A program made the position numbers and the translations under genes. 64,000 bases of DNA from Roseimaritima ulvae (GTDB lineage: Bacteria > Planctomycetota > Planctomycetia > Pirellulales > Pirellulaceae), in assembly GCF_008065135.1 (NCBI RefSeq), contig NZ_CP042914.1, positions 5,499,404 through 5,563,403 of the forward strand, written 5' to 3'. The notes beneath the pieces were generated by a model. The model saw only the letters and a program-made list of their open reading frames with translations, was not told the DNA's origin and searched no databases. Every line of letters starts with the position of its first letter. Within the stretch, counting starts at the first letter, position 1. Shown here in pieces: positions 1-64,000 of the stretch.

Positions 1-881
1 TTCATTTCAGCGGCAGCAGCGGCAACGACACGCTTTCGTTCCAGGGTTCCAGCGGTAGCGAACGCATCTCGGTGTATCCGGCCAGCAACGTCTCCGTCGA
101 TACCAACCGCTTCACCAGCCAAACGGTGGCGGTGGAATTCGAAGGTTTTGAGAACGTGCGGTTTGACGGCGGCGGAGGAGCGGATCAGGCTTCGCTGTAC
201 GACACACCGGGATCCGATCAACTAACCGCCTCGCCGCAGTTCGCGCAGCTATCCGGCGTGGGCTACGACTTCGACATCCAGCAGGTGCCTCGCATTTATG
301 TGCACGCCACCGCCGGCGGCGAAGACACGGCCTTCCTGTACGATTCAGACGACGACGACACCTTGGTCGTACGTCCCCAGTTCTCCAGCCTCCGCAGCCA
401 AGAACATTTTAATTTGGCTTACGGTTTCGAACGCGTATACGCCTTTGCCACCGCAGGCGGCAACGATTCCGCCCAGTTGTACGACAGCGCCGGCAACGAC
501 CGCATGACCGCCTCGGCAGTGTCGGCAGGGATCAGCGGCCCGGGCTACTTTGCCAGCGCCCGCTACTTTGAATCCGTGGAAGCCAACGCGACCGCGGGAG
601 GCGTTGACACCGCTCACCTGTACGCTTCCGGCACGGCGGCGCAGTGGCAACAAGCCAGCGGATTGGTGCAAATGACCGACACCGACGACGAGGGCCGAGT
701 CTCGCGGCAACTGGCCCGTGGGTTTGATTCGGTGGCCACCTACGCCGATGGGCAAGCCGTTGAATTTGAAACGCAAAGCCGGGCCGAGCCCGTGGATGTG
801 AACGAGGACGATTCGGTGACCGACGAACAAGCTCGCCGCACCCTGGCCGCGCTGTTCGCCGAATTAGGACTGGACAACTAG
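1..881 (+). CDS. C-terminal part of a repeat-rich surface protein (5' truncated)
   Basis: The frame is open from base 3 with no start in the window, so the gene begins upstream. The visible ~293 residues hold about four copies of a ~65-70 residue repeat. Its core reads like GGxDxAxLYDSxGNDxLTA, with copies around bases 175-230, 315-370, 460-515 and 600-640; the last is degenerate. Asp/Gly-rich repeats of this kind occur in very large secreted planctomycete proteins and may bind calcium (inference). The C-terminus is acidic and ends near LFAELGLDN; no membrane anchor, sorting signal or clear dockerin is seen. Exact function unknown. Confidence 0.75.
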   Translation, partial: HFSGSSGNDTLSFQGSSGSERISVYPASNVSVDTNRFTSQTVAVEFEGFENVRFDGGGGADQASLYDTPGSDQLTASPQFAQLSGVGYDFDIQQVPRIYVHATAGGEDTAFLYDSDDDDTLVVRPQFSSLRSQEHFNLAYGFERVYAFATAGGNDSAQLYDSAGNDRMTASAVSAGISGPGYFASARYFESVEANATAGGVDTAHLYASGTAAQWQQASGLVQMTDTDDEGRVSRQLARGFDSVATYADGQAVEFETQSRAEPVDVNEDDSVTDEQARRTLAALFAELGLDN

Positions 882-938
882 TACGTCAGGCTTTCCAGCC
901 TGACTGGATGAATTGTCAGCCTGGAAAGGCTGACGTAC
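881..938. repeat. Palindromic intergenic repeat (GTACGTC type)
   Basis: GTACGTCAGGCTTTCCAGCC at 881-900 starts a 24-base arm (881-904) facing its near-perfect reverse complement at 915-938, with a 10-base loop. The two arm differences are a swapped G/C pair. It begins at the last base of the upstream stop codon, so it may fold in the mRNA 3' end. Confidence 0.8.
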
Positions 939-948
939 TGCTTACACG

Positions 949-2016
949 ATGAGTCAAACCATGCATGTTCTGGTAACCGGATCGAGTGGCCTGATTGGTT
1001 CGGCCGCCGTACGGCACTGGGATTCATTGGGTTGCCGGGTCACGGGGGTCGACAACGATATGCGGGCGACGTTTTTTGGTCCGCAGGGCAGCACGCAGTG
1101 GAACCTGCACTGCTTGCAGCGAGAGACGCAAAACTTTCACAGCGTGGCGTTGGACATTCGCGACCGCCAAGCGGTAGCGGAGCTGTTTCGCAAGACGCCG
1201 CCCGATCTGGTAATCCACTGCGCGGCCCAGCCCTCGCATGACAAGGCGGCCGAAATCCCGTTTCTGGATTTCGAAGTCAACGCCAACGGCACGCTGAATC
1301 TGCTCGAAGCCACTCGGCACCACGCCCCCGACGCGGTGTTCTGTCATATGAGCACCAACAAAGTGTACGGCGACGCGCCCAACGAACGGCCGCTGAAGGA
1401 ACTGGACACGCGGTGGGAGTACGCCGATCTTGCGGACTTTAACGGCATCGACGAGTCGTGCCGGATCGACCAAACCATGCATTCGCTGTTCGGTGCGTCC
1501 AAGACAGCCGCCGACGTGCTGGCTCAAGAATACGGTAAATATTTTGGCCTCAAGACGGGCATCTTCCGCGGCGGTTGCTTGACCGGCGCAAGTCACAGCG
1601 GCGTCGAACTGCACGGGTTTCTCAGCTATCTGGTGCACGTCGCGGTGAGCGGCAAACCCTACACAATTTTTGGCTACAAGGGCAAACAGGTCCGCGACCA
1701 GATCGAATGTAGCGACGTCGTGAAAGCCTTCGAAGCGTTTGCGAAAAATCCGCGACCGGGCGAAGTCTATAACATCGGCGGCGGACGCGACAACGCGGCC
1801 AGCGTGTTGGAATGCATCCAGATGATCGAAGACATCAGCGGCTATGCAACCAACTGGATGCTGGGCGATGAAAACCGCAAAGGCGATCACATCTGTTACA
1901 TCTCCGACCTCTCGAAGCTGCGACGCGATTATCCGGATTGGCGGATCCGTGTCTCGTTACAAGACATTTTGGCTCAGATGATTGAGGCCGAGCAGCGGAA
2001 ATTGGCGACCGCTTAA
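949..2016 (+). CDS. NAD-dependent epimerase/dehydratase, CDP-paratose 2-epimerase-like (extended SDR)
   Basis: A 355-residue extended short-chain dehydrogenase/reductase expected to modify a nucleotide sugar in the cytoplasm. The Rossmann dinucleotide motif TGSSGLIG is at residues 10-17, and STNKVYG near 135 resembles CDP-tyvelose/paratose epimerases. The usual YxxxK pair reads FGASK, so Phe181 replaces the catalytic Tyr while Lys185 is kept. Length fits the family. A GT4 glycosyltransferase starts ~100 bases downstream on the same strand, which suggests surface polysaccharide or glycan work. The ATG at 949 is used; a second ATG four codons later is possible. The substrate cannot be told from sequence. 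Confidence 0.85.
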   Translation: MSQTMHVLVTGSSGLIGSAAVRHWDSLGCRVTGVDNDMRATFFGPQGSTQWNLHCLQRETQNFHSVALDIRDRQAVAELFRKTPPDLVIHCAAQPSHDKAAEIPFLDFEVNANGTLNLLEATRHHAPDAVFCHMSTNKVYGDAPNERPLKELDTRWEYADLADFNGIDESCRIDQTMHSLFGASKTAADVLAQEYGKYFGLKTGIFRGGCLTGASHSGVELHGFLSYLVHVAVSGKPYTIFGYKGKQVRDQIECSDVVKAFEAFAKNPRPGEVYNIGGGRDNAASVLECIQMIEDISGYATNWMLGDENRKGDHICYISDLSKLRRDYPDWRIRVSLQDILAQMIEAEQRKLATA

Positions 2017-2116
2017 ACGACGCCGAGACCGGGCCGAGAATTCGGGCCTCGGTGGATTTCGTGAGCTAGAGTTGCCTAGGCCCCCGCTACGTCCTCATCT
2101 TGCTTCAGGTTTCGCT

Positions 2117-3316
2117 ATGTCGACCGTGTCCGCTTCCGCGACCGCCTTTCCCACACCTGTTGTGGTGGCTCCGACCAGGGAGCAACGGGCCGCACCGCCC
2201 CAGCCGATCTCCGTGTTGCACGTGGTCAACGGCGAACATTTTTCCGGCGCCGAACGCGTCCAATCGCATCTCGGCCGCTGTTTACCAGCCTTGCAGGTTC
2301 GCGCGGACTTTGCCTGTGTCAAACCCGCCCTGTTCGCCGACCACATCGAGCAGGCCGGCGGTGAACTGGGCTCGGTCTATCGCTTGCCGATGCGAGGGCG
2401 GATGGATTTTCGCGTGGCCTACAAGTTGAGCCAATTGGTGCGGCGGGAGGGCTATGAACTGCTACACGCTCATACGCCGCGAACGGCTGTCCTGGCCGCG
2501 GCCGCTGCGCGACTGTGCGGGGTGCCGTGGATCTATCACGTCCACAGCCCCGCCGCTCGCGATTCCGCGCGCCCCTGGGTCAATCGCATCAACGCCGTCA
2601 CCGAATGGTTATCGCTGCGAAACTGTGCTCACTTGATCACCGTTTCCAACAGTTTGTTGCAGGACACGATCCAGAACGGTTGGCCTGCTCACCGTGCATC
2701 GGTGGTCCACAACGGCGTCCCCGCCATCCGGCCGACGCGCACTCACACGCCGGTGGTGGGCGGACCGTGGGTGCTGGGAATGGTGGCGTTAATGCGCCCC
2801 CGCAAGGGTTTGGAAATCGCCATCGAAGCCATTTCTCATCTGAAGAATACCGGCCATGACGTGCGGCTGCGTTGCATCGGTCCCTTTGAAACCCAAGCCT
2901 ATCGTAAGCTGATCGATGCGAAGGTCGAACAACTGCAGGTCGCCGACCGGATCGAATTTACCGGATTCGCCAAACACGTCCCCGAAGCGCTCGCCCAACT
3001 GGATGCCATGGTGTTGCCCAGTCTGTACGGTGAAGGCCTGCCGATGGTGGTGCTGGAAGCGATGGCGGCGGCTCTACCGGTGGTGGCTACCCGAGTCGAA
3101 GGCACGCCCGAAGCGATCCGGCACGGTCGCGAAGGGCTGTTGGCCGAACCCCAGTGCAGTCTCAGTTTGGCCGAACAAATTACGGCGTTGGTGGAAGGGC
3201 AATACGACTGGCAGCAACTGGCCGAAGCCGCCTGTCAGCGTCACGCCAAACATTTCTCCGATACCGCAATGGCGGAAGGCACCGCGGCCGTGTATCGGGA
3301 TGTGCTGTCTCGCTAG
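2117..3316 (+). CDS. GT4-family glycosyltransferase
   Basis: A 399-residue GT-B glycosyltransferase. The N-terminal half starts with the typical ISVLHVVNGEHFSGAERV strand-loop region near residue 33. The C-terminal half carries the nucleotide-sugar binding stretch EGLPMVVLEAMAAALPVVAT around residues 303-322, with the EX7E glutamates of retaining GT4 enzymes. The frame is open from 1982, overlapping the upstream gene. The ATG at 2117 is preferred because it avoids the overlap and leaves only a short disordered leader before the fold; the start is not certain. Likely a cytoplasmic or membrane-peripheral enzyme of glycan assembly, together with the upstream SDR. Confidence 0.88.
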   Translation: MSTVSASATAFPTPVVVAPTREQRAAPPQPISVLHVVNGEHFSGAERVQSHLGRCLPALQVRADFACVKPALFADHIEQAGGELGSVYRLPMRGRMDFRVAYKLSQLVRREGYELLHAHTPRTAVLAAAAARLCGVPWIYHVHSPAARDSARPWVNRINAVTEWLSLRNCAHLITVSNSLLQDTIQNGWPAHRASVVHNGVPAIRPTRTHTPVVGGPWVLGMVALMRPRKGLEIAIEAISHLKNTGHDVRLRCIGPFETQAYRKLIDAKVEQLQVADRIEFTGFAKHVPEALAQLDAMVLPSLYGEGLPMVVLEAMAAALPVVATRVEGTPEAIRHGREGLLAEPQCSLSLAEQITALVEGQYDWQQLAEAACQRHAKHFSDTAMAEGTAAVYRDVLSR

Positions 3317-3420
3317 GGCGAACGCTAAACGGCGACGTCAGCCCACCATGGACACGAGCCCATTGGCCGCTACTTTGACCCCGTGAGAGTGGTTCAAACC
3401 CTGTCAAGCGACTTCGTTCT

Positions 3421-3596
3421 TAGTCCCGAAGGGACGTCGGGATGTAGCCATGGGCGCCAGCCCATGGTTGGGCGGAATCCACGCACCAAGTCCCAACGGG
3501 GCGACAGGAGTCCGCCGCAGCCCCAAATTCATGTCGTCCCGTTGGGACTTCTCGCTGCTTGCGTCCCCGGTTCCATGGGCTCGCGCCCATGGCTAC
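3421..3596. repeat. Nested inverted repeats of the GTAGCCATGGGC type
   Basis: Fills most of the gap 3317-3677, which has no credible gene. GTAGCCATGGGCGCCAGCCC begins at 3444 and its arm ends at 3467; the inverted counterpart is at 3573-3596. Nested inside, AAGTCCCAACGGG (3488-3500) faces CCCGTTGGGACTT (3538-3550). The gap separates two convergent genes, so the folded structure could stop transcription from either side. Short frames across it are by-products. Confidence 0.75.
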
Positions 3597-3677
3597 ACCC
3601 CGCCGCCACTTCGCGGCTAAAACCTGCGGTGCGACCGCCGTGCGATTGCTTGCCACGTCGGGCTCGAGCGTCCCGGC

Positions 3678-4478
3678 TCATTCCGCAGCTTCGGCGGCTT
3701 CTCCCGCGTCGCCTTCAGCGGCTGCTCCCGCGTCGCGTTTTTCCCGTCCGCGGCCGCGGCGTTTGATCGGCGGCCCTTCGGTGGGCGTGCCGATCAGGCG
3801 ATCGGTGCTGATCGTCAAGCTGTCGGCCAGCACCTTGGTTTTATCCGGCTCGTTATAAAAACCGTCCAGCGTGACTCGGTCGCCGGGCTGGGCCAGTTCC
3901 AACGAGTTGGTGCGGATCAGAAATTTGGCGTCCGGGGCCAGTTGCACGCGAATTGGATACTGCCCCGCTTTGACGGCCAGCCAACTGCCCGGATCACCGC
4001 CGACGATGGCTCCCACCACTTTATATTTACCGGGCACAAAGCCGGCGTTGCGATTCGCTTGCTTATTGGCCGCATGCAAGCCCGGCGTGACCAATTCGAC
4101 CAGCCGCCGCGGCACGTTGGATCCGCGAAGCGGGTGAAAGATCTCCACTTGCTTGACCGGTTCCAGGGGCACGCCGCCCGGTCCCAGACTGGTATCGAAG
4201 CGGACCATCATGCCGGGCCGCAGTCCCTTGGGATCGGCTTCGGCGTGGAAGCGGATTTTGCTAACGTCTTGGGGCAACTGCACCATGATTTCGGTGCCCT
4301 CGCTGTCCGTGACGCTGATCGCCAAACGCGACATGGCTTTAAAGGTGCCGTCGACGTGCAGGATCGAACGACCGCCCTGAGGATTGACGAAGTTATTTTG
4401 AGCGGCAGCGGGCCAGGCGGCGAGGATGGAAATCGCAGCGCCGCACAACCACCGAAAGGACCACAGGTTTGAACTCAT
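3678..4478 (-). CDS. Secreted protein of unknown function
   Basis: About 266 residues from the ATG at 4478, chosen because it directly begins a signal peptide (basic start, hydrophobic core, cleavage near AWPAAAQN). The frame extends 8 codons further but that adds nothing typical. The mature part is beta-rich with two similar-looking segments: one contains LRPGMMVRFDTSLG, the other AQPGDRVTLDGFYNE. These resemble small OB-like barrels, but this is a guess. The last ~25 residues are low complexity (RRGRGR, then Ala/Glu-rich). Monocistronic, convergent with the glycosyltransferase. Confidence 0.7.
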   Translation of the reverse strand: MSSNLWSFRWLCGAAISILAAWPAAAQNNFVNPQGGRSILHVDGTFKAMSRLAISVTDSEGTEIMVQLPQDVSKIRFHAEADPKGLRPGMMVRFDTSLGPGGVPLEPVKQVEIFHPLRGSNVPRRLVELVTPGLHAANKQANRNAGFVPGKYKVVGAIVGGDPGSWLAVKAGQYPIRVQLAPDAKFLIRTNSLELAQPGDRVTLDGFYNEPDKTKVLADSLTISTDRLIGTPTEGPPIKRRGRGREKRDAGAAAEGDAGEAAEAAE

Positions 4479-4697
4479 GCGTGTAAAGCTGGTGTGCAGC
4501 ATCTCCCCAAAAAGTGTGTAACGAAGCGAGTCCTACAGAATAACCGATCTTTACCGCCGGGGCACCTTTTTCAGCGTGGTTAACGACCGCCGGGAAAAAC
4601 GGTAAATATTGTGTTGCAAAACAGAACAGCCAGTACCGGCGGTTCGTGTACTGCCCCACACATCCATCCCCCCCTGTCGGTTAGAGCGGCGAATTAC

Positions 4698-5483
4698 ATG
4701 TTGCGGATTGGTGCCGTTTCCTATCTGAACACGCGTCCGCTGGTCTACGGCCTGGCACAGCGGCTGGCTGGCCTGGGTCAGCTGTCCTTCAATCTGCCCA
4801 GCCGATTGGCCGACGATTTGGCCGCCGGGCGCTTGGACGTGGCGTTGATTCCCTCGATTGAATACTTTCGCGGCGTCGGCCAACAGATTGTCTCCGATGC
4901 CGTGATCGCTTGCCGCGGTCCGGTGTGGAGCGTGCGATTGCTCAGCCGCGTGCCGATCGGCGAAATCCGCTGCTTGGCCCTGGACGAAGGCAGTCGCACC
5001 AGCGCAGCGCTGGTCCGCATCCTACTGGCCGAACAGTACGGGCTGCACCCCGAAACGGTGCCCCTGCCCATGGAATCGGATCCCGATACCATAGATGCCG
5101 ACGCGGTGCTGCTGATCGGCGACCGCGCCATGCACCCGGCTGCGGGCGTGTATCACGAGATCTGGGACCTGGGTGACCGTTGGTGTCGCTGGACCGAATT
5201 GCCCTTCGTGTTTGCGATGTGGGTCGCTCGGCAAGACGTCGACGTTTCGCAACTGGCCCCGATCCTGTCGGCCGCCCGTGACGAGGGGCTGCAACAGCTG
5301 GCCGAAATCGCAGGGCGAGAAGCCGGCGGCCACGGTTTAACGACCCCCGACTTACATCACTACTTTGCCCACCATTTACACTTCCGTTTAGGAGCCGAGG
5401 AACAGGCGGGACTGCACCGCTATCAACGCCACGCCGCCAAGCTGGGCCTGATCGCCAATCAACGCGAATTGGTTTTTCAGTAA
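4698..5483 (+). CDS. mqnA: Chorismate dehydratase MqnA (futalosine pathway)
   Basis: MqnA converts chorismate to 3-[(1-carboxyvinyl)oxy]benzoate, the first step of the futalosine route to menaquinone. The 261-residue protein starts with the family signature MLRIGAVSYLNTRPLVYGL and has the two-lobed periplasmic-binding-like fold expected from its length. The ATG at 4698 matches the conserved N-terminus; the frame is open upstream to 4611 but that extension is unlike the family. mqnC follows 62 bases downstream on the same strand, so the two are probably cotranscribed. Confidence 0.92.
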   Translation: MLRIGAVSYLNTRPLVYGLAQRLAGLGQLSFNLPSRLADDLAAGRLDVALIPSIEYFRGVGQQIVSDAVIACRGPVWSVRLLSRVPIGEIRCLALDEGSRTSAALVRILLAEQYGLHPETVPLPMESDPDTIDADAVLLIGDRAMHPAAGVYHEIWDLGDRWCRWTELPFVFAMWVARQDVDVSQLAPILSAARDEGLQQLAEIAGREAGGHGLTTPDLHHYFAHHLHFRLGAEEQAGLHRYQRHAAKLGLIANQRELVFQ

Positions 5484-5545
5484 CCCCCTCGTGGCCCGCG
5501 GACGCCGTTCTCACTTCCCTCGCTCCGTTTTCGACGAGACGCCCC

Positions 5546-6679
5546 ATGACAACCGATACGCAAGGCATTCTAGATCGCACCCTGGCCGGTCAACGGTTGA
5601 GCGATGCCGACGCGCTGAGCCTGTTGGAAGCCAGCGACCTGACGGCGATCGGTGCTGCCGCCGATGCCCTCTCGCGACGTATGCACCCCACCGATGTGCG
5701 AACCTACAACGTCGACCGCAATATCAACTACACCAACGTGTGCACGGCGGTGTGCGACTTCTGCGCCTTCTATCGAGGCCCCAAGAGCGACGAAGGCTAC
5801 GTCCTGCCGCGCGAGGAATTGTTGACCAAGGTGGAGGAAACGGTGGCCCTGGGAGGCAACCAGATCCTAATGCAAGGCGGTCTGCACCCCAAGTACAAAC
5901 TGGACTGGTACGAGCAACTGCTGCAAGACATCAAGCAACGTTTTCCCGAGGTCAATATCCACGGCTTCAGCCCGCCCGAACTGCATCACTTCACCAAACT
6001 GAACAATCTGCCGCTGCGGACCGTGCTGGAACGACTTCGCGACGCCGGCCTGGGCAGCATCCCCGGCGGCGGCGCCGAAATCCTGGTCGACCGCGTTCGC
6101 AAAGAAATCACTCGCGGCAAAGTCATGACCGACGACTGGTTAAACGTGATGCGGGTCTGGCACCAACTGGGCGGCATCAGCACCGCCACGATGATGTTCG
6201 GACACGTGGAAACGTTGGCCGAACGGATCGAACACCTGCGGCGGTTGCGTGAACTGCAAGACGAAACCAACGGCTTTACGGCCTTCATCTGCTGGACCTT
6301 CCAGCCCGACCATACGCCGATGAGCGACATCCCGCCGGCGGGCTCCTTCGAGTATCTGAAGACCCAAGCCGTCGCTCGCCTGTACCTGGACAATATCCCC
6401 AACATCCAAAGCAGTTGGGTTACGCAAGGTTTGAAAATCGGTCAGTTGGCAATGTTGTTCGGTGCCAATGACATGGGTAGCCTGATGATCGAAGAAAACG
6501 TGGTCGCCGAAGCCGGCACGACGCATTTCCTGACGCTCGAACAAATTCGCGACGCGATCGAAGAGCTGGGCTACCAACCTCGCCAACGCGACGTGTTCTA
6601 TAATCTGGTCGACCCGGCGTTGGAACAAAAAGCCATCGCCGCCAGCCGAGCTCCAGCGAACCTGGTTGAGCTGACCTAA
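5546..6679 (+). CDS. mqnC: Cyclic dehypoxanthine futalosine synthase MqnC (radical SAM)
   Basis: A 377-residue radical SAM enzyme that cyclises dehypoxanthine futalosine in menaquinone biosynthesis. The [4Fe-4S] cluster motif CTAVCDFC gives Cys66, Cys70 and Cys73. Family stretches include VDRNINYTNVC, GGNQILMQGGLHP and SIPGGGAEILVDRVR. MqnE is a close relative; the sequence after the cluster and the pairing with MqnA favour MqnC. MqnB, MqnD and MqnE are not in this window. Cytoplasmic. Confidence 0.92.
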   Translation: MTTDTQGILDRTLAGQRLSDADALSLLEASDLTAIGAAADALSRRMHPTDVRTYNVDRNINYTNVCTAVCDFCAFYRGPKSDEGYVLPREELLTKVEETVALGGNQILMQGGLHPKYKLDWYEQLLQDIKQRFPEVNIHGFSPPELHHFTKLNNLPLRTVLERLRDAGLGSIPGGGAEILVDRVRKEITRGKVMTDDWLNVMRVWHQLGGISTATMMFGHVETLAERIEHLRRLRELQDETNGFTAFICWTFQPDHTPMSDIPPAGSFEYLKTQAVARLYLDNIPNIQSSWVTQGLKIGQLAMLFGANDMGSLMIEENVVAEAGTTHFLTLEQIRDAIEELGYQPRQRDVFYNLVDPALEQKAIAASRAPANLVELT

Positions 6680-6687
6680 AACGGTTT

Positions 6688-6871
6688 CCATGGGCCCCCA
6701 GCCCGTGCATAACACGTAGCATGGGTCCCCGGCCCGTGAAAAACACGTAGCATGGGTCCCCGGCCCGTGGAAAATACGTAGCATGGGCCCCTGGCCCGTG
6801 CAGGAGCTTGCCGCCGCACACGGGCCAGGGGCCCATGCTACTTGACCACACGGGCCAGGGGCCCATGCTAC
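6688..6871. repeat. Array of GTAGCATGGG..GGCCCGTG repeats, direct then inverted
   Basis: Between mqnC and hemC lie four direct units resembling ACGTAGCATGGGTCCCCGGC at ~30-base steps (from 6688 to 6800), then two inverted units (6819-6841 and 6849-6871). The last direct arm (6778-6800) is a perfect 23-base complement of both inverted arms. Together they fill the intergenic space. Confidence 0.85.
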
Positions 6872-6878
6872 TTTTTTT
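6778..6878 (+). terminator. Possible terminator built from the repeat array
   Basis: The arm at 6778-6800 can pair perfectly over 23 bases with 6849-6871, which is followed directly by seven T residues (6872-6878). That is a strong stem plus U-tract in the mqnC direction, though the loop is long and the alternative arm at 6819-6841 competes. It ends 26 bases before the hemC start, so hemC would need a promoter inside or after the array. Confidence 0.45.
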
Positions 6879-6904
6879 ACTTGTTTTTCTTTGACGCCCT
6901 CCGC

Positions 6905-7822
6905 ATGCAACATTTCCCACCGCTTCGCCTTGCCACCCGTCGCAGCCCGCTCGCTTTGTGGCAGGCCAATTGGGTTTCCGACCAATTGCGTCAACTGGGC
7001 TACCCCACCGAACTGGTGTTGCTGACCAGCCGGGGTGATACCGATCAAGCGCCCATCGACGGCACTCGCGGCGTCGGCTTCTTTACCAAACGCATCCAAC
7101 AAGCTCTGTTGGATGGCGAAGCGGATATCGCCGTCCACAGCTTGAAAGATCTGCCCACCGAAACCGACCCGGCCTTTACGCTGGCCGCCATCCCGCCCCG
7201 GGCCGCGGTGGGCGACTGCTTGATCAGCGGCAGCGAAAAGAACTTCGCTCAGTTGCCGCCGCAGGCTGTGATCGGAACCGGCAGCCGCCGTCGTGCCGCT
7301 CAGTTGCTGCACCAGCGCGAGGACGTACAAGTGGAACCGATTCGCGGCAACGTCCAATCGCGACTGCAGAAACTGGCCGACGGGTTGTTCGACGCGATCG
7401 TGTTGGCCGAAGCTGGTTTATCTCGGCTGGAAATGACACAGCACGTAACCGAACGTCTGCCGCTGGATCTGATGTTGCCGGCTCCGGGGCAGGGTGCTCT
7501 GGGCATCGAAACCCGTAGCGACAACCAGCGGATCACCGAGATCACGCAACAATTGGACGACGCCGTGACCCGAGCCGCGGTGACGGCCGAACGCAAACTG
7601 CTCAGCCATCTCAGTGGCGGCTGCTTGGCTCCCATCGCCGCACTGGCCACTGCCACGGACGAGTCATTGCACCTGAAAGCGGTCGTCCTGTCGGCCGACG
7701 GGAAGACACGTTTATTTCACGAAGCCAGCGACACGATTGCCAACGCTGCGGAACTGGGCGTTGTGGTGGCCGAACAATTGCGTGCCGATGGAGCCGACGC
7801 GTTTATCGAAGCCGCTCGCTAG
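6905..7822 (+). CDS. hemC: Porphobilinogen deaminase (hydroxymethylbilane synthase)
   Basis: Polymerises four porphobilinogens to hydroxymethylbilane in tetrapyrrole synthesis (cytoplasm). The 305-residue protein starts at ATG 6905, where the LRLATRRSPLALWQ N-terminus fits the family; the frame upstream runs into repeat sequence. VHSLKDLPT contains Asp82, equivalent to the catalytic Asp. LSGGCLAPIAALA contains Cys240, the dipyrromethane attachment site. GTGSRRRAAQL and PAPGQGALGIE are also diagnostic. No clear Shine-Dalgarno precedes the start. It converges with the next gene, leaving only 7 bases between stops. Confidence 0.95.
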   Translation: MQHFPPLRLATRRSPLALWQANWVSDQLRQLGYPTELVLLTSRGDTDQAPIDGTRGVGFFTKRIQQALLDGEADIAVHSLKDLPTETDPAFTLAAIPPRAAVGDCLISGSEKNFAQLPPQAVIGTGSRRRAAQLLHQREDVQVEPIRGNVQSRLQKLADGLFDAIVLAEAGLSRLEMTQHVTERLPLDLMLPAPGQGALGIETRSDNQRITEITQQLDDAVTRAAVTAERKLLSHLSGGCLAPIAALATATDESLHLKAVVLSADGKTRLFHEASDTIANAAELGVVVAEQLRADGADAFIEAAR

Positions 7823-7829
7823 CGGTTTG

Positions 7830-8276
7830 TCATAGGTCCAGCTCGTACGTTTCGCCATCGTCGGTGCGGAGTGTGGCCGATACGATGTCTTCCATGCCAT
7901 CGCCGCCGGTAACACTTTTCACCGTTAATTCGCCGTCGCCCTTGTCGCCGCTGACGTTGTACACAAACGTGTCGTCATCTTCATGGGCCAACGAAGCCCC
8001 AAAGGCGGTATCGATCGATTCGATCTCGCCGATGTGTTCTCGCACCGTGGGATGATCCCGCAACTGCATGCGGATATCTTCGGCCACCACGTTCATTCCC
8101 AGATTGACCAACGCATACCCGCCGCCGCAACACACCAACACTCCCAGCAACACAACGCCTCCTATCGCCCCCAAGATCCAGGGCAGTTTGCTGCCGCCTT
8201 GCGGTCGATCATCGAACCGTGGGTGCTGGGGCATTTGTGGCGGCTGAGGACGGTTAAAATAGGGGTCGTGCGACAT
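7830..8276 (-). CDS. Single-pass membrane protein, possibly Coa1-like
   Basis: 148 residues from the ATG at 8276; the frame continues upstream but the earlier start would add a Cys-rich leader of no known type. A short Pro-rich cytoplasmic stretch is followed by one membrane helix (about residues 30-52, WILGAIGGVVLLGVLVCCGG). The outer domain ends with FVYNVSGDKGDGELTVKSVT, which resembles the Coa1/Tim21-like domain seen in small bacterial membrane proteins. That assignment is by motif only. Role unknown. Confidence 0.65.
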   Translation of the reverse strand: MSHDPYFNRPQPPQMPQHPRFDDRPQGGSKLPWILGAIGGVVLLGVLVCCGGGYALVNLGMNVVAEDIRMQLRDHPTVREHIGEIESIDTAFGASLAHEDDDTFVYNVSGDKGDGELTVKSVTGGDGMEDIVSATLRTDDGETYELDL

Positions 8277-8335
8277 AAGTGATCCGTAACAAAGCGAACA
8301 GAGACGACACTTTATGAACCGCTCCGCTCCAGGAA

Positions 8336-9598
8336 TCAAGTCCTAACCGGCGATGGCCCTCCCAGAGCTTCGATCCAGTGCTCTGGGCGGGTTTGTTTGC
8401 TCAACACCAGATGTGGCACGGCCAGATCCTCGGGCAGCTCTAATTTGGCGGCGATACCCTGCTGGTCAAATAGCAGCAACCATTCTCGACGCGACTGCCC
8501 CGCCGCCGCATCGGCCTGTAAAAACTGCGTCAACCGGCGGCTCTTCTCCTGCAGATACTCAGGCGTCCAAAATCCGATCACTTCCACCAACACGGTTCGT
8601 TCGGTATCGGCTTGACGAAGTACAAAATCGGGGGTCAGCACGGTCTGCCCGCAGTACAACAGCTCTGCTTCTCGTTGCAAATCCCAGCCATCGACCGGCT
8701 CTTTTTGCCAAGCGTCATAAATTTGCTGTTCCAGGGCGGAATCAAATTCATCCGGCGGGGCCAACGTCGTCCGCAACCGGTCGCGTGGTGAAACCCGCAG
8801 CAAGAACGGCTGCTGGTCGGGGCCGATGACCCAAGCGGTCAGACGCCAACCGGGCAGGGCGAGCAGTTTAGGCAACAGTCTGGCAAACCGGATGCCGTAC
8901 CGCCAGGTTTGCCGTAACACCGACTGCGGTCCGTCAAAGTCGAACCGGTAGTACGGCACCGCCGCAGGCCGCTTGGCAATTCGGTGCATCAGCCCCGCCA
9001 ACTTGGCATGCCGGACGATCGTTTTCAATTCTTGTTGAGCGTCAATCTGCATGCGTGTGGCGCGATACAGCGTGGCCTGGGTTTGCGACACGTTGTACAG
9101 CGACAACAGGTCAAGCGGCGAAAACGTTTCGTCGAACTTCCGCAGCGTCTGCAACTCGAACACATCGGCGAACAATCGCGATTGGATCTGCGGCCAAGGC
9201 GTCCCCAGTTCCGCCGCGATCGCCTGCTGCACGTCGGACAGCGTGTTTTCAAAAATACCTTCGGGTCTCTCCACGATCGGGTGCCGCCCAGCGGCCAAAC
9301 CAAACACGCGACGCCGCAATCCGGCAGCGCCGCGATCGGCATTAAATTCAGCTTGCTGATCCAGCAATTTACAAAATGCGGCCGTGCGTCGTGGCGGACA
9401 ATCGGGCAACGGGTCCAGCACCGTCTCGACCTCGCGATGCAGTTGCTGACGCGGCTTGCCCGTGCCCTCGCGATAGACCTGCACGAGGGCTGCGGCGGCT
9501 TCCAGATAGTGGTTGTCTTTCCCTTTACGCAAACGATCTGGATAAACCACCCGCTGGACGAAATCGAAACGGGCGATGGCGTGTTCCGACTTAAGCAT
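8336..9598 (-). CDS. Bax1-like nuclease (DUF790 family), partner of the XPB helicase
   Basis: 420 residues from ATG 9598. Archaeal Bax1 is a structure-specific nuclease that binds XPB helicase in a repair machine. The C-terminal part has a plausible PD-(D/E)xK core: TPDFVL (Asp324), VLVEVIGFW (Glu339) and Lys352. The N-terminal part opens with the helical segment FDFVQRVVYPDRLRKG. The start overlaps the helicase stop by 8 bases (ATGCTTAA), indicating coupled translation. The frame extends to 9862 but that stretch lies inside the helicase gene and has no family character. Inferred substrates are damaged or branched DNA. Confidence 0.8.
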   Translation of the reverse strand: MLKSEHAIARFDFVQRVVYPDRLRKGKDNHYLEAAAALVQVYREGTGKPRQQLHREVETVLDPLPDCPPRRTAAFCKLLDQQAEFNADRGAAGLRRRVFGLAAGRHPIVERPEGIFENTLSDVQQAIAAELGTPWPQIQSRLFADVFELQTLRKFDETFSPLDLLSLYNVSQTQATLYRATRMQIDAQQELKTIVRHAKLAGLMHRIAKRPAAVPYYRFDFDGPQSVLRQTWRYGIRFARLLPKLLALPGWRLTAWVIGPDQQPFLLRVSPRDRLRTTLAPPDEFDSALEQQIYDAWQKEPVDGWDLQREAELLYCGQTVLTPDFVLRQADTERTVLVEVIGFWTPEYLQEKSRRLTQFLQADAAAGQSRREWLLLFDQQGIAAKLELPEDLAVPHLVLSKQTRPEHWIEALGGPSPVRT

Positions 9599-11024
9599 CG
9601 CCGCGTCCCGATGGATGCTGGAAAGCTTCGTTGCGCCGCCGGCGGCGACTGCGCTGCACCTCTTTGGTACTATCGGTGACCACCTCGTACAAAATGGCGG
9701 ATTGCCCGGAGGCCGTTTTTCGCAGCACACGGCCCAAGCGCTGGATGGCTTGCCGCGAACTGGCCATCCCGCCCAGCACGATGGCCACTTTGACTGCCGG
9801 CAGATCCACGCCTTCGTCCAAAACACGATTGGCGACCAGCACCGGATAACGCCCCTCGGCAAATCCCTCCAACAAATCGCGGCGTTCCTGTTTGCGGCAG
9901 TGGCTGAGCAGACAGGGCACCAGGAACCGCAAAGAGATTTCGCGAGCCATCACATTGGAGCCCACAAACACCATCACCGGTTCGCCGGCGTGCAGGCGAA
10001 GCAGGTCCTCCAGCAATCGCAGTTTGCCCGACGCCCGTTCTTCGATCTGGCTCTTACCGCGGAATGCCCGCAAAGCCAGCATCGCTTCGGCTGCCAGCTG
10101 TGGTTCGTGTTCGGTGTCTCCGACCAACTTGTAAACGTCGTCCCAGCGGAATTGTTCGTCGCGCTGACGCTGTTCATAAACGAACCGTTGCACCTGATGC
10201 GACAGAGCGCGATACCGCTGGTTTTCTTGTTCGTTCATGGGGACGGCGATCCGTTTGACCGTATATTCGGCCAGCGAGCGGCCCGAGGCTTCGGCGATCG
10301 ATTGCTGATAACAGACCGGTCCGACCAGCTCGACCAGTCGCTGCAGACGCTGCCGATCGCCAGGCAGAGTAGCCGTCAGTCCCAAGCGAATCGCGGCTGC
10401 CGACATCTGTGCGGCATCGCTGCGCCACGCTCCCGCCAGATGATGCACCTCGTCGAACACAATCATCTGGAAACGTCCGCCGATGCGGGGCATGTGAATC
10501 GCGGCGCTGTCGTAGGTGGTCACAGACAACGGCGTCACCCGATGCACTCCATCACCGATCAAACCACAATCAACGCCCGTGGCGGCCAGCAGTTTGGCAT
10601 GCCATTGGTACATCAGATCTCGCACCGGAACGACAATCAGGGTGCTCGTACCGGCTCGCAGAATCAGCTCGATAGCGACCACGGTTTTTCCGGTGCCGGT
10701 GGGCATTACCACCAAGCCCCGACGTCCTTCCTGCTCGAAGGCTTCCACGGCGGATAACTGATCGGGACGCAATTGAATGGGTTGCCGGCGAACCAACCGC
10801 AAATCTTGGTCTGGAGAAAAATCCCAATCCACGGGGCCGGGTAGCTCGCGTTTCAAGCGTTCACGAATTTCCGCACTGTGCAACGCGTCACAGCGAAAAC
10901 AATCGTCGCGGTCATCCCACTTAACCGTCAGGCCTTGCAGCGTCTGTCGCAGCAAACGTTTGTCGAATCCACGTAGCCGCAAGGTTCCCTCATGAAACTC
11001 GATTCGCGGCGTGGGCGGGGTCAT
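9591..11024 (-). CDS. XPB/Ssl2-type superfamily 2 DNA helicase
   Basis: 477 residues. An N-terminal damage-recognition-like region (residues 1-85) precedes RecA-like domain 1 with Walker A MPTGTGKT (107-114), Walker B DEVH (191-194) and GLTATL (215-220). Domain 2 ends with VANRVLDEGVDLPAV and QAIQRLGRVLRK (motif VI arginines). The compact size and the adjacent DUF790 gene match the archaeal/bacterial XPB group. The ATG at 11024 overlaps the upstream peptidase stop by four bases (ATGA). It probably unwinds DNA for nucleotide excision or related repair with the next gene's nuclease. Confidence 0.88.
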   Translation of the reverse strand: MTPPTPRIEFHEGTLRLRGFDKRLLRQTLQGLTVKWDDRDDCFRCDALHSAEIRERLKRELPGPVDWDFSPDQDLRLVRRQPIQLRPDQLSAVEAFEQEGRRGLVVMPTGTGKTVVAIELILRAGTSTLIVVPVRDLMYQWHAKLLAATGVDCGLIGDGVHRVTPLSVTTYDSAAIHMPRIGGRFQMIVFDEVHHLAGAWRSDAAQMSAAAIRLGLTATLPGDRQRLQRLVELVGPVCYQQSIAEASGRSLAEYTVKRIAVPMNEQENQRYRALSHQVQRFVYEQRQRDEQFRWDDVYKLVGDTEHEPQLAAEAMLALRAFRGKSQIEERASGKLRLLEDLLRLHAGEPVMVFVGSNVMAREISLRFLVPCLLSHCRKQERRDLLEGFAEGRYPVLVANRVLDEGVDLPAVKVAIVLGGMASSRQAIQRLGRVLRKTASGQSAILYEVVTDSTKEVQRSRRRRRNEAFQHPSGRGDA

Positions 11025-11806
11025 CGGAAATGTTTGAGATAGCGTTTGCGGTAGTCCGGCATTTCGGCGGCCAGCCGCCGAGCCAGCGATCCGGGTGGCG
11101 AATGCGCCTGCAATTCGCGTAAAAAGCGGACCAACACCTGGCGTGACTGATCGCTTTCGTGCAATAGAAAGTGTACCCAAGACCAGGCGTCGCGGTACTG
11201 CGCGGCTCCCATTTCGCCCACGCCTGCAATGTCTTCCAGTTCGACGATATCGGGCACCCGCCCCACCAGGGCTCGCAGCTTCACAGTCCGGTGGTGCGGG
11301 CTGCTGGCGGCACGACGTTCGACGGGAGGCTCGAAATATTCGGCCAGTCCTTCATCCAACCACAACGGCACATAGGGCAGCGACGCATTCAGCAGTGCGT
11401 GGGTCGTCTCATGCCGCAGATCGACCTCCATGTTTTTATTTTCGTAGGCAAACACCATCCCAGGTCCGCGGCGTTTGACAAACAGCGCCTGACGATCGGG
11501 AATGTTGGGAAAATATAGTCGCAGGTAGTTGCGGTAGTTGTGGTGCTGAGCAAACAGGATCAGATGCACTTGCTCGTCATGAATCTGAATCTGCAGCTGC
11601 TGCTCCAGCTCGGTTTTCAGATCAGCCAGTTGACCGAGCAACGGGCTGCGGGGCGTGATGTCGTAGTCCGAATGGACGAGAAACGTACCGACCTGCTGTT
11701 CGAAGGGCCAACGAGCCGGCGCGGCGGTATTGGTCCTATTGGGTTCCACGGCCAGAGCCGGCGCAGCGAGGGCCGACAAAGCCACGAGCATAAAAACGAA
11801 ACGCAT
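11021..11806 (-). CDS. Secreted gluzincin-like metallopeptidase (DUF1570-like)
   Basis: 261 residues with a clear signal peptide (cleavage near APALAVEP, about residue 20). HETTH at 132-136 is the zinc motif, and DEGLAEYFE at 151-159 supplies a third Glu ligand, as in gluzincin families. The segment FAQHHNYRNYLRLYFP resembles the DUF1570 type found widely in planctomycetes. It would act outside the cytoplasmic membrane, in contrast to the helicase and nuclease encoded just downstream. Its ATG shares one base with the upstream stop (TGATG). Confidence 0.8.
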   Translation of the reverse strand: MRFVFMLVALSALAAPALAVEPNRTNTAAPARWPFEQQVGTFLVHSDYDITPRSPLLGQLADLKTELEQQLQIQIHDEQVHLILFAQHHNYRNYLRLYFPNIPDRQALFVKRRGPGMVFAYENKNMEVDLRHETTHALLNASLPYVPLWLDEGLAEYFEPPVERRAASSPHHRTVKLRALVGRVPDIVELEDIAGVGEMGAAQYRDAWSWVHFLLHESDQSRQVLVRFLRELQAHSPPGSLARRLAAEMPDYRKRYLKHFR

Positions 11807-12639
11807 CAGGCAGCCCTGCGTCCAAAGAGGAATCCTGCGGCCTGTTGCAGCCAGCCGCTATTGCTGTTGGTACGCACCGCAGGCAAGGCGTCGATGTCTC
11901 GTCCTTCAGCCACCGCCCGCGGGTTGTCACAGCACATCGCCTCGGCCAGGGGCCGGCCCACCAGTTGTTCGGCCAACTCAAAAGCGCGTCGCAATCTCGG
12001 TGGACGCTTCTTGCTGCCGTGGGCGTCGGTGGCCAGAAAATGACACCAACCGTTCTCGACGATGTAACGGCCCAATTGCTCGGGTTCGTTGCCGAACTCG
12101 CCGACGAAACTATCCGCCGTGACCTGCATCAGACAACCGGCTCGGACCAACGATTCAATCACCTGCGGTTGCCGCATGATGCCGCGATTGCGTTCGGGAT
12201 GGCTAAGGATGCCCACCATGCCGATCCGGTCCAATTGCTCCAGCACCGGTTCCAGCGGCTGGTACAGTTCATGCGGCAATTCCAGCAACACGTGCCGGCG
12301 ACGATCGGCCAGCGACAAGCAGTCGCCCGACCGCAAACGGTCAATCATGTCCGAATCGATCCGCACGTCCGCGCCCGGCAAGACTTGCAACTGAACGCCG
12401 TTGGCATTCAACCACTGCTGCAACTGGTGGGTGCGGTGCCGGATGGTTTGTCCGGTGGTGGCGGTATAGTTGCCCAACTGATGCGGCGTTACCGTAACGG
12501 TGTCGGTACCGTCGTCGACCATCTGCTGGGCCATCGCCAACGACTCTTCCCAGCTGCGCGAGCCATCATCGATGCCAGGCAGCAAGTGGCAGTGGATGTC
12601 AACGAATGCCGGCGTTTCGTGGGGTGCGGTCGGAGCCAT
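11806..12639 (-). CDS. CpsB/YwqE-type PHP-domain tyrosine phosphatase
   Basis: 277 residues of the metal-dependent PHP family that dephosphorylates tyrosine kinases controlling polysaccharide export. DIHCHLLPGIDDGS at 14-27 is the family signature; further metal-binding stretches are VTPHQ, LSHPERNRG and LATDAHGSK. Metal ions, probably Mn, are expected (family knowledge). No cognate BY-kinase gene is in view. It is the first gene of a four-gene overlapping unit (phosphatase, peptidase, XPB, Bax1-like), preceded by an intergenic palindrome. Confidence 0.85.
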   Translation of the reverse strand: MAPTAPHETPAFVDIHCHLLPGIDDGSRSWEESLAMAQQMVDDGTDTVTVTPHQLGNYTATTGQTIRHRTHQLQQWLNANGVQLQVLPGADVRIDSDMIDRLRSGDCLSLADRRRHVLLELPHELYQPLEPVLEQLDRIGMVGILSHPERNRGIMRQPQVIESLVRAGCLMQVTADSFVGEFGNEPEQLGRYIVENGWCHFLATDAHGSKKRPPRLRRAFELAEQLVGRPLAEAMCCDNPRAVAEGRDIDALPAVRTNSNSGWLQQAAGFLFGRRAA

Positions 12640-12670
12640 CGGAAAACGCAGTGGTAAGGGAAGGAATGAA

Positions 12671-12789
12671 CGTAGCTACCGTCGCCAGACGGTGGATTAC
12701 CCGTAGTAGCCGTTGTCGCCTTAGTAGTCGAAGTCGCTAGACTTTGGAGGCGTTACCAATCGCCCCCACGCTCTGGCGAGCGTAGCTAC
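12671..12789. repeat. Inverted GTAGCTAC repeat (Crick-type family B)
   Basis: CGTAGCTACCGTCGCCAGAC begins at 12671, and the inverted partner CCCACGCTCTGGCGAGCGTA begins at 12765, ending in GCTAC at 12789. The spacer contains no gene. The same element recurs as a tandem array at 38525-38696. Confidence 0.8.
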
Positions 12790-12810
12790 AGGAGTGACGG
12801 CAAACGTCGG

Positions 12811-13467
12811 TTACAGGTGCAGCAGTTCGGCATCTCCGGCAACGCTGTCGCGGAAGTCGTAAGGATGGAAGTACCTTGCCAGGACTCCGCTCAAACGATG
12901 CAGGAACACGCGGCGGAATTTCGGTTCGGTGGTTTCGCTGGTGTATTGGCCACCGGTGATCGGGTAGGAATAGTCGTCAATATGTCGACGGAATTCGCGT
13001 TTGCCGGTAGCGATGTCATAGACGGTCGTCGTGGCGCTGACCTGTCCACGATACAGCGTGGCCCCATCGCGAAGTTTCAGGCCGGTCAATTCGACGGCCA
13101 CCACCTTGTCGGCTTTCACACCCTCGCCGATGGTCACGAAGTCGACTTGGTCCCAGCTGTTATTGTCTCGCCAGTCGTTGATCTCGTCTTCGCGAACCAC
13201 GTCGATGTCTTCGACCTCGACGCTGAGAATCTGGCTGATTTCGCGACTGACCATCCGCGCGGCAATGTCATCGCTGTACTGGCTGCTGTCGGTCACCGCG
13301 ATCACGGCGACGCGTTGTTCGGCCAAGCCCTCGTACTCGGCCGGCACCAGATCGCCGCGAGCCGTATAGAGCAGATTGGAAACCAACCCCAGACATCCGG
13401 ATTGAGTGACCGCGATGGTGATGATCACCAAGAGCGTATGGAGGCGGTTTCGTGTCACCAAGTGCAT
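12811..13467 (-). CDS. Putative exported lipoprotein of unknown function
   Basis: 218 residues. A short basic start and hydrophobic stretch end at VTQSGC, a weak lipobox (Gln at -3 is atypical), so it may be a lipoprotein or simply membrane-anchored. The body has alternating strands and helices (RVAVIAVTDSSQYSDDIAARM, then DKVVAVELTGLKLRDGA) that recall TolB-N/CsgG-like periplasmic domains; this is only a resemblance. A good Shine-Dalgarno (AAAGGA) sits 7 bases before the ATG at 13467. Single gene flanked by repeats. Confidence 0.65.
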   Translation of the reverse strand: MHLVTRNRLHTLLVIITIAVTQSGCLGLVSNLLYTARGDLVPAEYEGLAEQRVAVIAVTDSSQYSDDIAARMVSREISQILSVEVEDIDVVREDEINDWRDNNSWDQVDFVTIGEGVKADKVVAVELTGLKLRDGATLYRGQVSATTTVYDIATGKREFRRHIDDYSYPITGGQYTSETTEPKFRRVFLHRLSGVLARYFHPYDFRDSVAGDAELLHL

Positions 13468-13521
13468 CGCGAATCCTTTCGCACACCGTTATGATTTCAG
13501 TGGAGTCGACTATCGTGGGAA

Positions 13522-13989
13522 TCAGACATACAAGCGAAGCGTCCAGTCCACCAATGTGATGGTCAGGGCAATCACCAATACGACCGCCAGCATGGGCACC
13601 ATCCAAGTTGGTGCCACCCGGCCTCGGATCGCCAAATATCCCATCACCGGCGCGGCAACGGTCGCCATCAAGGCGAACACAAAGCCGCCCGCATTGGTCA
13701 GGAAACTGGTGATCCAACGACCGTCTGTGTAGTGTGCCCAGGATGTGGTCATTCCACATGCCGGACAACGAACTCCCCAGACGACCAACGCCGTGCAGGG
13801 TGGCAAGCCCAGTTGTTGATGCGTTCCCATACCTTCGGGGTCCGGGGACAGTCGCCAAGCGGTGATCAGCAATCCTGCCAACACCACTGAACTGACGCAC
13901 CACACCAATCGCTGGAACCAACCCGCCTGTGCGGACGCGCGGAGAGTAGAGGAAGAAGTCGAAACAGACAAGACTGATTTCCGAACCAT
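13522..13989 (-). CDS. DUF2752 membrane protein
   Basis: 155 residues from ATG 13989; 30 further in-frame codons upstream look non-coding. The DUF2752 hallmark CPACGMTTSWAH follows the first membrane helix, and two more helices lie near the C-terminus (GFVFALMATVAAPVMGYLA and WMVPMLAVVLVIALTITLV). The family is widespread and of unknown function; the cysteine pair may bind metal. Divergent from pgl, with a 224-base gap that shows no other gene. Confidence 0.8.
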   Translation of the reverse strand: MVRKSVLSVSTSSSTLRASAQAGWFQRLVWCVSSVVLAGLLITAWRLSPDPEGMGTHQQLGLPPCTALVVWGVRCPACGMTTSWAHYTDGRWITSFLTNAGGFVFALMATVAAPVMGYLAIRGRVAPTWMVPMLAVVLVIALTITLVDWTLRLYV

Positions 13990-14213
13990 AAGGAATCTGA
14001 CCCCCAATTCGCTCCGGCGGTTGGCCTTGGAGCGCCAAACCCATAATGTATAGCCAAGCTGAGACGATCGACCACCCAAATCTTTATCCAGCCCGAACCG
14101 ATTTGGAAATCACCGTCGCCAACGCCCCCCCTCATCTCGAACCCACCCCATTCCCCAAAACAAGTAGTACGTTTTGGGGAAGCGTGAAAGAAAACCGAAT
14201 CCGGAGTCTCAAC

Positions 14214-14927
14214 ATGTCTCGCCAAATGCATGCTTTTGAAAACAAAGAAGCGCTCAGTCGAGCGACTTGCCTGGCCTTTATCGCCCTGGCTCGGCAGACG
14301 ATTGAAGAGCGAGGCCTGTTTCGCGTCGCTCTGTCGGGCGGTTCAACGCCCCAACAATTGTATGAGATGCTGGCGGAAACCTCCTTGCCCTGGGACCGTA
14401 TTCACTGGTTCTGGGGCGATGAACGCTGCGTGCCGCACGACCACGCCGACAGCAACTACCGGATGGTTCGCGAAGCCCTGCTGGACCCGATCGGTGCGGC
14501 CGACGACACCGTCTTTCCGGTTCCCGTCGACGTGGATGACCCGGCCGCCACGGCCCAGCGATACGAAGCCACGCTGCGTGAGCAATTTGCCGGTCAAGAC
14601 GCACCGCAATGGGACTTGGCTCTGCAAGGCATGGGTGACGACGCCCACACCGCGTCGCTGTTCCCCGAAACGCAAGCCATCAACGAAACGGATCGCTGGT
14701 TCGTGGAAAACTGGGTGCCAAAGTTCGACGCCCATCGTTTTACCCTGACCGCGCCGGCAATCAATTCCGCTCGCAACATCTGGTTCCTGGTCAGTGGCGT
14801 GAACAAACGCAAAGCGCTCGACAGCGTTTGGAATGGCCCGTCCCAACCCGCGCAAGTTCCCTCGCAATTGATCTGCCCCGACCACGAAGGTTTGGTCTGG
14901 TGGATCACGCACGACGTTTTGACATAG
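14214..14927 (+). CDS. pgl: 6-phosphogluconolactonase
   Basis: 237 residues, standard DevB/Pgl length. It hydrolyses 6-phosphogluconolactone in the oxidative pentose phosphate pathway (cytoplasm). Diagnostic segments are FRVALSGGSTPQQLYEML, WFWGDERCVPHDHADSNYRM and LALQGMGDDAHTASLFP. The ATG at 14214 matches the family N-terminus; the frame is open from 14046 but that stretch does not look coding. Its 3' end overlaps the convergent PAP2 gene by 23 bases. A gluconate permease lies ~800 bases downstream, so gluconate and its phosphate may be linked locally. Confidence 0.92.
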   Translation: MSRQMHAFENKEALSRATCLAFIALARQTIEERGLFRVALSGGSTPQQLYEMLAETSLPWDRIHWFWGDERCVPHDHADSNYRMVREALLDPIGAADDTVFPVPVDVDDPAATAQRYEATLREQFAGQDAPQWDLALQGMGDDAHTASLFPETQAINETDRWFVENWVPKFDAHRFTLTAPAINSARNIWFLVSGVNKRKALDSVWNGPSQPAQVPSQLICPDHEGLVWWITHDVLT

Positions 14928-15600
14928 TCCGCGCGATCAACCAACACAGCAGGGCCCAGACCAGCCCCGCCGCCCAACCGGCCAGTACATCCGTCGGGTA
15001 ATGGACTCCCATATACACCCGACTGACGCCGATCATTGCGGTCAGCAGCAGCGCCAAAGCGATCACATAGTACCGCAAACGAGCGAGCCGCAATACGGGC
15101 GCCAGCAGCACGCCCAGCGTCAAATACACGATCGCCGACATCATCGAATGCCCGCTGGGAAAGCTGCTGGTATAGACCGCCGACAAATGTTCGACCACAT
15201 CCGGACGCGGCCTGGCAAAGCCGCGTTTCATCAACATGCTGGCCGCAATCCCGCTGCCGGTCGATAGCAGCAGGAACCCCATCAAGCGGTACGAGCGGTT
15301 GAGCGCCAGAAAGCCGGCCGCGGCGGCAATCACCATGCACAGCACGGCCACGCCGCCCAGCCCCGTGATGTCGCGTCCCACCTCATGCATCCAGTCCGGC
15401 CCGATCGGCCGCGACGAATCCTCGGCATCACGCAGCTGCACAATCGCCCAACGGTCGAACTCCCCCGTGCTGCCCTCCAGCACTTCATCGGCCAGCTCGA
15501 TAAAGCCCCAAGTGCCCAATACGATCAACAGCACGCCCAGCAACACCATCGGCTCACGGCCGCGGATGTATCGATAGACGCCAAGCAACTTCGTTTTCAT
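14905..15600 (-). CDS. PAP2-family membrane phosphatase
   Basis: 231 residues with about six membrane helices. All three phosphatase motifs are intact: KRGFARPRP (Lys125 to Pro133), PSGH (148-151) and SRVYMGVHYPTD (Arg194, His200, Asp204). It probably dephosphorylates undecaprenyl pyrophosphate or a phosphatidate-type lipid at the outer membrane face; substrate unknown. Convergent overlap with pgl. Confidence 0.88.
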   Translation of the reverse strand: MKTKLLGVYRYIRGREPMVLLGVLLIVLGTWGFIELADEVLEGSTGEFDRWAIVQLRDAEDSSRPIGPDWMHEVGRDITGLGGVAVLCMVIAAAAGFLALNRSYRLMGFLLLSTGSGIAASMLMKRGFARPRPDVVEHLSAVYTSSFPSGHSMMSAIVYLTLGVLLAPVLRLARLRYYVIALALLLTAMIGVSRVYMGVHYPTDVLAGWAAGLVWALLCWLIARTMSKRRA

Positions 15601-15715
15601 GGATTCCTTACCTTTACGTCCTGCAGTTCGACTACCGTCAGTTTAGCAACGCGGAAAGACCGCTCCCCGGACCGGGCGGGGGCTCAGTCCCGAAGGGGCG
15701 GCGGCGGCCCTTGTC

Positions 15716-17131
15716 GTGCTTGCATTGCGTTACAATGCGGATCCCGCCGGCCGCCCCACCTCCAACCACCCGTGTACCGTTTTGAGCATCGAAGACATTC
15801 GGCTATTGATCGCCTTTGTGGTGGCCGTGACGTTATTGGTGGTTTTGATTACCAAATACTCGCTGTCGCCGTTTGTTTCCTTGCTGCTGGCTTCGATTGT
15901 GTTAGCCGTCGCGGCAGGGCTGCCGCTGTCGCTCGCCTTCGAACGCTTTGCCGAGGGTGTCGGCGGCATATTGGGTTCGACCGCCATGGTGATTGGGCTG
16001 GGAGCGATGACCGGGGCGATCCTGGAACGCTCCGGCGGCGCCGCAGCGCTGGCAGAGCAACTGGTGCGTTGGCTGGGTGTCAAACGCTTGGGCTGGGCGA
16101 TGCTGTTGGTCGGTTTGCTGGTAGGGATCGGAGTCTGGTTTACCGTGGGGCTGGTGTTGTTGGTGCCGATCGTGATCTCGCTGTCCCGCGTGGCCCGTGT
16201 CAATCTGCTGGTCCCCGCGATGTCGATGGTCGCCGGGCTGTCGGCCATGCATGGTTTCCTGCCGCCTCACCCCGGTCCCCTGGCGGCCATTGAGCTGTTG
16301 TCCGCCGATACGGGGCGGACGATTGTCTGGGGACTGTTGGTGGGCTCGATTTCGGCTGCCATCGCCGGCCCCTTGCTGTGGCGTCTGTTCGATGGCAAAG
16401 TGGAAATGCCCAGCTTTGACGACCCCGATCCCCCACCCGCGAAAACCGACAACGTCACGGCAGACACGTCCGCTTTCACCGGGCCGGCGACCGCGCTCGA
16501 TGCGGTTCCGCCCGCCGCGACGACGGCGCCCGGAGTGCTGGGCCCGTTGGTCGTGATCGCTCTGCCGATCGCCTTGATGGTGGCCGGCGCCGACCCCACG
16601 CTGGCGATGCTGCTGGGTTTGGTGGTGGCTTATCTATGGCTGGGCAAAGCTAACGGGTTTAGCGGACAAGCGCTGGCTCGGGCCAGCGAAGAAAGTTTGT
16701 TCCCGGTCGCCAACGTCCTGCTGGTGGTCGCGGCTGGCGCGGGGTTTAGCAAAGTCTTGATCGCTTGTGGCGTGGGCGACACGCTGGCCTCACTGGCTCA
16801 AAACGTGCCCGTGCCGCCGTTGGTGTTGGGGTGGCTGATCTCGGCCGCCTTCCGCGTAGCCACCGGGTCGGCGACCACCGCGATCACCGCCGCCGGAGGG
16901 ATCATCAGCGTGATGACCGCCGATGATCCCACCATCGATCGCGAGTTTATGGTGTTGGCCCTGGCCGCCGGTTCGCTGACCTTGTCGCATGTTAATGACG
17001 GCGGATTTTGGTTCGTCAAAGAATATTTTGCGATGACGGTCCAGCAAACCTTGAAAACGTGGACCGTGCTGGAAACCGTGCTCTCGCTGGTAGCCCTGTT
17101 GGTCATTCTGATCCTGAACTCCTTTGTGTGA
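15716..17131 (+). CDS. GntP-family gluconate:H+ symporter
   Basis: Up to 471 residues with about 12 helices. The GntP signature HVNDGGFWFVKEYF is near the C-terminus, and LSAMHGFLPPHPGPLAAIE is also typical of gluconate/fructuronate permeases. A hydrophilic Pro/Thr/Ala loop (about residues 225-275) is longer than usual. The start is uncertain: GTG 15716 gives the longest form, but TTG 15782 just before SIEDIRLLIAF would fit family length better. The M19 dipeptidase begins 7 bases after the stop, so they are likely cotranscribed. Confidence 0.87.
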   Translation: MLALRYNADPAGRPTSNHPCTVLSIEDIRLLIAFVVAVTLLVVLITKYSLSPFVSLLLASIVLAVAAGLPLSLAFERFAEGVGGILGSTAMVIGLGAMTGAILERSGGAAALAEQLVRWLGVKRLGWAMLLVGLLVGIGVWFTVGLVLLVPIVISLSRVARVNLLVPAMSMVAGLSAMHGFLPPHPGPLAAIELLSADTGRTIVWGLLVGSISAAIAGPLLWRLFDGKVEMPSFDDPDPPPAKTDNVTADTSAFTGPATALDAVPPAATTAPGVLGPLVVIALPIALMVAGADPTLAMLLGLVVAYLWLGKANGFSGQALARASEESLFPVANVLLVVAAGAGFSKVLIACGVGDTLASLAQNVPVPPLVLGWLISAAFRVATGSATTAITAAGGIISVMTADDPTIDREFMVLALAAGSLTLSHVNDGGFWFVKEYFAMTVQQTLKTWTVLETVLSLVALLVILILNSFV

Positions 17132-17138
17132 ATCGCTG

Positions 17139-18221
17139 ATGTGGATTTTTGACGCGCACCTCGACCTGGCCATGAACGCCATCGAATGGAATCGCGACCT
17201 GACTCAACCGCTGGACGTGGTGCGAGCCAGCGAAGCTCACCTGAAAGACAAAGTCGATCGCGGCCGCGGCACTGTGACACTGCCCGAAATGCGGCGTGGC
17301 TCAATCCTGGGCTGCGTGGCCACGCTGATCGCCCGCGTCGAACACGATGCCTTTAGTCCGGTGCAAGGTTGGCGTTCGGCCGCGCAAGCCTGGGCGATGA
17401 CGCAGGCCCAACGAGCCTGGTATCGCTGTATGGAAGAAGCCGGACAGATGCGACTGATCGCCGATGCCACCAGTTTGAACGCTCACCTCGACGCCGTGGC
17501 CGGCCAGCAGGAATCATCGCCCAACGAAGAACCGTTTCCCATCGGTTTTGTGCTCAGCCTGGAAGGCGCCGACGCCATCGTCGATTACGACTACTTGCAT
17601 CGACTGCATGCCGAGGGTCTGCGAGCGGTGGGGCCGGCGCACTACGGCCCCGGACGCTACGCCTTTGGCACCGATGCCGACGGACCGCTGGGAGACCACG
17701 GCCGTCAGTTGCTGCAGGAGATGGATTCGTTAGGCATGATCCTGGACGTCACCCATCTATGTGACACCTGTTTCTGGGAGGCGTTGGAGATCTACGAGGG
17801 GCCGCTGTGGGCCAGCCACCAGAACTGCCGCACACTGGTGCCTCACAATCGCCAATTCAGCGACGAACAGTTCAAAGCTCTCTTCGCCCGCGGCGCCGTA
17901 ATCGGGTCGGCGATGGACGCCTGGATGTTGTCTCCCGATTGGGTACGCGGCCAATCCACGCCAGAGCAACTGGGTGTCACCCTGGCAAACGTCGCCGACC
18001 ACATCGACCACATCTGCCAATTGGCCGGCAACGACCAACACTGCGGCTTCGGCACCGACCTCGATGGCGCGTACGGCCACGAACAGACGCCTGCGGACGC
18101 CAAGCGGATCTCCGAAATCCGCGGCTTGCTGGATATTCTACAAGACCGCGGCTACGACCAAGCCGCCCTAGCCCGCATCGCCCACGGTAACTTTGTGCGG
18201 TTTTTAAGATCTGCACTGTAA
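17139..18221 (+). CDS. Membrane dipeptidase-like zinc hydrolase (peptidase M19)
   Basis: 360 residues of the renal dipeptidase family. Zinc ligands are visible: DAHLDL (His7, Asp9), LSLEGAD (Glu142), DVTHLC (His206) and ASHQNC (His227), with GTDLDG near 305 in the active site. There is no signal peptide, so a cytoplasmic enzyme is likely. M19 enzymes act on dipeptides, including D-amino-acid ones; the substrate here is unknown. The ATG at 17139, rather than an earlier one in the permease, gives a start right at the first catalytic strand. Confidence 0.88.
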   Translation: MWIFDAHLDLAMNAIEWNRDLTQPLDVVRASEAHLKDKVDRGRGTVTLPEMRRGSILGCVATLIARVEHDAFSPVQGWRSAAQAWAMTQAQRAWYRCMEEAGQMRLIADATSLNAHLDAVAGQQESSPNEEPFPIGFVLSLEGADAIVDYDYLHRLHAEGLRAVGPAHYGPGRYAFGTDADGPLGDHGRQLLQEMDSLGMILDVTHLCDTCFWEALEIYEGPLWASHQNCRTLVPHNRQFSDEQFKALFARGAVIGSAMDAWMLSPDWVRGQSTPEQLGVTLANVADHIDHICQLAGNDQHCGFGTDLDGAYGHEQTPADAKRISEIRGLLDILQDRGYDQAALARIAHGNFVRFLRSAL

Positions 18222-18229
18222 TGGTCGCT

Positions 18230-18419
18230 GTTCGCTCCGCGAACAAAGCGCAAGCTCCGTGTTCGCTTCACTCTCCCTTTGGCAGTGGTGTCTACAGACC
18301 TACCTTCACCCTCCCTCGGGGAGGGTGAAGAAAGTGGCCTCAAGGTCCAATCCTTCAGTAGTACAATTGACGTCCCGAGCGAACGACGGCGTTGCTTTCG
18401 TTATGTTCGCGGAGCGAAC
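18230..18419. repeat. Hairpins in a convergent gap
   Basis: GTTCGCTCCGCGAAC at 18230-18244 recurs inverted (GTTCGCGGAGCGAAC) at 18405-18419. Between them CTTCACCCTCC (18304-18314) pairs with GGAGGGTGAAG (18320-18330). There is no T-tract, but the strong stem between two convergent genes could act as a terminator or RNA end-protector. Confidence 0.6.
18321..18378. repeat. Dispersed intergenic repeat, copy 1
   Basis: The stretch beginning GAGGGTGAAGAAAGTGGCCT is roughly 75% identical by eye to bases 46183-46240, 28 kb away. Neither copy is in a credible gene. Origin unknown; probably a decayed mobile or palindromic element. Confidence 0.5.
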
Positions 18420-18433
18420 GACGACCTTGGACT

Positions 18434-19384
18434 TTAGTCGTTGATCCACATGCGGTTGTCTTGGCTGGAATAACCGATCGCGTAGCCGGGGCTTAACGGG
18501 CGATCCCAGAACAGACTGTACACCGTGCCGTCGGCTTGCGAATTGTAGTGGAACGCGGGGGTGGCTAAGAATTCCAACGGAACTTCCGCGGGATAGCTGC
18601 CGCGCTCGTCCTTCAACGTCTGCAGGCTCGCTTGAGTTTGCCTTAACTGCTGACTGTAGCGGTACTCTTCCACCGCATAGGGACCTTCGATGGCCGCCAC
18701 CAACAGGAGGCTGAAACCGAAGGCCAACCAGCGTTGGCGTCGTCGCTGGATCTGGCTGAACAGGTAAACGGTCAAGGCGAGCAACATCCCCAGCACCGAA
18801 TAGCCGACGATCCCGCCACCCGACGGCTTGCGTACATCCGGAATCACAGGCGCCGCTTGAGGATCGATCTCCATCACGGTATACGTCGTTTGCCCCACGG
18901 ACATGACGAGTACCGACAAGAAAAAGATCACCACCGTGGGCACCACGGTAAACATCCAATTCTTGCGCCAGATCAGATCGGGCCAAATCAACAAAGCAAT
19001 CGGAGTCAGCAACACCCCGTAAGCTACCGCGCGGGGCAACGAAAACCCAAAGTCCATGGCCCGTACATGCCAGCCTACCCAGAGCAGGAACATGGTCAGA
19101 AAGATCGCCGCGGCTCGCCGCAGCACCCGCACGCTGGCATGCCCCATCGGCGGCATCGTCACTCGCAACTCGGCCGCCAGCTGTTCGGGTGGGCCCATTT
19201 CTTCGATCGCTGCCGCCACGGCCTGTGACTCGTCCTGGCCCCGCTCCACGCGCCGCTGCACATGAGTCAGCAGGTCGTCGCGCACCTCGTCGACCACCGG
19301 CCGAGCCTGTTCGGGGGGCATCCGTAGCGATCGCTCCAACGTTTCCAGATACTGCAACAACTGCTCTGAAATCAACTTACTCAT
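18434..19384 (-). CDS. HAAS-type membrane protein paired with PadR regulator
   Basis: 316 residues. The N-terminal 75 residues form a helical HAAS-like segment (EVRDDLLTHVQRRVERG...AIEEMGPPEQLAAELR) common in proteins encoded next to PadR regulators. It is followed by about five membrane helices and a soluble C-terminal domain (YSQQLRQTQASLQTLKDERG onwards). The start overlaps the PadR stop by 8 bases (ATGAGTAA), so translation is coupled. Likely a membrane sensor or transporter-like component; no transport motif seen. Confidence 0.72.
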   Translation of the reverse strand: MSKLISEQLLQYLETLERSLRMPPEQARPVVDEVRDDLLTHVQRRVERGQDESQAVAAAIEEMGPPEQLAAELRVTMPPMGHASVRVLRRAAAIFLTMFLLWVGWHVRAMDFGFSLPRAVAYGVLLTPIALLIWPDLIWRKNWMFTVVPTVVIFFLSVLVMSVGQTTYTVMEIDPQAAPVIPDVRKPSGGGIVGYSVLGMLLALTVYLFSQIQRRRQRWLAFGFSLLLVAAIEGPYAVEEYRYSQQLRQTQASLQTLKDERGSYPAEVPLEFLATPAFHYNSQADGTVYSLFWDRPLSPGYAIGYSSQDNRMWIND

Positions 19385-19724
19385 GTTTGCCTTCCCACAA
19401 GATCGCGTTCACCGATGTCGAAAACCGCTCCCATTGTTGTGTGCGCTGCTTCAGCACTCGCCGGCCTTCGGCCGTGATGCTATACACCTTGCGTTTCTTC
19501 CCCGTCTCGGGAACCTGCCACTTGGATTTGATCCAGCCTTCGCGTTCCAGTCGATATAGCAACGGGTACAGCGTGCCCTGCTTGAAGCGGAATTGCCCAT
19601 CGCCGAATTCTCCCATCGACTGCAGCACGTCATAGCCGTGCATCGGCCGGCTGCGGAGCACGGTCAGGATCACCATGTCCGCACAACTGCGAATCAAATC
19701 CGAAGAGAACGATGCAGGTGCCAT
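19377..19724 (-). CDS. PadR-family transcriptional regulator
   Basis: 115 residues with a PadR winged helix: ADMVILTVLRSRPMHGYDVLQ, then RFKQGTLYPLLYRLEREGWIKS and the wing KRKVYSITAEGRRVL. The ATG at 19724 gives normal PadR length; the frame reaches to 19826 only by crossing the promoter described separately. A perfect 19-base palindrome lies 64 bases upstream between promoter elements, so autorepression of this gene and the membrane gene is likely. The inducer is unknown. Confidence 0.9.
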   Translation of the reverse strand: MAPASFSSDLIRSCADMVILTVLRSRPMHGYDVLQSMGEFGDGQFRFKQGTLYPLLYRLEREGWIKSKWQVPETGKKRKVYSITAEGRRVLKQRTQQWERFSTSVNAILWEGKHE

Positions 19725-19787
19725 CAGCAAGGAGCTTCCATCGAAGGAGCGAAACGGTAACGGCGGATTAGCCGCGTCACACGCCTT

Positions 19788-19816
19788 TATTATGCGTCGC
19801 ATAATATGCGTGTCAA
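19788..19816 (-). promoter_or_regulatory. PadR promoter with overlapping operator
   Basis: On the minus strand TTGACA (19811-19816) and CATAAT (19789-19794) are separated by 16 bases, close to a sigma-70 consensus. The palindrome TATTATGCGACGCATAATA (19788-19806, 9-base arms around one base) covers the -10 and spacer. A dyad there fits PadR operators, so bound PadR would block RNA polymerase. Operator assignment is inference from position and symmetry. Confidence 0.7.
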
Positions 19817-19865
19817 GACAAATCATCGGCGGCCAGCCGAACCGCGCGGCCGGCCGGCCGTTGAC

Positions 19866-21647
19866 TTAAACGGTGGAACCGGCGATTTCGACAAGCGCCT
19901 CGACACCGATGCGATCGCAGAAGTCACCAAATCCTTCGCCGGCGTGACGATGTTCTTTGAAGTGCAGCAATACGGGACGCAAGGTTTCGACGATCTCGCT
20001 GCGGGGAACTTGATCTTTAAAGATTTGATTCATGCGGGTGCCCAACAGGTTGCCGCCCAGAAATACCGTGTAGCGTCCCTGGCCGGTTTTGCCGTCGACG
20101 CTGCGCCCCACCAATCCGACGTCGGCGTTATAAGGCCGAGCGCAACCGTTGGGGCAACCGGTCATACGAATTGTAAATTGTTCCTCGGGCAAGCCCAATT
20201 CGCGGAGCTCCGCTTCCACTTCGTCGATCACGCCGGGCAACGCTCGCTCGCTTTCGGTGACCGCCAATCCACAGGTTGGCAGGGCAGGGCAGGCGAAGGA
20301 AAACCGCCGGGCGTTGCTGATTTTGTCGACCGTGTCGACGCCGTGCTCGGCCAGCAGCCGTTCGATCGGTTCGCGCTGCTGGGCGTCTAAGTCGCAGAAG
20401 ATGATGTTCTGCTGCGCGGTCAAGCGAGCGTTGGAGACGTGTTCGGCGAACAGTTTCCGCAGCGCCGTTTTCAGTCGATACTCGCCTTCATCCTTGACGC
20501 GTCCGTTTTCAATCGGCAGCCCCATAAACCATTTTCCGTCACCCTGTTCGTGCCAGCCCAGATGGTCATCGTGGCGAGTCACATCGGCGGGGTGGGGTTC
20601 CGGCAAGGGGCGTGGCAGAGTTCCCTCGGGAACGCCGCAAATCGCTTCGGCTTGTGGCAGGTACTCCTCCACCTTGGCCTTAAAAGCCGGTAAGCCCAGA
20701 TTGTGAATCAGGTACTTCATGCGAGCTTGGCTGCGATCGGCTCGATTGCCAAAGTCACGTTGCACTAGAATGATGGCGGTGATGATCGGCAACAGGTGTT
20801 CGGTTTTGACAAACGTCAACCGTTTAGCCAGCGCCGGGAAGCAATTTTTCTTGCTGGGTGTGGTGCCCATGCCGCCACCGGTCAACACATTAAAACCGAT
20901 CAACTGCTCGCCTTCGGTAACGCCCAACAAACCGAGGTCGTTGTCGTAAACGTCGATGCAGTTGTCGTCGCACAGTGCCAGACCGATTTTGAATTTCCGC
21001 GGCAGGTAGGCTTTCCCGTAGATCGGATCGGGTTCGGGTTCGGTTGGCGGTCCCACCACCTGCTCACGCTCGCCCGTCTCCACATCTCGAATCCAGATCT
21101 CGTGGTAGGCTTTGGTTTTAGGTCGCACGTGCACGGCGATTTCGTCGGCCAGTTGTTGCAGCTGATCGCGAAGTCCATTTTGTCGCAGCGGAGCGGGGCA
21201 GCAGCAAACGTTCCGCGTCACATCGCCGCAGGCCGACTGGGTCGACAGCTTGATTTCGTTGATGCGATGAATCGTGCTCCACAAATTGCCTTTGACCACC
21301 CCGTGCAATTGAATGCTTTGCCGCGTGGTAATTCGGATCGTGCCGTTGCCCAGTTGGTCGGCGATGTCCAGTTCGCCAAGAAATTGCGCGGCCGTGATTT
21401 TGCCGCCGGGAATGCGATTGCGAACCATAAACGAATAGGCTTTTCCCAAACCTTGCTTTCGCCGCGGTTTGCGCAAGTCCCGGTCGTCCTGCTGATAGGT
21501 GCCGTGAAACTTTAATAGTTTCGTGGTCGCGTCGGCCACGTGATCCGTCTCAGCATCGGCCAGTTCCGAAGTGATCGAACCTCGCAGCCCAATGCTTGCC
21601 TCTTTGATCAATTCGACTTTGGACTTCTTCGGTTCGTCAGCACTCAT
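19866..21647 (-). CDS. Assimilatory sulfite reductase hemoprotein
   Basis: 593 residues. It reduces sulfite to sulfide with a sirohaem-[4Fe-4S] centre. The four cluster cysteines are visible: ACPALPTCG (Cys453, Cys459) and TGCPNGCARPY (Cys498, Cys502). KTKAYHEIWIRD and KAYLPRKFKIGLALCDDNCIDVYDNDLG match sulfite rather than nitrite reductases of the CysI/Sir group. No flavoprotein subunit gene is adjacent, so ferredoxin may be the donor; the sequence does not settle CysI versus Sir. The ATG at 21647 begins a polar leader. A candidate promoter lies ~75-100 bases upstream. Confidence 0.9.
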   Translation of the reverse strand: MSADEPKKSKVELIKEASIGLRGSITSELADAETDHVADATTKLLKFHGTYQQDDRDLRKPRRKQGLGKAYSFMVRNRIPGGKITAAQFLGELDIADQLGNGTIRITTRQSIQLHGVVKGNLWSTIHRINEIKLSTQSACGDVTRNVCCCPAPLRQNGLRDQLQQLADEIAVHVRPKTKAYHEIWIRDVETGEREQVVGPPTEPEPDPIYGKAYLPRKFKIGLALCDDNCIDVYDNDLGLLGVTEGEQLIGFNVLTGGGMGTTPSKKNCFPALAKRLTFVKTEHLLPIITAIILVQRDFGNRADRSQARMKYLIHNLGLPAFKAKVEEYLPQAEAICGVPEGTLPRPLPEPHPADVTRHDDHLGWHEQGDGKWFMGLPIENGRVKDEGEYRLKTALRKLFAEHVSNARLTAQQNIIFCDLDAQQREPIERLLAEHGVDTVDKISNARRFSFACPALPTCGLAVTESERALPGVIDEVEAELRELGLPEEQFTIRMTGCPNGCARPYNADVGLVGRSVDGKTGQGRYTVFLGGNLLGTRMNQIFKDQVPRSEIVETLRPVLLHFKEHRHAGEGFGDFCDRIGVEALVEIAGSTV

Positions 21648-21724
21648 GGACGCAATGTTCCTCTTCGCACGGTTAGCTCAACAGAGATTCAATTCGCCGC
21701 AAAACATGCAGCGTTGGCACATGT

Positions 21725-21752
21725 TTTAAAGTTATAGCGTTTAGGCTGTCAA
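21725..21752 (-). promoter_or_regulatory. Candidate promoter of the sulfite reductase gene
   Basis: Minus strand TTGACA (21747-21752) and TTTAAA (21725-21730) with a 16-base spacer, about 80 bases upstream of the ATG. The -35 is perfect; the -10 matches at four of six bases. The rest of the gap 21648-21961 shows no gene, and no clear promoter for the divergent histidine kinase was found. Confidence 0.35.
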
Positions 21753-21961
21753 GTTCGCCGAACGGAAAACATACACCTTGACGTACACGTTCTATTGTAT
21801 ACCCTAAGTTGCACCTTCCTAAATTGCTCCCGCCTCCGCTACGGGATCCCTACCCATCTGGAACCTGCCATGCTTAGCGAACAGACCATTCGGATCGTCA
21901 AAGAAATTGCGGCGCCGCGTTGACGGTCGCGGTCTTGGCTCCGCGTCGATAAAATGGTTGC

Positions 21962-23203
21962 ATGGCCCGCTCGCCCGATCCTCCTGCCGACCCTCCCCGC
22001 AACGTCGCGGACCATGAACCAACGCCGCCGATCAGCGGCGCGCAGTTTCGTGCGATTGCCGAAAACACGGTGGACTGGGAAAACTGGCACTCGCCGACCG
22101 GCAAGCTGCTGTGGGTGAACGCCGCCGTGCAGCGGGTAACCGGCTACGAACCGGCCGAGTGCCTGGCCATGGCCGACTATCCGTTGCCGATGGTAGCCGC
22201 CGAGCACCACCAGCGGATCCGTGCCTTCTTGGCGGCCGCCGTGGCCGGCCAACGCGGTGACGACGTCGAGTTCCAATCGTTGCATCGCGACGGCAGCCGG
22301 CGCTGGGTGTCCGTTTCGTGGCAGCCGATGAGTGACGCCGCCGGCTGCTATCTGGGGTTCCGTTCCAGCGTCCGCGACGTCACCGAAAAACGTCGGCTGC
22401 GGGAACAATTGCGATTGCACAACGAACATCTGGAACAGCTGGTCCAGGAACGCACCACGCGGATCATGCAGCTGGAAAAACACCGTCTGAAGATGGAACG
22501 CATGGCGGCTCTGGCCGAACTGGCCGCCGGCGTAGCCCATGAGATCAACAATCCGCTGGCCGGAATCCGCAATGCCTTCAGCCTGTTCAAGTCCAGCCTC
22601 TCGCCGGACACGAAGTACTACGAGATGCTGGACCTGATTGACGACGAAATCGAACGCATCAGCAAGATCACTCACCAGATGTATCAGCTGTACCGGCCTC
22701 GCACTCAGCAACCCACGCGGTTCCATCTGGCCCGCACCGTCAATGACGTGATCACTCTGCTGGAACCAATGATTCGGCGGTCGGGCGTCGCCGTGCGGCT
22801 GGCCGACAGCCAAGGCCTGCCCAGCGAGGATCTGGACGCGGGCGAAGTGGTGTTGCGAGAAGACGAGGTCAAGCAGGTTCTGTTTAACCTGGTTCGCAAT
22901 GCGATCCAAGCCTCGCAGCGGGGCATGACCGTGCAGATTGAGTTGGACGTCACGGCAACCCATGCTCAAATCATCATCTCGGACTACGGCTGTGGCATCG
23001 ATGAAGCCGTGTTGCCGCAAATCTTCGATCCCTTTTTCAGCACCAAGAGTGACCTCCCCAAGCAAGGCATGGGGTTGGGCTTGTCGGTGTCTCGCAGTCT
23101 GGTCGAGGCGATGAACGGAAAAATCACGGTCACCAGCCGCCGCGGTGAAGGCAGTCGCTTTACAATCGAACTCCCCCGACGTCTTGCAGACCCCGAAAGC
23201 TAG
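21962..23203 (+). CDS. PAS-domain sensor histidine kinase
   Basis: 413 residues, no membrane helix, so a soluble sensor. The PAS domain (about 25-140) includes [20 protein letters not shown] and a PAC-like [13 protein letters not shown] coiled linker leads to the H-box [15 protein letters not shown] with phospho-acceptor His193. The HATPase domain has [37 protein letters not shown]. The architecture resembles NtrB-type kinases, fitting the NtrC-type regulator that starts 8 bases after the stop. Signal unknown. Confidence 0.92.
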
Positions 23204-23211
23204 ATCCGATC

Positions 23212-24591
23212 ATGTCCAAAATCCTGGTCGCCGACGACGAGCCCTTCTACCTCAAGACCACCGGCGAACTGCTTCGCAACGCTGGCTACGAGTGTGAATG
23301 CGTGACCGATGCGGAGGCCGCCATCGTGGCGCTCGAGCGGGAGTCGTTCGACCTGATTCTCTCCGACTTGAACATGCCGGGGAATTTCAAGCTGGAACTG
23401 TTGCGGGAGAGTCGCCGCCGCCACGCCCAAATCCCCTTGATCGTGATCACCGGTGTGCCCTCGCTGCCCACGGCGATCGAAAGCGTCCGCCTGGGCATCA
23501 CCGATTACCTGCTCAAACCGGTCAAGGTCGACGACCTGTTGGCCAGCGTCGGCCGTGCGCTGGCCGAAGCGCCGCAGGCCCCAGGGCCGGTCTCCGGCGA
23601 CTCGGCAAAGCGGTCCGCCAAGTTCGCCGAACTCATCGGTGACAGTCCGCCCATGCAGGATCTGCTAGAGATCATCGAACGCGTTGCCGAAACCAATACC
23701 AACGTGCTGCTGACCGGTGAAAGCGGCACGGGAAAGGAAGTGGTTGCCCGAGCCATCCACCGCACCAGCCTCCGCAACCAACATCCCTTCCAGGTCATCG
23801 ATTGCACAGCGATCCCCGAATCGTTGTTCGAGTCGGTGTTGTTCGGACACGCCAAAGGCTCTTTCACCGGCGCGGTGCAAGATCAGGTAGGCTTGCTGAG
23901 CCAATGCCATCGGGGGACCGCCTTTCTGGACGAACTGGGCGAATTGCCGGCGGGCTCGCAAGCAAAATTGCTTCGCGCGATCCAGGAACAAACCTTTACA
24001 CCTGTAGGTCAGCGGACTCCCATCCAGGTCGACACCCGGTTCATCGGCGCCACCAACCGCGACCTCCAGGCGGAAGTCGACGCGGGCCGCTTCCGGGGCG
24101 ATTTGTTTTACCGACTGGCCGTGATCCATATCGAACTGCCGCCGCTCCGTGAACGCGGCGAGGACGTGAGCCTGTTGGCGAAGCGGTTTCTCGAAGAACT
24201 GATGCCCGTCAACCGCTCGCTCGACGGCTTTACCGACGCCGCGTTGGATTGCCTGCGACAGTACGCTTGGCCGGGTAACATCCGCGAGCTGCGAAACGTC
24301 GTCGAGCGTGCCGTAGCCCTCGCGCGGGGCCAGCAAATTGACGTCGACGACCTTCCCAAACAGCTCCGCGAACAGGCTTCGCATTCCGGACAAACTCCCC
24401 CGCCGCTCGCAGAAATTTCCCGCGAGGAAGCCATCGACAGCGCCGAGCACAGCTACCTGACGGCGGTCATGCAAAAGCACGAAGGCAATATTGCGGCTGC
24501 GGCGCGACAAGCCGGCCTGTCCCGCCAGGGAATGAACAAACTGCTTAAGCGGCATGCCATCAACGCCGACGATTACCGCCATCAGCGCTAG
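23212..24591 (+). CDS. NtrC-family sigma-54 activating response regulator
   Basis: 459 residues: receiver domain (Asp52 in SDLNMP, Lys102), AAA+ domain with Walker A GESGTGKE (169-176), and a Fis-type HTH at the C-terminus ([22 protein letters not shown]). The sigma-54 contact loop reads GSFTGA (216-221) instead of the usual GAFTGA; Ser at this position is a tolerated variant in some members. Cotranscribed with the kinase upstream. It would activate sigma-54 promoters elsewhere; none was identified here. Confidence 0.93.
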
Positions 24592-24618
24592 CGGTCCTAC
24601 ACGCCGCAGGCGGAGCGT

Positions 24619-25038
24619 TTACAGCTCCAGCGCGCCCACGCGTTCGGGTTGAAAGGACAGCTTTTCGACTCGCTTGCGGATGTCGCGGTCGCGAACGCGC
24701 AGCGAGACCAGCTGGCCGACCTGTCGACCGAAAATCCCGGCCCCCAGCGGTGACAAGATCGACAGTTTGCCTTCTTCGATCGCGGCCTCCTCGGGGTACA
24801 CCAGGGTGTACGTATCGGATTCTTGCCGATCCAAATCGAACAGATCAAAGGTAGAGTTCATGGTGATCACCTCCGGAGGCATCTGATCGGGAGACACCGT
24901 GCTGGCTCGCGCCAAAGCGTCTTGCAATTCAAACCAATGGGGACGACCGCTGGACTCGTCCAGCAACATCTCTTGCTGCAGCAGGGCTTGCAAACGGTTC
25001 AAATCGATCTGAGTGACCGCAACAATCCGAGACGACAT
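24619..25038 (-). CDS. Rnk/GreA-C-domain protein, copy 1
   Basis: 139 residues. A short helical N-terminal part leads to a GreA/GreB-type C-terminal domain (VITMNSTFDLFDLD...TYTLVYPEEAAIEEGKLSILSPLGAGIFGRQVGQ). This is the layout of Rnk (regulator of nucleoside diphosphate kinase) proteins, which bind RNA polymerase but lack the long Gre coiled coil. It is a paralogue of the next gene, ~150 bases away, with about 40% visible identity across the C-terminal domain. Confidence 0.82.
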   Translation of the reverse strand: MSSRIVAVTQIDLNRLQALLQQEMLLDESSGRPHWFELQDALARASTVSPDQMPPEVITMNSTFDLFDLDRQESDTYTLVYPEEAAIEEGKLSILSPLGAGIFGRQVGQLVSLRVRDRDIRKRVEKLSFQPERVGALEL

Positions 25039-25193
25039 AGAATTAACTCACTCGAGGAAACAAACAAACTATTAAAAAAACTAAGAATCCAAGCAGCACG
25101 CGAGCGGCATGCATGGCCCGTGGTCCGTTAACAACATGGCCCGCCGCGTGCACAGACGGAGCGGCGTCTGTAGAGGAGATCCGCCGCGTCGCT

Positions 25194-25607
25194 TTATGAC
25201 GTCAGGCAATCCCGTTCGGGCTGGTAGACCAGCTCTTCGATTCGCCAGCGACTGATGCCGCTGGGAACCTTCCAGCGCACGACGTCCCCCACCTGATAGC
25301 CCAGAATCGCCGTACCGATGGGCGCCAATACGGACAGCTTGCCCGCCGCGATGTCGGCTTCATCCGGATAGACCAACGTGTAGGTCTCCAGCTCATGCGA
25401 CTGCATATCGCGGAGCCGCACGATCGAGTCCATGGTCACCACATCCTGGGGCACGTCCTGCACATCGACGACCCGGGCCGTATCCAGCTCGCCGCGTAGG
25501 TCACGCAGGTAAGGCTTATCACCAAATGCATTCGCGAACGCGCTGTGCAACAATTCTTGCAACCGTTCATGGTCGTCTTGATTGAGAATAATTTTACGGC
25601 GTGCCAC
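25194..25607 (-). CDS. Rnk/GreA-C-domain protein, copy 2
   Basis: 137 residues with the same layout as its neighbour: N-terminal helical region (LNQDDHERLQELLHSAFANAF) then VVTMDSIVRLRDMQSHELETYTLVYPDEADIAAGKLSVLAPIGTAILGYQVGDVV. Predicted to act on RNA polymerase like Rnk. The tandem copies point to a local duplication, with each separately spaced and possibly separately promoted. Confidence 0.82.
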   Translation of the reverse strand: MARRKIILNQDDHERLQELLHSAFANAFGDKPYLRDLRGELDTARVVDVQDVPQDVVTMDSIVRLRDMQSHELETYTLVYPDEADIAAGKLSVLAPIGTAILGYQVGDVVRWKVPSGISRWRIEELVYQPERDCLTS

Positions 25608-25643
25608 AGTGAAGCCTTGTATGAATCAGTGGAAAGGATCCGG

Positions 25644-25805
25644 CTAGATCAGCCAACGCAACATAATCGCAATGCCAAACAACAGCATCAGCGTCACTTG
25701 ACCGGCCAATTGCTTATGACCCGAATCGGTAACACAAGGTTCGTTGTCAGCGTGTTGGCGGTGCGTGGCACACTCGACACGTAATTCAGGATTTGGCATC
25801 AACAT
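25644..25805 (-). CDS. Small membrane protein, 53 residues
   Basis: The ATG at 25805 is preceded by AAGGAG with 8 bases between, the best Shine-Dalgarno in this part of the window. The peptide has a polar His/Cys-containing half (MLMPNPELRVECATHRQ...) and one C-terminal hydrophobic helix (LAGQVTLMLLFGIAIMLRWL). The frame stays open upstream to 26066, but that part has no ribosome site and looks random. Function unknown. The rest of the gap to 26091 shows nothing else. Confidence 0.6.
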   Translation of the reverse strand: MLMPNPELRVECATHRQHADNEPCVTDSGHKQLAGQVTLMLLFGIAIMLRWLI

Positions 25806-26091
25806 GATTGCATCTCCTTCGGTGTTGGTGGACTCGGGTGCAAGCGAGTTCGCACATTGGTTCACGCCACCAATGACCTTCGCCACCGATACCTTTCGTT
25901 GCGATCCTGCTATGCAACCACCATGCCGTTCACCGAACGACGCCTGCCACGGACCCTCCAACCCCTGCAAAAGGCTGGGATTTTTAGTTTTTATTCGAGT
26001 GGCGGCGAAGTGAACGAGAGGCGTCGTGCTCCGCTGCCAAGCGTGAACCCGCGGCGTCGGCGCCAACTATTGTTGACGGCCTCACCCCGCC

Positions 26092-27246
26092 CTAGGGCTC
26101 ACAGCGACACGCTCGCGCTCTCACCTGGCCATCACAGTCCACGACCAACTTTTCGTTCGGCTCCAACCGGAAAACCGCTCTTTGACCGTAGCGTTTGGCC
26201 AGCTCGAGCACGTCGGCCTGGCGCATTCCGCCGACCATAAAACTTTCCTCTTGCCAAGTTTGGCAAGGCGACTGGCCGACCACGCAACGAATCAGTTCCG
26301 TTCGCCGCTTCAGGCCTTTTAACAGCATCTGATTGCGGTGCCGATTGCTCGCTTCGTCCAACGTTTGCTCAAAGGGATTCCAAGCCGTAATCACAAAACA
26401 GGGTGCGGAAAACGGCAACTCAAAGGCCCCCGGACCTGCCCATACTGTGGAGGACGAATGGTCTCGAATCACCGAATCGCTAAACGCTTGCCAAACCTGT
26501 TTGCGGTCTTCGACCAACGCGATTGCTCGCAGCATTAACTTCTGCACTTGCAAGAAACGTCCCAGTGCGATTTGTGCCTGGGGATCGTCGTGGTTCAGAC
26601 GGCGGGCATGGGCGAGGTGATTGCGAAACCCAATGGCCCATCGCCCCAACTTGCGGAACTCACTTTTAGAATAGCCCAGTTCGGCCAACAATTCCGGCAA
26701 CCTGCCGGCGCGATTGACGACGTGGGAAAGGTGATGCATTCCCGTCCCTGCATGGCCGGCAATTTGAGCAATACCAGGAGGCTGCGGTTCATCGCCGAGG
26801 GGCTGGTTGGTATAGCTGCCGACCAACCGTCGCAGCACTCGTTCCAAAGTGATCAAATGTGCGAAAGCAAACGCGCTGGCGGCAGGCTTGGCCAGATCCT
26901 CCGGGGTCACGATCCCGCAGATCTGCGAGCCATCGGTCAGCACCAACCAGGGCGTGGCGGCGAGTTTCGCAAACGTATCGCTCAGGGATAGGTCGTGCGG
27001 AACGCAGTGTTTGTCCGGTAGCGGTTCCGTGAATTCGGCCAGCTTCGCATGTTCCGCAACCCCTGAGAGTCGATTACGGAACACGACCGCACCGCCTGTG
27101 ACAAACGCCACATCAAAATCGTTGGCCGCCATCCACTCGAACTGTTCGAGCGCCGAGTCGCTGGGATCGGCGTAGCGAACGGGGCTGGCGATATCCTGGG
27201 CCAGCAACCAGTGCTCGGGCGTACGGCCGTAGTCATAAACCGTCAT
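26092..27246 (-). CDS. CBS-pair / HEPN-like / DUF3293 fusion protein
   Basis: 384 residues in three parts. Residues 10-120 look like a CBS pair (LLAQDIASPVRYADPSDSALEQFEWM; WLVLTDGSQICGIVTPEDL), a module that often binds adenine nucleotides. Residues ~125-255 are helical and contain RNHLAH (208-213), which matches the RX4-6H motif of HEPN ribonucleases; this is suggestive only. Residues 280-372 fit DUF3293 (FVITAWNPFEQTLDEASNRHRNQMLL; WQEESFMVGG; YGQRAVFRLEPNE). No transmembrane segment. Function of the combination unknown. Confidence 0.65.
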   Translation of the reverse strand: MTVYDYGRTPEHWLLAQDIASPVRYADPSDSALEQFEWMAANDFDVAFVTGGAVVFRNRLSGVAEHAKLAEFTEPLPDKHCVPHDLSLSDTFAKLAATPWLVLTDGSQICGIVTPEDLAKPAASAFAFAHLITLERVLRRLVGSYTNQPLGDEPQPPGIAQIAGHAGTGMHHLSHVVNRAGRLPELLAELGYSKSEFRKLGRWAIGFRNHLAHARRLNHDDPQAQIALGRFLQVQKLMLRAIALVEDRKQVWQAFSDSVIRDHSSSTVWAGPGAFELPFSAPCFVITAWNPFEQTLDEASNRHRNQMLLKGLKRRTELIRCVVGQSPCQTWQEESFMVGGMRQADVLELAKRYGQRAVFRLEPNEKLVVDCDGQVRARACRCEP

Positions 27247-27285
27247 CGCTCGACTCCCGAAAGACGTGGGGCTTGGAGCGAATCA

Positions 27286-28479
27286 CTATAGCCCAAACTC
27301 ATCCAGTGCAATGGTTTGAAACACCAGATCGGCTCGCGAGGATTCGTACAAGATGCCCAGCGTGGAAGCGTCGACCATCACCAGCGAACTGTACGCTCCA
27401 CCCTTTTCGTCCAGCAGGATTTGCCGTTCGGCGGGCCAGGTTCGTCCGTCATCCAAGCTGACGCGGACGGTCATTCCGCGACGATGCGTCTTGCTGTTCG
27501 GATTGGAAAAGAACAACACGCGCCGGCCATCGGCCAGTGGATGCGAAATCAAGCTGGCCATGCAAACCGGTTCGGGCAACGCGCCATGATCACTGGAATG
27601 CACCGACCAGGTTTTGCCAAGATCGCTCGTAACACTGACCGCCCGGCCGTTGGTTTCGGATTTGTCTTGGCGATTGCGGTTGTCGCGAATGTTTAACATC
27701 AACGATCCGTCGGATAGTTCAGCGACGGCGCATTCACTGGTATCGTCTCGAGCGGGTGCCGATACGGTCCAGGTCTTGCCGTGATCGCGGCTCCACATGA
27801 GGTTGGAAAACGGTACCCCTTGGTGATCCCGGCCTTGTGAAGGCATCACCAAAGTGCCATCGGTCATGGTGATTCCATTGCCCGGCGCCGGCGCGAACAG
27901 ATACCAGGCGGGGTTCTTCAGCGAAGCGGTCCAGTTCTCTGGCTGCGACCAGGTTTGTCCGTGGTCGCGGGAGCGGACGACCATGAATTGGCTGGACGTA
28001 TCGATGCCCAGTCCGGGTTGCGAACCCTTGCCGCGCCATTGATGGGTGCCCGGTTTGCCGTGTGTCCAGACAGCCGAAACAAAGATTTCGCCCGTCTTGC
28101 GATCGACCAAAATATTAGGATCCGAGCAACCGTTTTGGTCTTCGGGCAAGCCGCCGAATTCGCCCATGTCCATGATCGGCTGGGGCGGTTGCCAGGTGCG
28201 TCCTCCATCGGTCGATCGCGACAGTCCGATATCCATGTGTCCCTGCAGGTCACGGCGACTGCGGTACCGCATATCGTAAACGGCCAGTAGCGTGCCGTCG
28301 TTGGCGCGAGCGATCGCGGGGATCCGAAACGTGTGGCAGTCGTGCTCTCCCGTGCGATGCAGGATCACCACCGGCCGGGCATCCGCCGCACGGGCCGAGC
28401 GATGGTTGGCAAGGTTCATCAACGCAATCGAAACGACAGAAATCGCAAGCAACAGGGGACGCATACCGAGCATGCTCAT
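27286..28479 (-). CDS. Exported sialidase (exo-alpha-sialidase, GH33-like)
   Basis: About 397 residues from ATG 28479, where a signal peptide begins (RPLLLAISVVSIALMNL); an ATG two codons later is equally possible. FRIP (51-54) carries the first arginine of the catalytic triad. At least five Asp boxes follow: SRSTDGGRTW, SRDHGQTW, SRDHGKTW, TSDLGKTW and SLDDGRTW. The six-bladed propeller would cleave terminal sialic acid or a related sugar outside the cell. Planctomycetes carry many such enzymes for algal glycans; the substrate is not shown by sequence. Confidence 0.88.
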   Translation of the reverse strand: MSMLGMRPLLLAISVVSIALMNLANHRSARAADARPVVILHRTGEHDCHTFRIPAIARANDGTLLAVYDMRYRSRRDLQGHMDIGLSRSTDGGRTWQPPQPIMDMGEFGGLPEDQNGCSDPNILVDRKTGEIFVSAVWTHGKPGTHQWRGKGSQPGLGIDTSSQFMVVRSRDHGQTWSQPENWTASLKNPAWYLFAPAPGNGITMTDGTLVMPSQGRDHQGVPFSNLMWSRDHGKTWTVSAPARDDTSECAVAELSDGSLMLNIRDNRNRQDKSETNGRAVSVTSDLGKTWSVHSSDHGALPEPVCMASLISHPLADGRRVLFFSNPNSKTHRRGMTVRVSLDDGRTWPAERQILLDEKGGAYSSLVMVDASTLGILYESSRADLVFQTIALDEFGL

Positions 28480-28605
28480 AGACCAAGGAGACAGGAAGGG
28501 GTTCGTGGGAGAGACGATTATTCTAATCATCCCTGCAGACCAAAACGACCTGCGTCTCGGTACCGCCCCCATCATGCAGGCTGTCGACAAGCTTCCATCA
28601 TGCCA

Positions 28606-30216
28606 TCATTCCTGGCGAGTGTAGACGGCGGGATAGACGAATTCGGGAGTCTGTGGTGGGCAGAGGTAGGTGAATCGTTCGGACAACACGCGTTTGCCGT
28701 CCAGCAACTGGACAGCCAGTTCGGCGGGTGCGTCTTCGAGCAACTGAACTGTCAGGAAAACCAATCGATCTCCCGTCTCGGTTCGTTCACTGCGTTTGCT
28801 GAGGACCTTCGCTCGCAGCGCGTCGGTGTCAATTTGGATCGGCGATTCGGCTGCCATCTCGGCGACCGCCGGGCCTGAGAAACGGATTTCCAGATCCACC
28901 GTCCGCTGCCCAGGATGGCGGTCCAAGCGGAGATCGGTGGCCCGACTGACGTAGGATTGCTGCTTATGATCTCCGGCGAAAAACGCTACCGAGTACGCCA
29001 GCGTTAGGCGTTTACTTTGTGCCTGACTGCCGCCGGGGACCCAGTAGGCGGCGATGTTGTCGATACCTTCGTGAGCCCCTGGCAACTCCAGCAACTCGAT
29101 ATGCCCATCGGTCCACGGCGTGGTGGGCGTCACCCACACGCTGGGGCGAAGATCGTAGCGGGCATTATGGTCGTCGAAATGATAGAAAGCTCGATTGCGT
29201 TGCATCAAACCGAACCCTGTCAGTTTATCCACGGCAATCCGGCTGACCGAGGGATAGCTCTGTCGCGCAAAAGCCCGCCACGTCCATTCGTGTGCCGGCT
29301 GCCCGGCTTTCACCTGCTGCCTGACCAACAGTCCGTCGCTATCGTGACAGGCCGGCCGGCGATCCCGGGGCGGCCCCTGCAGTCCGTCGCCCCACATCCA
29401 CATGCTGGTCAGCGGGGCCAGGGCGATCTTTTCCGGCTGACTTCGAAAGGTCAGCTGGCACTCCACATCCAAGCGGGATTCCTGACTGCCGGGGGCGAAC
29501 TGAAAGCGATAGGCGCCCGAGACATGGCGGCTGTCCATTAGCGCCAGGATCTCTACGGTGCGGTCGCCCGGCTGAGGACGAACGACCCAAAACGCTCGAA
29601 AATACGGAAACTCCTCATCTTGATTCAGAGCCACATTGATCGCGAGTCCGCGAGCGGACGTTCCATAGCGAGTGTCCCCACTGCGGCCGCGAAAGTAACT
29701 AGCGCCCAAGAACGTCAATAACTCCTGCGCTTCCGACGCCCCTTCAAGTGTATGTAGTAGCTTTAACCCCGCATGGCCCAGATCGTCCGGAACCGTGGCG
29801 GCGTCGAGCGAACCGCCGTAGACGAAATCGTCTTTGGAAAAGGGGATGGCGGTGGTTTCCGATTCGCTGATCGTAAAAATCTGGACGCGATCTCGTTGCA
29901 CAAAGCCGCGATGAAAAGTTTCGAAATACGTCGGACTTTTCCCCCACCAAGTCGCTCGTTGGGGACGAAACGAAATCGAGCAATAGTCTTCATAGGCGAT
30001 GTTGGCCAACGCCGCCGGTAAGCTCGCACGGGGCTGGTGAGGCTGCGTCGATAGGTGTTCGGCCAGCCTGCACAGATCTTTGTACGAACCAACGGCCAAG
30101 CAAGGATCTTCCGCCGACAACCGGCCCGCTGTCAGCCCCGTGCTGCATGACAAGAACAACGTTAACAGCATGGACGAGGTGTCTTTCAGAGGGGCGTTCA
30201 AAAGGCGATCAAACAT
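28606..30216 (-). CDS. opgG: Periplasmic glucan biosynthesis protein OpgG/MdoG
   Basis: About 536 residues from ATG 30216, which opens a hydrophobic leader (SSMLLTLFLSCSTGL); GGAG lies 11 bases upstream. ATGs further up (30246, 30381) keep the frame but lengthen the leader. Family segments include YEDYCSISFRPQRATWWG, SYFRGRSGDTRYGTSARGLAI, APLTSMWMWGD and FGLMQRNRAFYHFDDHNARYDLRPSVWV. OpgG acts in the periplasm on osmoregulated beta-glucan backbones made by OpgH, which is encoded divergently at 31348. Confidence 0.9.
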   Translation of the reverse strand: MFDRLLNAPLKDTSSMLLTLFLSCSTGLTAGRLSAEDPCLAVGSYKDLCRLAEHLSTQPHQPRASLPAALANIAYEDYCSISFRPQRATWWGKSPTYFETFHRGFVQRDRVQIFTISESETTAIPFSKDDFVYGGSLDAATVPDDLGHAGLKLLHTLEGASEAQELLTFLGASYFRGRSGDTRYGTSARGLAINVALNQDEEFPYFRAFWVVRPQPGDRTVEILALMDSRHVSGAYRFQFAPGSQESRLDVECQLTFRSQPEKIALAPLTSMWMWGDGLQGPPRDRRPACHDSDGLLVRQQVKAGQPAHEWTWRAFARQSYPSVSRIAVDKLTGFGLMQRNRAFYHFDDHNARYDLRPSVWVTPTTPWTDGHIELLELPGAHEGIDNIAAYWVPGGSQAQSKRLTLAYSVAFFAGDHKQQSYVSRATDLRLDRHPGQRTVDLEIRFSGPAVAEMAAESPIQIDTDALRAKVLSKRSERTETGDRLVFLTVQLLEDAPAELAVQLLDGKRVLSERFTYLCPPQTPEFVYPAVYTRQE

Positions 30217-30827
30217 CAGCTTGGCTACTCCATTTTTAGATAACATCGGCGCGGCGTTCGGCGGCCATATCCGCGTCGCGCCGCCGAGGTGTTCGATGCA
30301 ATCGCTGTACCGCCGCCAACCTGTGAACGTCCGCGACGAAGACAATCGTTTTCCGCTTCCGTTAGTCGCGGGATAGGACACATTAGCGGGACATTAACGG
30401 CACGTGCGGAGCCCAGCTGGAAAACCAACTTCGGACAGTCGCTTTGTTAAAATTTCAAACCCTGAATGAGTGGACGATCTGCAGTCAGCGAGAACCACAG
30501 CGTGATGCTCGATAATCGTCCAACCACCCGCTAGCGGCCGAGCCTTCTCAAAAATGTTTTGCTGACTTACAGCGTTCGGCAAATTCCGCGAATGCCGATT
30601 GGTTGCCGTTGATCGATTGCAGCGGAGTCGCGTGTCCCCTAAACCCGGTGGCTTCGGAAACTGGTGGGGCTGGAGAAAAGTGGCAGTTTGGTTTTGTTGC
30701 CGGTCAGCTGACGACATGGCACAAGGTTTGAAGTGAATGTCGGGCTAGAAGGTCACAACTCGCCGTGGTCCCTCAATGTGTATTGAGGGCGTGCGATGGC
30801 AACCTTGTCTCATCGGAACGCATTCAC
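30217..30827. other. Gap between opgG and the opgH-side genes
   Basis: A divergent 611-base gap. It has no convincing gene on either strand; a 107-codon minus-strand frame at 30394-30717 has no start support. It must hold promoters for both directions, but no near-consensus pair was found. The one clear structure is the short hairpin listed separately. Confidence 0.5.
30770..30789 (+). promoter_or_regulatory. Perfect 8-bp hairpin in the 5' leader of the opgH-side operon
   Basis: CCCTCAAT (30770-30777), loop GTGT, ATTGAGGG (30782-30789), ending 38 bases before the ATG at 30828. No T-tract follows, so it is more likely a leader structure or a protein dyad than a terminator. Confidence 0.4.
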
Positions 30828-31217
30828 ATGTCACTCGACACTCTCGTACAGCCGACTCCTCAGGCAACTCCCGATACCATCGCCAGACGCGTGGTGGAGG
30901 TATACCTCCGCGGCTGTCCATTCGTGGACGCCGCAGGTATTCCACAAACGGCTCATGAAATCGTGCAACAGGCCTCGGACAGCTGCCGTTCCTTTGCCAC
31001 CGCGGATGCCCAGCAGCTGTGCAAGCTGAGTCTTCGCTTGGCGTCGCAACACATCGCAAACTCACTGTGTAACGGGGCCGCATGCGTGATTCCTAGCGAG
31101 ACGCCGTGCCGCATGTCTGCTGCGGAGCCGGTTCGCCTGGCTGCCCCGATTCGCTTTGGCGACTGGCGTGATGTCCTCCGCCCGGATCGTGGTCGCACGC
31201 TAACGGTAGAGCAATAG
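30828..31217 (+). CDS. Small unknown protein upstream of opgH
   Basis: 129 residues starting at ATG 30828. The first part is helical (ATPDTIARRVVEVYLRGCPFVDAAG...AHEIVQQASDSCRSFATADAQQLCKLSLRLASQHIAN); the second contains two cysteines and ends with RFGDWRDVLRPDRGRTLTVEQ. No membrane segment or known domain. opgH starts 130 bases downstream with its own strong ribosome site, and the shared strand suggests cotranscription. It may assist glucan synthesis, but only position supports that. Confidence 0.6.
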   Translation: MSLDTLVQPTPQATPDTIARRVVEVYLRGCPFVDAAGIPQTAHEIVQQASDSCRSFATADAQQLCKLSLRLASQHIANSLCNGAACVIPSETPCRMSAAEPVRLAAPIRFGDWRDVLRPDRGRTLTVEQ

Positions 31218-31347
31218 GTTCCGCCTCGCTTCGCAGCTGCTCTTCGCTCTCGCGTCGATGCGTGAGCTGGGAGCGGCTGACAGATTGATTGCGCTGCAGA
31301 TATCAACGCTACGGAGGCAGCGGCCTCTTATTACAAGGAGTAACGGT

Positions 31348-33417
31348 GTGGACGGGAACAATAACTTGCAAGTATCGACCACGACTCAGGTGAGAACGTT
31401 TGTTGTGATCGCCACGGTGGGCATGACCGTTGTAGGCACATTTGTGTACTGGATGGTGGTGGCGTCGCGGGGCGGGGTGAACCTATTTGAAGCTCTAACC
31501 ATTCCGTTTTTTGCAGTCTTGTTTGGCTGGATCACGTTCTCGTTTTGGCTGGCTACGGTGGGATTTTTTTCACTCGCTCGGCAACGCCACAGGGTGACAA
31601 GCGGTGACAGCCATTGCGGCGAGGAAGGGGATCGCGAGCCTCCGCGGACGGCGGTATTGATGCCGATCTACAACGAGGCTCCGGAACGTGTGTTGGCGGG
31701 CATCGAAGCCATGGTGCGAGATCTGGAAGCGCACCAACAGGCGGATCGCTTCGACTTCTATGTATTGAGCGACTCGACACAGCCCGAAGTCTGGCTTCGT
31801 GAAGAACTGGTCTGGTCGCAGGTCCAGGAGCGACTGGGCGAGCGCTGTCGGCTGTTCTATCGCCACCGTCCCCACAACTCCGCTCGCAAGGCGGGAAACA
31901 TTGCCGACTTCTGTTCGCGTTGGGGCAGCGGCTATCCCTTCATGATCGTGCTGGACGCCGACAGCCTCGTCTCCGCCGACACCATGATCGAGATGGTGGC
32001 GCGAATGAATGCCGATCCTCAGCTGGGCATTTTACAGGTCCCCCCGACGCCGACCGGGCGGAGTTCCTTGTTCGCTCGCCTGCAACAATTTGCGGCCCAA
32101 GCGTACGGCCCTGTGTTCGTCGAGGGCTTCAATCGCTGGGCAGGAGACGAAGGCAACTATTGGGGGCACAACGCCATTATCCGCGTGCAGGCTTTCCTCC
32201 GACACTGCGACCTGCCGAAGCTGCCCGGCAAAGCTCCGCTGGGCGGTGAAATCCTGAGTCACGACTTTGTGGAAGCCGCGCTAATGCTACGCGCCGGCTG
32301 GAAGGTCCGTCTGGCTACCGATCTGTCGGGTTCTTATGAGGAATGTCCAACCACGCTAGCCGACTACGCGCAGCGAGACCAACGTTGGTGCCAGGGCAAC
32401 CTGCAGCACACCAAGCTGTTGGTGGCGGAAAATTTCCGCCTGCTCAGCCGCTTCCACTTTGCCTCCGGAGTGTTGGCCTATACCTCGTCGCCGATCTGGT
32501 TGGCCTTCACGCTGCTTTGTGTGATGGGGATGCTGGTCGAACGCGGCGGCCATCAGGTGGGCAGCCGAATTCCGTTTCAACCGATCGATGGAGCCTTGGT
32601 GTTGTTTTGTGTCTCGCTGACGTTGCTGCTGCTCCCCAAGGCGTGGAGTGTCGCTTTGACGCTCGGCCGTTTTGGCGGCATCAAGCCCGTCGGTGGTCGA
32701 TTGAAGTTTGCCTTCAGTTGTTTGCTGGAAACGCTGGCGTCCATCGTGTTGTCTCCGATCATGGCGTTGTTTCATTCGCGGTTTGTGATTGCGACCTTGA
32801 CCGGAACCAACGTGCCCTGGTCATCGCAGCAACGCAACGAACAGACGCTTTCCTGGCGGGAGGCCAGCCGGCAATTCGCTTCCTTCACGGTCTTCGGCCT
32901 TGCCTGCACGGGCTTGCTGTGGTGGTGGATGCCCGAGCTGTTGATCTGGTTTGCGCCGCTGCTAATCGGTTTGTTAGCCGCCATACCGATCGCCAAAGCC
33001 GCCGCGAGCATCCAGCTGGGTAAGGGCCTGCAACGCTTGGGGCTGCTGCTGATCGAGGAAGAAACCGATCCGCCGCCGGTGTTGCAATACCTGCAGCAGG
33101 CCCTCGCCGCGGCCGACGACGACGAGCCCACGCCGGCGGACGGATTGTTCGAACGATTTGTGACGGACATTCGCTTGCACGCCTTGCACCAACGCATCCA
33201 ACGGGCGAGTGCCGCCAGTGTACGCATCAAGGCGGATGACTTGCGGACTGCAATGACCGCGGTGGCCACCGAGGGCGTAGGATCGATTCCGGAGAATTTG
33301 CGTGCTCCGCTGCTCAAGGACGACCATGCTTTCCTGGACCTGCACGTCGAAGTCCAGTGGAGAGGCGGACAGCGCATGACAAAGGCCGCGTCCGTAAAGA
33401 ACGCGGCCTCTGTTTGA
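31348..33417 (+). CDS. opgH: Glucan glucosyltransferase OpgH/MdoH
   Basis: 689 residues from GTG 31348, chosen because AAGGAG lies 7 bases upstream and the longer frame lacks any such site. It makes the osmoregulated periplasmic glucan backbone from UDP-glucose at the inner membrane. Two helices (about 15-38 and 50-76) precede a GT2 domain with TAVLMPIYNE, DAD (203-205), SHDF (Asp306) and QRDQRW (342-347); several helices follow. The N-terminus is shorter than in E. coli OpgH (847 residues), lacking most of its cytosolic extension. The last codons contain a hairpin. Confidence 0.92.
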   Translation: MDGNNNLQVSTTTQVRTFVVIATVGMTVVGTFVYWMVVASRGGVNLFEALTIPFFAVLFGWITFSFWLATVGFFSLARQRHRVTSGDSHCGEEGDREPPRTAVLMPIYNEAPERVLAGIEAMVRDLEAHQQADRFDFYVLSDSTQPEVWLREELVWSQVQERLGERCRLFYRHRPHNSARKAGNIADFCSRWGSGYPFMIVLDADSLVSADTMIEMVARMNADPQLGILQVPPTPTGRSSLFARLQQFAAQAYGPVFVEGFNRWAGDEGNYWGHNAIIRVQAFLRHCDLPKLPGKAPLGGEILSHDFVEAALMLRAGWKVRLATDLSGSYEECPTTLADYAQRDQRWCQGNLQHTKLLVAENFRLLSRFHFASGVLAYTSSPIWLAFTLLCVMGMLVERGGHQVGSRIPFQPIDGALVLFCVSLTLLLLPKAWSVALTLGRFGGIKPVGGRLKFAFSCLLETLASIVLSPIMALFHSRFVIATLTGTNVPWSSQQRNEQTLSWREASRQFASFTVFGLACTGLLWWWMPELLIWFAPLLIGLLAAIPIAKAAASIQLGKGLQRLGLLLIEEETDPPPVLQYLQQALAAADDDEPTPADGLFERFVTDIRLHALHQRIQRASAASVRIKADDLRTAMTAVATEGVGSIPENLRAPLLKDDHAFLDLHVEVQWRGGQRMTKAASVKNAASV
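33383..33409. terminator. Hairpin in the 3' end of opgH
   Basis: AGGCCGCGT (33383-33391) pairs perfectly with ACGCGGCCT (33401-33409), 6 bases before the opgH stop ends at 33417. It is followed by CTGTTTG on the plus strand and flanked by TTT on the minus strand. It sits between convergent opgH and the HU gene, so it may serve both. U-tracts are short. Confidence 0.45.
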
Positions 33418-33440
33418 TCCGTTGGTCAGGCCGTGGTGCC

Positions 33441-33752
33441 TTAGACCATGTCCTTGAGATTCTTCAAGGGACGGATGGTCAATTTCTTGCTAGCCGGTTT
33501 GGGGTTCAACCAGATTTCTTCGCCCGTGGCGGGGTTGCGGCCCTTACGCTTCGGCTTGGCCGGCACGTCCTTGAGGGTGATCTTGCACAACCCGGGGATC
33601 GTGAATTGCCCAGCCGACTTCAAGGAACTGCCGATCTCATCCGACAGCGCATCGAATACAGCCGCGATGTCCTTCTTGGACAACTCGGTAGCTTCCGAAA
33701 TGTTGGTAATGATCTGCGTTTTGGTTAACGGCTTGGGAGCAGCTTTGGCCAT
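33441..33752 (-). CDS. HU/IHF-family DNA-binding protein
   Basis: 103 residues. The beta-arm tip RNPATGE (72-78) is the HU/IHF signature, preceded by FTIPGLCKITLKDVPAKPKRKG. The N-terminal helices LTKTQIITNISEATELSKKDIAAVFDAL form the dimer body. The lysine-rich tail (PASKKLTIRPLKNLKDMV) is slightly longer than in E. coli HU. A ribosome site (AAAGG) precedes ATG 33752. Probable nucleoid protein acting as a dimer. Confidence 0.93.
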   Translation of the reverse strand: MAKAAPKPLTKTQIITNISEATELSKKDIAAVFDALSDEIGSSLKSAGQFTIPGLCKITLKDVPAKPKRKGRNPATGEEIWLNPKPASKKLTIRPLKNLKDMV

Positions 33753-34255
33753 GTGGGACCTTTCGATGGCTTTGGTGTGTTAGGAAATCACAGAATGTTT
33801 CGCGGCCGACGCGTTCGGCTGAAGTTGGACAGATTTAAGAGTCTCCCCAGTGGCTTGGCAACCCGGTTAACCCCCGAAAAACCTATGTTTTCCGTGATTT
33901 TGGCAGCTCGCGGGGATTCTCCACGGCCTGTCCGGCAAAGGCCCAGGCGTCGCGGGAGCCCGGCCAGGGCCAGCCGCAACGGTCCGATAGCATCCTCTGA
34001 AACGCCCCAACAACCGCACAACGGAAAGGAACCTTCCCTAAGCAAACATCCTCTGCGACCCTCGACCGACCAGGAGCGGACCAGAACCTTCTAAAACCTT
34101 AAGAAAAGGGAAATTTTCCGTAACCGGGGGGCCGGCCCGCCCTCCGGCGCGTGACGGCTAGACCAACTTGGATCGCTTTCCTAGATTGTTCCCAAGCCGC
34201 CACAGGAAGGTGGCATCCTCCTGCCGACGATCCCCATGGGCGCTTCGCCATCATC
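33753..34255. other. Divergent gap upstream of the HU gene
   Basis: 503 bases between the HU gene and the 1403-residue protein gene. The HU end is comparatively AT-rich; bases 34120-34150 are very GC-rich (GGGGGGCCGGCCCGCCCTCC). No gene, repeat or near-consensus promoter was recognised. The downstream frame stays open back to a GTG at 34151. Confidence 0.4.
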
Positions 34256-37200
34256 ATGACGCCGCTTTCGTCATCCCATCACGAAAAACTGGTTCAGGTC
34301 GCAGGCTACCTGAATTTCTCCTCCGGCTCGCGCGATCCCGTGACGTTGCGGAATCTCAATGCGCTGCATACCGCGGCCTCGGCCGGCCAGGTGCTGGTTG
34401 GCAAGCCGCCCTGGTTCGACGTCAAACTGTGGCTGGAACAGACGCTCGATGAATGCGAGGGCACGACGGCCGCGTTCAGCGACGTTTCGCAGGCCCGGCG
34501 AGTCGTGCAGATCGTGTTCAGCCTGTTGCCGCCGGCCTATCTGGACTTTCACAAAGACTTGCTGTTCCACCAGGAACCGGAGCTGCTGTTCAACGGTTTT
34601 TTCTTGGGCCGCTGTGCCGAAGTCGTGCTGGGATTGCTGAGCCACAGTGAAGACGACGATGAAATTGTCCGACAAGCCGTCCAGCAGCTGAACGACTTTG
34701 TGGGTTACCGCCCGGTGGCTCAGTTGGAAAACCATCACTGCGAACCCTATCCCCATGAATGGGTGGCGCCGATCCCGATGTACATCGCCGGGGCGGGCTG
34801 CAGCGACGGAACGTACCGTCGCTTGTTCCATCAAGTGATCGAAATCCTGACCGCGGCGGATCCAGACATCCTTCGCGCGGCGCATTTCGATGTGCAGCGG
34901 ATGCGTGAATTATCGATCGACCCGCGGGCTTACGATTTTGATCATCCGGTTAACAAGCGTCCCAATTACCAATTCGGCCAGTGGGATCCGCACGCCATCG
35001 ACGCGGATGGTTTTTATTATCGCTTCATCGTCCAACAGGTCACGCTGGACGCGCTGTTAAGTCGCTTGGACGACCCCAACCAAGACATGCCGCGGGACGA
35101 AATCCACTTCGAAGCCGCGGCGGTGCTGGCCGGCACGATCCTGATGGCGTCGGCCGTCAGCGGTTGGGGGCCCGGGGCGCATAGCAGCGAAGACACGCTC
35201 AGTTCGTTGATCTCACCGATCGCTCGCTTTCGCGACGCGTTTTATGACGATTTGCTGTCCAAGATGGACGGCCAACACGCCAGCCGTTTGCGTCAGGAAC
35301 AACAACTGCGGCAGCAACCCTTTGGCGCCGCTCGCCAACATCTCAACGCGGCTCTAGCCAGCCAACGCGCGGGCCAACAACAACACGCTCATCTGGCGCG
35401 GCTGTACGCTCGCATGGGTTACACCGATGCGGCCAATGACGAAGCCGATACGGTCAACGCGCCCTCGGCCCGCATCATGTGCCGCATCGATTGCCTGCTG
35501 ATGCAGGGCTTGTCGGCGCTGCGGCGAGGCGATTTAAAGTCGGCGGCCGAGATGCCCGCGTTGATTGTCGAACGGATCAAACGGGGCATCGGATGTGGAG
35601 CGTTGGTGGACCCCTGGGACATCCTCGGATTCGGTGGCAACTACGCCCGCTTTCACTGTGCCGAAAGCGCCATCCACGACCACCGCGTCGACGAAATTAT
35701 CCAGCTGACCGATTATCTGTTCGGCTATATGGCTCGGGTGTGGAGCGAAGCGGCCGCTCGCGACGATCAGCATCACTACGAACAACTGGCGCACGCGTAT
35801 CGTGAAACGGCCGAGTGGTGGCGGCAGTTCTCGGCCCATACGATCGAAGACCTGCAGGCCACCGATCCGCTGGAGTCCTATGAATCGGCACAGTTGGTTG
35901 CTCGCGGCTTGCGGGTCTGGCACCGCGGCGGCGCGGCGGCCGGCGACGTCAGCTTTTGGGCCGAACACGCGGCCATGTTCGATTCGCCGCGAGCCTATGC
36001 GTTGGTCATCGACGCACTGTTGGAACGACGCGATTTCGTGGCCTCCCGCGCCCTGTTGATCCATTGGCTAGCCAACGCCGAAACCGTGGGTCTGCGACGC
36101 GGCAACAGTTCCTGGCCGATGCTGGCCCAGCGTTGGCTGTTTCGGTTGCGACAGGATTGCCAACAGCGCGATCAGGACGCCCCGCCGGACGACGCCCCGC
36201 CGGCCACCACGGTCGAACGTGTGAAGCAACCCTGGACGTTGGCGCAGCGGTTCTTTGAACAGGTCGAAGCCAACGCCGAGTCGTATTGGCGACCGCCCAG
36301 TTTTTCCATCGGAGGCAAACCGCCGCAACGTGACTGGGATCGCACGCTGGCCGACTTGGATGCGGAACTGACCGCCCCCGACGACGAAGACAACGCCGAA
36401 GACGACCCCGATGAGGGCCTGTTCGACGCCGCTTACGAAGGCGTCACGTTCCAGGACAGCACCGACGACGGGATGGAAGGCGCGATCTACGACCCGTCGG
36501 CCCAGGACGAAGAAAACCAGGATACGCTGGAGTCCGAATCGCGACGTGTGGGCGATCATTTGGAATTCCACGTCGCCATGGCTCGCATGTGGGTGATGGC
36601 CGCCGACATGGGCGAAGCGGCGCAGCAGGAATCCCAAGCCACCGACAACCCCGGCCTGTCCAGCCAACGTGAAGACACGCTGAAGGAATGGGCCCGGCAG
36701 GCGGCCACCAACCGCCAAGGCTTGCTGGAATTGCTCGATTCGGTTCGCAACTATCGCGTCAAAGCCTCCGGCACCAACAGCCTGGCGATGACCCGCTACG
36801 ACCGTCAACGCGTCGTCCGCGACGCGCTGCTCGAACGAATCATCGCTACGACGGTGGAAACCAGCGACGCCCGCCGCTTGCTGGTCGGCGTGCTGTTGGC
36901 CGAACATCGCCAGCGCAGCGGCCTGGCGGTGGCCGATCAACAGGCTCCGCCCCCCGCCCCGGACCAGCAAGACGAAACAAGGGCCCCCAGTCACGATCCC
37001 GAACAAAGTCACGATCCCGAACAAAGCCACGATCCTGACCAAAGCTTTGATCCGGAGCTATTGGCGGGAATGGGCGAAGACGACCAGCAAGCGGTGCGAC
37101 TGTACGCGGCCCTGGTGGCCGGCGATGCCCAGCGGATGCGTGAGGAGTTCCCTCCCATGCTACGCGCCGTCCGCACCAAGAGCCTGCTGTACATACCGTT

Positions 37201-38467
37201 GGTGCGGGGCGGTGACCCGGTGAAAATTTTTGTCGCCAGGCTGCGGCAACGCGTGCTGATTCACTTGTTGCGATGGCTGCCACGTCGCGGCTTGATTTTC
37301 GAATCCTGCCAGTTGCTCGAAGCCGCGCGGATGATGGAGCAACAAAATCCGATCGGCCCGGGTGCGGTCACCGAGTTTGACGGGTTGTTTAAAATCGGCT
37401 TCCGCGCCCTGGTGCAAGCCACCACGCACGCGGCCAAACACTGGCCGGACCTGGACGCCAACGAACGCACCGAAACGCTGATTCCGGTGCTCGAATCGCT
37501 GACCGAAACCATGCTCGCCAGCTGGCTGACGCACAGCCGTTCGCTGCGGCTGTCGGCGCTCGAAACGGTGGCCGACCCCAAACGCTGGGAGCCGCTGGTG
37601 AAGTTCGTCAAAGACTATGGCGCACCGCTGTTCTGCCAAACCTTTCTGGGGCTGGGAAACATCCGCGCCATCTTGCACCAGGGAGTGGGCAATTGGCTGG
37701 AACACCTGCGTGACGATCCCGGCGCCCTGGAGGGCACCCGTTTGATCGAAGACCTGGACGGACTACTGGACCGCGACGTCGCCAAGCACTACCTGACGAT
37801 GGTCTTCGAAGCCATCCTCGACCACCACAGCGAATACCTCGACTACACCAGCACGACCACGCAGAGCGACCGCGGGGAACTGATCTACATGTTCCTCGAC
37901 TTCTTGCGGTTGCGGGTCCGCTACGATCGCATCGCCTGGAATCTGCGGCCCGTGATGTGGGCTCACGAAATCCTGGTCCGCGACGGTTTTGAAACCGCTG
38001 CCATGCGCTGGCAACGCTCGCTGTCCGAACGCATCGGCGAAGAAGCCGAAGTGTACGTCAAACGGCTGCGTCGACTGCAGCAACAGTATTCGATGCGAAT
38101 GCCCTCGGTGGCCGACTGGATTCTTGAACGGTTTGTCCACCCGATGACCGTCGACCGCATGCGGGGGCTGATCGAACCCTCGGTCAAAAGCGCTCGCGAA
38201 GGCAACAACGATAGCACCGAGTTCCGGCTGTTGCGTAAAGAAGCCGACGCGCTGACCGAGCACCCTGCCGGTGCCGGCCTGGACCTGCCGGCTTGGCTGG
38301 AAGCCATGGAAGACGAAGTGGATTTGGTGATCAACCGCCAAGAGGGTCTGGAAATCGATAGCGATTCCCTGCTGACCATCGCCCAGCATGCGATCAGCCT
38401 GCCAGACATGGAACAACAACTCGCCAGCGCTCGCCGCCAAGGCCGTCGGCTGCCCTACATGCAGTAG
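34256..38467 (+). CDS. Very large cytoplasmic protein of unknown function (1403 residues)
   Basis: Begins at ATG 34256; a GTG at 34151 is possible. No signal peptide or membrane helix is visible, so probably cytoplasmic. The sequence is mostly helical and rich in Asp, Glu, Gln and Trp, with local TPR-like stretches (for example ARLYARMGYTDAANDEADTV). Two acidic, low-complexity segments break the fold: DDEDNAEDDPDEGLFD near residue 715, and the SHDPEQ repeats near 912-930. No enzymatic motif was recognised. It looks like a scaffold; its planctomycete neighbours give no functional hint. Confidence 0.75.
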   Translation: MTPLSSSHHEKLVQVAGYLNFSSGSRDPVTLRNLNALHTAASAGQVLVGKPPWFDVKLWLEQTLDECEGTTAAFSDVSQARRVVQIVFSLLPPAYLDFHKDLLFHQEPELLFNGFFLGRCAEVVLGLLSHSEDDDEIVRQAVQQLNDFVGYRPVAQLENHHCEPYPHEWVAPIPMYIAGAGCSDGTYRRLFHQVIEILTAADPDILRAAHFDVQRMRELSIDPRAYDFDHPVNKRPNYQFGQWDPHAIDADGFYYRFIVQQVTLDALLSRLDDPNQDMPRDEIHFEAAAVLAGTILMASAVSGWGPGAHSSEDTLSSLISPIARFRDAFYDDLLSKMDGQHASRLRQEQQLRQQPFGAARQHLNAALASQRAGQQQHAHLARLYARMGYTDAANDEADTVNAPSARIMCRIDCLLMQGLSALRRGDLKSAAEMPALIVERIKRGIGCGALVDPWDILGFGGNYARFHCAESAIHDHRVDEIIQLTDYLFGYMARVWSEAAARDDQHHYEQLAHAYRETAEWWRQFSAHTIEDLQATDPLESYESAQLVARGLRVWHRGGAAAGDVSFWAEHAAMFDSPRAYALVIDALLERRDFVASRALLIHWLANAETVGLRRGNSSWPMLAQRWLFRLRQDCQQRDQDAPPDDAPPATTVERVKQPWTLAQRFFEQVEANAESYWRPPSFSIGGKPPQRDWDRTLADLDAELTAPDDEDNAEDDPDEGLFDAAYEGVTFQDSTDDGMEGAIYDPSAQDEENQDTLESESRRVGDHLEFHVAMARMWVMAADMGEAAQQESQATDNPGLSSQREDTLKEWARQAATNRQGLLELLDSVRNYRVKASGTNSLAMTRYDRQRVVRDALLERIIATTVETSDARRLLVGVLLAEHRQRSGLAVADQQAPPPAPDQQDETRAPSHDPEQSHDPEQSHDPDQSFDPELLAGMGEDDQQAVRLYAALVAGDAQRMREEFPPMLRAVRTKSLLYIPLVRGGDPVKIFVARLRQRVLIHLLRWLPRRGLIFESCQLLEAARMMEQQNPIGPGAVTEFDGLFKIGFRALVQATTHAAKHWPDLDANERTETLIPVLESLTETMLASWLTHSRSLRLSALETVADPKRWEPLVKFVKDYGAPLFCQTFLGLGNIRAILHQGVGNWLEHLRDDPGALEGTRLIEDLDGLLDRDVAKHYLTMVFEAILDHHSEYLDYTSTTTQSDRGELIYMFLDFLRLRVRYDRIAWNLRPVMWAHEILVRDGFETAAMRWQRSLSERIGEEAEVYVKRLRRLQQQYSMRMPSVADWILERFVHPMTVDRMRGLIEPSVKSAREGNNDSTEFRLLRKEADALTEHPAGAGLDLPAWLEAMEDEVDLVINRQEGLEIDSDSLLTIAQHAISLPDMEQQLASARRQGRRLPYMQ
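36989..37042 (+). repeat. In-frame 18-base tandem repeat coding SHDPEQ
   Basis: Three units of AGTCACGATCCCGAACAA (36989-37006, 37007-37024, and a variant at 37025-37042) inside the 1403-residue protein gene, followed by a partial copy. Being 18 bases, copy-number change keeps the frame. They encode an acidic linker. Confidence 0.85.
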
Positions 38468-38524
38468 CCGCCACGGTACAGCAAAAAAGTGACAAATCCG
38501 CATCGAGTCCGCTAGAATCGCCTA

Positions 38525-38696
38525 CGTAGCTACGCTCGCCAGAGCGTGGGCACCGCAAGAATCGTAGCTACGCTCGCCAGAGCGTGGGCACCGTGAGAAT
38601 CGTAGCTACGCTCGCCAGAGCGTGGGACCGCAAGCCCCGTAGCTACGCTCGCCAGAGTGTGGGACCGCGGCCCACCGTCTGGCGACGGTAGCTACG
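38525..38696. repeat. Tandem GTAGCTAC repeat array with inverted last unit
   Basis: Four direct units begin with CGTAGCTACGCTCGCCAGAG at 38525, 38563, 38601 and 38638 (steps of 38, 38 and 37 bases). A fifth, inverted unit (CCCACCGTCTGGCGACGGTA onward) ends at 38696. Each unit is itself partly self-complementary. It occupies the gap between the 1403-residue protein and the next secreted protein, and is the same element as 12671-12789. Confidence 0.9.
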
Positions 38697-38738
38697 TTGC
38701 GCGGTCGTTGCGTCGAGGACAAAGGAGAAGAAGAGCTG

Positions 38739-39428
38739 ATGATACTCAAAACCTTGGCAATCATCCTGCTCGCCGGCTTGACGGTCACTAGCATCGGCCG
38801 CGCCGCGCCCCCTGCAGCGGGCGATGAAAAGACTCTGCCCAGCAAAACGCAACTAAAGCGAGCCGTCTCGGCGGCCCTGCAGGCCGAAGCCCGCCAGCGT
38901 CGCCAACGGAAGCTATCCGAGGACGGCGTCGCCAACGAATCCTACGCCCGCTCGGTCGTGCAATTGTGTGATCGGTTCGCCGAAATCCGCGGCGACCAGC
39001 GATACGGCGACAGCGAGATGCTGCAGAAACTGGTGATTACCTTGCGGCATCGCCTGCTGGACGTGGCCCACACTCTGGAGCATCAACTGCAACGCGACGA
39101 GGTCCCCAGGCCGGCTTGGCTGGCCAGCACTTCAGCCGCCATCCGTCGCTCATCGAATCCGGCGTCTCCGTTGGATTCAACATCCCAGCCATCCGCATCC
39201 CAGCCATCCGCTGAGCCGCATGGCAACGCCGCCGGGGGCGGACTGATTGACAATGGATGGCAACTGGTAGAATTGATTCAACAAACCATCCAGCCGGGAT
39301 TTTGGGACACCACCGGCGGCCCCGGCTCCATCTATTATTTTGCTCTTAAGCGAGCCTTGGTCATCCGCGCGACGTCCGAGGTCCACGCGGATTTGGGCAA
39401 CACGTTACAGCAATTGAAGAGGAATTGA
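38739..39428 (+). CDS. Secreted protein of unknown function
   Basis: 229 residues from ATG 38739, with GGAG about 14 bases upstream. A signal peptide covers residues 1-22 (LAIILLAGLTVTSIGRAAP). The mature part is helical (KTQLKRAVSAALQAEARQRR; SYARSVVQLCDRFAEIRGDQRYG), with a Ser/Pro/Gln linker carrying a SQPSA duplication, then a conserved-looking C-terminal segment (NGWQLVELIQQTIQPGFWDTTGG). No known domain. yacG follows after 3 bases. Confidence 0.7.
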   Translation: MILKTLAIILLAGLTVTSIGRAAPPAAGDEKTLPSKTQLKRAVSAALQAEARQRRQRKLSEDGVANESYARSVVQLCDRFAEIRGDQRYGDSEMLQKLVITLRHRLLDVAHTLEHQLQRDEVPRPAWLASTSAAIRRSSNPASPLDSTSQPSASQPSAEPHGNAAGGGLIDNGWQLVELIQQTIQPGFWDTTGGPGSIYYFALKRALVIRATSEVHADLGNTLQQLKRN

Positions 39429-39431
39429 ATC

Positions 39432-39632
39432 GTGGCACAAAGTTCCAACCAACCGGCTGTGTACGTCACCTGTCCCACCTGCAACCGTCGCTTTTTGCTG
39501 GACGAGACACCGGCGCCGCCATTCTGCAGCGAACGCTGCCAACTGGTCGACCTGGGGCGTTGGCTGGACGAAGAAAACGGTCTGCCCTTCGAGGGCGACC
39601 CCGGCGACAGCCCGGTGGAGTACCGCGAATAG
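39432..39632 (+). CDS. yacG: DNA gyrase inhibitor YacG (zinc ribbon)
   Basis: 66 residues starting with GTG 39432, 3 bases after the upstream stop. The Cys4 zinc site is Cys14, Cys17, Cys32 and Cys36 (CPTC...FCSERC), followed by the family's LVDLGRWLDEE. YacG binds GyrB and restrains gyrase in E. coli. The tail is acidic. Probably translated by coupling with the preceding gene. Confidence 0.9.
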   Translation: MAQSSNQPAVYVTCPTCNRRFLLDETPAPPFCSERCQLVDLGRWLDEENGLPFEGDPGDSPVEYRE

Positions 39633-39641
39633 GCAAAAAGC

Positions 39642-39670
39642 TTGACCCCGCCGGAGGGGGGAGGTACCAT
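39642..39670 (+). promoter_or_regulatory. Candidate sigma-70 promoter of the caspase/CHAT operon
   Basis: TTGACC (39642-39647) and TACCAT (39665-39670) are separated by exactly 17 bases, about 70 bases before the caspase gene. The -35 matches 5/6 and the -10 matches 4/6 of consensus. It begins right after the yacG stop, which suggests that the defence-like genes have their own transcription start. Confidence 0.45.
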
Positions 39671-39742
39671 AAGGGGTAGCCCTATGCATCACGGCGGGGG
39701 GCATGTCCGCCGCATGTACTCTCTTCTCGGTAGCACTCCACC

Positions 39743-41788
39743 ATGGCAGACAAGGCATTTCTGACAGGGATCAACGACTACAAAAACATCGGCGACCTCC
39801 GCGGCTGTATCAACGACACCGCATCGATCCGGAAATTGTTGCTCGATCAATTCGGTTTTAAAGATGCGAATATTCGAATTCGCACCGATGATGAAGTCAC
39901 CAAAGCGGAATTAAACAAAGGCTGGAAATGGCTGCTGAAAAATGCCAAGCCAGATGACCGTCTGGTTTTCCATTTTTCTGGCCACGGTTCCTACACCGCC
40001 GATACCGACGACGAAGAACCCGACTTCCAGGACGAACTGCTGTGCCTGTACGGCATGGACTGGCACGACCCCAAGACCTATCTACTAGACGACGAATTGC
40101 GGGTCTGGACGGAACAGATCCCCGAGGGCGTGCAGGTCACGTTTGTGCTGGACTGTTGCCACAGCGGCACGGGAACCCGGATGGTCGAGCCGAAACTCAG
40201 CCGAGCGGTCCGCACCGATTTTCGCTCCGCAGCCCCGCTGGCAATCGAAGACGTTGCCATCGAGCGAGCTCTCAAGTCCGGCGCGACACGCTCCACCAGG
40301 GGACTCGATGATCACGTACGAAAACAAGTTCGTCCGGTACACCAAGAGGATATCGGGCTGGCCACCGTGCTGGCTCGTTTCGCTCGGCCCCCGGCGAACT
40401 TCCAAATCGCGATCGACAACGCCAAACACAAGCGTTCTTTCCGCAGCGTGCTGAAACAAGCCGCGACACGCTCGGCCGCCGATCAGGAAATGAACCATGT
40501 CCTGTGGTCCGGTTGCCGCGATAATCAAACCAGTGCCGACGCCCATATCGCCGGCGACTACCACGGCGCGTTTACATATTACTTCTGCAACGCCGTGCGA
40601 GAACTCGGCCGCGGGGCACGGGCCAGTGACGTTATCACCAGTCTGCGTACGAAATTAAGCGAGCAACACTTTCAGCAGCTGCCACAGTTAGAACCTGAAG
40701 GCTATTCGGGCATCGTGTTTGGGAGCGCGGAACAGAATACCGATGTATCGCTGGAGGAGCCCCCCAGCGACGTCGGCGATGACGGCGGCGGTGGCGGTGG
40801 CGGCATCAACGTCTCGGCCGCCGATTGGCAACAAATGCTGGCAATCCTGCAACAGATCGCTGCCAACCTGTCTGGCGAAAAAGGCGCGGCGCAGCAACGT
40901 GCCGGCAGCCGAGGGATCGTATTTGTCCATGGAATTTGCGCACACGATGCTGGATACTCGGACCCTTGGTGGGAATCGCTCCGCCCGCATCTATCCTCCG
41001 GCGTTCGCGATGCGTTGGCAGCTAACCGCAAAGAGGTGTTGTGGAGTCGGCATGTCACGGACATGGACCGCGCCGCGGCTTCCGCCGCCGATCCGGTGGA
41101 AATCCAGCAACTGGAATGGCAGCTGCGAGCGGTGCTGTCCGAAAGAATGACTCAAGAAGCCTCGCAGCAAATTGTCGAGCGGGCCGCTGGGGAAACGCGT
41201 GCGGCTGATATTCCGCCGGGCACCGTCCGTGCGGCAGGAGAATCGAGACCGGTCCCGCGAGCCGTACTGGGAATTCCCGGGGTGGACTGCGTCGATGATT
41301 TCGTCAAATACCTATCCATCGACAGTGTGCGTCAGGCGGTCTTGGGCGAATGCACCAGTGTGCTGCGTCCGTTGTTGCAACAGGGCCAATCCATCGAGTT
41401 GGTCAGTCACAGTTGGGGCACGGTGGTCGCCTTTGAAGCTCTGCGTGAACTGGATCGAGAGGGCCTCAGCGGCCGCGTTCACAATTGGTTCACGCTGGGT
41501 GCGGCGCTGGCGATTTCCTTCGTGGCGGATCGGCTACGGCCGCGAGATGGTCGCAAACCCACCCTCGTCGATCGCTGGATCAATCTGGACGCTCGTGGCG
41601 ACGGCGTGGGGGGCAGCCTGCAGGCAACCAACCTGCAAGTCGACGAGGAATATTTGCGGCTGGCACCGGTGGGCTGCCGTTCTTTCTTGGGATTGGTCTC
41701 GCCGGCTTGTGCCCATTCGTCTTACTTCCAGGCGAGCAATACCGCGGTCAATCGCGACATCCTGGCCCGTCAAATCGAACGCGCGTAA
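39743..41788 (+). CDS. Metacaspase-like protease fused to an alpha/beta hydrolase
   Basis: 681 residues, no signal peptide. Residues 1-330 form a C14 caspase-like domain: FSGHGS with catalytic His81, DCCHSG with catalytic Cys139, and LYGMDWHD/YLLDDEL between them. A flexible GDDGGGGGGGG linker (347-354) joins residues 388-681, an alpha/beta hydrolase: FVHGICAH (oxyanion region), SHSWGT with nucleophile Ser557, an Asp near NLDARGDG (616-620) and His658 in CAHSSYF. All catalytic residues of both parts appear intact. Its stop shares one base with the next gene's start, so coexpression is certain enough to treat them as one system. Targets unknown; a lipase- or esterase-type effector activated by proteolysis is one reading. 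Confidence 0.85.
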   Translation: MADKAFLTGINDYKNIGDLRGCINDTASIRKLLLDQFGFKDANIRIRTDDEVTKAELNKGWKWLLKNAKPDDRLVFHFSGHGSYTADTDDEEPDFQDELLCLYGMDWHDPKTYLLDDELRVWTEQIPEGVQVTFVLDCCHSGTGTRMVEPKLSRAVRTDFRSAAPLAIEDVAIERALKSGATRSTRGLDDHVRKQVRPVHQEDIGLATVLARFARPPANFQIAIDNAKHKRSFRSVLKQAATRSAADQEMNHVLWSGCRDNQTSADAHIAGDYHGAFTYYFCNAVRELGRGARASDVITSLRTKLSEQHFQQLPQLEPEGYSGIVFGSAEQNTDVSLEEPPSDVGDDGGGGGGGINVSAADWQQMLAILQQIAANLSGEKGAAQQRAGSRGIVFVHGICAHDAGYSDPWWESLRPHLSSGVRDALAANRKEVLWSRHVTDMDRAAASAADPVEIQQLEWQLRAVLSERMTQEASQQIVERAAGETRAADIPPGTVRAAGESRPVPRAVLGIPGVDCVDDFVKYLSIDSVRQAVLGECTSVLRPLLQQGQSIELVSHSWGTVVAFEALRELDREGLSGRVHNWFTLGAALAISFVADRLRPRDGRKPTLVDRWINLDARGDGVGGSLQATNLQVDEEYLRLAPVGCRSFLGLVSPACAHSSYFQASNTAVNRDILARQIERA

Positions 41789-44700
41789 TGACACGCTCCG
41801 ATTCCCAGCACCCGGCCCAACCCCCGGCGATGCGATCGTTGTTCTGCGTGGCGACCACGTTTGTGACGCCCGATGACGAACATGCTTCGCGCCGTTTGGG
41901 GCAACGGTTATACGACCGTCTGACCCGTGACCACCAGGACCCGTTGTCGTTTGGAGCGGGCATTCCGGTGGCGATCAACGTCGATATTCAGCGACATAGC
42001 ATGTGTGAAATCGCCGCCTTGGCGGACCATGTGCTGCTGATCTTTGTAGCCGGACCGACCTCGCTGCTGCTGCACCCCGACCAGACCACCGCCGACCTGA
42101 GCGGTTTTGGCATGCCGGACTCTCCAGAGCAGAAACCGAAGTGCCAACTGAGCAAAATGCTGGTGCCGACCGATGGCCGCTGGCCCAGCGAAGCGCCGCG
42201 GCTGGGCGAAGTCGTGGTCTCCAAGGGCGTGTTCGATGCAGACGGGATCGACGCCGCCATCGATTCGGTCTTGATGGCCATCGCCAAGATCCTGCGAGGC
42301 GACAGCCCCCGACCGCGTCTGTTGATCAACGACTTTGCCGAGGCGCACCCCAAACTGGGCACGGCCCCGATCGCGGCCTTGGTGGGAAAGCAGCGGACGG
42401 AGTTGTGGGATTATTTTTCCGAAGTGAAAACACTGCAGGACGGCGACTATCGCCAAACCAGCGATGGTGAATCCCAGACCGGCGTCGACAACGTGTTTGT
42501 CTGTCTGCACGGCGATCGGTACCGTGCCCGTGGTGAACGCCGGCTGCATGACCGCGAACTGCTGGCCGCCCAACAACGTGGCTGGCCGATCGTGCAGGTA
42601 CCGGCGGAATCCGCTGGCGACTGGAATGCGGTGCTGCGGCTGGCGGCTGGCGAGCATTTGCGGCAGCTACATTTTCGTAAAGTCGCCGAGCGGATGACGC
42701 AGTCCGGCTGGCTGCCGATCGGAACTCCGGTACTGTCTCGCCCGCCCGAGCTGGTCGACTTGTCTAGTGGTCCCCTCCGCGAATCCACCACTCGCACCGT
42801 ACTGCACCCCGACCCCGCACTGACGCCGGAAAAACGTGATGTGTTGCGCGCCGCCGCTCCGTTGCTGCATCCGATCACGCCCTCAACGCTACTCGGTCGA
42901 ACCGCCAGTCGGGACGCCGCCGACACCCTGATCACCCCGTTGGACGGGATGCGGGTGGGGCTGTCGGTTTCTCGGATTCCCGAAGGCGAATTTCAGGTCG
43001 GGCAAACCGATTGGCACCTGCAAGATGCCACGGTGCAATTAACCCGGACGTTGATCGGCGGCGGAGCGACGCTTACCTACGGCGGCAACTTTGTCGTCGG
43101 TCAGGAAAAGTCCTTCACGCCTTTATTGGCCGAATTGATCCAAGCTTACAACCAAACCGCCCAGGCGCCCGCCAAACGTCTGCAAGTTTTTCAGGCGCTC
43201 GATCGCTCCCTGGACGAAGTGCCCGCCGACGTGCTGTGCCGGATTCGCCACTTGGGATTGTCCACCGACTTGGCCACCCAAGCGGTTTTTTCCGAAGACG
43301 AAATCGAGGGTCTGCCGTCCGGCATGCTGGTCTCCGACATGCGCCGCGCGATGGCCGCCGAAACCGATGCACGGGTCGCGATCGGCGGACAGTCGTTCCC
43401 TCGCGATCAAGATACCCACGGGTACTCGGGCCGGTTCCCGGGCATTGCCGAGGAAGTCTACCGGGCATTGGAGGCCGGCCAACCGGTGTATCCATGTGGC
43501 GGTTTCGGTGGCATTACCGCGCGCATCGTCCAACTGTGGGAACACCCCGAGAAAATCGATTCTTTCTGGCGGGAAACGACCTACGACAACAACCGCGATT
43601 TTGTCAGCCTGATCTGGAATGTCGACAATCATCACAAGCGCGCGGCTTTAGAACTTCCCGCCAACCTGACCGAGTTGGCCCATGCCATTGCCGCGGTGGC
43701 CATCGAGCTGAACGATGACGATCAGGCTTGGATAAATTTCAATGGATTGACCTACCGACAAAACCAAACGTTGTGGCGTTCCACCGACCCCATCCTGCTC
43801 AGCTCCTTAATTGCCGAAGGCCTATTGCGACGGCGGAGTCGGCATGTGGTCGATGGTACGGCGCGGAGTAAGATTCGCATCGAAGCCATGTTGGGGAACA
43901 TTAATCTGGTATCGCGAACAGATCTGTTGGCCTTGGCGGTTTTTAAAGACGTCGACCCACAAGGCGCCGGCGCGGCGATCGATCGCGTCACTGGAGGTCT
44001 GATGCGACAGGCGCAAGCCATGCCAGGCAAGTTGCTGGGCGTGCGGAGCGACCAGCTGGATGTGGATTATCTGTGCGCGGTCTCGCTGGGCGATGTCACG
44101 GACGTCGGCGATGACCCGCAAAGCCTGAAGGCGGCGATCAAACAGGCCGTGATGCAAGCCTTGGATGTCTGTCATCGCGAAGGGTTTCGTTCGCTCGCGG
44201 TGGTCACGTTCGGTGGCTCCTCGTTGCCATCCTATGAGCAGGCCGTGAAACAAATGCTCTCCGGTTTTCGCTCGCACACCCACCAGGTGTTGGTGAAGTG
44301 GATCGAAGCCGACGAAGAAAGATACGCGAAATTGCTTGACAAGCTTCAGCAAAGCGACGACTTGGACGTGACCACGGTCCGCAAGGATTCCACCGTTGAA
44401 ATCCCCCAGACCAGCTATCCTTGGTTCCAACTGACGGTCAAGTACCGGTCCGGTCACCTGGATGTTACGGCCCTGGCTCGCGAGGGTACCGGACGGGCAT
44501 GGTCCAATCCGGTGACCGTCCGGGCCGATGTCATCGAGGCTCTGAGCGAAGGCATCGGCGATCGGAGACGCGAAACGCCGAACCAGCAAGAACTCACGCG
44601 GCGCGGCAAGCAATTGGTCGAACTGTTATTTGGCGAGCAGGCGGACGTTATCTGGCAGCGGTGCCGCGATGTGCCAATCGCCATCACCCATGATGCCGCC

Positions 44701-45459
44701 AGTTCGAAAATCCCCTTTGAGATCATGCAGTATGCCAGCGCCGACGAAGCCACTCCCTCGTGCCCCGCTGTCAACGGCGGCATCCATCGCTGGCTGGCGG
44801 TCCGGGACAACCACGCCGCGTCCATGTTTGCTCGCCCACGATTGTCACGTAAGCTGCGCGTGGGGCTGATCGTCGATCCCACCAAAGATCTACCCGGAGC
44901 AAGGACCGAAGGAGAGCAGATTCACAATGCCCTGGCCACCATTGGCGGCAATGTGCAGTCACAATACTTGGGTATCCACGGCCATCCCGACGCGACCCTG
45001 GAAAACGTCGTGGACATGCTGCGACACGTCGATGTGCTGCACTACTGCGGGCATGCTAAATTCGATAGCCAGAGCCGTGAAAGATCGGGACTGCTGCTGT
45101 TCGAGGACAAAATGCTGACCGCCGATATGCTGCACTCCATCGAACCGATCCCACGAGTGGTGATCTTCAACGCTTGCGAAGCCGGCCGGGTCCGCGGCGA
45201 ACCGAAAGAAGAACAACACCAAACCTTCTCGCTCGCCGAAATGATGCTGCGAGCCGGTGTGGAGGCGTTCTTAGGAACGTTTTGGGAAGTCAACGACAAG
45301 GCAGCCGAAGCATTTGCCAAACAACTCTACAGCACCTTGACCGAGGGCCAGTCTTTGCGTGCGGCCGTGACCGCCGGAAGAGCCCAATTGGCGGCCCAAG
45401 GCAAAAAGGACTGGGCCAACTATATCCTCTACGGCGATGGACGTTTCTGCCTGGCCTAA
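41788..45459 (+). CDS. TIR-like / SLOG-like / CHAT protease multidomain protein
   Basis: 1223 residues from ATG 41788 (TAATG overlap); the frame is open further up but only inside the caspase gene. Residues ~16-300 contain TIR-like segments (SLFCVATTF; VFVCLHGDRYRARGERR...ELLAAQQRGWPIVQV). Residues ~388-585 resemble a SLOG nucleotide-sensing domain (MRVGLSVS; LIGGGATLTYGGN at 422-434; YPCGGFGG at 568-575). Residues ~715-870 form an unassigned alpha/beta domain. Residues 1025-1223 are a CHAT caspase-like protease with HYCGHA (His1089) and FNACEAG (Cys1130), then FLGTFWEVND. CHAT is secure; SLOG is probable; TIR is tentative. It probably senses a ligand and acts with the upstream caspase. Confidence 0.82.
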   Translation: MTRSDSQHPAQPPAMRSLFCVATTFVTPDDEHASRRLGQRLYDRLTRDHQDPLSFGAGIPVAINVDIQRHSMCEIAALADHVLLIFVAGPTSLLLHPDQTTADLSGFGMPDSPEQKPKCQLSKMLVPTDGRWPSEAPRLGEVVVSKGVFDADGIDAAIDSVLMAIAKILRGDSPRPRLLINDFAEAHPKLGTAPIAALVGKQRTELWDYFSEVKTLQDGDYRQTSDGESQTGVDNVFVCLHGDRYRARGERRLHDRELLAAQQRGWPIVQVPAESAGDWNAVLRLAAGEHLRQLHFRKVAERMTQSGWLPIGTPVLSRPPELVDLSSGPLRESTTRTVLHPDPALTPEKRDVLRAAAPLLHPITPSTLLGRTASRDAADTLITPLDGMRVGLSVSRIPEGEFQVGQTDWHLQDATVQLTRTLIGGGATLTYGGNFVVGQEKSFTPLLAELIQAYNQTAQAPAKRLQVFQALDRSLDEVPADVLCRIRHLGLSTDLATQAVFSEDEIEGLPSGMLVSDMRRAMAAETDARVAIGGQSFPRDQDTHGYSGRFPGIAEEVYRALEAGQPVYPCGGFGGITARIVQLWEHPEKIDSFWRETTYDNNRDFVSLIWNVDNHHKRAALELPANLTELAHAIAAVAIELNDDDQAWINFNGLTYRQNQTLWRSTDPILLSSLIAEGLLRRRSRHVVDGTARSKIRIEAMLGNINLVSRTDLLALAVFKDVDPQGAGAAIDRVTGGLMRQAQAMPGKLLGVRSDQLDVDYLCAVSLGDVTDVGDDPQSLKAAIKQAVMQALDVCHREGFRSLAVVTFGGSSLPSYEQAVKQMLSGFRSHTHQVLVKWIEADEERYAKLLDKLQQSDDLDVTTVRKDSTVEIPQTSYPWFQLTVKYRSGHLDVTALAREGTGRAWSNPVTVRADVIEALSEGIGDRRRETPNQQELTRRGKQLVELLFGEQADVIWQRCRDVPIAITHDAASSKIPFEIMQYASADEATPSCPAVNGGIHRWLAVRDNHAASMFARPRLSRKLRVGLIVDPTKDLPGARTEGEQIHNALATIGGNVQSQYLGIHGHPDATLENVVDMLRHVDVLHYCGHAKFDSQSRERSGLLLFEDKMLTADMLHSIEPIPRVVIFNACEAGRVRGEPKEEQHQTFSLAEMMLRAGVEAFLGTFWEVNDKAAEAFAKQLYSTLTEGQSLRAAVTAGRAQLAAQGKKDWANYILYGDGRFCLA

Positions 45460-45516
45460 CGTAGCTTGACTCTCCGAGTCGAGCACCAACATCCCGACTC
45501 AGAGAGTCAGGCTACG
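45460..45516. repeat. Palindromic GTAGC repeat inside the defence-like operon
   Basis: CGTAGCTTGACTCTCCGAGT begins at 45460 and faces ATCCCGACTCAGAGAGTCAG..GCTACG, ending at 45516. It starts directly after the CHAT gene stop and ends 19 bases before the next gene. In mRNA it could lower or separate expression of the third gene. Confidence 0.8.
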
Positions 45517-45535
45517 AGGGCAGGTAGTCGGCCGC

Positions 45536-46108
45536 ATGGCTGCTTGTAATAATTGCCACCAGAGCCCCAAACGCGACGGGCAATACGAACCTCCCGATGG
45601 ATGGATTGAGGCGATTGGCATGGTAACCACTTGGCGAAGCATGCTGGAAAAATGGGGGTTGTCCTCGCTGCGAATTAACGTTCGAGTTCTAGATGCTGAG
45701 TTGCACGTCAGCCAACCGGATCGCGATGCGGCTTGGGACCTGTATGTGGAACTGGTCACGCGTATCACCACACAACCGCTTGGCGAGGGCGACGGTACGG
45801 AGCAGGCGGCGCTGGACAGCGTGTACGCATTGTTTCCACTAACGCGCGAGACCATCAAGCGACATGGTCGCCATTGTCACCAATTCACGCGTTTGGCCGT
45901 CGTGATCTTGAACCAAAAGATTCGCCCCTTTACGGCTGCTTGGCACCGTCGAGCGGAGCAGGGGGCCTTTGACGACCCGCAGCAGTGTCGGGCCTTCCGC
46001 GCCGAACTGACGGAGCTGCAGCAAACGCTGCGCGAGTATTCCGGCTTGCTGGCCGACCTAGCCGAAGTCGAAGACCTCACCGATCTGATCCCCGATGACG
46101 CTTCCTAG
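45536..46108 (+). CDS. Unknown helical protein downstream of the CHAT gene
   Basis: 190 residues starting at ATG 45536 with a weak ribosome site; ATG 45620 is an alternative. The body is helical, with segments such as INVRVLDAELHVSQPDRDAA, WDLYVELVTRITTQPL, YALFPLTRETIKRHGRHCH and VVILNQKIRPFTAAWHRR, ending in an acidic tail. An N-terminal CNNCHQSP could bind metal, but a CxxCH haem site is unlikely in a protein with no signal peptide. I recall similar proteins in cyanobacteria but cannot name the family. Position suggests a regulator or partner of the caspase/CHAT pair. Confidence 0.65.
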   Translation: MAACNNCHQSPKRDGQYEPPDGWIEAIGMVTTWRSMLEKWGLSSLRINVRVLDAELHVSQPDRDAAWDLYVELVTRITTQPLGEGDGTEQAALDSVYALFPLTRETIKRHGRHCHQFTRLAVVILNQKIRPFTAAWHRRAEQGAFDDPQQCRAFRAELTELQQTLREYSGLLADLAEVEDLTDLIPDDAS

Positions 46109-46182
46109 CGACGAAAGGGCGACCGCGCCGCTGCAACAATTTCAAAAACTCTCCTCGCTAAGGCTCGAACCTCGTGGAAAAG

Positions 46183-46240
46183 GAGGGTGAAGTAAGCGGC
46201 TCCAAGGTCTAATGCTGCAGTAATACACTGCACGTTCCGG
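46183..46240. repeat. Dispersed intergenic repeat, copy 2
   Basis: Similar by eye to 18321-18378: both begin GAGGGTGAAG and share the CAAGGTC/T..AAT..CAGTA spacing. It lies just before a small gene remnant, in a 789-base gap (46109-46897) that otherwise holds only that remnant and a non-coding stretch. Confidence 0.5.
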
Positions 46241-46245
46241 GACGT

Positions 46246-46503
46246 TTAAGATTCGGATACGGATGGAGTGGTGAAATTGTGGTACTCGTGCGGGTCTTCC
46301 AGTAACACCAGCGGCCCAATCTCAAGGTTCAGCTGCCCCTCGTAGATGAACTCGATGATCACCGAACAAATACAATCGAACGAAGCGGTGTCGGGGCCGC
46401 CTGGGTTCCCATCGCTGCGAAACCGTTTCCACTTGTCCGGATCGTGCAAATCCGCCGTCACATCTGGCCGCGATCGGTCGATGCAAATGGGACTTTTTAG
46501 CTC
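46246..46503 (-). pseudogene. Possible gene remnant (about 85 codons)
   Basis: A minus-strand frame from 46503 to the stop at 46246 reads as plausible protein (DPDKWKRFRSDGNPGGPDTA; YEGQLNLEIGPLVLLEDPHE) but has no ATG; the only start is a GTG at 46461. A stop lies at 46504-46506 just upstream. It could be the decayed C-terminus of a larger protein, or a small gene with GTG start. No family recognised. Confidence 0.35.
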
Positions 46504-46897
46504 CTAGTGCTGCAGGTGCCCGTTGACGACCCTGACCCCAATCTTCACGATTTCTCGACCGCGATTTCCTGACCAGCTGATGAATATTTTCATGGCCGTC
46601 CCAAGATGTGAGAGAAGTGTTGCGGAACTACCTCGGAACACGGGCGCTCTCATTATGAGGCGTCAGGGACGCCCCACGCCAATTGTTTTGCGTGTCGAAA
46701 AAATCTTGGAATCTCGCATCTCGATTCGGATGCCGGTACATAGGTTGTGTTCGGCATAATCGGTCCCCGTCCCTGTTCGGCCGGGGGTTTCGCTGCTAAA
46801 TGGGGGGATGCCGCTCGGTGCCCCAACTACCGTAGAGCTTTCTTATGCTCGGCTCTCGTCAGGCCGAGCTTGTGGGCACTTCGTACTTGGCGTCATC

Positions 46898-49800
46898 ATG
46901 AAACACCTGGCTTTCATCCTGTTTGCGGTTGTTCAAGTATTCTCTCAGAATCGAGTCTTTTCTCAGACTCAAGGGATTTCAGAGACGCTTGAGGTCCCCA
47001 AAACCGAGGGATACACGGCGGCCCCCGAAACGTCGGCCGTTTCGCCTATCCAGTTTCCCGACGCAGAATTGTCGGCGCCGCCGGTCTACGAACTTCCTCA
47101 CGCTGCGCCACCCAACCGACAACTCGTGCCGCCGGCGGCCGCAGAGGAATATTCAGTCGGCGCGGCGGCGGCCGTGCCACTTGATGCGTCGATGGTCGTC
47201 GCACCACCGCTGAGCTCGGCGCCGCCGGAAATGCTGGCAGCCCCCGCACGATTGAGTTTGTATTCGCAGTCAAACGGTTCCCGTGATCGCTTGGTCAACC
47301 AGGACATTCCCGCGCGGGCTGCGACGCTGGCGTATGGTCCCCTGGAACTGGTCGTTCATATTCCCTGGATCGCCGACGTAGAACTGGACGCCGTGCGGCT
47401 ATGGATCGATGGCAAACAATCGCATCCATCGGAGCTTCGTGCGCTACACCGCGAGCTGGGAACGTTGGATGGGATCCCGACGTTGAACTTGCACTACCAA
47501 TGGAGTTGTCCGCCGCTGGGACGCCATGGCCTCCAGGTCACCTATTTGCGCGGCGATCGCTGGAGTGTGATCAGCCAGCCGGTACGATTTGAGATTCTGG
47601 CACCTGTCGCTCCTGAAATCATCGCCATCGGTGCCGACCAGCAAACGCCACGACCGCACGGCCGCGATCATGCCGTCTCGGTCAGCGGCAGCGTTCAGCT
47701 GAAACTTGCCGGCCCGCAGCCCGGCGATACGGTGGCGATCGATGTCAATGCACGTCAACTCTCGACCAAGACAGTTGACGACAACTGTTGCGTGACCGTT
47801 CACCTTCACAAACAGTTTCCAACCGGTCGGTATAAGCTGACCGTCCGTAGCGTCAGCGGATTGGCTTGCGGCCTGACCAGCAAACCATCACGGCCGCAGT
47901 GGATCGATCTGTATGATCACCGCAGCCAGGTCACCACAATCGATCTGATCGGAGCGGCTTCCTTGACCTTCCATATCAATCAGCCGGTTGCTGCTCCCAA
48001 ATTGCTTCGCCTGCCCGTTGAATATTTCCCACGCTCGCCCGTCCTGGAAGCTCCGCCAGTTGTCCTTTCGCCCCGGCAACCCGGCGAAATGTATCTGTCG
48101 CCCGCCGCCGAAGCGGACCATCCCACCACCCTCACCTCAAACGTCGAACCACGCAACCGCTTGCTGGATAGGGAATCGGACACCGAATCCGACACCACCG
48201 TCGCGCCCCCGGCTGTCCCTGCTGTCCCTGCTGTCCCTGCTGTCCCTGCTGTCCCTGCCGTCCCTGCCGTCCCTGCCGTCCCGGCTGTCCCGGCTGTCCC
48301 GGCCGCCTCCAACACTGCTGTCCCCGAAACCGCCGAATCCGACACAGGCGAATCCGAGGCTGCCGAAACACCGAACGTTGGACTGGATCCCCCAGGCGAG
48401 GCCGACGATCCAGGCAAGCCGGCGCCCCCCGCGTTACCGACGCCCGCAACCGGCTCGACCTGCCCTGGCTGCGGTGCGTCCTGCGAAATCGCTTGCGATA
48501 CCTGTCGGCAGTGCGGTTTGTGGCAAAGCAAAGCCGCCGAGCCGCACCACACGCTGACCGGTAATGTTAATGAACTACGGCAGCGAGGCGTGGTCGCCCA
48601 AGCCCGCGCAGAAAGTCTCTCCGCTCAACTGGAACGACTGCTGGAACACGCCCGGTCGCTGAATCACGAAAACGCGACCCTCCGCAACCGCGTGACCAGC
48701 CATCTCAAAGAGGTGGAAGGAGCCGTCGGCGAAGAGCTGAACTTGTATTGGATGCTTCAAGATCGACACACGCAGATTCAACGCAAATGGCAACTGCTGG
48801 AAGCTCTGCGGCTTGACCTCGCCGATCCCGATCTGCGGTACGCCGTCCAGGAAGCCGAACGCGACGTGCGAGCACGGTTCGAAATCGCCTCCAAGCTCCA
48901 AGCAAACTCGAAACCCAATGTCGTACGCAATCTGAAGCAGAATTTTGCCGCCGCCGAACAGACCCTGGGCCTGATTCCGATCGTCGATGCCGAGGATGAA
49001 CGCTCACAACAAAACGCCTTCCTACGGCTAAGCAGCATCCCAATACCTGGCGCTACAAACCCGCTAGCAACGGGCATAGGTCCCCTGTTTGAAGCCATTG
49101 CCCAAGCGTCTTCGATGCGAACACAGATTCTGAAGCATAAGGATCGGAGCACAACAGTACCCCACCCGCAGTACGTCCGCGTCGACTATACCCCGGCGGT
49201 AGAACTGTTGTTGCAAGAAGCCGAATTTGCCTCGCTTCCGCCACGTCGTGCTCAACTCGCCACGCAGCGACGGGCCCTTGATGCGGCAATGCAAACGCAC
49301 GAGCGCGACCTGAAAATCCTTTTGGACGACATCAAAACCCAACAACAAAACGCGATGGCTGACATCGTGGATACGCAACGGGCGATTGCTCATCAGCCCC
49401 CCGACCCCGCGGTTATTGCAGGCCTAACCGCTGTACTGAATCAAGCCGATGCCGCATGGGTCGTGGCCCAACAGAAGCTCAATGCCAATCAGGCCCCTGA
49501 CAAGAAACCAGCCCTCTCGAATCAGTTGGCCACCGCCGCAGACAAGCGAAGGCATGCCGCGGCGGAACTTGCCAAAGCGCAAGCCACTCAAACGCACCCC
49601 ATCACCGGTATCACGCATCTTAGAGAACAGACACAATTTTTATTCCAGGCTCAGGCCGACCTCCGACGTTTGCTCAGCGCGGTATCCGACTGCATCGCCG
49701 ACCAGACGCGGCGGCAACACCGTCTGGCAGAGCTGGAAAACAAATTGCAGGACGTGGCCGTCGACGTCCGCGGGCAGATCGCCGAATGGGAAGCTCATCG

Positions 49801-50554
49801 CGTCTATCTGGATCACCTCATCACGCAAGCGGACCAAGCCATCCAGCGTCGCCGAACGCTGGCCACCGCCACCGGACGAGCACTGTACCAAGCACGTCTT
49901 AGGGCCCAAGCCCAGCAGGCCGAACTGGACCAACAACTGCGTTACCAACAAGATACCCTCAACGCGCAACTCGCCGCCGAACAGGCCCGTGCCGAGTCGG
50001 CAGAAACTCTGGCGAGTCTGCATTGGCAGCGAGTACAAGCCCGCGACCGAGCGAACCAGGCGCTTCGCAGCGCCGCACCGCCCACGATCACCTACTTCCA
50101 CGCCCCCGCCCATTTTCCACTTGCTCGGTTTGGCAAAGGAGGTTTGGACGATGCCCGCGACGGTATGCTGATCGCCGAAGGGATGAAGCTGGAAACCAGG
50201 GCTGACGGCAGCTACCACGTCGAATACAAAGTCTTGCGGTCGGCCCTGCCGGCGAAATTGGTGTTGCAAATTCAATTCAAAACCAGTCCGCAGGCCGCCT
50301 GGGAAACGCTCTCGTTAAAGCCTCAGACCATCAGTCCCCGCACCCAGCGGATGGAAGCTGTTTCCAACACCGACGATTGGCTCGCTTCGCTAGGCCAAGA
50401 TCGGTATGTCACCATCACTGATCAAGGCTGGCACCCGGCGCTGCAACAGCGCGGTGGCCAAGTGGTCGAGGTTCGCCGCAGCGGCAATGCTCGCTTCGGC
50501 TACGGATTTAAAGGCCTAGACGTGTATGGTCGCGTTACCAGCCAATCCCCCTAG
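46898..50554 (+). CDS. Secreted coiled-coil protein with (Ala-Val-Pro)10 tract and Cys-rich motif
   Basis: 1218 residues from ATG 46898, where a signal peptide begins (MKHLAFILFAVVQVFSQ). The N-terminal half is Pro/Ala-rich with beta domains (ELVVHIPWIADVELDAVRLW; GDRWSVISQPVRFEIL; VSVSGSVQLKLAGPQPGDTV). Residues 439-468 are ten AVP triplets. Near 522-540 lies CPGCGASCEIACDTCRQCG, a zinc-ribbon-like cysteine cluster, unusual for a secreted protein. From about 560 to 1060 the chain is mostly long heptad-like helix rich in Gln/Ala/Arg. The C-terminal ~150 residues are a beta domain (YHVEYKVLRSALPAKLVLQI). Next gene starts 147 bases downstream on the same strand. Role unknown, perhaps envelope scaffold. 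Confidence 0.72.
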   Translation: MKHLAFILFAVVQVFSQNRVFSQTQGISETLEVPKTEGYTAAPETSAVSPIQFPDAELSAPPVYELPHAAPPNRQLVPPAAAEEYSVGAAAAVPLDASMVVAPPLSSAPPEMLAAPARLSLYSQSNGSRDRLVNQDIPARAATLAYGPLELVVHIPWIADVELDAVRLWIDGKQSHPSELRALHRELGTLDGIPTLNLHYQWSCPPLGRHGLQVTYLRGDRWSVISQPVRFEILAPVAPEIIAIGADQQTPRPHGRDHAVSVSGSVQLKLAGPQPGDTVAIDVNARQLSTKTVDDNCCVTVHLHKQFPTGRYKLTVRSVSGLACGLTSKPSRPQWIDLYDHRSQVTTIDLIGAASLTFHINQPVAAPKLLRLPVEYFPRSPVLEAPPVVLSPRQPGEMYLSPAAEADHPTTLTSNVEPRNRLLDRESDTESDTTVAPPAVPAVPAVPAVPAVPAVPAVPAVPAVPAVPAASNTAVPETAESDTGESEAAETPNVGLDPPGEADDPGKPAPPALPTPATGSTCPGCGASCEIACDTCRQCGLWQSKAAEPHHTLTGNVNELRQRGVVAQARAESLSAQLERLLEHARSLNHENATLRNRVTSHLKEVEGAVGEELNLYWMLQDRHTQIQRKWQLLEALRLDLADPDLRYAVQEAERDVRARFEIASKLQANSKPNVVRNLKQNFAAAEQTLGLIPIVDAEDERSQQNAFLRLSSIPIPGATNPLATGIGPLFEAIAQASSMRTQILKHKDRSTTVPHPQYVRVDYTPAVELLLQEAEFASLPPRRAQLATQRRALDAAMQTHERDLKILLDDIKTQQQNAMADIVDTQRAIAHQPPDPAVIAGLTAVLNQADAAWVVAQQKLNANQAPDKKPALSNQLATAADKRRHAAAELAKAQATQTHPITGITHLREQTQFLFQAQADLRRLLSAVSDCIADQTRRQHRLAELENKLQDVAVDVRGQIAEWEAHRVYLDHLITQADQAIQRRRTLATATGRALYQARLRAQAQQAELDQQLRYQQDTLNAQLAAEQARAESAETLASLHWQRVQARDRANQALRSAAPPTITYFHAPAHFPLARFGKGGLDDARDGMLIAEGMKLETRADGSYHVEYKVLRSALPAKLVLQIQFKTSPQAAWETLSLKPQTISPRTQRMEAVSNTDDWLASLGQDRYVTITDQGWHPALQQRGGQVVEVRRSGNARFGYGFKGLDVYGRVTSQSP
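48212..48301 (+). repeat. 9-base tandem repeat coding (Ala-Val-Pro)10
   Basis: Ten units of GCTGTCCCT and its GCCGTCCCT/GCCGTCCCG/GCTGTCCCG variants. The unit is three codons, so slippage changes length without breaking the frame. It codes a stiff, extended linker. Confidence 0.95.
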
Positions 50555-50701
50555 TCGACCCAAATTACGCTTGCGGAATATTGTGCACAACCGGCCCCCC
50601 GTCAGCCGATGGCATAGAGTGTGGCAGTCCCCCCCGGCCGATTCACACGCGGGGCGGAATGACAGGGTTCAGTAAATCGCACGATTGGAAGCGGACAAAG
50701 A

Positions 50702-53700
50702 ATGGATTCTCAACAGGGGCATGGGCGAAAGCTTCAGCTGGTCGTTTGCGGCTGTGGAATGGTCTCCGGCTTGTTGGCTTTCCTGATCACGGGAAGTCTC
50801 CGCACCCATCGACCTACCGATGCCAGCAGCCTTCCGGTGGCGTTGGCCATCACTCACGACGCACCGGTTCTAAAATCGCCTGTCGAACGCCCACCCGAGC
50901 GCGTGCAGCCCGCTTCGCAAGCCGAGGGAACCGTCCAGACCGTGGCATGGATGCTGGCCGATGCGGATGAACAGCCAGCCAGCCCCGCCGGCCTGTCGGT
51001 CGCGTCCATCAAGCAACATTGGAACGGTAAGGAAATCGTTTGGTCGATTGACGAACGAACATCTAAGGTGCCCCTGCATCTGTCGGTTCCGTTTACCGTC
51101 ACCATCGCCCACCAAGCGAACCGCAGTTCTTTCCGACTTGGGCTAGCTGGTCAATATGACGGCGAGCGAATTGGCGATCCGGATGCTGAGAGCAAAAGCA
51201 GCGAATTCCGGTTCAAGGGGCTTACCGGCCCGCTGCCGGCAGACGCCAAGTTGCAAATATTTGCCGAACCCGAAGACGATCAGACCGACCCCGAGCTGCT
51301 TTTCGAGTTGCCAGCGCCGATCGTAGCGATATCCCAAGAAACACCGCGACTAACCGTCGATCGAGTCTCTAACGGCCCCTTTCACGATCCCACCAGTCTC
51401 GCCGCACATTCGCCGCTGAGCCTGTTTCCCTACACCAGCGGTGGCCAATCGCGCGCCTACATCGGTTTTACCGGCACGGCTCGTCGCAATGAAAACCTGC
51501 GAATCTTTGTATTGACGGAAGGCAGCTCGCTGTCCGCTTCCAGTGTCCCCGTGCCAGTACTTATCGACTCTGCGACCTCCACAAGCGGTTACAACGCCCA
51601 CGCCGAAATTCCCACCGCGGACCTTAGAGAAGCGCAAAACTTTCAGCTGATGGTGGTTACTCAATCCGGCACCAACGCTCGCGTGGCCACGAATCTTATC
51701 CCTTGCGAATTGGTCGACGATCCGCCGGTGATTGAATCGGTGACGCTAACGCCCCACGCTTCCAACGCCCATGCCGATGCAGCACTAGGCCAACGCGCGG
51801 ATGGTACGTATGTCGGCCGTTCTCTGGACGCGATGCAGGTCAAGATTACGACGGATAATGCGGAGAATGCGGATCTGACCGGCGTGGACGTCGTCATCCA
51901 AGAAGTGGGTGACACCGTCGATTCCGCCGCCTTGGGCAAGCATGCGGCGCAGGCGGCAGAGTTTTTGATACCGCTGGACCTCCCGACGCGCGCCGCGAAC
52001 GTCCCCATTCAATTAGTGGCCAACCTTTACAAGGGCAAAAGACAGCTAAACGCCCCCCAAGAAACTGTCGCGATTCGATTGCTTGTTCGTCCCTTGCGAG
52101 CCACGGTGCAGCACCAGGGGTTCGGAATTCGTGCCGGCGCGAACGTGCTCACGCTGCAGTTCCCCAACGACCAACCGTTAGATTTTCTAAAGGACACGTC
52201 GGTATTCGAGCAGTTGTACTCCGGCGATCCCAACAATGCCGGCCATCCGGGATCAGCCAAAGTCAAACTAACTGCTCAGCCGTTTTCCAACAGTCCAACC
52301 TTTTTAAAGCCGACGACCATTCAGTACATCTCCAACAGCAACACGCTGCGCATCGAATACGACGCTAGTCAGTTGCTGGTGGGTACCTATCAGCTTGAAG
52401 TCTCAGGTTTACGCGACATCTTTGGCAACACGTTGGTCGGCGATGAGCCCACCTTTAACGGTCTCCGCATGACCTTCGGTGACCAGCCCGGCATGACCGC
52501 TGCAAACGCCTTGCCGGGACGAGTGATGCCGGGCATCCATGGCGCTACCGGAAACTATGTCGCCTACCAAGAATGGACTCCGCCGCGCGATAAACCCGAC
52601 GGATTTAATCCCAACGACAAGGTCGAAACCCGCGTCGCCCGGCTGTATTTTTACCGCGACGCTCATCGCGTGGCGCAAATCATCAACCGCAAAGTGAAAT
52701 CGCACAACCGGCATGGTGTGTCCGCCACAAGGCAATTGGCCGATCAATCGCGTACCGTGGCCGATCAATTGACCGCCGCCCGGCAACAGGCTGAACGCGA
52801 AGCCATTCGCTTGGCCGAGGAGACACGGCGGCTGGAACAACAGCTCTCCGATGCTCGCCGCAACTTCGACCGAACCCTGTCAGATCTGCAGCGCGAGGCG
52901 CGTTCCATTCCACCGGTCGATCCCGATGATCCGGACAACGCCCAGCTGGACGCCGAACGTCAAGCGAAACAACAAAACATCGCCCGGATGGACGAAGTCG
53001 TGCGACGTTTTTCGGCGGAAGTCACTCGCTTGGAGGGCGCCGTCGATGCCGCTCGGCAAGACGAAGCCAACGCCCACGAACAGGCACAGCAAAAGGAATC
53101 GCAGGAACAGCTGGCTCGCCAAGAACAATTCCGTCGCGAACTGGCCGCCGCTCACGCCGACCCCGATACCTACGCCGAGGGCGTCCCCAGCAGTTCGGAC
53201 CCCATCGAGCAAACCAGCATCTCGGTGATCGGCGAGGGCCTGATCCATCTTCGCGGTCCGCTCAAGGGCGTGAACCAAATCCGTTTGATGATCGACCAAA
53301 TCGACACACCGGTCGGCCAGGTACGCGTAAACGTACACAGTACTCAAATCAACGGCGACGAAGCGGAAAAGCTGGAACTCGTTTCCTCACGGATCCAAAC
53401 CTACATCGACCAGGCGCGGTTCATGAGCGTGCAGACCGGCGAAATGCTGCGTAAATCCGTGGCCACCATTGCCGGGCAACGAGCCGAGGAAGCTCGCACG
53501 CTGTACCCCGGTGCCAGCCAACACGAACGAGACCAACGCTATCTGTACGCCTTCTTCGGTAAAGACTTCATCGATGAACTGGGGGCCATCGATTCGGAAT
53601 TCCTGCAAACAGGCAACAAACTGCTGTCGCTGCACTCCATGGATGTGACCAGTTTATCGTCGGCGTTGATGCTGATCGCGCTGGCCAACAATGGTACGCG

Positions 53701-56413
53701 TCACATGATCATGGAAGAGTTCCAGCGGCAACTTCACGAAGAGCTTCCGATCGCCGAACAAACCTATCTGGACTCCGGCGTATACATCGATGAAGACGAA
53801 TGCCTGCTGCCGTCACGCCCCGGCGACAAGCAAGGTCCGCTGCAGCGTAAGTTCCGAAGTCTGTGGGCCAAACACCACGGCCCACCTCCGGTTTACACGC
53901 TGTCGCAAAACGCCAGCTTCCAGTCCCTGGCCGGCTTCTTCGACACCTCGCTGCAACATGACGAAACCATGACGCCGTTGCAGCGAGAGTTTGTCCGCCT
54001 GGCACAAATATTCAAAAGCCGGCTGGTGACCGAACTCGAATACAAGCAGCGTGTGATGGAGCGGGCTCTGATCGAAGACCTGCTGGGAAATCGGACTCAA
54101 GAACTGCTCAATGCGCAACAAGAACAGGACCGCGCCAACGCGACTCTGAAAATTTCGGAACAGCAAAAGTCCGAAGCCACCCAGCAGGTGGTCGTGGAAC
54201 TGACCAAGACGCAAGCCGCCATCCGCGAGGCCACCAACGAAGCTCGTGAGTCGCTGCGATGGTTCGACGTTCAGTTCCGCGAATTTATCAACGACATTCA
54301 TAAACCCGCCCAACGGCTAGAAATCGAAAACTTTCGTCGCAGCCCGGCGATGTCTCTGCCGCACGCTTTGACTTTCTACGGCACCATCGTCGATGGCGTT
54401 CCATTTCAGATCCGCAAATTGGGCAACGTCCAAGGCGGCCATGACGTGGTGCTGGTGGTCGACCAGCCCGAGCTTCACCTCAAGGCCCGAAGCGGAATGC
54501 TCTCGGCGGTCAATCGCGCGATTGAATTGGCCAAGTCGTTGGCAGATTTTAACGCGGGGCCCAGCAGCGAACGCGTCAAGACGATTCGTGGAAATCTGTT
54601 GATCGTCAAGGAAGAGATCATCGTGGCTCCCACTCGCCGGGTTCCTCAGCTGCAATTCCGCTACGATTCGATCGAACAGTTCTCCGACTATTACCAAGAG
54701 CTGAAACAGCACGCCGAGTCGCTGATCAAGCTGCAGAGTGATTTGGCCGAGCAACGTATTGAATTGCTGCGGCAATTGAAGAATCCCGACAGCCCCTTCG
54801 ACGTGTCCTTCCAAATCTGGACCAACTACCAGACCCAGGTCCACGCGATTTTTGAGAACCATCCCGAAGGCGATGAGATCATCAATCGACTCAGCCGTGT
54901 CAACCAACAATTCGACGTATTGTTGGAAGTGGACGTCAAAACCGATTTTTTGACCCGGCAAGCCCACAACGCTCGCCGTCCGCTCGATCACAAAAAGTTC
55001 CTCGATATGTTGATCGACGACCTGGAGGAGAAGTACATCGAACTGCTCGAAGGCACACGTGCCCACACCGCCAATATCGACAACTATCTGAAACGCGTTA
55101 CCACGGCCCTGGACGACGACTTCAACACCCAGTTTTACCACCCGGCGTTTCGCAGTGTGCGGCAGGCCAGCCAATACGACGACGTTGAATTTGGACAAAC
55201 CGAAACCACCAACGTGTTGGCGAACAATCGAGAGTTCGCCAAGGTTTCTCCCAGTGCAACGATGGAGTTTGACCTGCCCAAACGCGACATCCTGATCAAA
55301 GAAGGCTTGGATTCCGCGCTGGCGATTTACAACGACGTGGGGGCATTGGTCAACGATCCCAATCTTTTGGCATTGGCGGCCAGCCAGACCGCCAATAGTC
55401 CGGCCGAAGTCGGCGCCGGCACGGGCGGCAACTTGAGTTCGGTTCGCAACGTGCTGCCCGGATTGTCTTCCGAAACCTCTGACGCCGTGATGGCTCAAAA
55501 CGCCGGCACACGGCCGCGGTACGAATCCAGTGTTGAAAAACTGATTCCCGATCCTGCTATCTATAAATTCGAAACCGGCACCGGCTTTGAAATCCGTCCG
55601 GTGATCCAACCCGACGGACAAGCCGTGGTGTTCGACTTTAATTACATGTACACCACCAATGTGCGTGAACCGGTTCGGGCGGATGAAAAACACCTGGGCC
55701 GCGTGAAACGACACTTCATCGATACCGACGTCCAACTATCGAACTTCGAATTGCGTGAAGTCAGCCGCTACGTGGTGGCGTTAAAAGCCGAGCGGACGGC
55801 GCGGGGCGTGCCGCTGCTGGAAGACCTGCCCGTGGTCGGAGCGCTATGGCGGCCGGTCCCCAACCGCGAGAAATCGCTGCAGCAGAACATCATCATGGCG
55901 CAGGCCACGATCTTTCCTACCTTGTTCGACTTGATGGGCATGCGATGGGCACCGGCGGTAGCGGACATCGATCCGCTGCGACTGAGCAACCGTGAATTCA
56001 TCGTGCGGGGGCGGCACCGTTTTCTGGAAAATCGCGTCTACGATGTCAGCAGTTCGCGAGTCGACGAATTCCTGCGGGTCCCCGAAGCGGAACGTCGTTC
56101 GGATCTGTACCGTTCGCAGTCGACAATCCCCTCGCAGCATCCCAACGGATACCGCGGGCCCGGCCTGGATTATCAAGACAGCCAATTGCGTGAAGGCTAT
56201 CAGCCCAACCGTGCCTATCCCAATTCGCAATACATCCCGGACGAGTCTTCGGAGGGCTCGATCTACGCTCCGCAACGCCCCTCCGTATCCCAACCGATGC
56301 CGGTAGCTCCCTACTCGATGGAACCGCTCGACGAGACGCCCCGCTTCCCGGATGCGGCCTTGGAACAACTGCCGCTGCCGATTCAATTGCCACCCGAGGG
56401 AACGAGGAACTAA
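50702..56413 (+). CDS. Giant secretin-like envelope protein (1903 residues)
   Basis: Starts at ATG 50702 with a basic leader and one N-terminal hydrophobic segment (LQLVVCGCGMVSGLLAFLIT). A large beta-rich region (to ~650) is followed by a coiled coil (about 670-820, LAEETRRLEQQLSDARRNFD). At 838-883 ISVIGEGLIHLRGPLKGVNQ...IDTPVGQVRVNVH reads like a secretin N-domain. More helix follows, then at ~1620-1770 a secretin-like core: NFELREVSRYVVAL, GVPLLEDLPVVGALWRP (1702-1718) and QNIIMAQATIFPTLF. The C-terminal 130 residues are disordered, Pro/Arg/Tyr-rich. Secretins are usually under 900 residues, so this is a greatly enlarged relative. Three neighbouring genes follow or precede it on the same strand. 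Confidence 0.72.
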   Translation: MDSQQGHGRKLQLVVCGCGMVSGLLAFLITGSLRTHRPTDASSLPVALAITHDAPVLKSPVERPPERVQPASQAEGTVQTVAWMLADADEQPASPAGLSVASIKQHWNGKEIVWSIDERTSKVPLHLSVPFTVTIAHQANRSSFRLGLAGQYDGERIGDPDAESKSSEFRFKGLTGPLPADAKLQIFAEPEDDQTDPELLFELPAPIVAISQETPRLTVDRVSNGPFHDPTSLAAHSPLSLFPYTSGGQSRAYIGFTGTARRNENLRIFVLTEGSSLSASSVPVPVLIDSATSTSGYNAHAEIPTADLREAQNFQLMVVTQSGTNARVATNLIPCELVDDPPVIESVTLTPHASNAHADAALGQRADGTYVGRSLDAMQVKITTDNAENADLTGVDVVIQEVGDTVDSAALGKHAAQAAEFLIPLDLPTRAANVPIQLVANLYKGKRQLNAPQETVAIRLLVRPLRATVQHQGFGIRAGANVLTLQFPNDQPLDFLKDTSVFEQLYSGDPNNAGHPGSAKVKLTAQPFSNSPTFLKPTTIQYISNSNTLRIEYDASQLLVGTYQLEVSGLRDIFGNTLVGDEPTFNGLRMTFGDQPGMTAANALPGRVMPGIHGATGNYVAYQEWTPPRDKPDGFNPNDKVETRVARLYFYRDAHRVAQIINRKVKSHNRHGVSATRQLADQSRTVADQLTAARQQAEREAIRLAEETRRLEQQLSDARRNFDRTLSDLQREARSIPPVDPDDPDNAQLDAERQAKQQNIARMDEVVRRFSAEVTRLEGAVDAARQDEANAHEQAQQKESQEQLARQEQFRRELAAAHADPDTYAEGVPSSSDPIEQTSISVIGEGLIHLRGPLKGVNQIRLMIDQIDTPVGQVRVNVHSTQINGDEAEKLELVSSRIQTYIDQARFMSVQTGEMLRKSVATIAGQRAEEARTLYPGASQHERDQRYLYAFFGKDFIDELGAIDSEFLQTGNKLLSLHSMDVTSLSSALMLIALANNGTRHMIMEEFQRQLHEELPIAEQTYLDSGVYIDEDECLLPSRPGDKQGPLQRKFRSLWAKHHGPPPVYTLSQNASFQSLAGFFDTSLQHDETMTPLQREFVRLAQIFKSRLVTELEYKQRVMERALIEDLLGNRTQELLNAQQEQDRANATLKISEQQKSEATQQVVVELTKTQAAIREATNEARESLRWFDVQFREFINDIHKPAQRLEIENFRRSPAMSLPHALTFYGTIVDGVPFQIRKLGNVQGGHDVVLVVDQPELHLKARSGMLSAVNRAIELAKSLADFNAGPSSERVKTIRGNLLIVKEEIIVAPTRRVPQLQFRYDSIEQFSDYYQELKQHAESLIKLQSDLAEQRIELLRQLKNPDSPFDVSFQIWTNYQTQVHAIFENHPEGDEIINRLSRVNQQFDVLLEVDVKTDFLTRQAHNARRPLDHKKFLDMLIDDLEEKYIELLEGTRAHTANIDNYLKRVTTALDDDFNTQFYHPAFRSVRQASQYDDVEFGQTETTNVLANNREFAKVSPSATMEFDLPKRDILIKEGLDSALAIYNDVGALVNDPNLLALAASQTANSPAEVGAGTGGNLSSVRNVLPGLSSETSDAVMAQNAGTRPRYESSVEKLIPDPAIYKFETGTGFEIRPVIQPDGQAVVFDFNYMYTTNVREPVRADEKHLGRVKRHFIDTDVQLSNFELREVSRYVVALKAERTARGVPLLEDLPVVGALWRPVPNREKSLQQNIIMAQATIFPTLFDLMGMRWAPAVADIDPLRLSNREFIVRGRHRFLENRVYDVSSSRVDEFLRVPEAERRSDLYRSQSTIPSQHPNGYRGPGLDYQDSQLREGYQPNRAYPNSQYIPDESSEGSIYAPQRPSVSQPMPVAPYSMEPLDETPRFPDAALEQLPLPIQLPPEGTRN

Positions 56414-56414
56414 G

Positions 56415-57209
56415 ATGCCCGCGAATGATCAATCGGACCAGCATCAGCAACTCGCAACGCGCCGCCAATGGCTCAGCGGCCTGCTGGCCATGCTCTCCAC
56501 TGCCGGCGTGTTCAAAGCGGCTGCGGCTATCGATCCATTGCTGCCCCGATTCCGACATACCTTCGGCGGTACGCTTCCCTGTCTGCCTCGACACGACTAC
56601 CAACACCATGCCCATTCGCCCACGATCCTATCGCCCAGCTACCCGGCACAGCTGATTACAGTGGATCGTTCCACGGAGCGTATCGAAACCGCTGCGCCAC
56701 TCGACGCGTTGCGGGACGTGGAGTTGAATCTGCAGCGCAAACGTTTTCGCCCTATTCGCACCCAACTGCGGATCGACCATTGCCGCGTCAGTGACGTGGT
56801 AGTCGATATCGAGAACAGCGGCATGTGGGTCATGTCCCTGCTGGCCGAACAAAACCCGCCTTTGGAGCCGGAACAAGATCGACGGTTTCAGCAGCGTCTG
56901 CACATCAAACGCAACGCCTTTGATTTTCAAGTTCGGTTCCACGCCGCCCAGTACACCCAAACATTGACGGTCAGGGAATCGGATGAGATGGCCGCCGAAC
57001 CCCAGGCCGGCCGATTGGTTGCGGCCCGCGTCCATCCGGACACGTTTTGGGTCCAGCGGCAACGACCACGGAATATGCGATGGAGTGGCTACAGCCGAGA
57101 GATCGCCAGATTTTTCGCAGATATCCAGTCCGCGGAATTCGAGTTCAGCTATCGCTTGGATCCGCTCAGCGCTGCCGGCGAAAACGTACGGCGACTCGAT
57201 GGACCTTGA
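56415..57209 (+). CDS. Unknown protein with N-terminal hydrophobic segment, downstream of the secretin-like gene
   Basis: 264 residues from ATG 56415, one base after the upstream stop, so translation is probably coupled. A hydrophobic stretch (QWLSGLLAMLSTAGVFKAAAAI, ~18-39) looks like a signal anchor or an RR-type leader (TRRQWLSG). The rest has alternating strands and helices (LRIDHCRVSDVVVDIENSGMWVMSLLA; QTLTVRESDEMAAE). No family recognised. Probably works with the secretin-like protein in the envelope. Confidence 0.65.
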   Translation: MPANDQSDQHQQLATRRQWLSGLLAMLSTAGVFKAAAAIDPLLPRFRHTFGGTLPCLPRHDYQHHAHSPTILSPSYPAQLITVDRSTERIETAAPLDALRDVELNLQRKRFRPIRTQLRIDHCRVSDVVVDIENSGMWVMSLLAEQNPPLEPEQDRRFQQRLHIKRNAFDFQVRFHAAQYTQTLTVRESDEMAAEPQAGRLVAARVHPDTFWVQRQRPRNMRWSGYSREIARFFADIQSAEFEFSYRLDPLSAAGENVRRLDGP

Positions 57210-57270
57210 TCCTTCGGTAACCGACGTTGCGTTACGTTTCCATGGCCTCCTATCAACCACGTACGATCTG

Positions 57271-58077
57271 ATGCAAGACAACCGAATGATGAGAAAGGCG
57301 ACGCTGGCCGCAACCATCGTGCTCAGCTTGTGGGCGGCTTTGGTGGACGGGCCTGCGGTGGCGGGCAACCCCAGATCATCGCAAGTCTCGCCGCTGTTGG
57401 AAATCGAAGTTCTCGACCCAGGCGTGGACGCTCGCGGCAATCCCGCCGTGGTACTGAACGACGTGGGATCGGGCACCGTGGTCGATATCCCACCAACGGT
57501 ACTCGTCCACCGCTACTACTTCACCGGCGAACGATCGTTTCGCGGACCCAATCTGCCAGGCGGCCCTTCGATCGTGGTCGCCAACCATCCGCGTACCGGC
57601 GAACGCGTGTATGTCTCGGTCCAACTATTGCCGGGTTCGCCGATGGTGCATTACCACAGCAACCGCATTGAATACGACTACGGTGATACTGGGATCAGCG
57701 TCGTGTTTCCCTGTCTGGGCGAGCCGCGTACCAAGATCCGTAGCGGCCGCAAGCTTTCCACTCGCGTGAACAACCTATTGCACCTGGACGAAATCAAATC
57801 CGCGCAGGAGGACAAAGTCAAACCGCGTGTCGGTCCGATTAAACGCGTCTCAATCGCTGCCGAAGGGCTGTTGCTGTCCGCCAAAGACGTGGTCCAGCCG
57901 CTGACTCAACCCGCCGAACACGCGCTGCGGTTGATCCCCGGCGTGGTGGCTCTGACCGATCCCAATACGGAAATCGAAAACGCTCGCCGCGTCCGCGAGC
58001 ACAACCTGGAATACGAACGGGAAAAGCTGAAACATCGCACGCTGCTCGACGACTTGGATCGCGCTACGATCCGTTAG
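57271..58077 (+). CDS. Secreted protein of unknown function in the secretin-like cluster
   Basis: About 268 residues from ATG 57271; ATGs at 57199, 57286 and 57289 are also possible. The signal peptide (MMRKATLAATIVLSLWAALV) supports a start near 57271-57289. The body contains beta-rich stretches (VVDIPPTVLVHRYYFTGERSFRGPN; RTGERVYVSVQLLPGSPMV) and a helical C-terminal tail (ENARRVREHNLEYEREKLKHRTLLDDLD). Unknown function; follows the previous gene by 61 bases. Confidence 0.65.
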   Translation: MQDNRMMRKATLAATIVLSLWAALVDGPAVAGNPRSSQVSPLLEIEVLDPGVDARGNPAVVLNDVGSGTVVDIPPTVLVHRYYFTGERSFRGPNLPGGPSIVVANHPRTGERVYVSVQLLPGSPMVHYHSNRIEYDYGDTGISVVFPCLGEPRTKIRSGRKLSTRVNNLLHLDEIKSAQEDKVKPRVGPIKRVSIAAEGLLLSAKDVVQPLTQPAEHALRLIPGVVALTDPNTEIENARRVREHNLEYEREKLKHRTLLDDLDRATIR

Positions 58078-58256
58078 TTCCCAGATCCCAACGGCAATAG
58101 TCTTGCTACGTGCGAGCAGACGAAAACGAGCACCACGCCACAGGGGAATTCACTTGCACCCACCTAGGGGAAGGGGTAGGATGCACTCAGAGTTAGAAGG
58201 TGGTGTCAGGCGGGTAGTTCACGAATCTGATTCTCCGATCTGGATAGGGGCGAGCC

Positions 58257-60047
58257 ATGCGTAACAAAGCATCGGCGATGAGTATCCGAGCCGTTGTGGG
58301 GGTGATTTTTTTGCTCGGTGTCGGACGGTTGTTCCCCAACACCGCGGAGGCTCAGGTTGAGTTCTTGTCGCAGAACTGGGATGCCGACCAGCGGCAAACC
58401 TTCTACACCACCAGCCAGGGTTCGCGAATCATGCCCTACGACTGGTTCCTGGCCTTGGAAACCAGTGAGGGACAAGACTCCTTCGTTCGCGATCTGCTGC
58501 CCAAGTTGGGATACCTGCCCAACGACAACACCACCGACAATCCCGATCGGTTGCCGGTCGGCTTCGTTGCCGACATCGACGCTTCGCGACGTAAACACAT
58601 CGGACTGACCTGCGCGGCTTGCCATACCAACCAGATCGCCTACCAAGGCAAGACTTTTCAGATCGATGGTGCGCCCACTCTGGCGGATATGTGGGGCATG
58701 CTGGAAGGCATTGACAACTCGCTGACCGCCACCCGTGAACAACCCGATAAATTTGATCGCTTCGCCACCGCGGTTCTGGGCGAAGCTGCCGACGACGCTG
58801 CGGCCGTGGCCACCCTGAAAAGTGAATTGGATGAATTCTATGCGTATTGGCATCAATTCATCCACGACAGTCGCGTGCCGCATCCGTGGGGCCGGGCACG
58901 CTTGGATGCCTTCGGAATGATCTTCAATCGCGTCACGTCGATCGACCTGGGTATCCCCGACAACAGTCGGCCGCCCGACGCGCCGGTTAGTTATCCGTTC
59001 CTCTGGGGAACTTCGTTTGAAGACGTCGTACAATGGAATGGCTCGGCGGAAAATACCAACGACATCGAGAGACTGGGCAGAAATCTAGGCGAAGTGCTCG
59101 GTGTATTTGGGCAAGCCGAATTTCGCGGGCCCGGCTTCCTTCAGCTGCCGTCTTTCCGGACCAGCGCCAAACGACTGAATCAACTCAAACTGGAAAACCA
59201 ACTAAAAGAACTTTGGTCGCCGCAGTGGCCAGACCACTTGGGCGAAATCGATCCGGAAAAACATGCCGCTGGAAAAATCCTCTTCGAGAAAAACTGCATC
59301 CGCTGCCACAAGGTGATACCCCATGGCATGCAGCACACGCCGGTAACAGTGAAGATGACACCGCTGACGGTGGTCGGTACCGACCCCAAGATGGCCGTCA
59401 ACGCTGCCACCGGGACCGTAGCGACCGGCGACCTGAGACGGCTGATCGGCTTTCGAGCCAAGATGCCGCGGGGCGAATTGCTGCAAAAACTGGTGCGTCT
59501 GTCTTTGATCAGTCCGTTCAGGGACGTGCGGCAAAACCGACATCTGCTGCTTTCGCTGCCCAACGAAACCTTCTCCCCCACCGAAATCAAGAAATTCTTG
59601 CTCGAACTGGGGCTGACCGAAGACGATGCCATGAGACTATTGGCAGCCCATCATGACAAGTTAAAAGACTATTACAAAGATCTTCGACAAGCATCGCGAA
59701 TGCTAGCCACCGATTCGATCCCATCGGCGGAGGAAGATGTTCCGCAATCCCTGCGATATAAAGCTCGACCGCTGGACGGCATCTGGGCGACGGCTCCCTA
59801 CCTACACAACGGCTCGGTGCCCAACCTGTACGAATTGTTGCTGCCTGCAGAACAGCGTAGCGCGACGTTTTATGTGGGCAGCAATCAGTTCGACCCCGAA
59901 AAAGTCGGTTTCGAAACGCAGCAGGGAGAAGGTACGACGTTCTTCGATACTTCCCTGCCGGGCAATTCCAACGCCGGGCATGACACGTACGGTACGTTTA
60001 ACGAAGAACAACGTTGGCAATTGGTGGAGTACATGAAATCGCTGTAG
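58257..60047 (+). CDS. Dihaem c-type cytochrome, RoxA/LoxA-like
   Basis: 596 residues with a signal peptide (SIRAVVGVIFLLGVGRL...AEA). Two haem sites are present: CAACH (near residue 120) and CIRCH (near 346). MPYDWFLALE, RLDAFGMIFNRV and the C-terminal LDGIWATAPYLHNGSVPNLYELL resemble rubber oxygenase RoxA and related dihaem proteins. RoxA cleaves poly(cis-1,4-isoprene); planctomycetes carry several of these, usually with unknown substrates. A peroxidase-like role is also possible. Periplasmic. The gap 60048-60240 after it contains a terminator for the opposite gene. Confidence 0.82.
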   Translation: MRNKASAMSIRAVVGVIFLLGVGRLFPNTAEAQVEFLSQNWDADQRQTFYTTSQGSRIMPYDWFLALETSEGQDSFVRDLLPKLGYLPNDNTTDNPDRLPVGFVADIDASRRKHIGLTCAACHTNQIAYQGKTFQIDGAPTLADMWGMLEGIDNSLTATREQPDKFDRFATAVLGEAADDAAAVATLKSELDEFYAYWHQFIHDSRVPHPWGRARLDAFGMIFNRVTSIDLGIPDNSRPPDAPVSYPFLWGTSFEDVVQWNGSAENTNDIERLGRNLGEVLGVFGQAEFRGPGFLQLPSFRTSAKRLNQLKLENQLKELWSPQWPDHLGEIDPEKHAAGKILFEKNCIRCHKVIPHGMQHTPVTVKMTPLTVVGTDPKMAVNAATGTVATGDLRRLIGFRAKMPRGELLQKLVRLSLISPFRDVRQNRHLLLSLPNETFSPTEIKKFLLELGLTEDDAMRLLAAHHDKLKDYYKDLRQASRMLATDSIPSAEEDVPQSLRYKARPLDGIWATAPYLHNGSVPNLYELLLPAEQRSATFYVGSNQFDPEKVGFETQQGEGTTFFDTSLPGNSNAGHDTYGTFNEEQRWQLVEYMKSL

Positions 60048-60166
60048 AGCGATGTCGGATTTCCTTCCAGCGCGAAGGCTCAACGACCAGCAACCCGAAG
60101 TACCTTCAGCCCGCCACCGCCTTATTCGCCGCAGCCTCGCCCTCGATCACTGCAATTGGTCGATGC

Positions 60167-60199
60167 AAAAAAAATGGCTCGCCGATGAAGGCGAGCCAT
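60167..60199 (-). terminator. Rho-independent terminator of the acidic secreted protein gene
   Basis: On the minus strand ATGGCTCGCC (60190-60199) and GGCGAGCCAT (60174-60183) form a 10-bp stem with a 6-base loop, followed by TTTTTTTT (60174-60167). It lies 41 bases past the stop at 60241. It is the clearest intrinsic terminator in the window. Confidence 0.9.
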
Positions 60200-60240
60200 G
60201 TTCATGATCGGGGCGACTTCTGTCCCCGGCCGCGTCCCCA

Positions 60241-61344
60241 TTAGCTTTTAGACTTAGGAGCGCGTTTGATCTTGGTCTTCTGACCATCCTGTTCCAGCGA
60301 ACGGGCCATCAGCACCACGCGGTCATTGACTTTCACCGGGACGCCTTGCACGGTCACTTTTGCACCTTCACTGGGGGCGTTAGATAACTGATCTTTGGCG
60401 CCCAGGTCCACCATCATTGTTTTACCGTTATCGGTTTCGACTTTGGCCAGCACGTGTTGCTGGTTTTGCACTTTCACTTCACGCGTGCTGGCGACTTTGC
60501 CGGTGTAATTTCGACCGTTGCGATCGATATTCAGATCGGCGTTTTTCGATTGAGCCTCCGTCGCGATCAGCAGTGGTTTGTCACCGACCTTGACGCGATA
60601 GCCAGTAGCGTCCAAGCGGTCGCCTTGAGCCAGCTGGTTTTTCAGTTGGGGCCCCAGATCGACGATCATAGTGTTGCCATCATTGGTCTTGAGATGAGCC
60701 ACCAAGTGCTGGCGGTCTCGGACGGTCACCATTTTGGTGCTTTCAACCGTTCCAGCCAGCTGCATTTGCTGCGAGCTGACGTCTTTCTGATGGCTCTGAG
60801 CGTCGGTCTTGGCCTTCTGATTGTCATCTCCGGATTTGTCGAAGCTGTAGTACGTAAAGTCTTCGTACACGCCGTCGTTGTTGCGGTCGAAGTAGTTCGT
60901 ATAGCTATCGTACAGACCGTCGTTATCGGAGTCGTTGTAGATCGTGTACGAGTGCCAACCCTGCGATTCCTGCTGGTTGCTTTGGCTATTGCGATTGCTG
61001 TTGTCCCACGTGCGACTGCCATCGTCGTAGTAATCGTAGAACCAGCGATCGTCATTGGACGTGTTGTCAGCGTAGCCGTAATCGTCCCGGTAAGCCATGT
61101 CGTTAATGCTATCGTTGTCTTGATCGGAACTGGTGGCGTTGTCGGCATAGCTGAAGACTTCGTCATCCCAGCGACCGATCGCTTCGTCGGTGGGGTTGTA
61201 GTCATTGCCGTCAAACCATTCGGAGACGTCGTACCAAGCGTCGTCTTCGTAGTGCCGCGAAGCCCGTTCATCGGCCATGGCGGTGCTGGCAAAGCCATAA
61301 GAAGCCGCGATCAGGGTAGCTAGAAGCATACGTTTTTTATTCAT
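60241..61344 (-). CDS. Secreted acidic protein with Asp-rich repeats and duplicated C-terminal domain
   Basis: 367 residues from ATG 61344, with GGAG 8 bases upstream and a signal peptide (LLATLIAASYGFASTAMA). Residues ~25-170 are Asp/Asn/Tyr-rich, with calcium-binding-like loops (DSDNDGLYDSY; DRNNDGVYEDF). The C-terminal half contains two similar ~75-residue units: GTVESTKMVTVRDRQHLVAHLKT..MIVDLG and GKVASTREVKVQNQQHVLAKVET..MMVDLG. Each could be a small beta-barrel. Function unknown; the acidic part suggests calcium-dependent folding outside the cell. Confidence 0.75.
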   Translation of the reverse strand: MNKKRMLLATLIAASYGFASTAMADERASRHYEDDAWYDVSEWFDGNDYNPTDEAIGRWDDEVFSYADNATSSDQDNDSINDMAYRDDYGYADNTSNDDRWFYDYYDDGSRTWDNSNRNSQSNQQESQGWHSYTIYNDSDNDGLYDSYTNYFDRNNDGVYEDFTYYSFDKSGDDNQKAKTDAQSHQKDVSSQQMQLAGTVESTKMVTVRDRQHLVAHLKTNDGNTMIVDLGPQLKNQLAQGDRLDATGYRVKVGDKPLLIATEAQSKNADLNIDRNGRNYTGKVASTREVKVQNQQHVLAKVETDNGKTMMVDLGAKDQLSNAPSEGAKVTVQGVPVKVNDRVVLMARSLEQDGQKTKIKRAPKSKS

Positions 61345-61547
61345 TGTGAGTTCTCCATGCGAGTGCATAAACAGAAGCGACGCCCCGCTTCGGGGCATCG
61401 GCGACCAGTCGGTCAGCACAGGAGAAAGCGTGCAAGCGCTATGCCAAAACGCAGCCTGACTGATAAATCATGCCAACTGGCCCGCGGTTCTCAGGATGCA
61501 CGGCTTCGATGCATCAGCTCGTGTTGCCACGAGGTGTCCCCGCGGGT

Positions 61548-61910
61548 TCAGAACTGCAGCGGTTCGCCGGCGCGGAGTTGTTCTCGGACGCGGCGGAGGA
61601 TGGCTTTTAGGTCGAAGGCACGGCCGGCTGTGGTGCCCGTGGGATTCAGCACCGCGACTGCGACGCCTTGCTGGACACAGGCCGCCAACACACGGACGGT
61701 CACCTGCGGGTCGGGCGTTTCGATGCGAAAGCGGCCCGCCCCCAGCTCGGATTGCCCGTACTGGTTCGCCCGCTCCGCATCGCTGAATACGGCCAGTGCC
61801 AACGCGCCACCGTCGCTTTGCGAACCTTCAACGGGTTCGCTCAGCCGCCACAGCGCGGGGGCTCCGTCGACAATCACCAGCACCGGCTGAAAGGCATTCG
61901 GATCGCTCAC
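61548..61910 (-). CDS. Small unknown protein overlapping the YdjY gene
   Basis: 120 residues starting at GTG 61910, which overlaps the previous stop in GTGA, implying coupled translation; the frame remains open upstream only inside the YdjY gene. The sequence has a beta strand (VLVIVDGAPALWRL) and a segment resembling SseB-like domains (ALAVFSDAERANQYGQ; VAVLNPTGTTAGRAFDLKAIL). The SseB likeness is weak. No signal peptide, although its partner is secreted. Confidence 0.65.
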   Translation of the reverse strand: MSDPNAFQPVLVIVDGAPALWRLSEPVEGSQSDGGALALAVFSDAERANQYGQSELGAGRFRIETPDPQVTVRVLAACVQQGVAVAVLNPTGTTAGRAFDLKAILRRVREQLRAGEPLQF

Positions 61911-62938
61911 TGGGCGGCAGCCTCGGCAGCCGGCGTTTTCGCAGCGGGGGTTTTCGCAGTCGCAGCCGAGGTCTTGGCGTCGTCGCGGAGCGTCAGCCAT
62001 TTATCGGCGGGCGGTTGATCGGGATCCGCCTGCGCAGGATCGCGAGGCTGCGGATCGTCGCTGGGCAGCGGAATCGGAATCATAATCAATCGCACCGGCG
62101 TCATCTCATCCGGCACTCGGCCCTCGGCGGCGCTAAACTGTAAGGCTCCGGTGTCCTTGCTGCTCATCACCGGCACGTCCAACATCGCGGAGCTGAAATT
62201 GGAGACGCAGACCAAATCGCCCGAGTCGGCTTCGTAGTAAACCTGTCCGTCTGCAGGGTCTTTCCAGAAGTTACTGCCGGCAAACACCCAATCCTCTTGC
62301 AGGGCTTTTTTGGTGCCGGTTTTGACCACCCATTTCCGGGCATCGGTTTTCTGCAGCTTGCCTTGTTTGTCGTACCACAGTACCCAGATGCGGATCGGTT
62401 GGCCGGTGGCGGACACGTATTTGGGAACCCATTGCACGGGGGTGCCGGTTTGGGCTCCGATGGCCAGCAGGGCGGTATGCACGTCGCGGCTGCGAGCCAA
62501 CACGGCGACCACGGATTCGTGTTCCTTGGTGCCCGCCGGGCAGGCGAACATTTCCAACATCCCACGGCTCATCGCCACGTACCCATCGACGATCACCTGC
62601 TTGCCTTTCCTATCGACCCACAGCCGACCGTCCTTGGTTAAACGCACAACGTCCTGAGGCGGTTCGAACATTTTTTTCACATTGTCGACCGGGTCGGGAG
62701 CGGTCGCCAACAGTGCGGCCGTTTGGGCGTCCGCATCTTCGGACGGCGGGGCATCCAGCGCGGATTCTTGTCCCGCGGTATCGCCGGCCACCGCGGGACT
62801 GGTCGGCAACTGCCGCTCGGCAGAGCTTTCCGCCCCCGCGGCTGTCTCCTGCGGCGGCTGCACCGCCACAGCCAGCGGCGAAATCGCGAACAACAAGGCG
62901 GCAGAAAACCATGCGGTCAACATCAAGCGGGTGTTCAT
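61907..62938 (-). CDS. Exported YdjY-domain protein
   Basis: 343 residues from ATG 62938, chosen because it begins a signal peptide (LTAWFSAALLFAISPLAVAV). After a Pro/Ala-rich stretch, residues ~95-240 match YdjY (VRLTKDGRLWVDRKGKQVIVDG; GMLEMFACPAGTKEHESVVAVLA; VHTALLAIGAQTGTPVQW). A Pro/Asp/Ala-rich C-terminal tail follows with repeated KTPAA. The YdjY family is very common in planctomycetes and of unknown function. Divergent from the gene at 63049. Confidence 0.85.
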   Translation of the reverse strand: MNTRLMLTAWFSAALLFAISPLAVAVQPPQETAAGAESSAERQLPTSPAVAGDTAGQESALDAPPSEDADAQTAALLATAPDPVDNVKKMFEPPQDVVRLTKDGRLWVDRKGKQVIVDGYVAMSRGMLEMFACPAGTKEHESVVAVLARSRDVHTALLAIGAQTGTPVQWVPKYVSATGQPIRIWVLWYDKQGKLQKTDARKWVVKTGTKKALQEDWVFAGSNFWKDPADGQVYYEADSGDLVCVSNFSSAMLDVPVMSSKDTGALQFSAAEGRVPDEMTPVRLIMIPIPLPSDDPQPRDPAQADPDQPPADKWLTLRDDAKTSAATAKTPAAKTPAAEAAAQ

Positions 62939-63048
62939 ATAATACGTGTGACTGGGAGGACTCAGGAAAACAGGGTAAGATCCCCATTCTAAGTCTAGCG
63001 GGCGAATAACCACAAACCTATTTCCCAACTCCTCACTGCTTCCGGCTC

Positions 63049-64000
63049 ATGGCTACTGTTGCGAACAACAATCCTTCCGCGATAAACGATGTTTCCGCCA
63101 AGGCGGCTCCAGCGACCGGCGAGGCCCGGCAATGGCCCGAGTTACAAAAACGGATTGCCAAGCGGTCCAAGAGCCGTGCGTTAGCAAACCTGTGGCCCGA
63201 CTGGGACCCCCACAGCGGGCCCCTGCGATGGGGATACGCCGCGGCCAGCGGTGACCGACTGCCCGACTGCGTGCACGCCCTGTCGCTGTTGGCGGCCGGC
63301 CAGCCCGTTCCTAAACGGCTGCGAGTGGATTATGCCGAAGCCGCCGAGGCGTTCTGCGATTCGCTCAGCAGTCCCGGCCTGGGAGCGGTTGACTACGCTC
63401 AGATCCTCACCTGGGCCTATGCCTTGCCGGCGCTCAGCGAACAGCTTGATGAACGCTTGTGGTGGGACGTCTTGAATCGCCTACAAACCCTGCAGCGATC
63501 AGCGGTCGAACAGAGTGGCGAGGAGTCGCTGCTGCACTTGATGCTGGGCGGTGAACTGGGACTGGTGCTGGCTTGGCGGTTGGCCGATTTGCCGTCCTGC
63601 GAAGCCATGCTTAAGCCGGCGACGCAAGCCGCGCTGCAATGGTTTCATCGCGGCGAAGAAGCCATCGACGCCGCGTTGGCCGACGGCGGAGTGTATTCAC
63701 GGTTGGCGTTGGCGTCCGGCATGCGAACCCGCTGTTTGCTAAAAACCGCCGGGAAAAGAAAACTAAAATCTGCCCAACAAAACGTGCTCTGGCAGCTGGT
63801 CACGTGGGCCGCCGCCACCACCAACGCCAACGGCACGGCCGTCTTCTCGTCCGCACCGGCCACCGCCCTCCGCGATGATACTCACAAAAACGGTTTGCTC
63901 TACACCGCCGCCAAAGAACTCGACACGGCATCGCTGACGCCGGCGGTAGCGGCCGCGTTGGGGCATTCGAAAAGCAAGGGCCGTCTGGCTTGGCAGGTTA
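63049..64000 (+). CDS. Unknown protein, 3' truncated by the window end
   Basis: Open from ATG 63049 through the last base (317 residues visible), with no stop in the window. No signal peptide. The sequence is helical and rich in Ala, Leu and Trp (LWPDWDPHSGPLRWGYAAASG; LLHLMLGGELGLVLAWRLADL), recalling alpha/alpha-toroid proteins, but no motif is clear. Nothing better can be said without the rest. Confidence 0.6.
   Translation, partial: MATVANNNPSAINDVSAKAAPATGEARQWPELQKRIAKRSKSRALANLWPDWDPHSGPLRWGYAAASGDRLPDCVHALSLLAAGQPVPKRLRVDYAEAAEAFCDSLSSPGLGAVDYAQILTWAYALPALSEQLDERLWWDVLNRLQTLQRSAVEQSGEESLLHLMLGGELGLVLAWRLADLPSCEAMLKPATQAALQWFHRGEEAIDAALADGGVYSRLALASGMRTRCLLKTAGKRKLKSAQQNVLWQLVTWAAATTNANGTAVFSSAPATALRDDTHKNGLLYTAAKELDTASLTPAVAAALGHSKSKGRLAWQV

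Follow-up and report, generated by a model that had tools for sequence, protein, structure and literature searches.

The window, a 64-kb stretch of the Roseimaritima ulvae genome, holds on its forward strand an intact open reading frame (50702-56413) that starts with ATG and encodes a protein of 1903 amino acids. Sequence profiles and a predicted structure of its core confirm that this giant protein is truly related to the secretins, though greatly enlarged. Secretins are ring-shaped pores of bacterial outer membranes, and the family is known for heat-stable rings of 12-15 subunits in that membrane. The parts of the protein, from the N-terminus to the tail, are as follows.

50702..56413, forward: giant secretin-family protein, 1903 aa (Pfam, AlphaFold2 model, fold matches)
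50732..50791, forward: strongly hydrophobic N-terminal segment, residues 11-30 (hydropathy and motif rule)
50999..52618, forward: poorly conserved N-terminal region, residues 100-639 (Pfam, alignment)
52619..52705, forward: probable first half (beta-alpha) of a ring-building N-domain, residues 640-668 (a weak assignment)
52706..53200, forward: coiled-coil-like insert that probably splits the N-domain, residues 669-833 (alignment)
53201..53356, forward: second half of the N-domain and first barrel strand, residues 834-885 (model, profile comparison)
53357..55177, forward: mostly helical insert in the secretin core at the putative apical place, residues 886-1492 (model, alignment)
55178..55279, forward: two predicted barrel strands, residues 1493-1526, which are 671-683 and 688-699 of the model (model, alignment)
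55280..55570, forward: putative enlarged gate-1 stretch, residues 1527-1623 (alignment, model)
55571..55921, forward: remaining secretin core with a VPLLxDxPxxGxLF-type motif, residues 1624-1740 (Pfam, hhalign, model)
55922..56413, forward: C-terminal tail and stop, residues 1741-1903 (alignment)

Homology to secretins

Against the Pfam Secretin family (PF00263) the 1903-aa protein scores 17.6 bits (E=0.003), under the curated cut-off of 27.5, with residues 1620-1736 matching profile positions 52-166 of 169. The 970-aa core by itself gives E=8e-4. When 29 family members were scanned, 27 matched PF00263 at E<=0.1 (best 1.6e-4), and the 15 further Pfam families listed were found in one member apiece. 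A compact homologue of 820 aa (L070) reaches 32.4 bits and lies above the cut-off. The earlier note had read a secretin-like C-terminal core from the letters and named the lack of a secretin profile match as refuting; the matches in Pfam of the giant protein, of the 27 members and of L070 supply it and bear the reading out. The stretches quoted there, GVPLLEDLPVVGALWRP, QNIIMAQATIFPTLF and ISVIGEGLIHLRGPL...IDTPVGQVRV, are all present in the translation.

Comparison of alignments with hhalign points the same way, with a probability of 83.8% (E 7.9e-6) between the giant family and seven ordinary R. ulvae secretins, whereas the control against the unrelated alignment of a neighbouring gene family (partner 2, below) was negative (0.2%, E 0.32). 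Searches of PDB sequences gave an awkward result. The giant protein as a single sequence had no match with phmmer, and the family profile placed designed 'Cake' proteins on top (E 4.1e-8, summing nine repeats of about 3 bits) and secretins at E 0.12-0.88 only. The high rank of designed repeats and the single-sequence Pfam score below the cut-off could be taken to mean that a coiled-coil envelope protein bears a secretin-like motif by chance. That explanation is hardly credible and largely refuted by the match of nearly all homologues to one and the same family, by the short homologue above the cut-off, and by the profile comparison with its negative control together with the secretin fold matches described below.

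The nearest named profiles in NCBIfam are PilQ (E=0.0011) and SctC (E=0.0024), which would suit a secretin that belongs to a usual type II secretion or type IV pilus machine and has lengthened in this lineage. This is improbable on several grounds. The R. ulvae genome (one contig, 8.2 Mb) has 11 Secretin matches, of which the giant protein is the weakest and the other ten are above the cut-off; its neighbours are two unnamed partners; and it is absent from most of the planctomycete genomes searched (30 strong matches in 297).

Predicted fold of the core

Residues 826-1795 were modelled with AlphaFold2 from an alignment of 29 homologues (mean pLDDT 71.8, pTM 0.55), and the strands come in secretin order. 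In model numbering there are strands at 14-18 and 22-26, a helix at 29-42 and a strand at 48-60. Residues 63-668 form helices plus one small three-stranded piece (401-428), and further strands follow at 671-683, 688-699, 797-810, 816-829, 844-855, 859-870 and 899-913, with pLDDT below 50 for residues 720-794.

Foldseek searches of the PDB with this model gave 24 matches at E<=0.001, all of them secretins or secretin-holding complexes (best 8.3e-5); the TM-scores are low (about 0.1 of the model) because the insert makes up most of it. The first 27 of the 50 entries listed by VIA-align are secretins as well (Z 12.0 to 8.9), and their alignments extend over the model from about residue 7 to 914, as for GspD with 188 residues aligned over 7-914. 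The last of these shares its Z of 8.9 with a helical protein that is unrelated, and the entries from there down match helices only. The predicted fold of the core is that of the secretin double-walled barrel, with its strands placed after an N3-type domain. Loss of the barrel strands had been named as refuting; the model retains them, and its best PDB matches are secretins.

The insert in the barrel domain

In the giant protein the first barrel strand is followed by about 607 residues, most of them helical. Over 32 aligned rows this insert ranges from 301 to 668 aa. The distance from the first barrel strand to the next core motif is 644 residues here; eight ordinary secretins have 71-130 residues there, and two compact homologues have 338-339. 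The earlier note had placed a large coiled coil between N-domain and barrel; a long and mostly helical region is found in the model, although it sits inside the core, after the first strand. Matches to phage tail-fibre and tape-measure PHROGs (E 0.043) were at the level of coiled coils and were rejected.

The place of the insert can be compared with that of known apical sequences. According to the parts of the sources available, residues 199-234 of phage pIV (36 residues), shortly after the first strand in a domain that starts at 175, form the extracellular part of the barrel (PMC8563730), and the apical region has 51-60 residues in T2SS secretins and about 80 where there is a cap gate (PMC8563730, PMC10550240); a similar description of secretin rim and gates is given in the part seen of PMC10499894. 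As the insert lies at the apical place of pIV and the T2SS secretins, we infer that it is apical and should face outward.

N-domain, N-terminus and gate

The N-domain seen in the earlier note also stands, and its second half is clear in both model and profile comparison. Placing the first half at residues 640-668 is only likely. Profile comparison gave E 9.2e-5 for the second half alone and E 9.9e-5, with a longer alignment, for the joined halves, compared with 1.6-2.3e-4 for five wrong first halves. Joined halves were searched for Secretin_N in eight of ten joins; the family was matched at full length in two of these eight members, both compact (E 0.0078 and 0.054), and not in the window protein. 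On this weaker evidence a coiled coil probably interrupts the N-domain; it has 165 aa in the giant protein and 105-295 aa over 32 rows. By contrast with these variable parts, a piece of 52 residues that includes the first barrel strand and the core pieces of 34 and 72 residues have the same length in all 32 aligned rows.

No Pfam family was matched by residues 100-639. The hydrophobic segment at residues 11-30 is without an obvious signal-peptidase site and may be an inner-membrane anchor or a signal peptide. When a crude hydropathy and motif rule was applied to 28 N-termini (four cut ones were left out), 12, including that of the window protein, had a segment of mean hydropathy >2.2 without an AxA site, and the others have plausible cleavage sites. 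At the other end, the C-terminal tail has 163 residues; a C-terminal S-domain with a pilotin is a feature of T2SS or T3SS secretins.

By alignment, residues 1527-1623 appear to correspond to gate 1. The start of this stretch is conserved, its middle is modelled at low confidence, and its length is 69-107 aa over the 32 aligned rows. The likely first hinge has an invariant Glu followed by either Gly or Ala, depending on the row, at a point where the alignment is uncertain, and a glycine within ETGTG is a plausible second hinge.

These features bear on the possibility that the protein is a scaffold derived from a secretin, which has kept the fold and the ring, has lost channel gating and ties the outer membrane to the inner. 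The gate-1 stretch is enlarged and partly disordered, the residue after the Glu varies, and 12 of the 28 N-termini carry a very hydrophobic segment without an AxA site. In the same direction, Pfam scans of 16 open reading frames of the 64-kb window found no secretion ATPase or platform family; secretin genes may, however, lie apart from ATPase and platform genes. Conservation is strong in the rest of the core and extends to the short gate-2 stretch, as expected of a working barrel, and a scaffold is possible but unlikely. An outer-membrane channel is the simplest reading because the secretin core is conserved.

Partner genes

Two genes for exported proteins lie directly downstream of the secretin gene, and a third lies upstream.

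56415..57209, forward: partner 1, 264 aa (ORF clustering, profiles)
57199..58077, forward: partner 2, 292 aa from the ATG at 57199 (ORF clustering, model, profiles)
46808..50554, forward: upstream exported coiled-coil protein with a CxxC cluster, 1248 aa (Pfam, clustering)

Partner 1 begins 2 bases past the secretin stop, and its N-terminus resembles what we take to be a Tat-like export signal. Partner 2 overlaps the end of partner 1 and has a hydrophobic N-terminus followed by a predicted beta domain plus helices (AlphaFold2 mean pLDDT 75.4). Its model had no Foldseek match in the PDB at E<=0.001 and none in VIA-align at Z>=5 among 997 chains; this lack of matches does not show that the fold is new.

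By clustering of open reading frames, partner 2 is present in 31 of 40 loci. Six of the nine loci without it (L036, L047, L049, L058, L060, L062) are on contigs that end on the expected side, and the remaining three (L064, L065, L066) are compact or partial homologues. The same clustering found partner 1 in 20 loci, with seven more as a separate cluster. The order secretin, partner 1, partner 2 is found in 20 loci, while partner 2 is upstream in ten and divergent in one; for L055, L057, L059 and L061 among these eleven, clustering found no partner 1. Profiles compared across the two gene orders show homology for partner 1 (E 3.1e-15) and for partner 2 (E 5.1e-48), with three cross-comparisons as negative controls (0.05-0.43). 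Both exported partners stay with the secretin through the change in gene order.

A tree built from 32 rows places on one side of a branch the ten labelled rows in which partner 2 is upstream or divergent (99/99, 200/200 bootstrap trees). Pirellulaceae are found on both sides of it, so that there must have been duplication and loss, or else transfer.

The upstream protein of 1248 aa has relatives at the same place in 11 loci. The Caspase and SLOG/CHAT genes a short way upstream were tried as parts of the system and rejected, with no relatives in the 40 loci at E<=1e-4. They encode a Caspase-domain protein (39743-41788, forward; PF00656, E 4e-26), whose gene overlaps the next, and a SLOG-cluster2 plus CHAT protein (41485-45459, forward; E 7e-33 and 9e-29). 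PADLOC gave caspase at E 2e-19 and BovA at 4e-6, and the two may be a defence or cell-death pair.

Elsewhere in the window, an MdoG-type periplasmic glucan protein (E 2e-130) and an adjoining glycosyltransferase (28606-30381, reverse, and 31258-33417, forward) are likely to belong to osmoregulated glucan synthesis. Directly 3' of the module is a RoxA-like cytochrome c family protein (58257-60047, forward; E 6e-19), and 60241-61419 (reverse) encodes an exported-looking protein with a first half very rich in Asp, Tyr and Asn and no Pfam match at E<=0.001.

Distribution of the family

Among 98 related genomes searched, 10 including R. ulvae had giant-secretin matches. A scan of contigs gave 36 loci, several of which apparently repeat contigs of that search and two of which (L054 and L062) are from one assembly; 33 are planctomycete, two are labelled 'bacterium' only and one is assigned to Candidatus Nealsonbacteria, the last probably a misplaced contig. 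Class and phylum surveys used a profile of residues 1500-1770. In the class Planctomycetia 36 of 297 genomes matched at E<=0.001, 30 of them, R. ulvae included, strongly (E 1e-27 or better), one at 1.3e-14 and five at about 1e-4 (8.5e-5 to 4.9e-4). Of 392 genomes drawn evenly across the phylum, 11 matched, six of them strongly; the five beyond the class are weak. The distribution is patchy, with soft absences because the genome searches scored the first few candidates only. Carriers include the culturable Blastopirellula marina DSM 3645 (L051) and Stieleria sedimenti (L052).

The five weak class matches are most likely ordinary secretins, because the one tested (L068, genome G278; 1415 aa) has seven Secretin_N stretches and a full Secretin domain. 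A lipoprotein beside it was tried as a relative of partner 2 and dropped (hhalign 3.9%). The second match of genome G127 (L069:6808-13599, reverse) is a secretin of 2264 aa that is enlarged in another way, with eight Secretin_N stretches and a full Secretin domain; the neighbour tried there as a partner-2 relative gave 0.3% in hhalign.

Full-length members reach 2229 aa and compact members have 820-860 aa. The compact homologues L070, L064 and L065 are like the giant protein in the core and in the places of the inserts, with an insert of about 300 residues, but are without the long N-terminal region. Clustering found no partner genes beside L064 and L065, the latter near a contig end.

Proposed function and significance

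The giant protein probably (at about 0.62) serves as the outer-membrane secretin of a planctomycete cell-envelope machine not described before. The observed basis for this is the core homology with the predicted fold, the position and length of the insert, and the gene module. The C-terminal core and one N-domain would form a ring and a double-walled barrel in the outer membrane, like those of known secretins. The insert of about 607 residues would leave the barrel apically and give rise to a large crown of helices at the outer membrane or beyond it. The coiled coil of the N-domain and the long N-terminal region might reach across the wide planctomycete periplasm, in some members starting from a possible inner-membrane anchor. 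The two exported partners may dock on the secretin or help its assembly, and cargo would pass through the outer-membrane channel.

No description of the giant secretin family was found in the open PMC literature (subscription papers lie outside this scope). The family, with its exceptional inserts and its two constant partners, is real and, within the literature searched, undescribed. Secretins are usually pictured as a conserved barrel in which N-terminal rings and small apical gates vary. About 600 helical residues inside the barrel domain would broaden what a secretin pore can carry, and the occurrence of the gene module in culturable strains gives a handle on the make-up of unusual planctomycete outer-membrane complexes.

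Comparison with known systems

Planctomycetes have crateriform structures, described as outer-membrane complexes or surface pits fastened to the cell membrane, some with fibres, and the crateriform text seen in part in PMC5394234 names no secretin. A link between the giant secretin and these pits is attractive but purely hypothetical, and the patchy distribution of the family speaks against a universal role and rules it out as the general crateriform component. A more specific and quite unlikely proposal is that a single secretin spans the envelope, with its N-terminus in the inner membrane, an Ig-like and coiled-coil periplasmic stretch, a barrel, and on the surface a helical crown of megadalton scale, estimated for a ring of about 12-15 copies of 600 residues. 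Together with its partners it would form, in the planctomycetes that carry it, a base for pits or fibres specific to the lineage, one type of crateriform structure.

The giant family has in common with the secretins of PF00263 (GspD, PilQ, InvG/SctC, RcpA and pIV) a ring-building N-domain, the order of the core strands and the VPLLxDxPxxGxLF-type motif. It differs from them in having about 607 apical residues in place of 36-80, a gate-1 stretch of about 97 residues, a probably split N-domain and a long unclassified N-terminus. Vibrio-type secretins with a cap or top gate share with it the extra apical sequence in the barrel, as far as the parts of the descriptions available go (PMC10550240, PMC8563730), but there the apical sequence consists of about 80 residues in pairs of beta-strands, whereas in the giant family it has about 600 residues that are predicted to be mostly helices.
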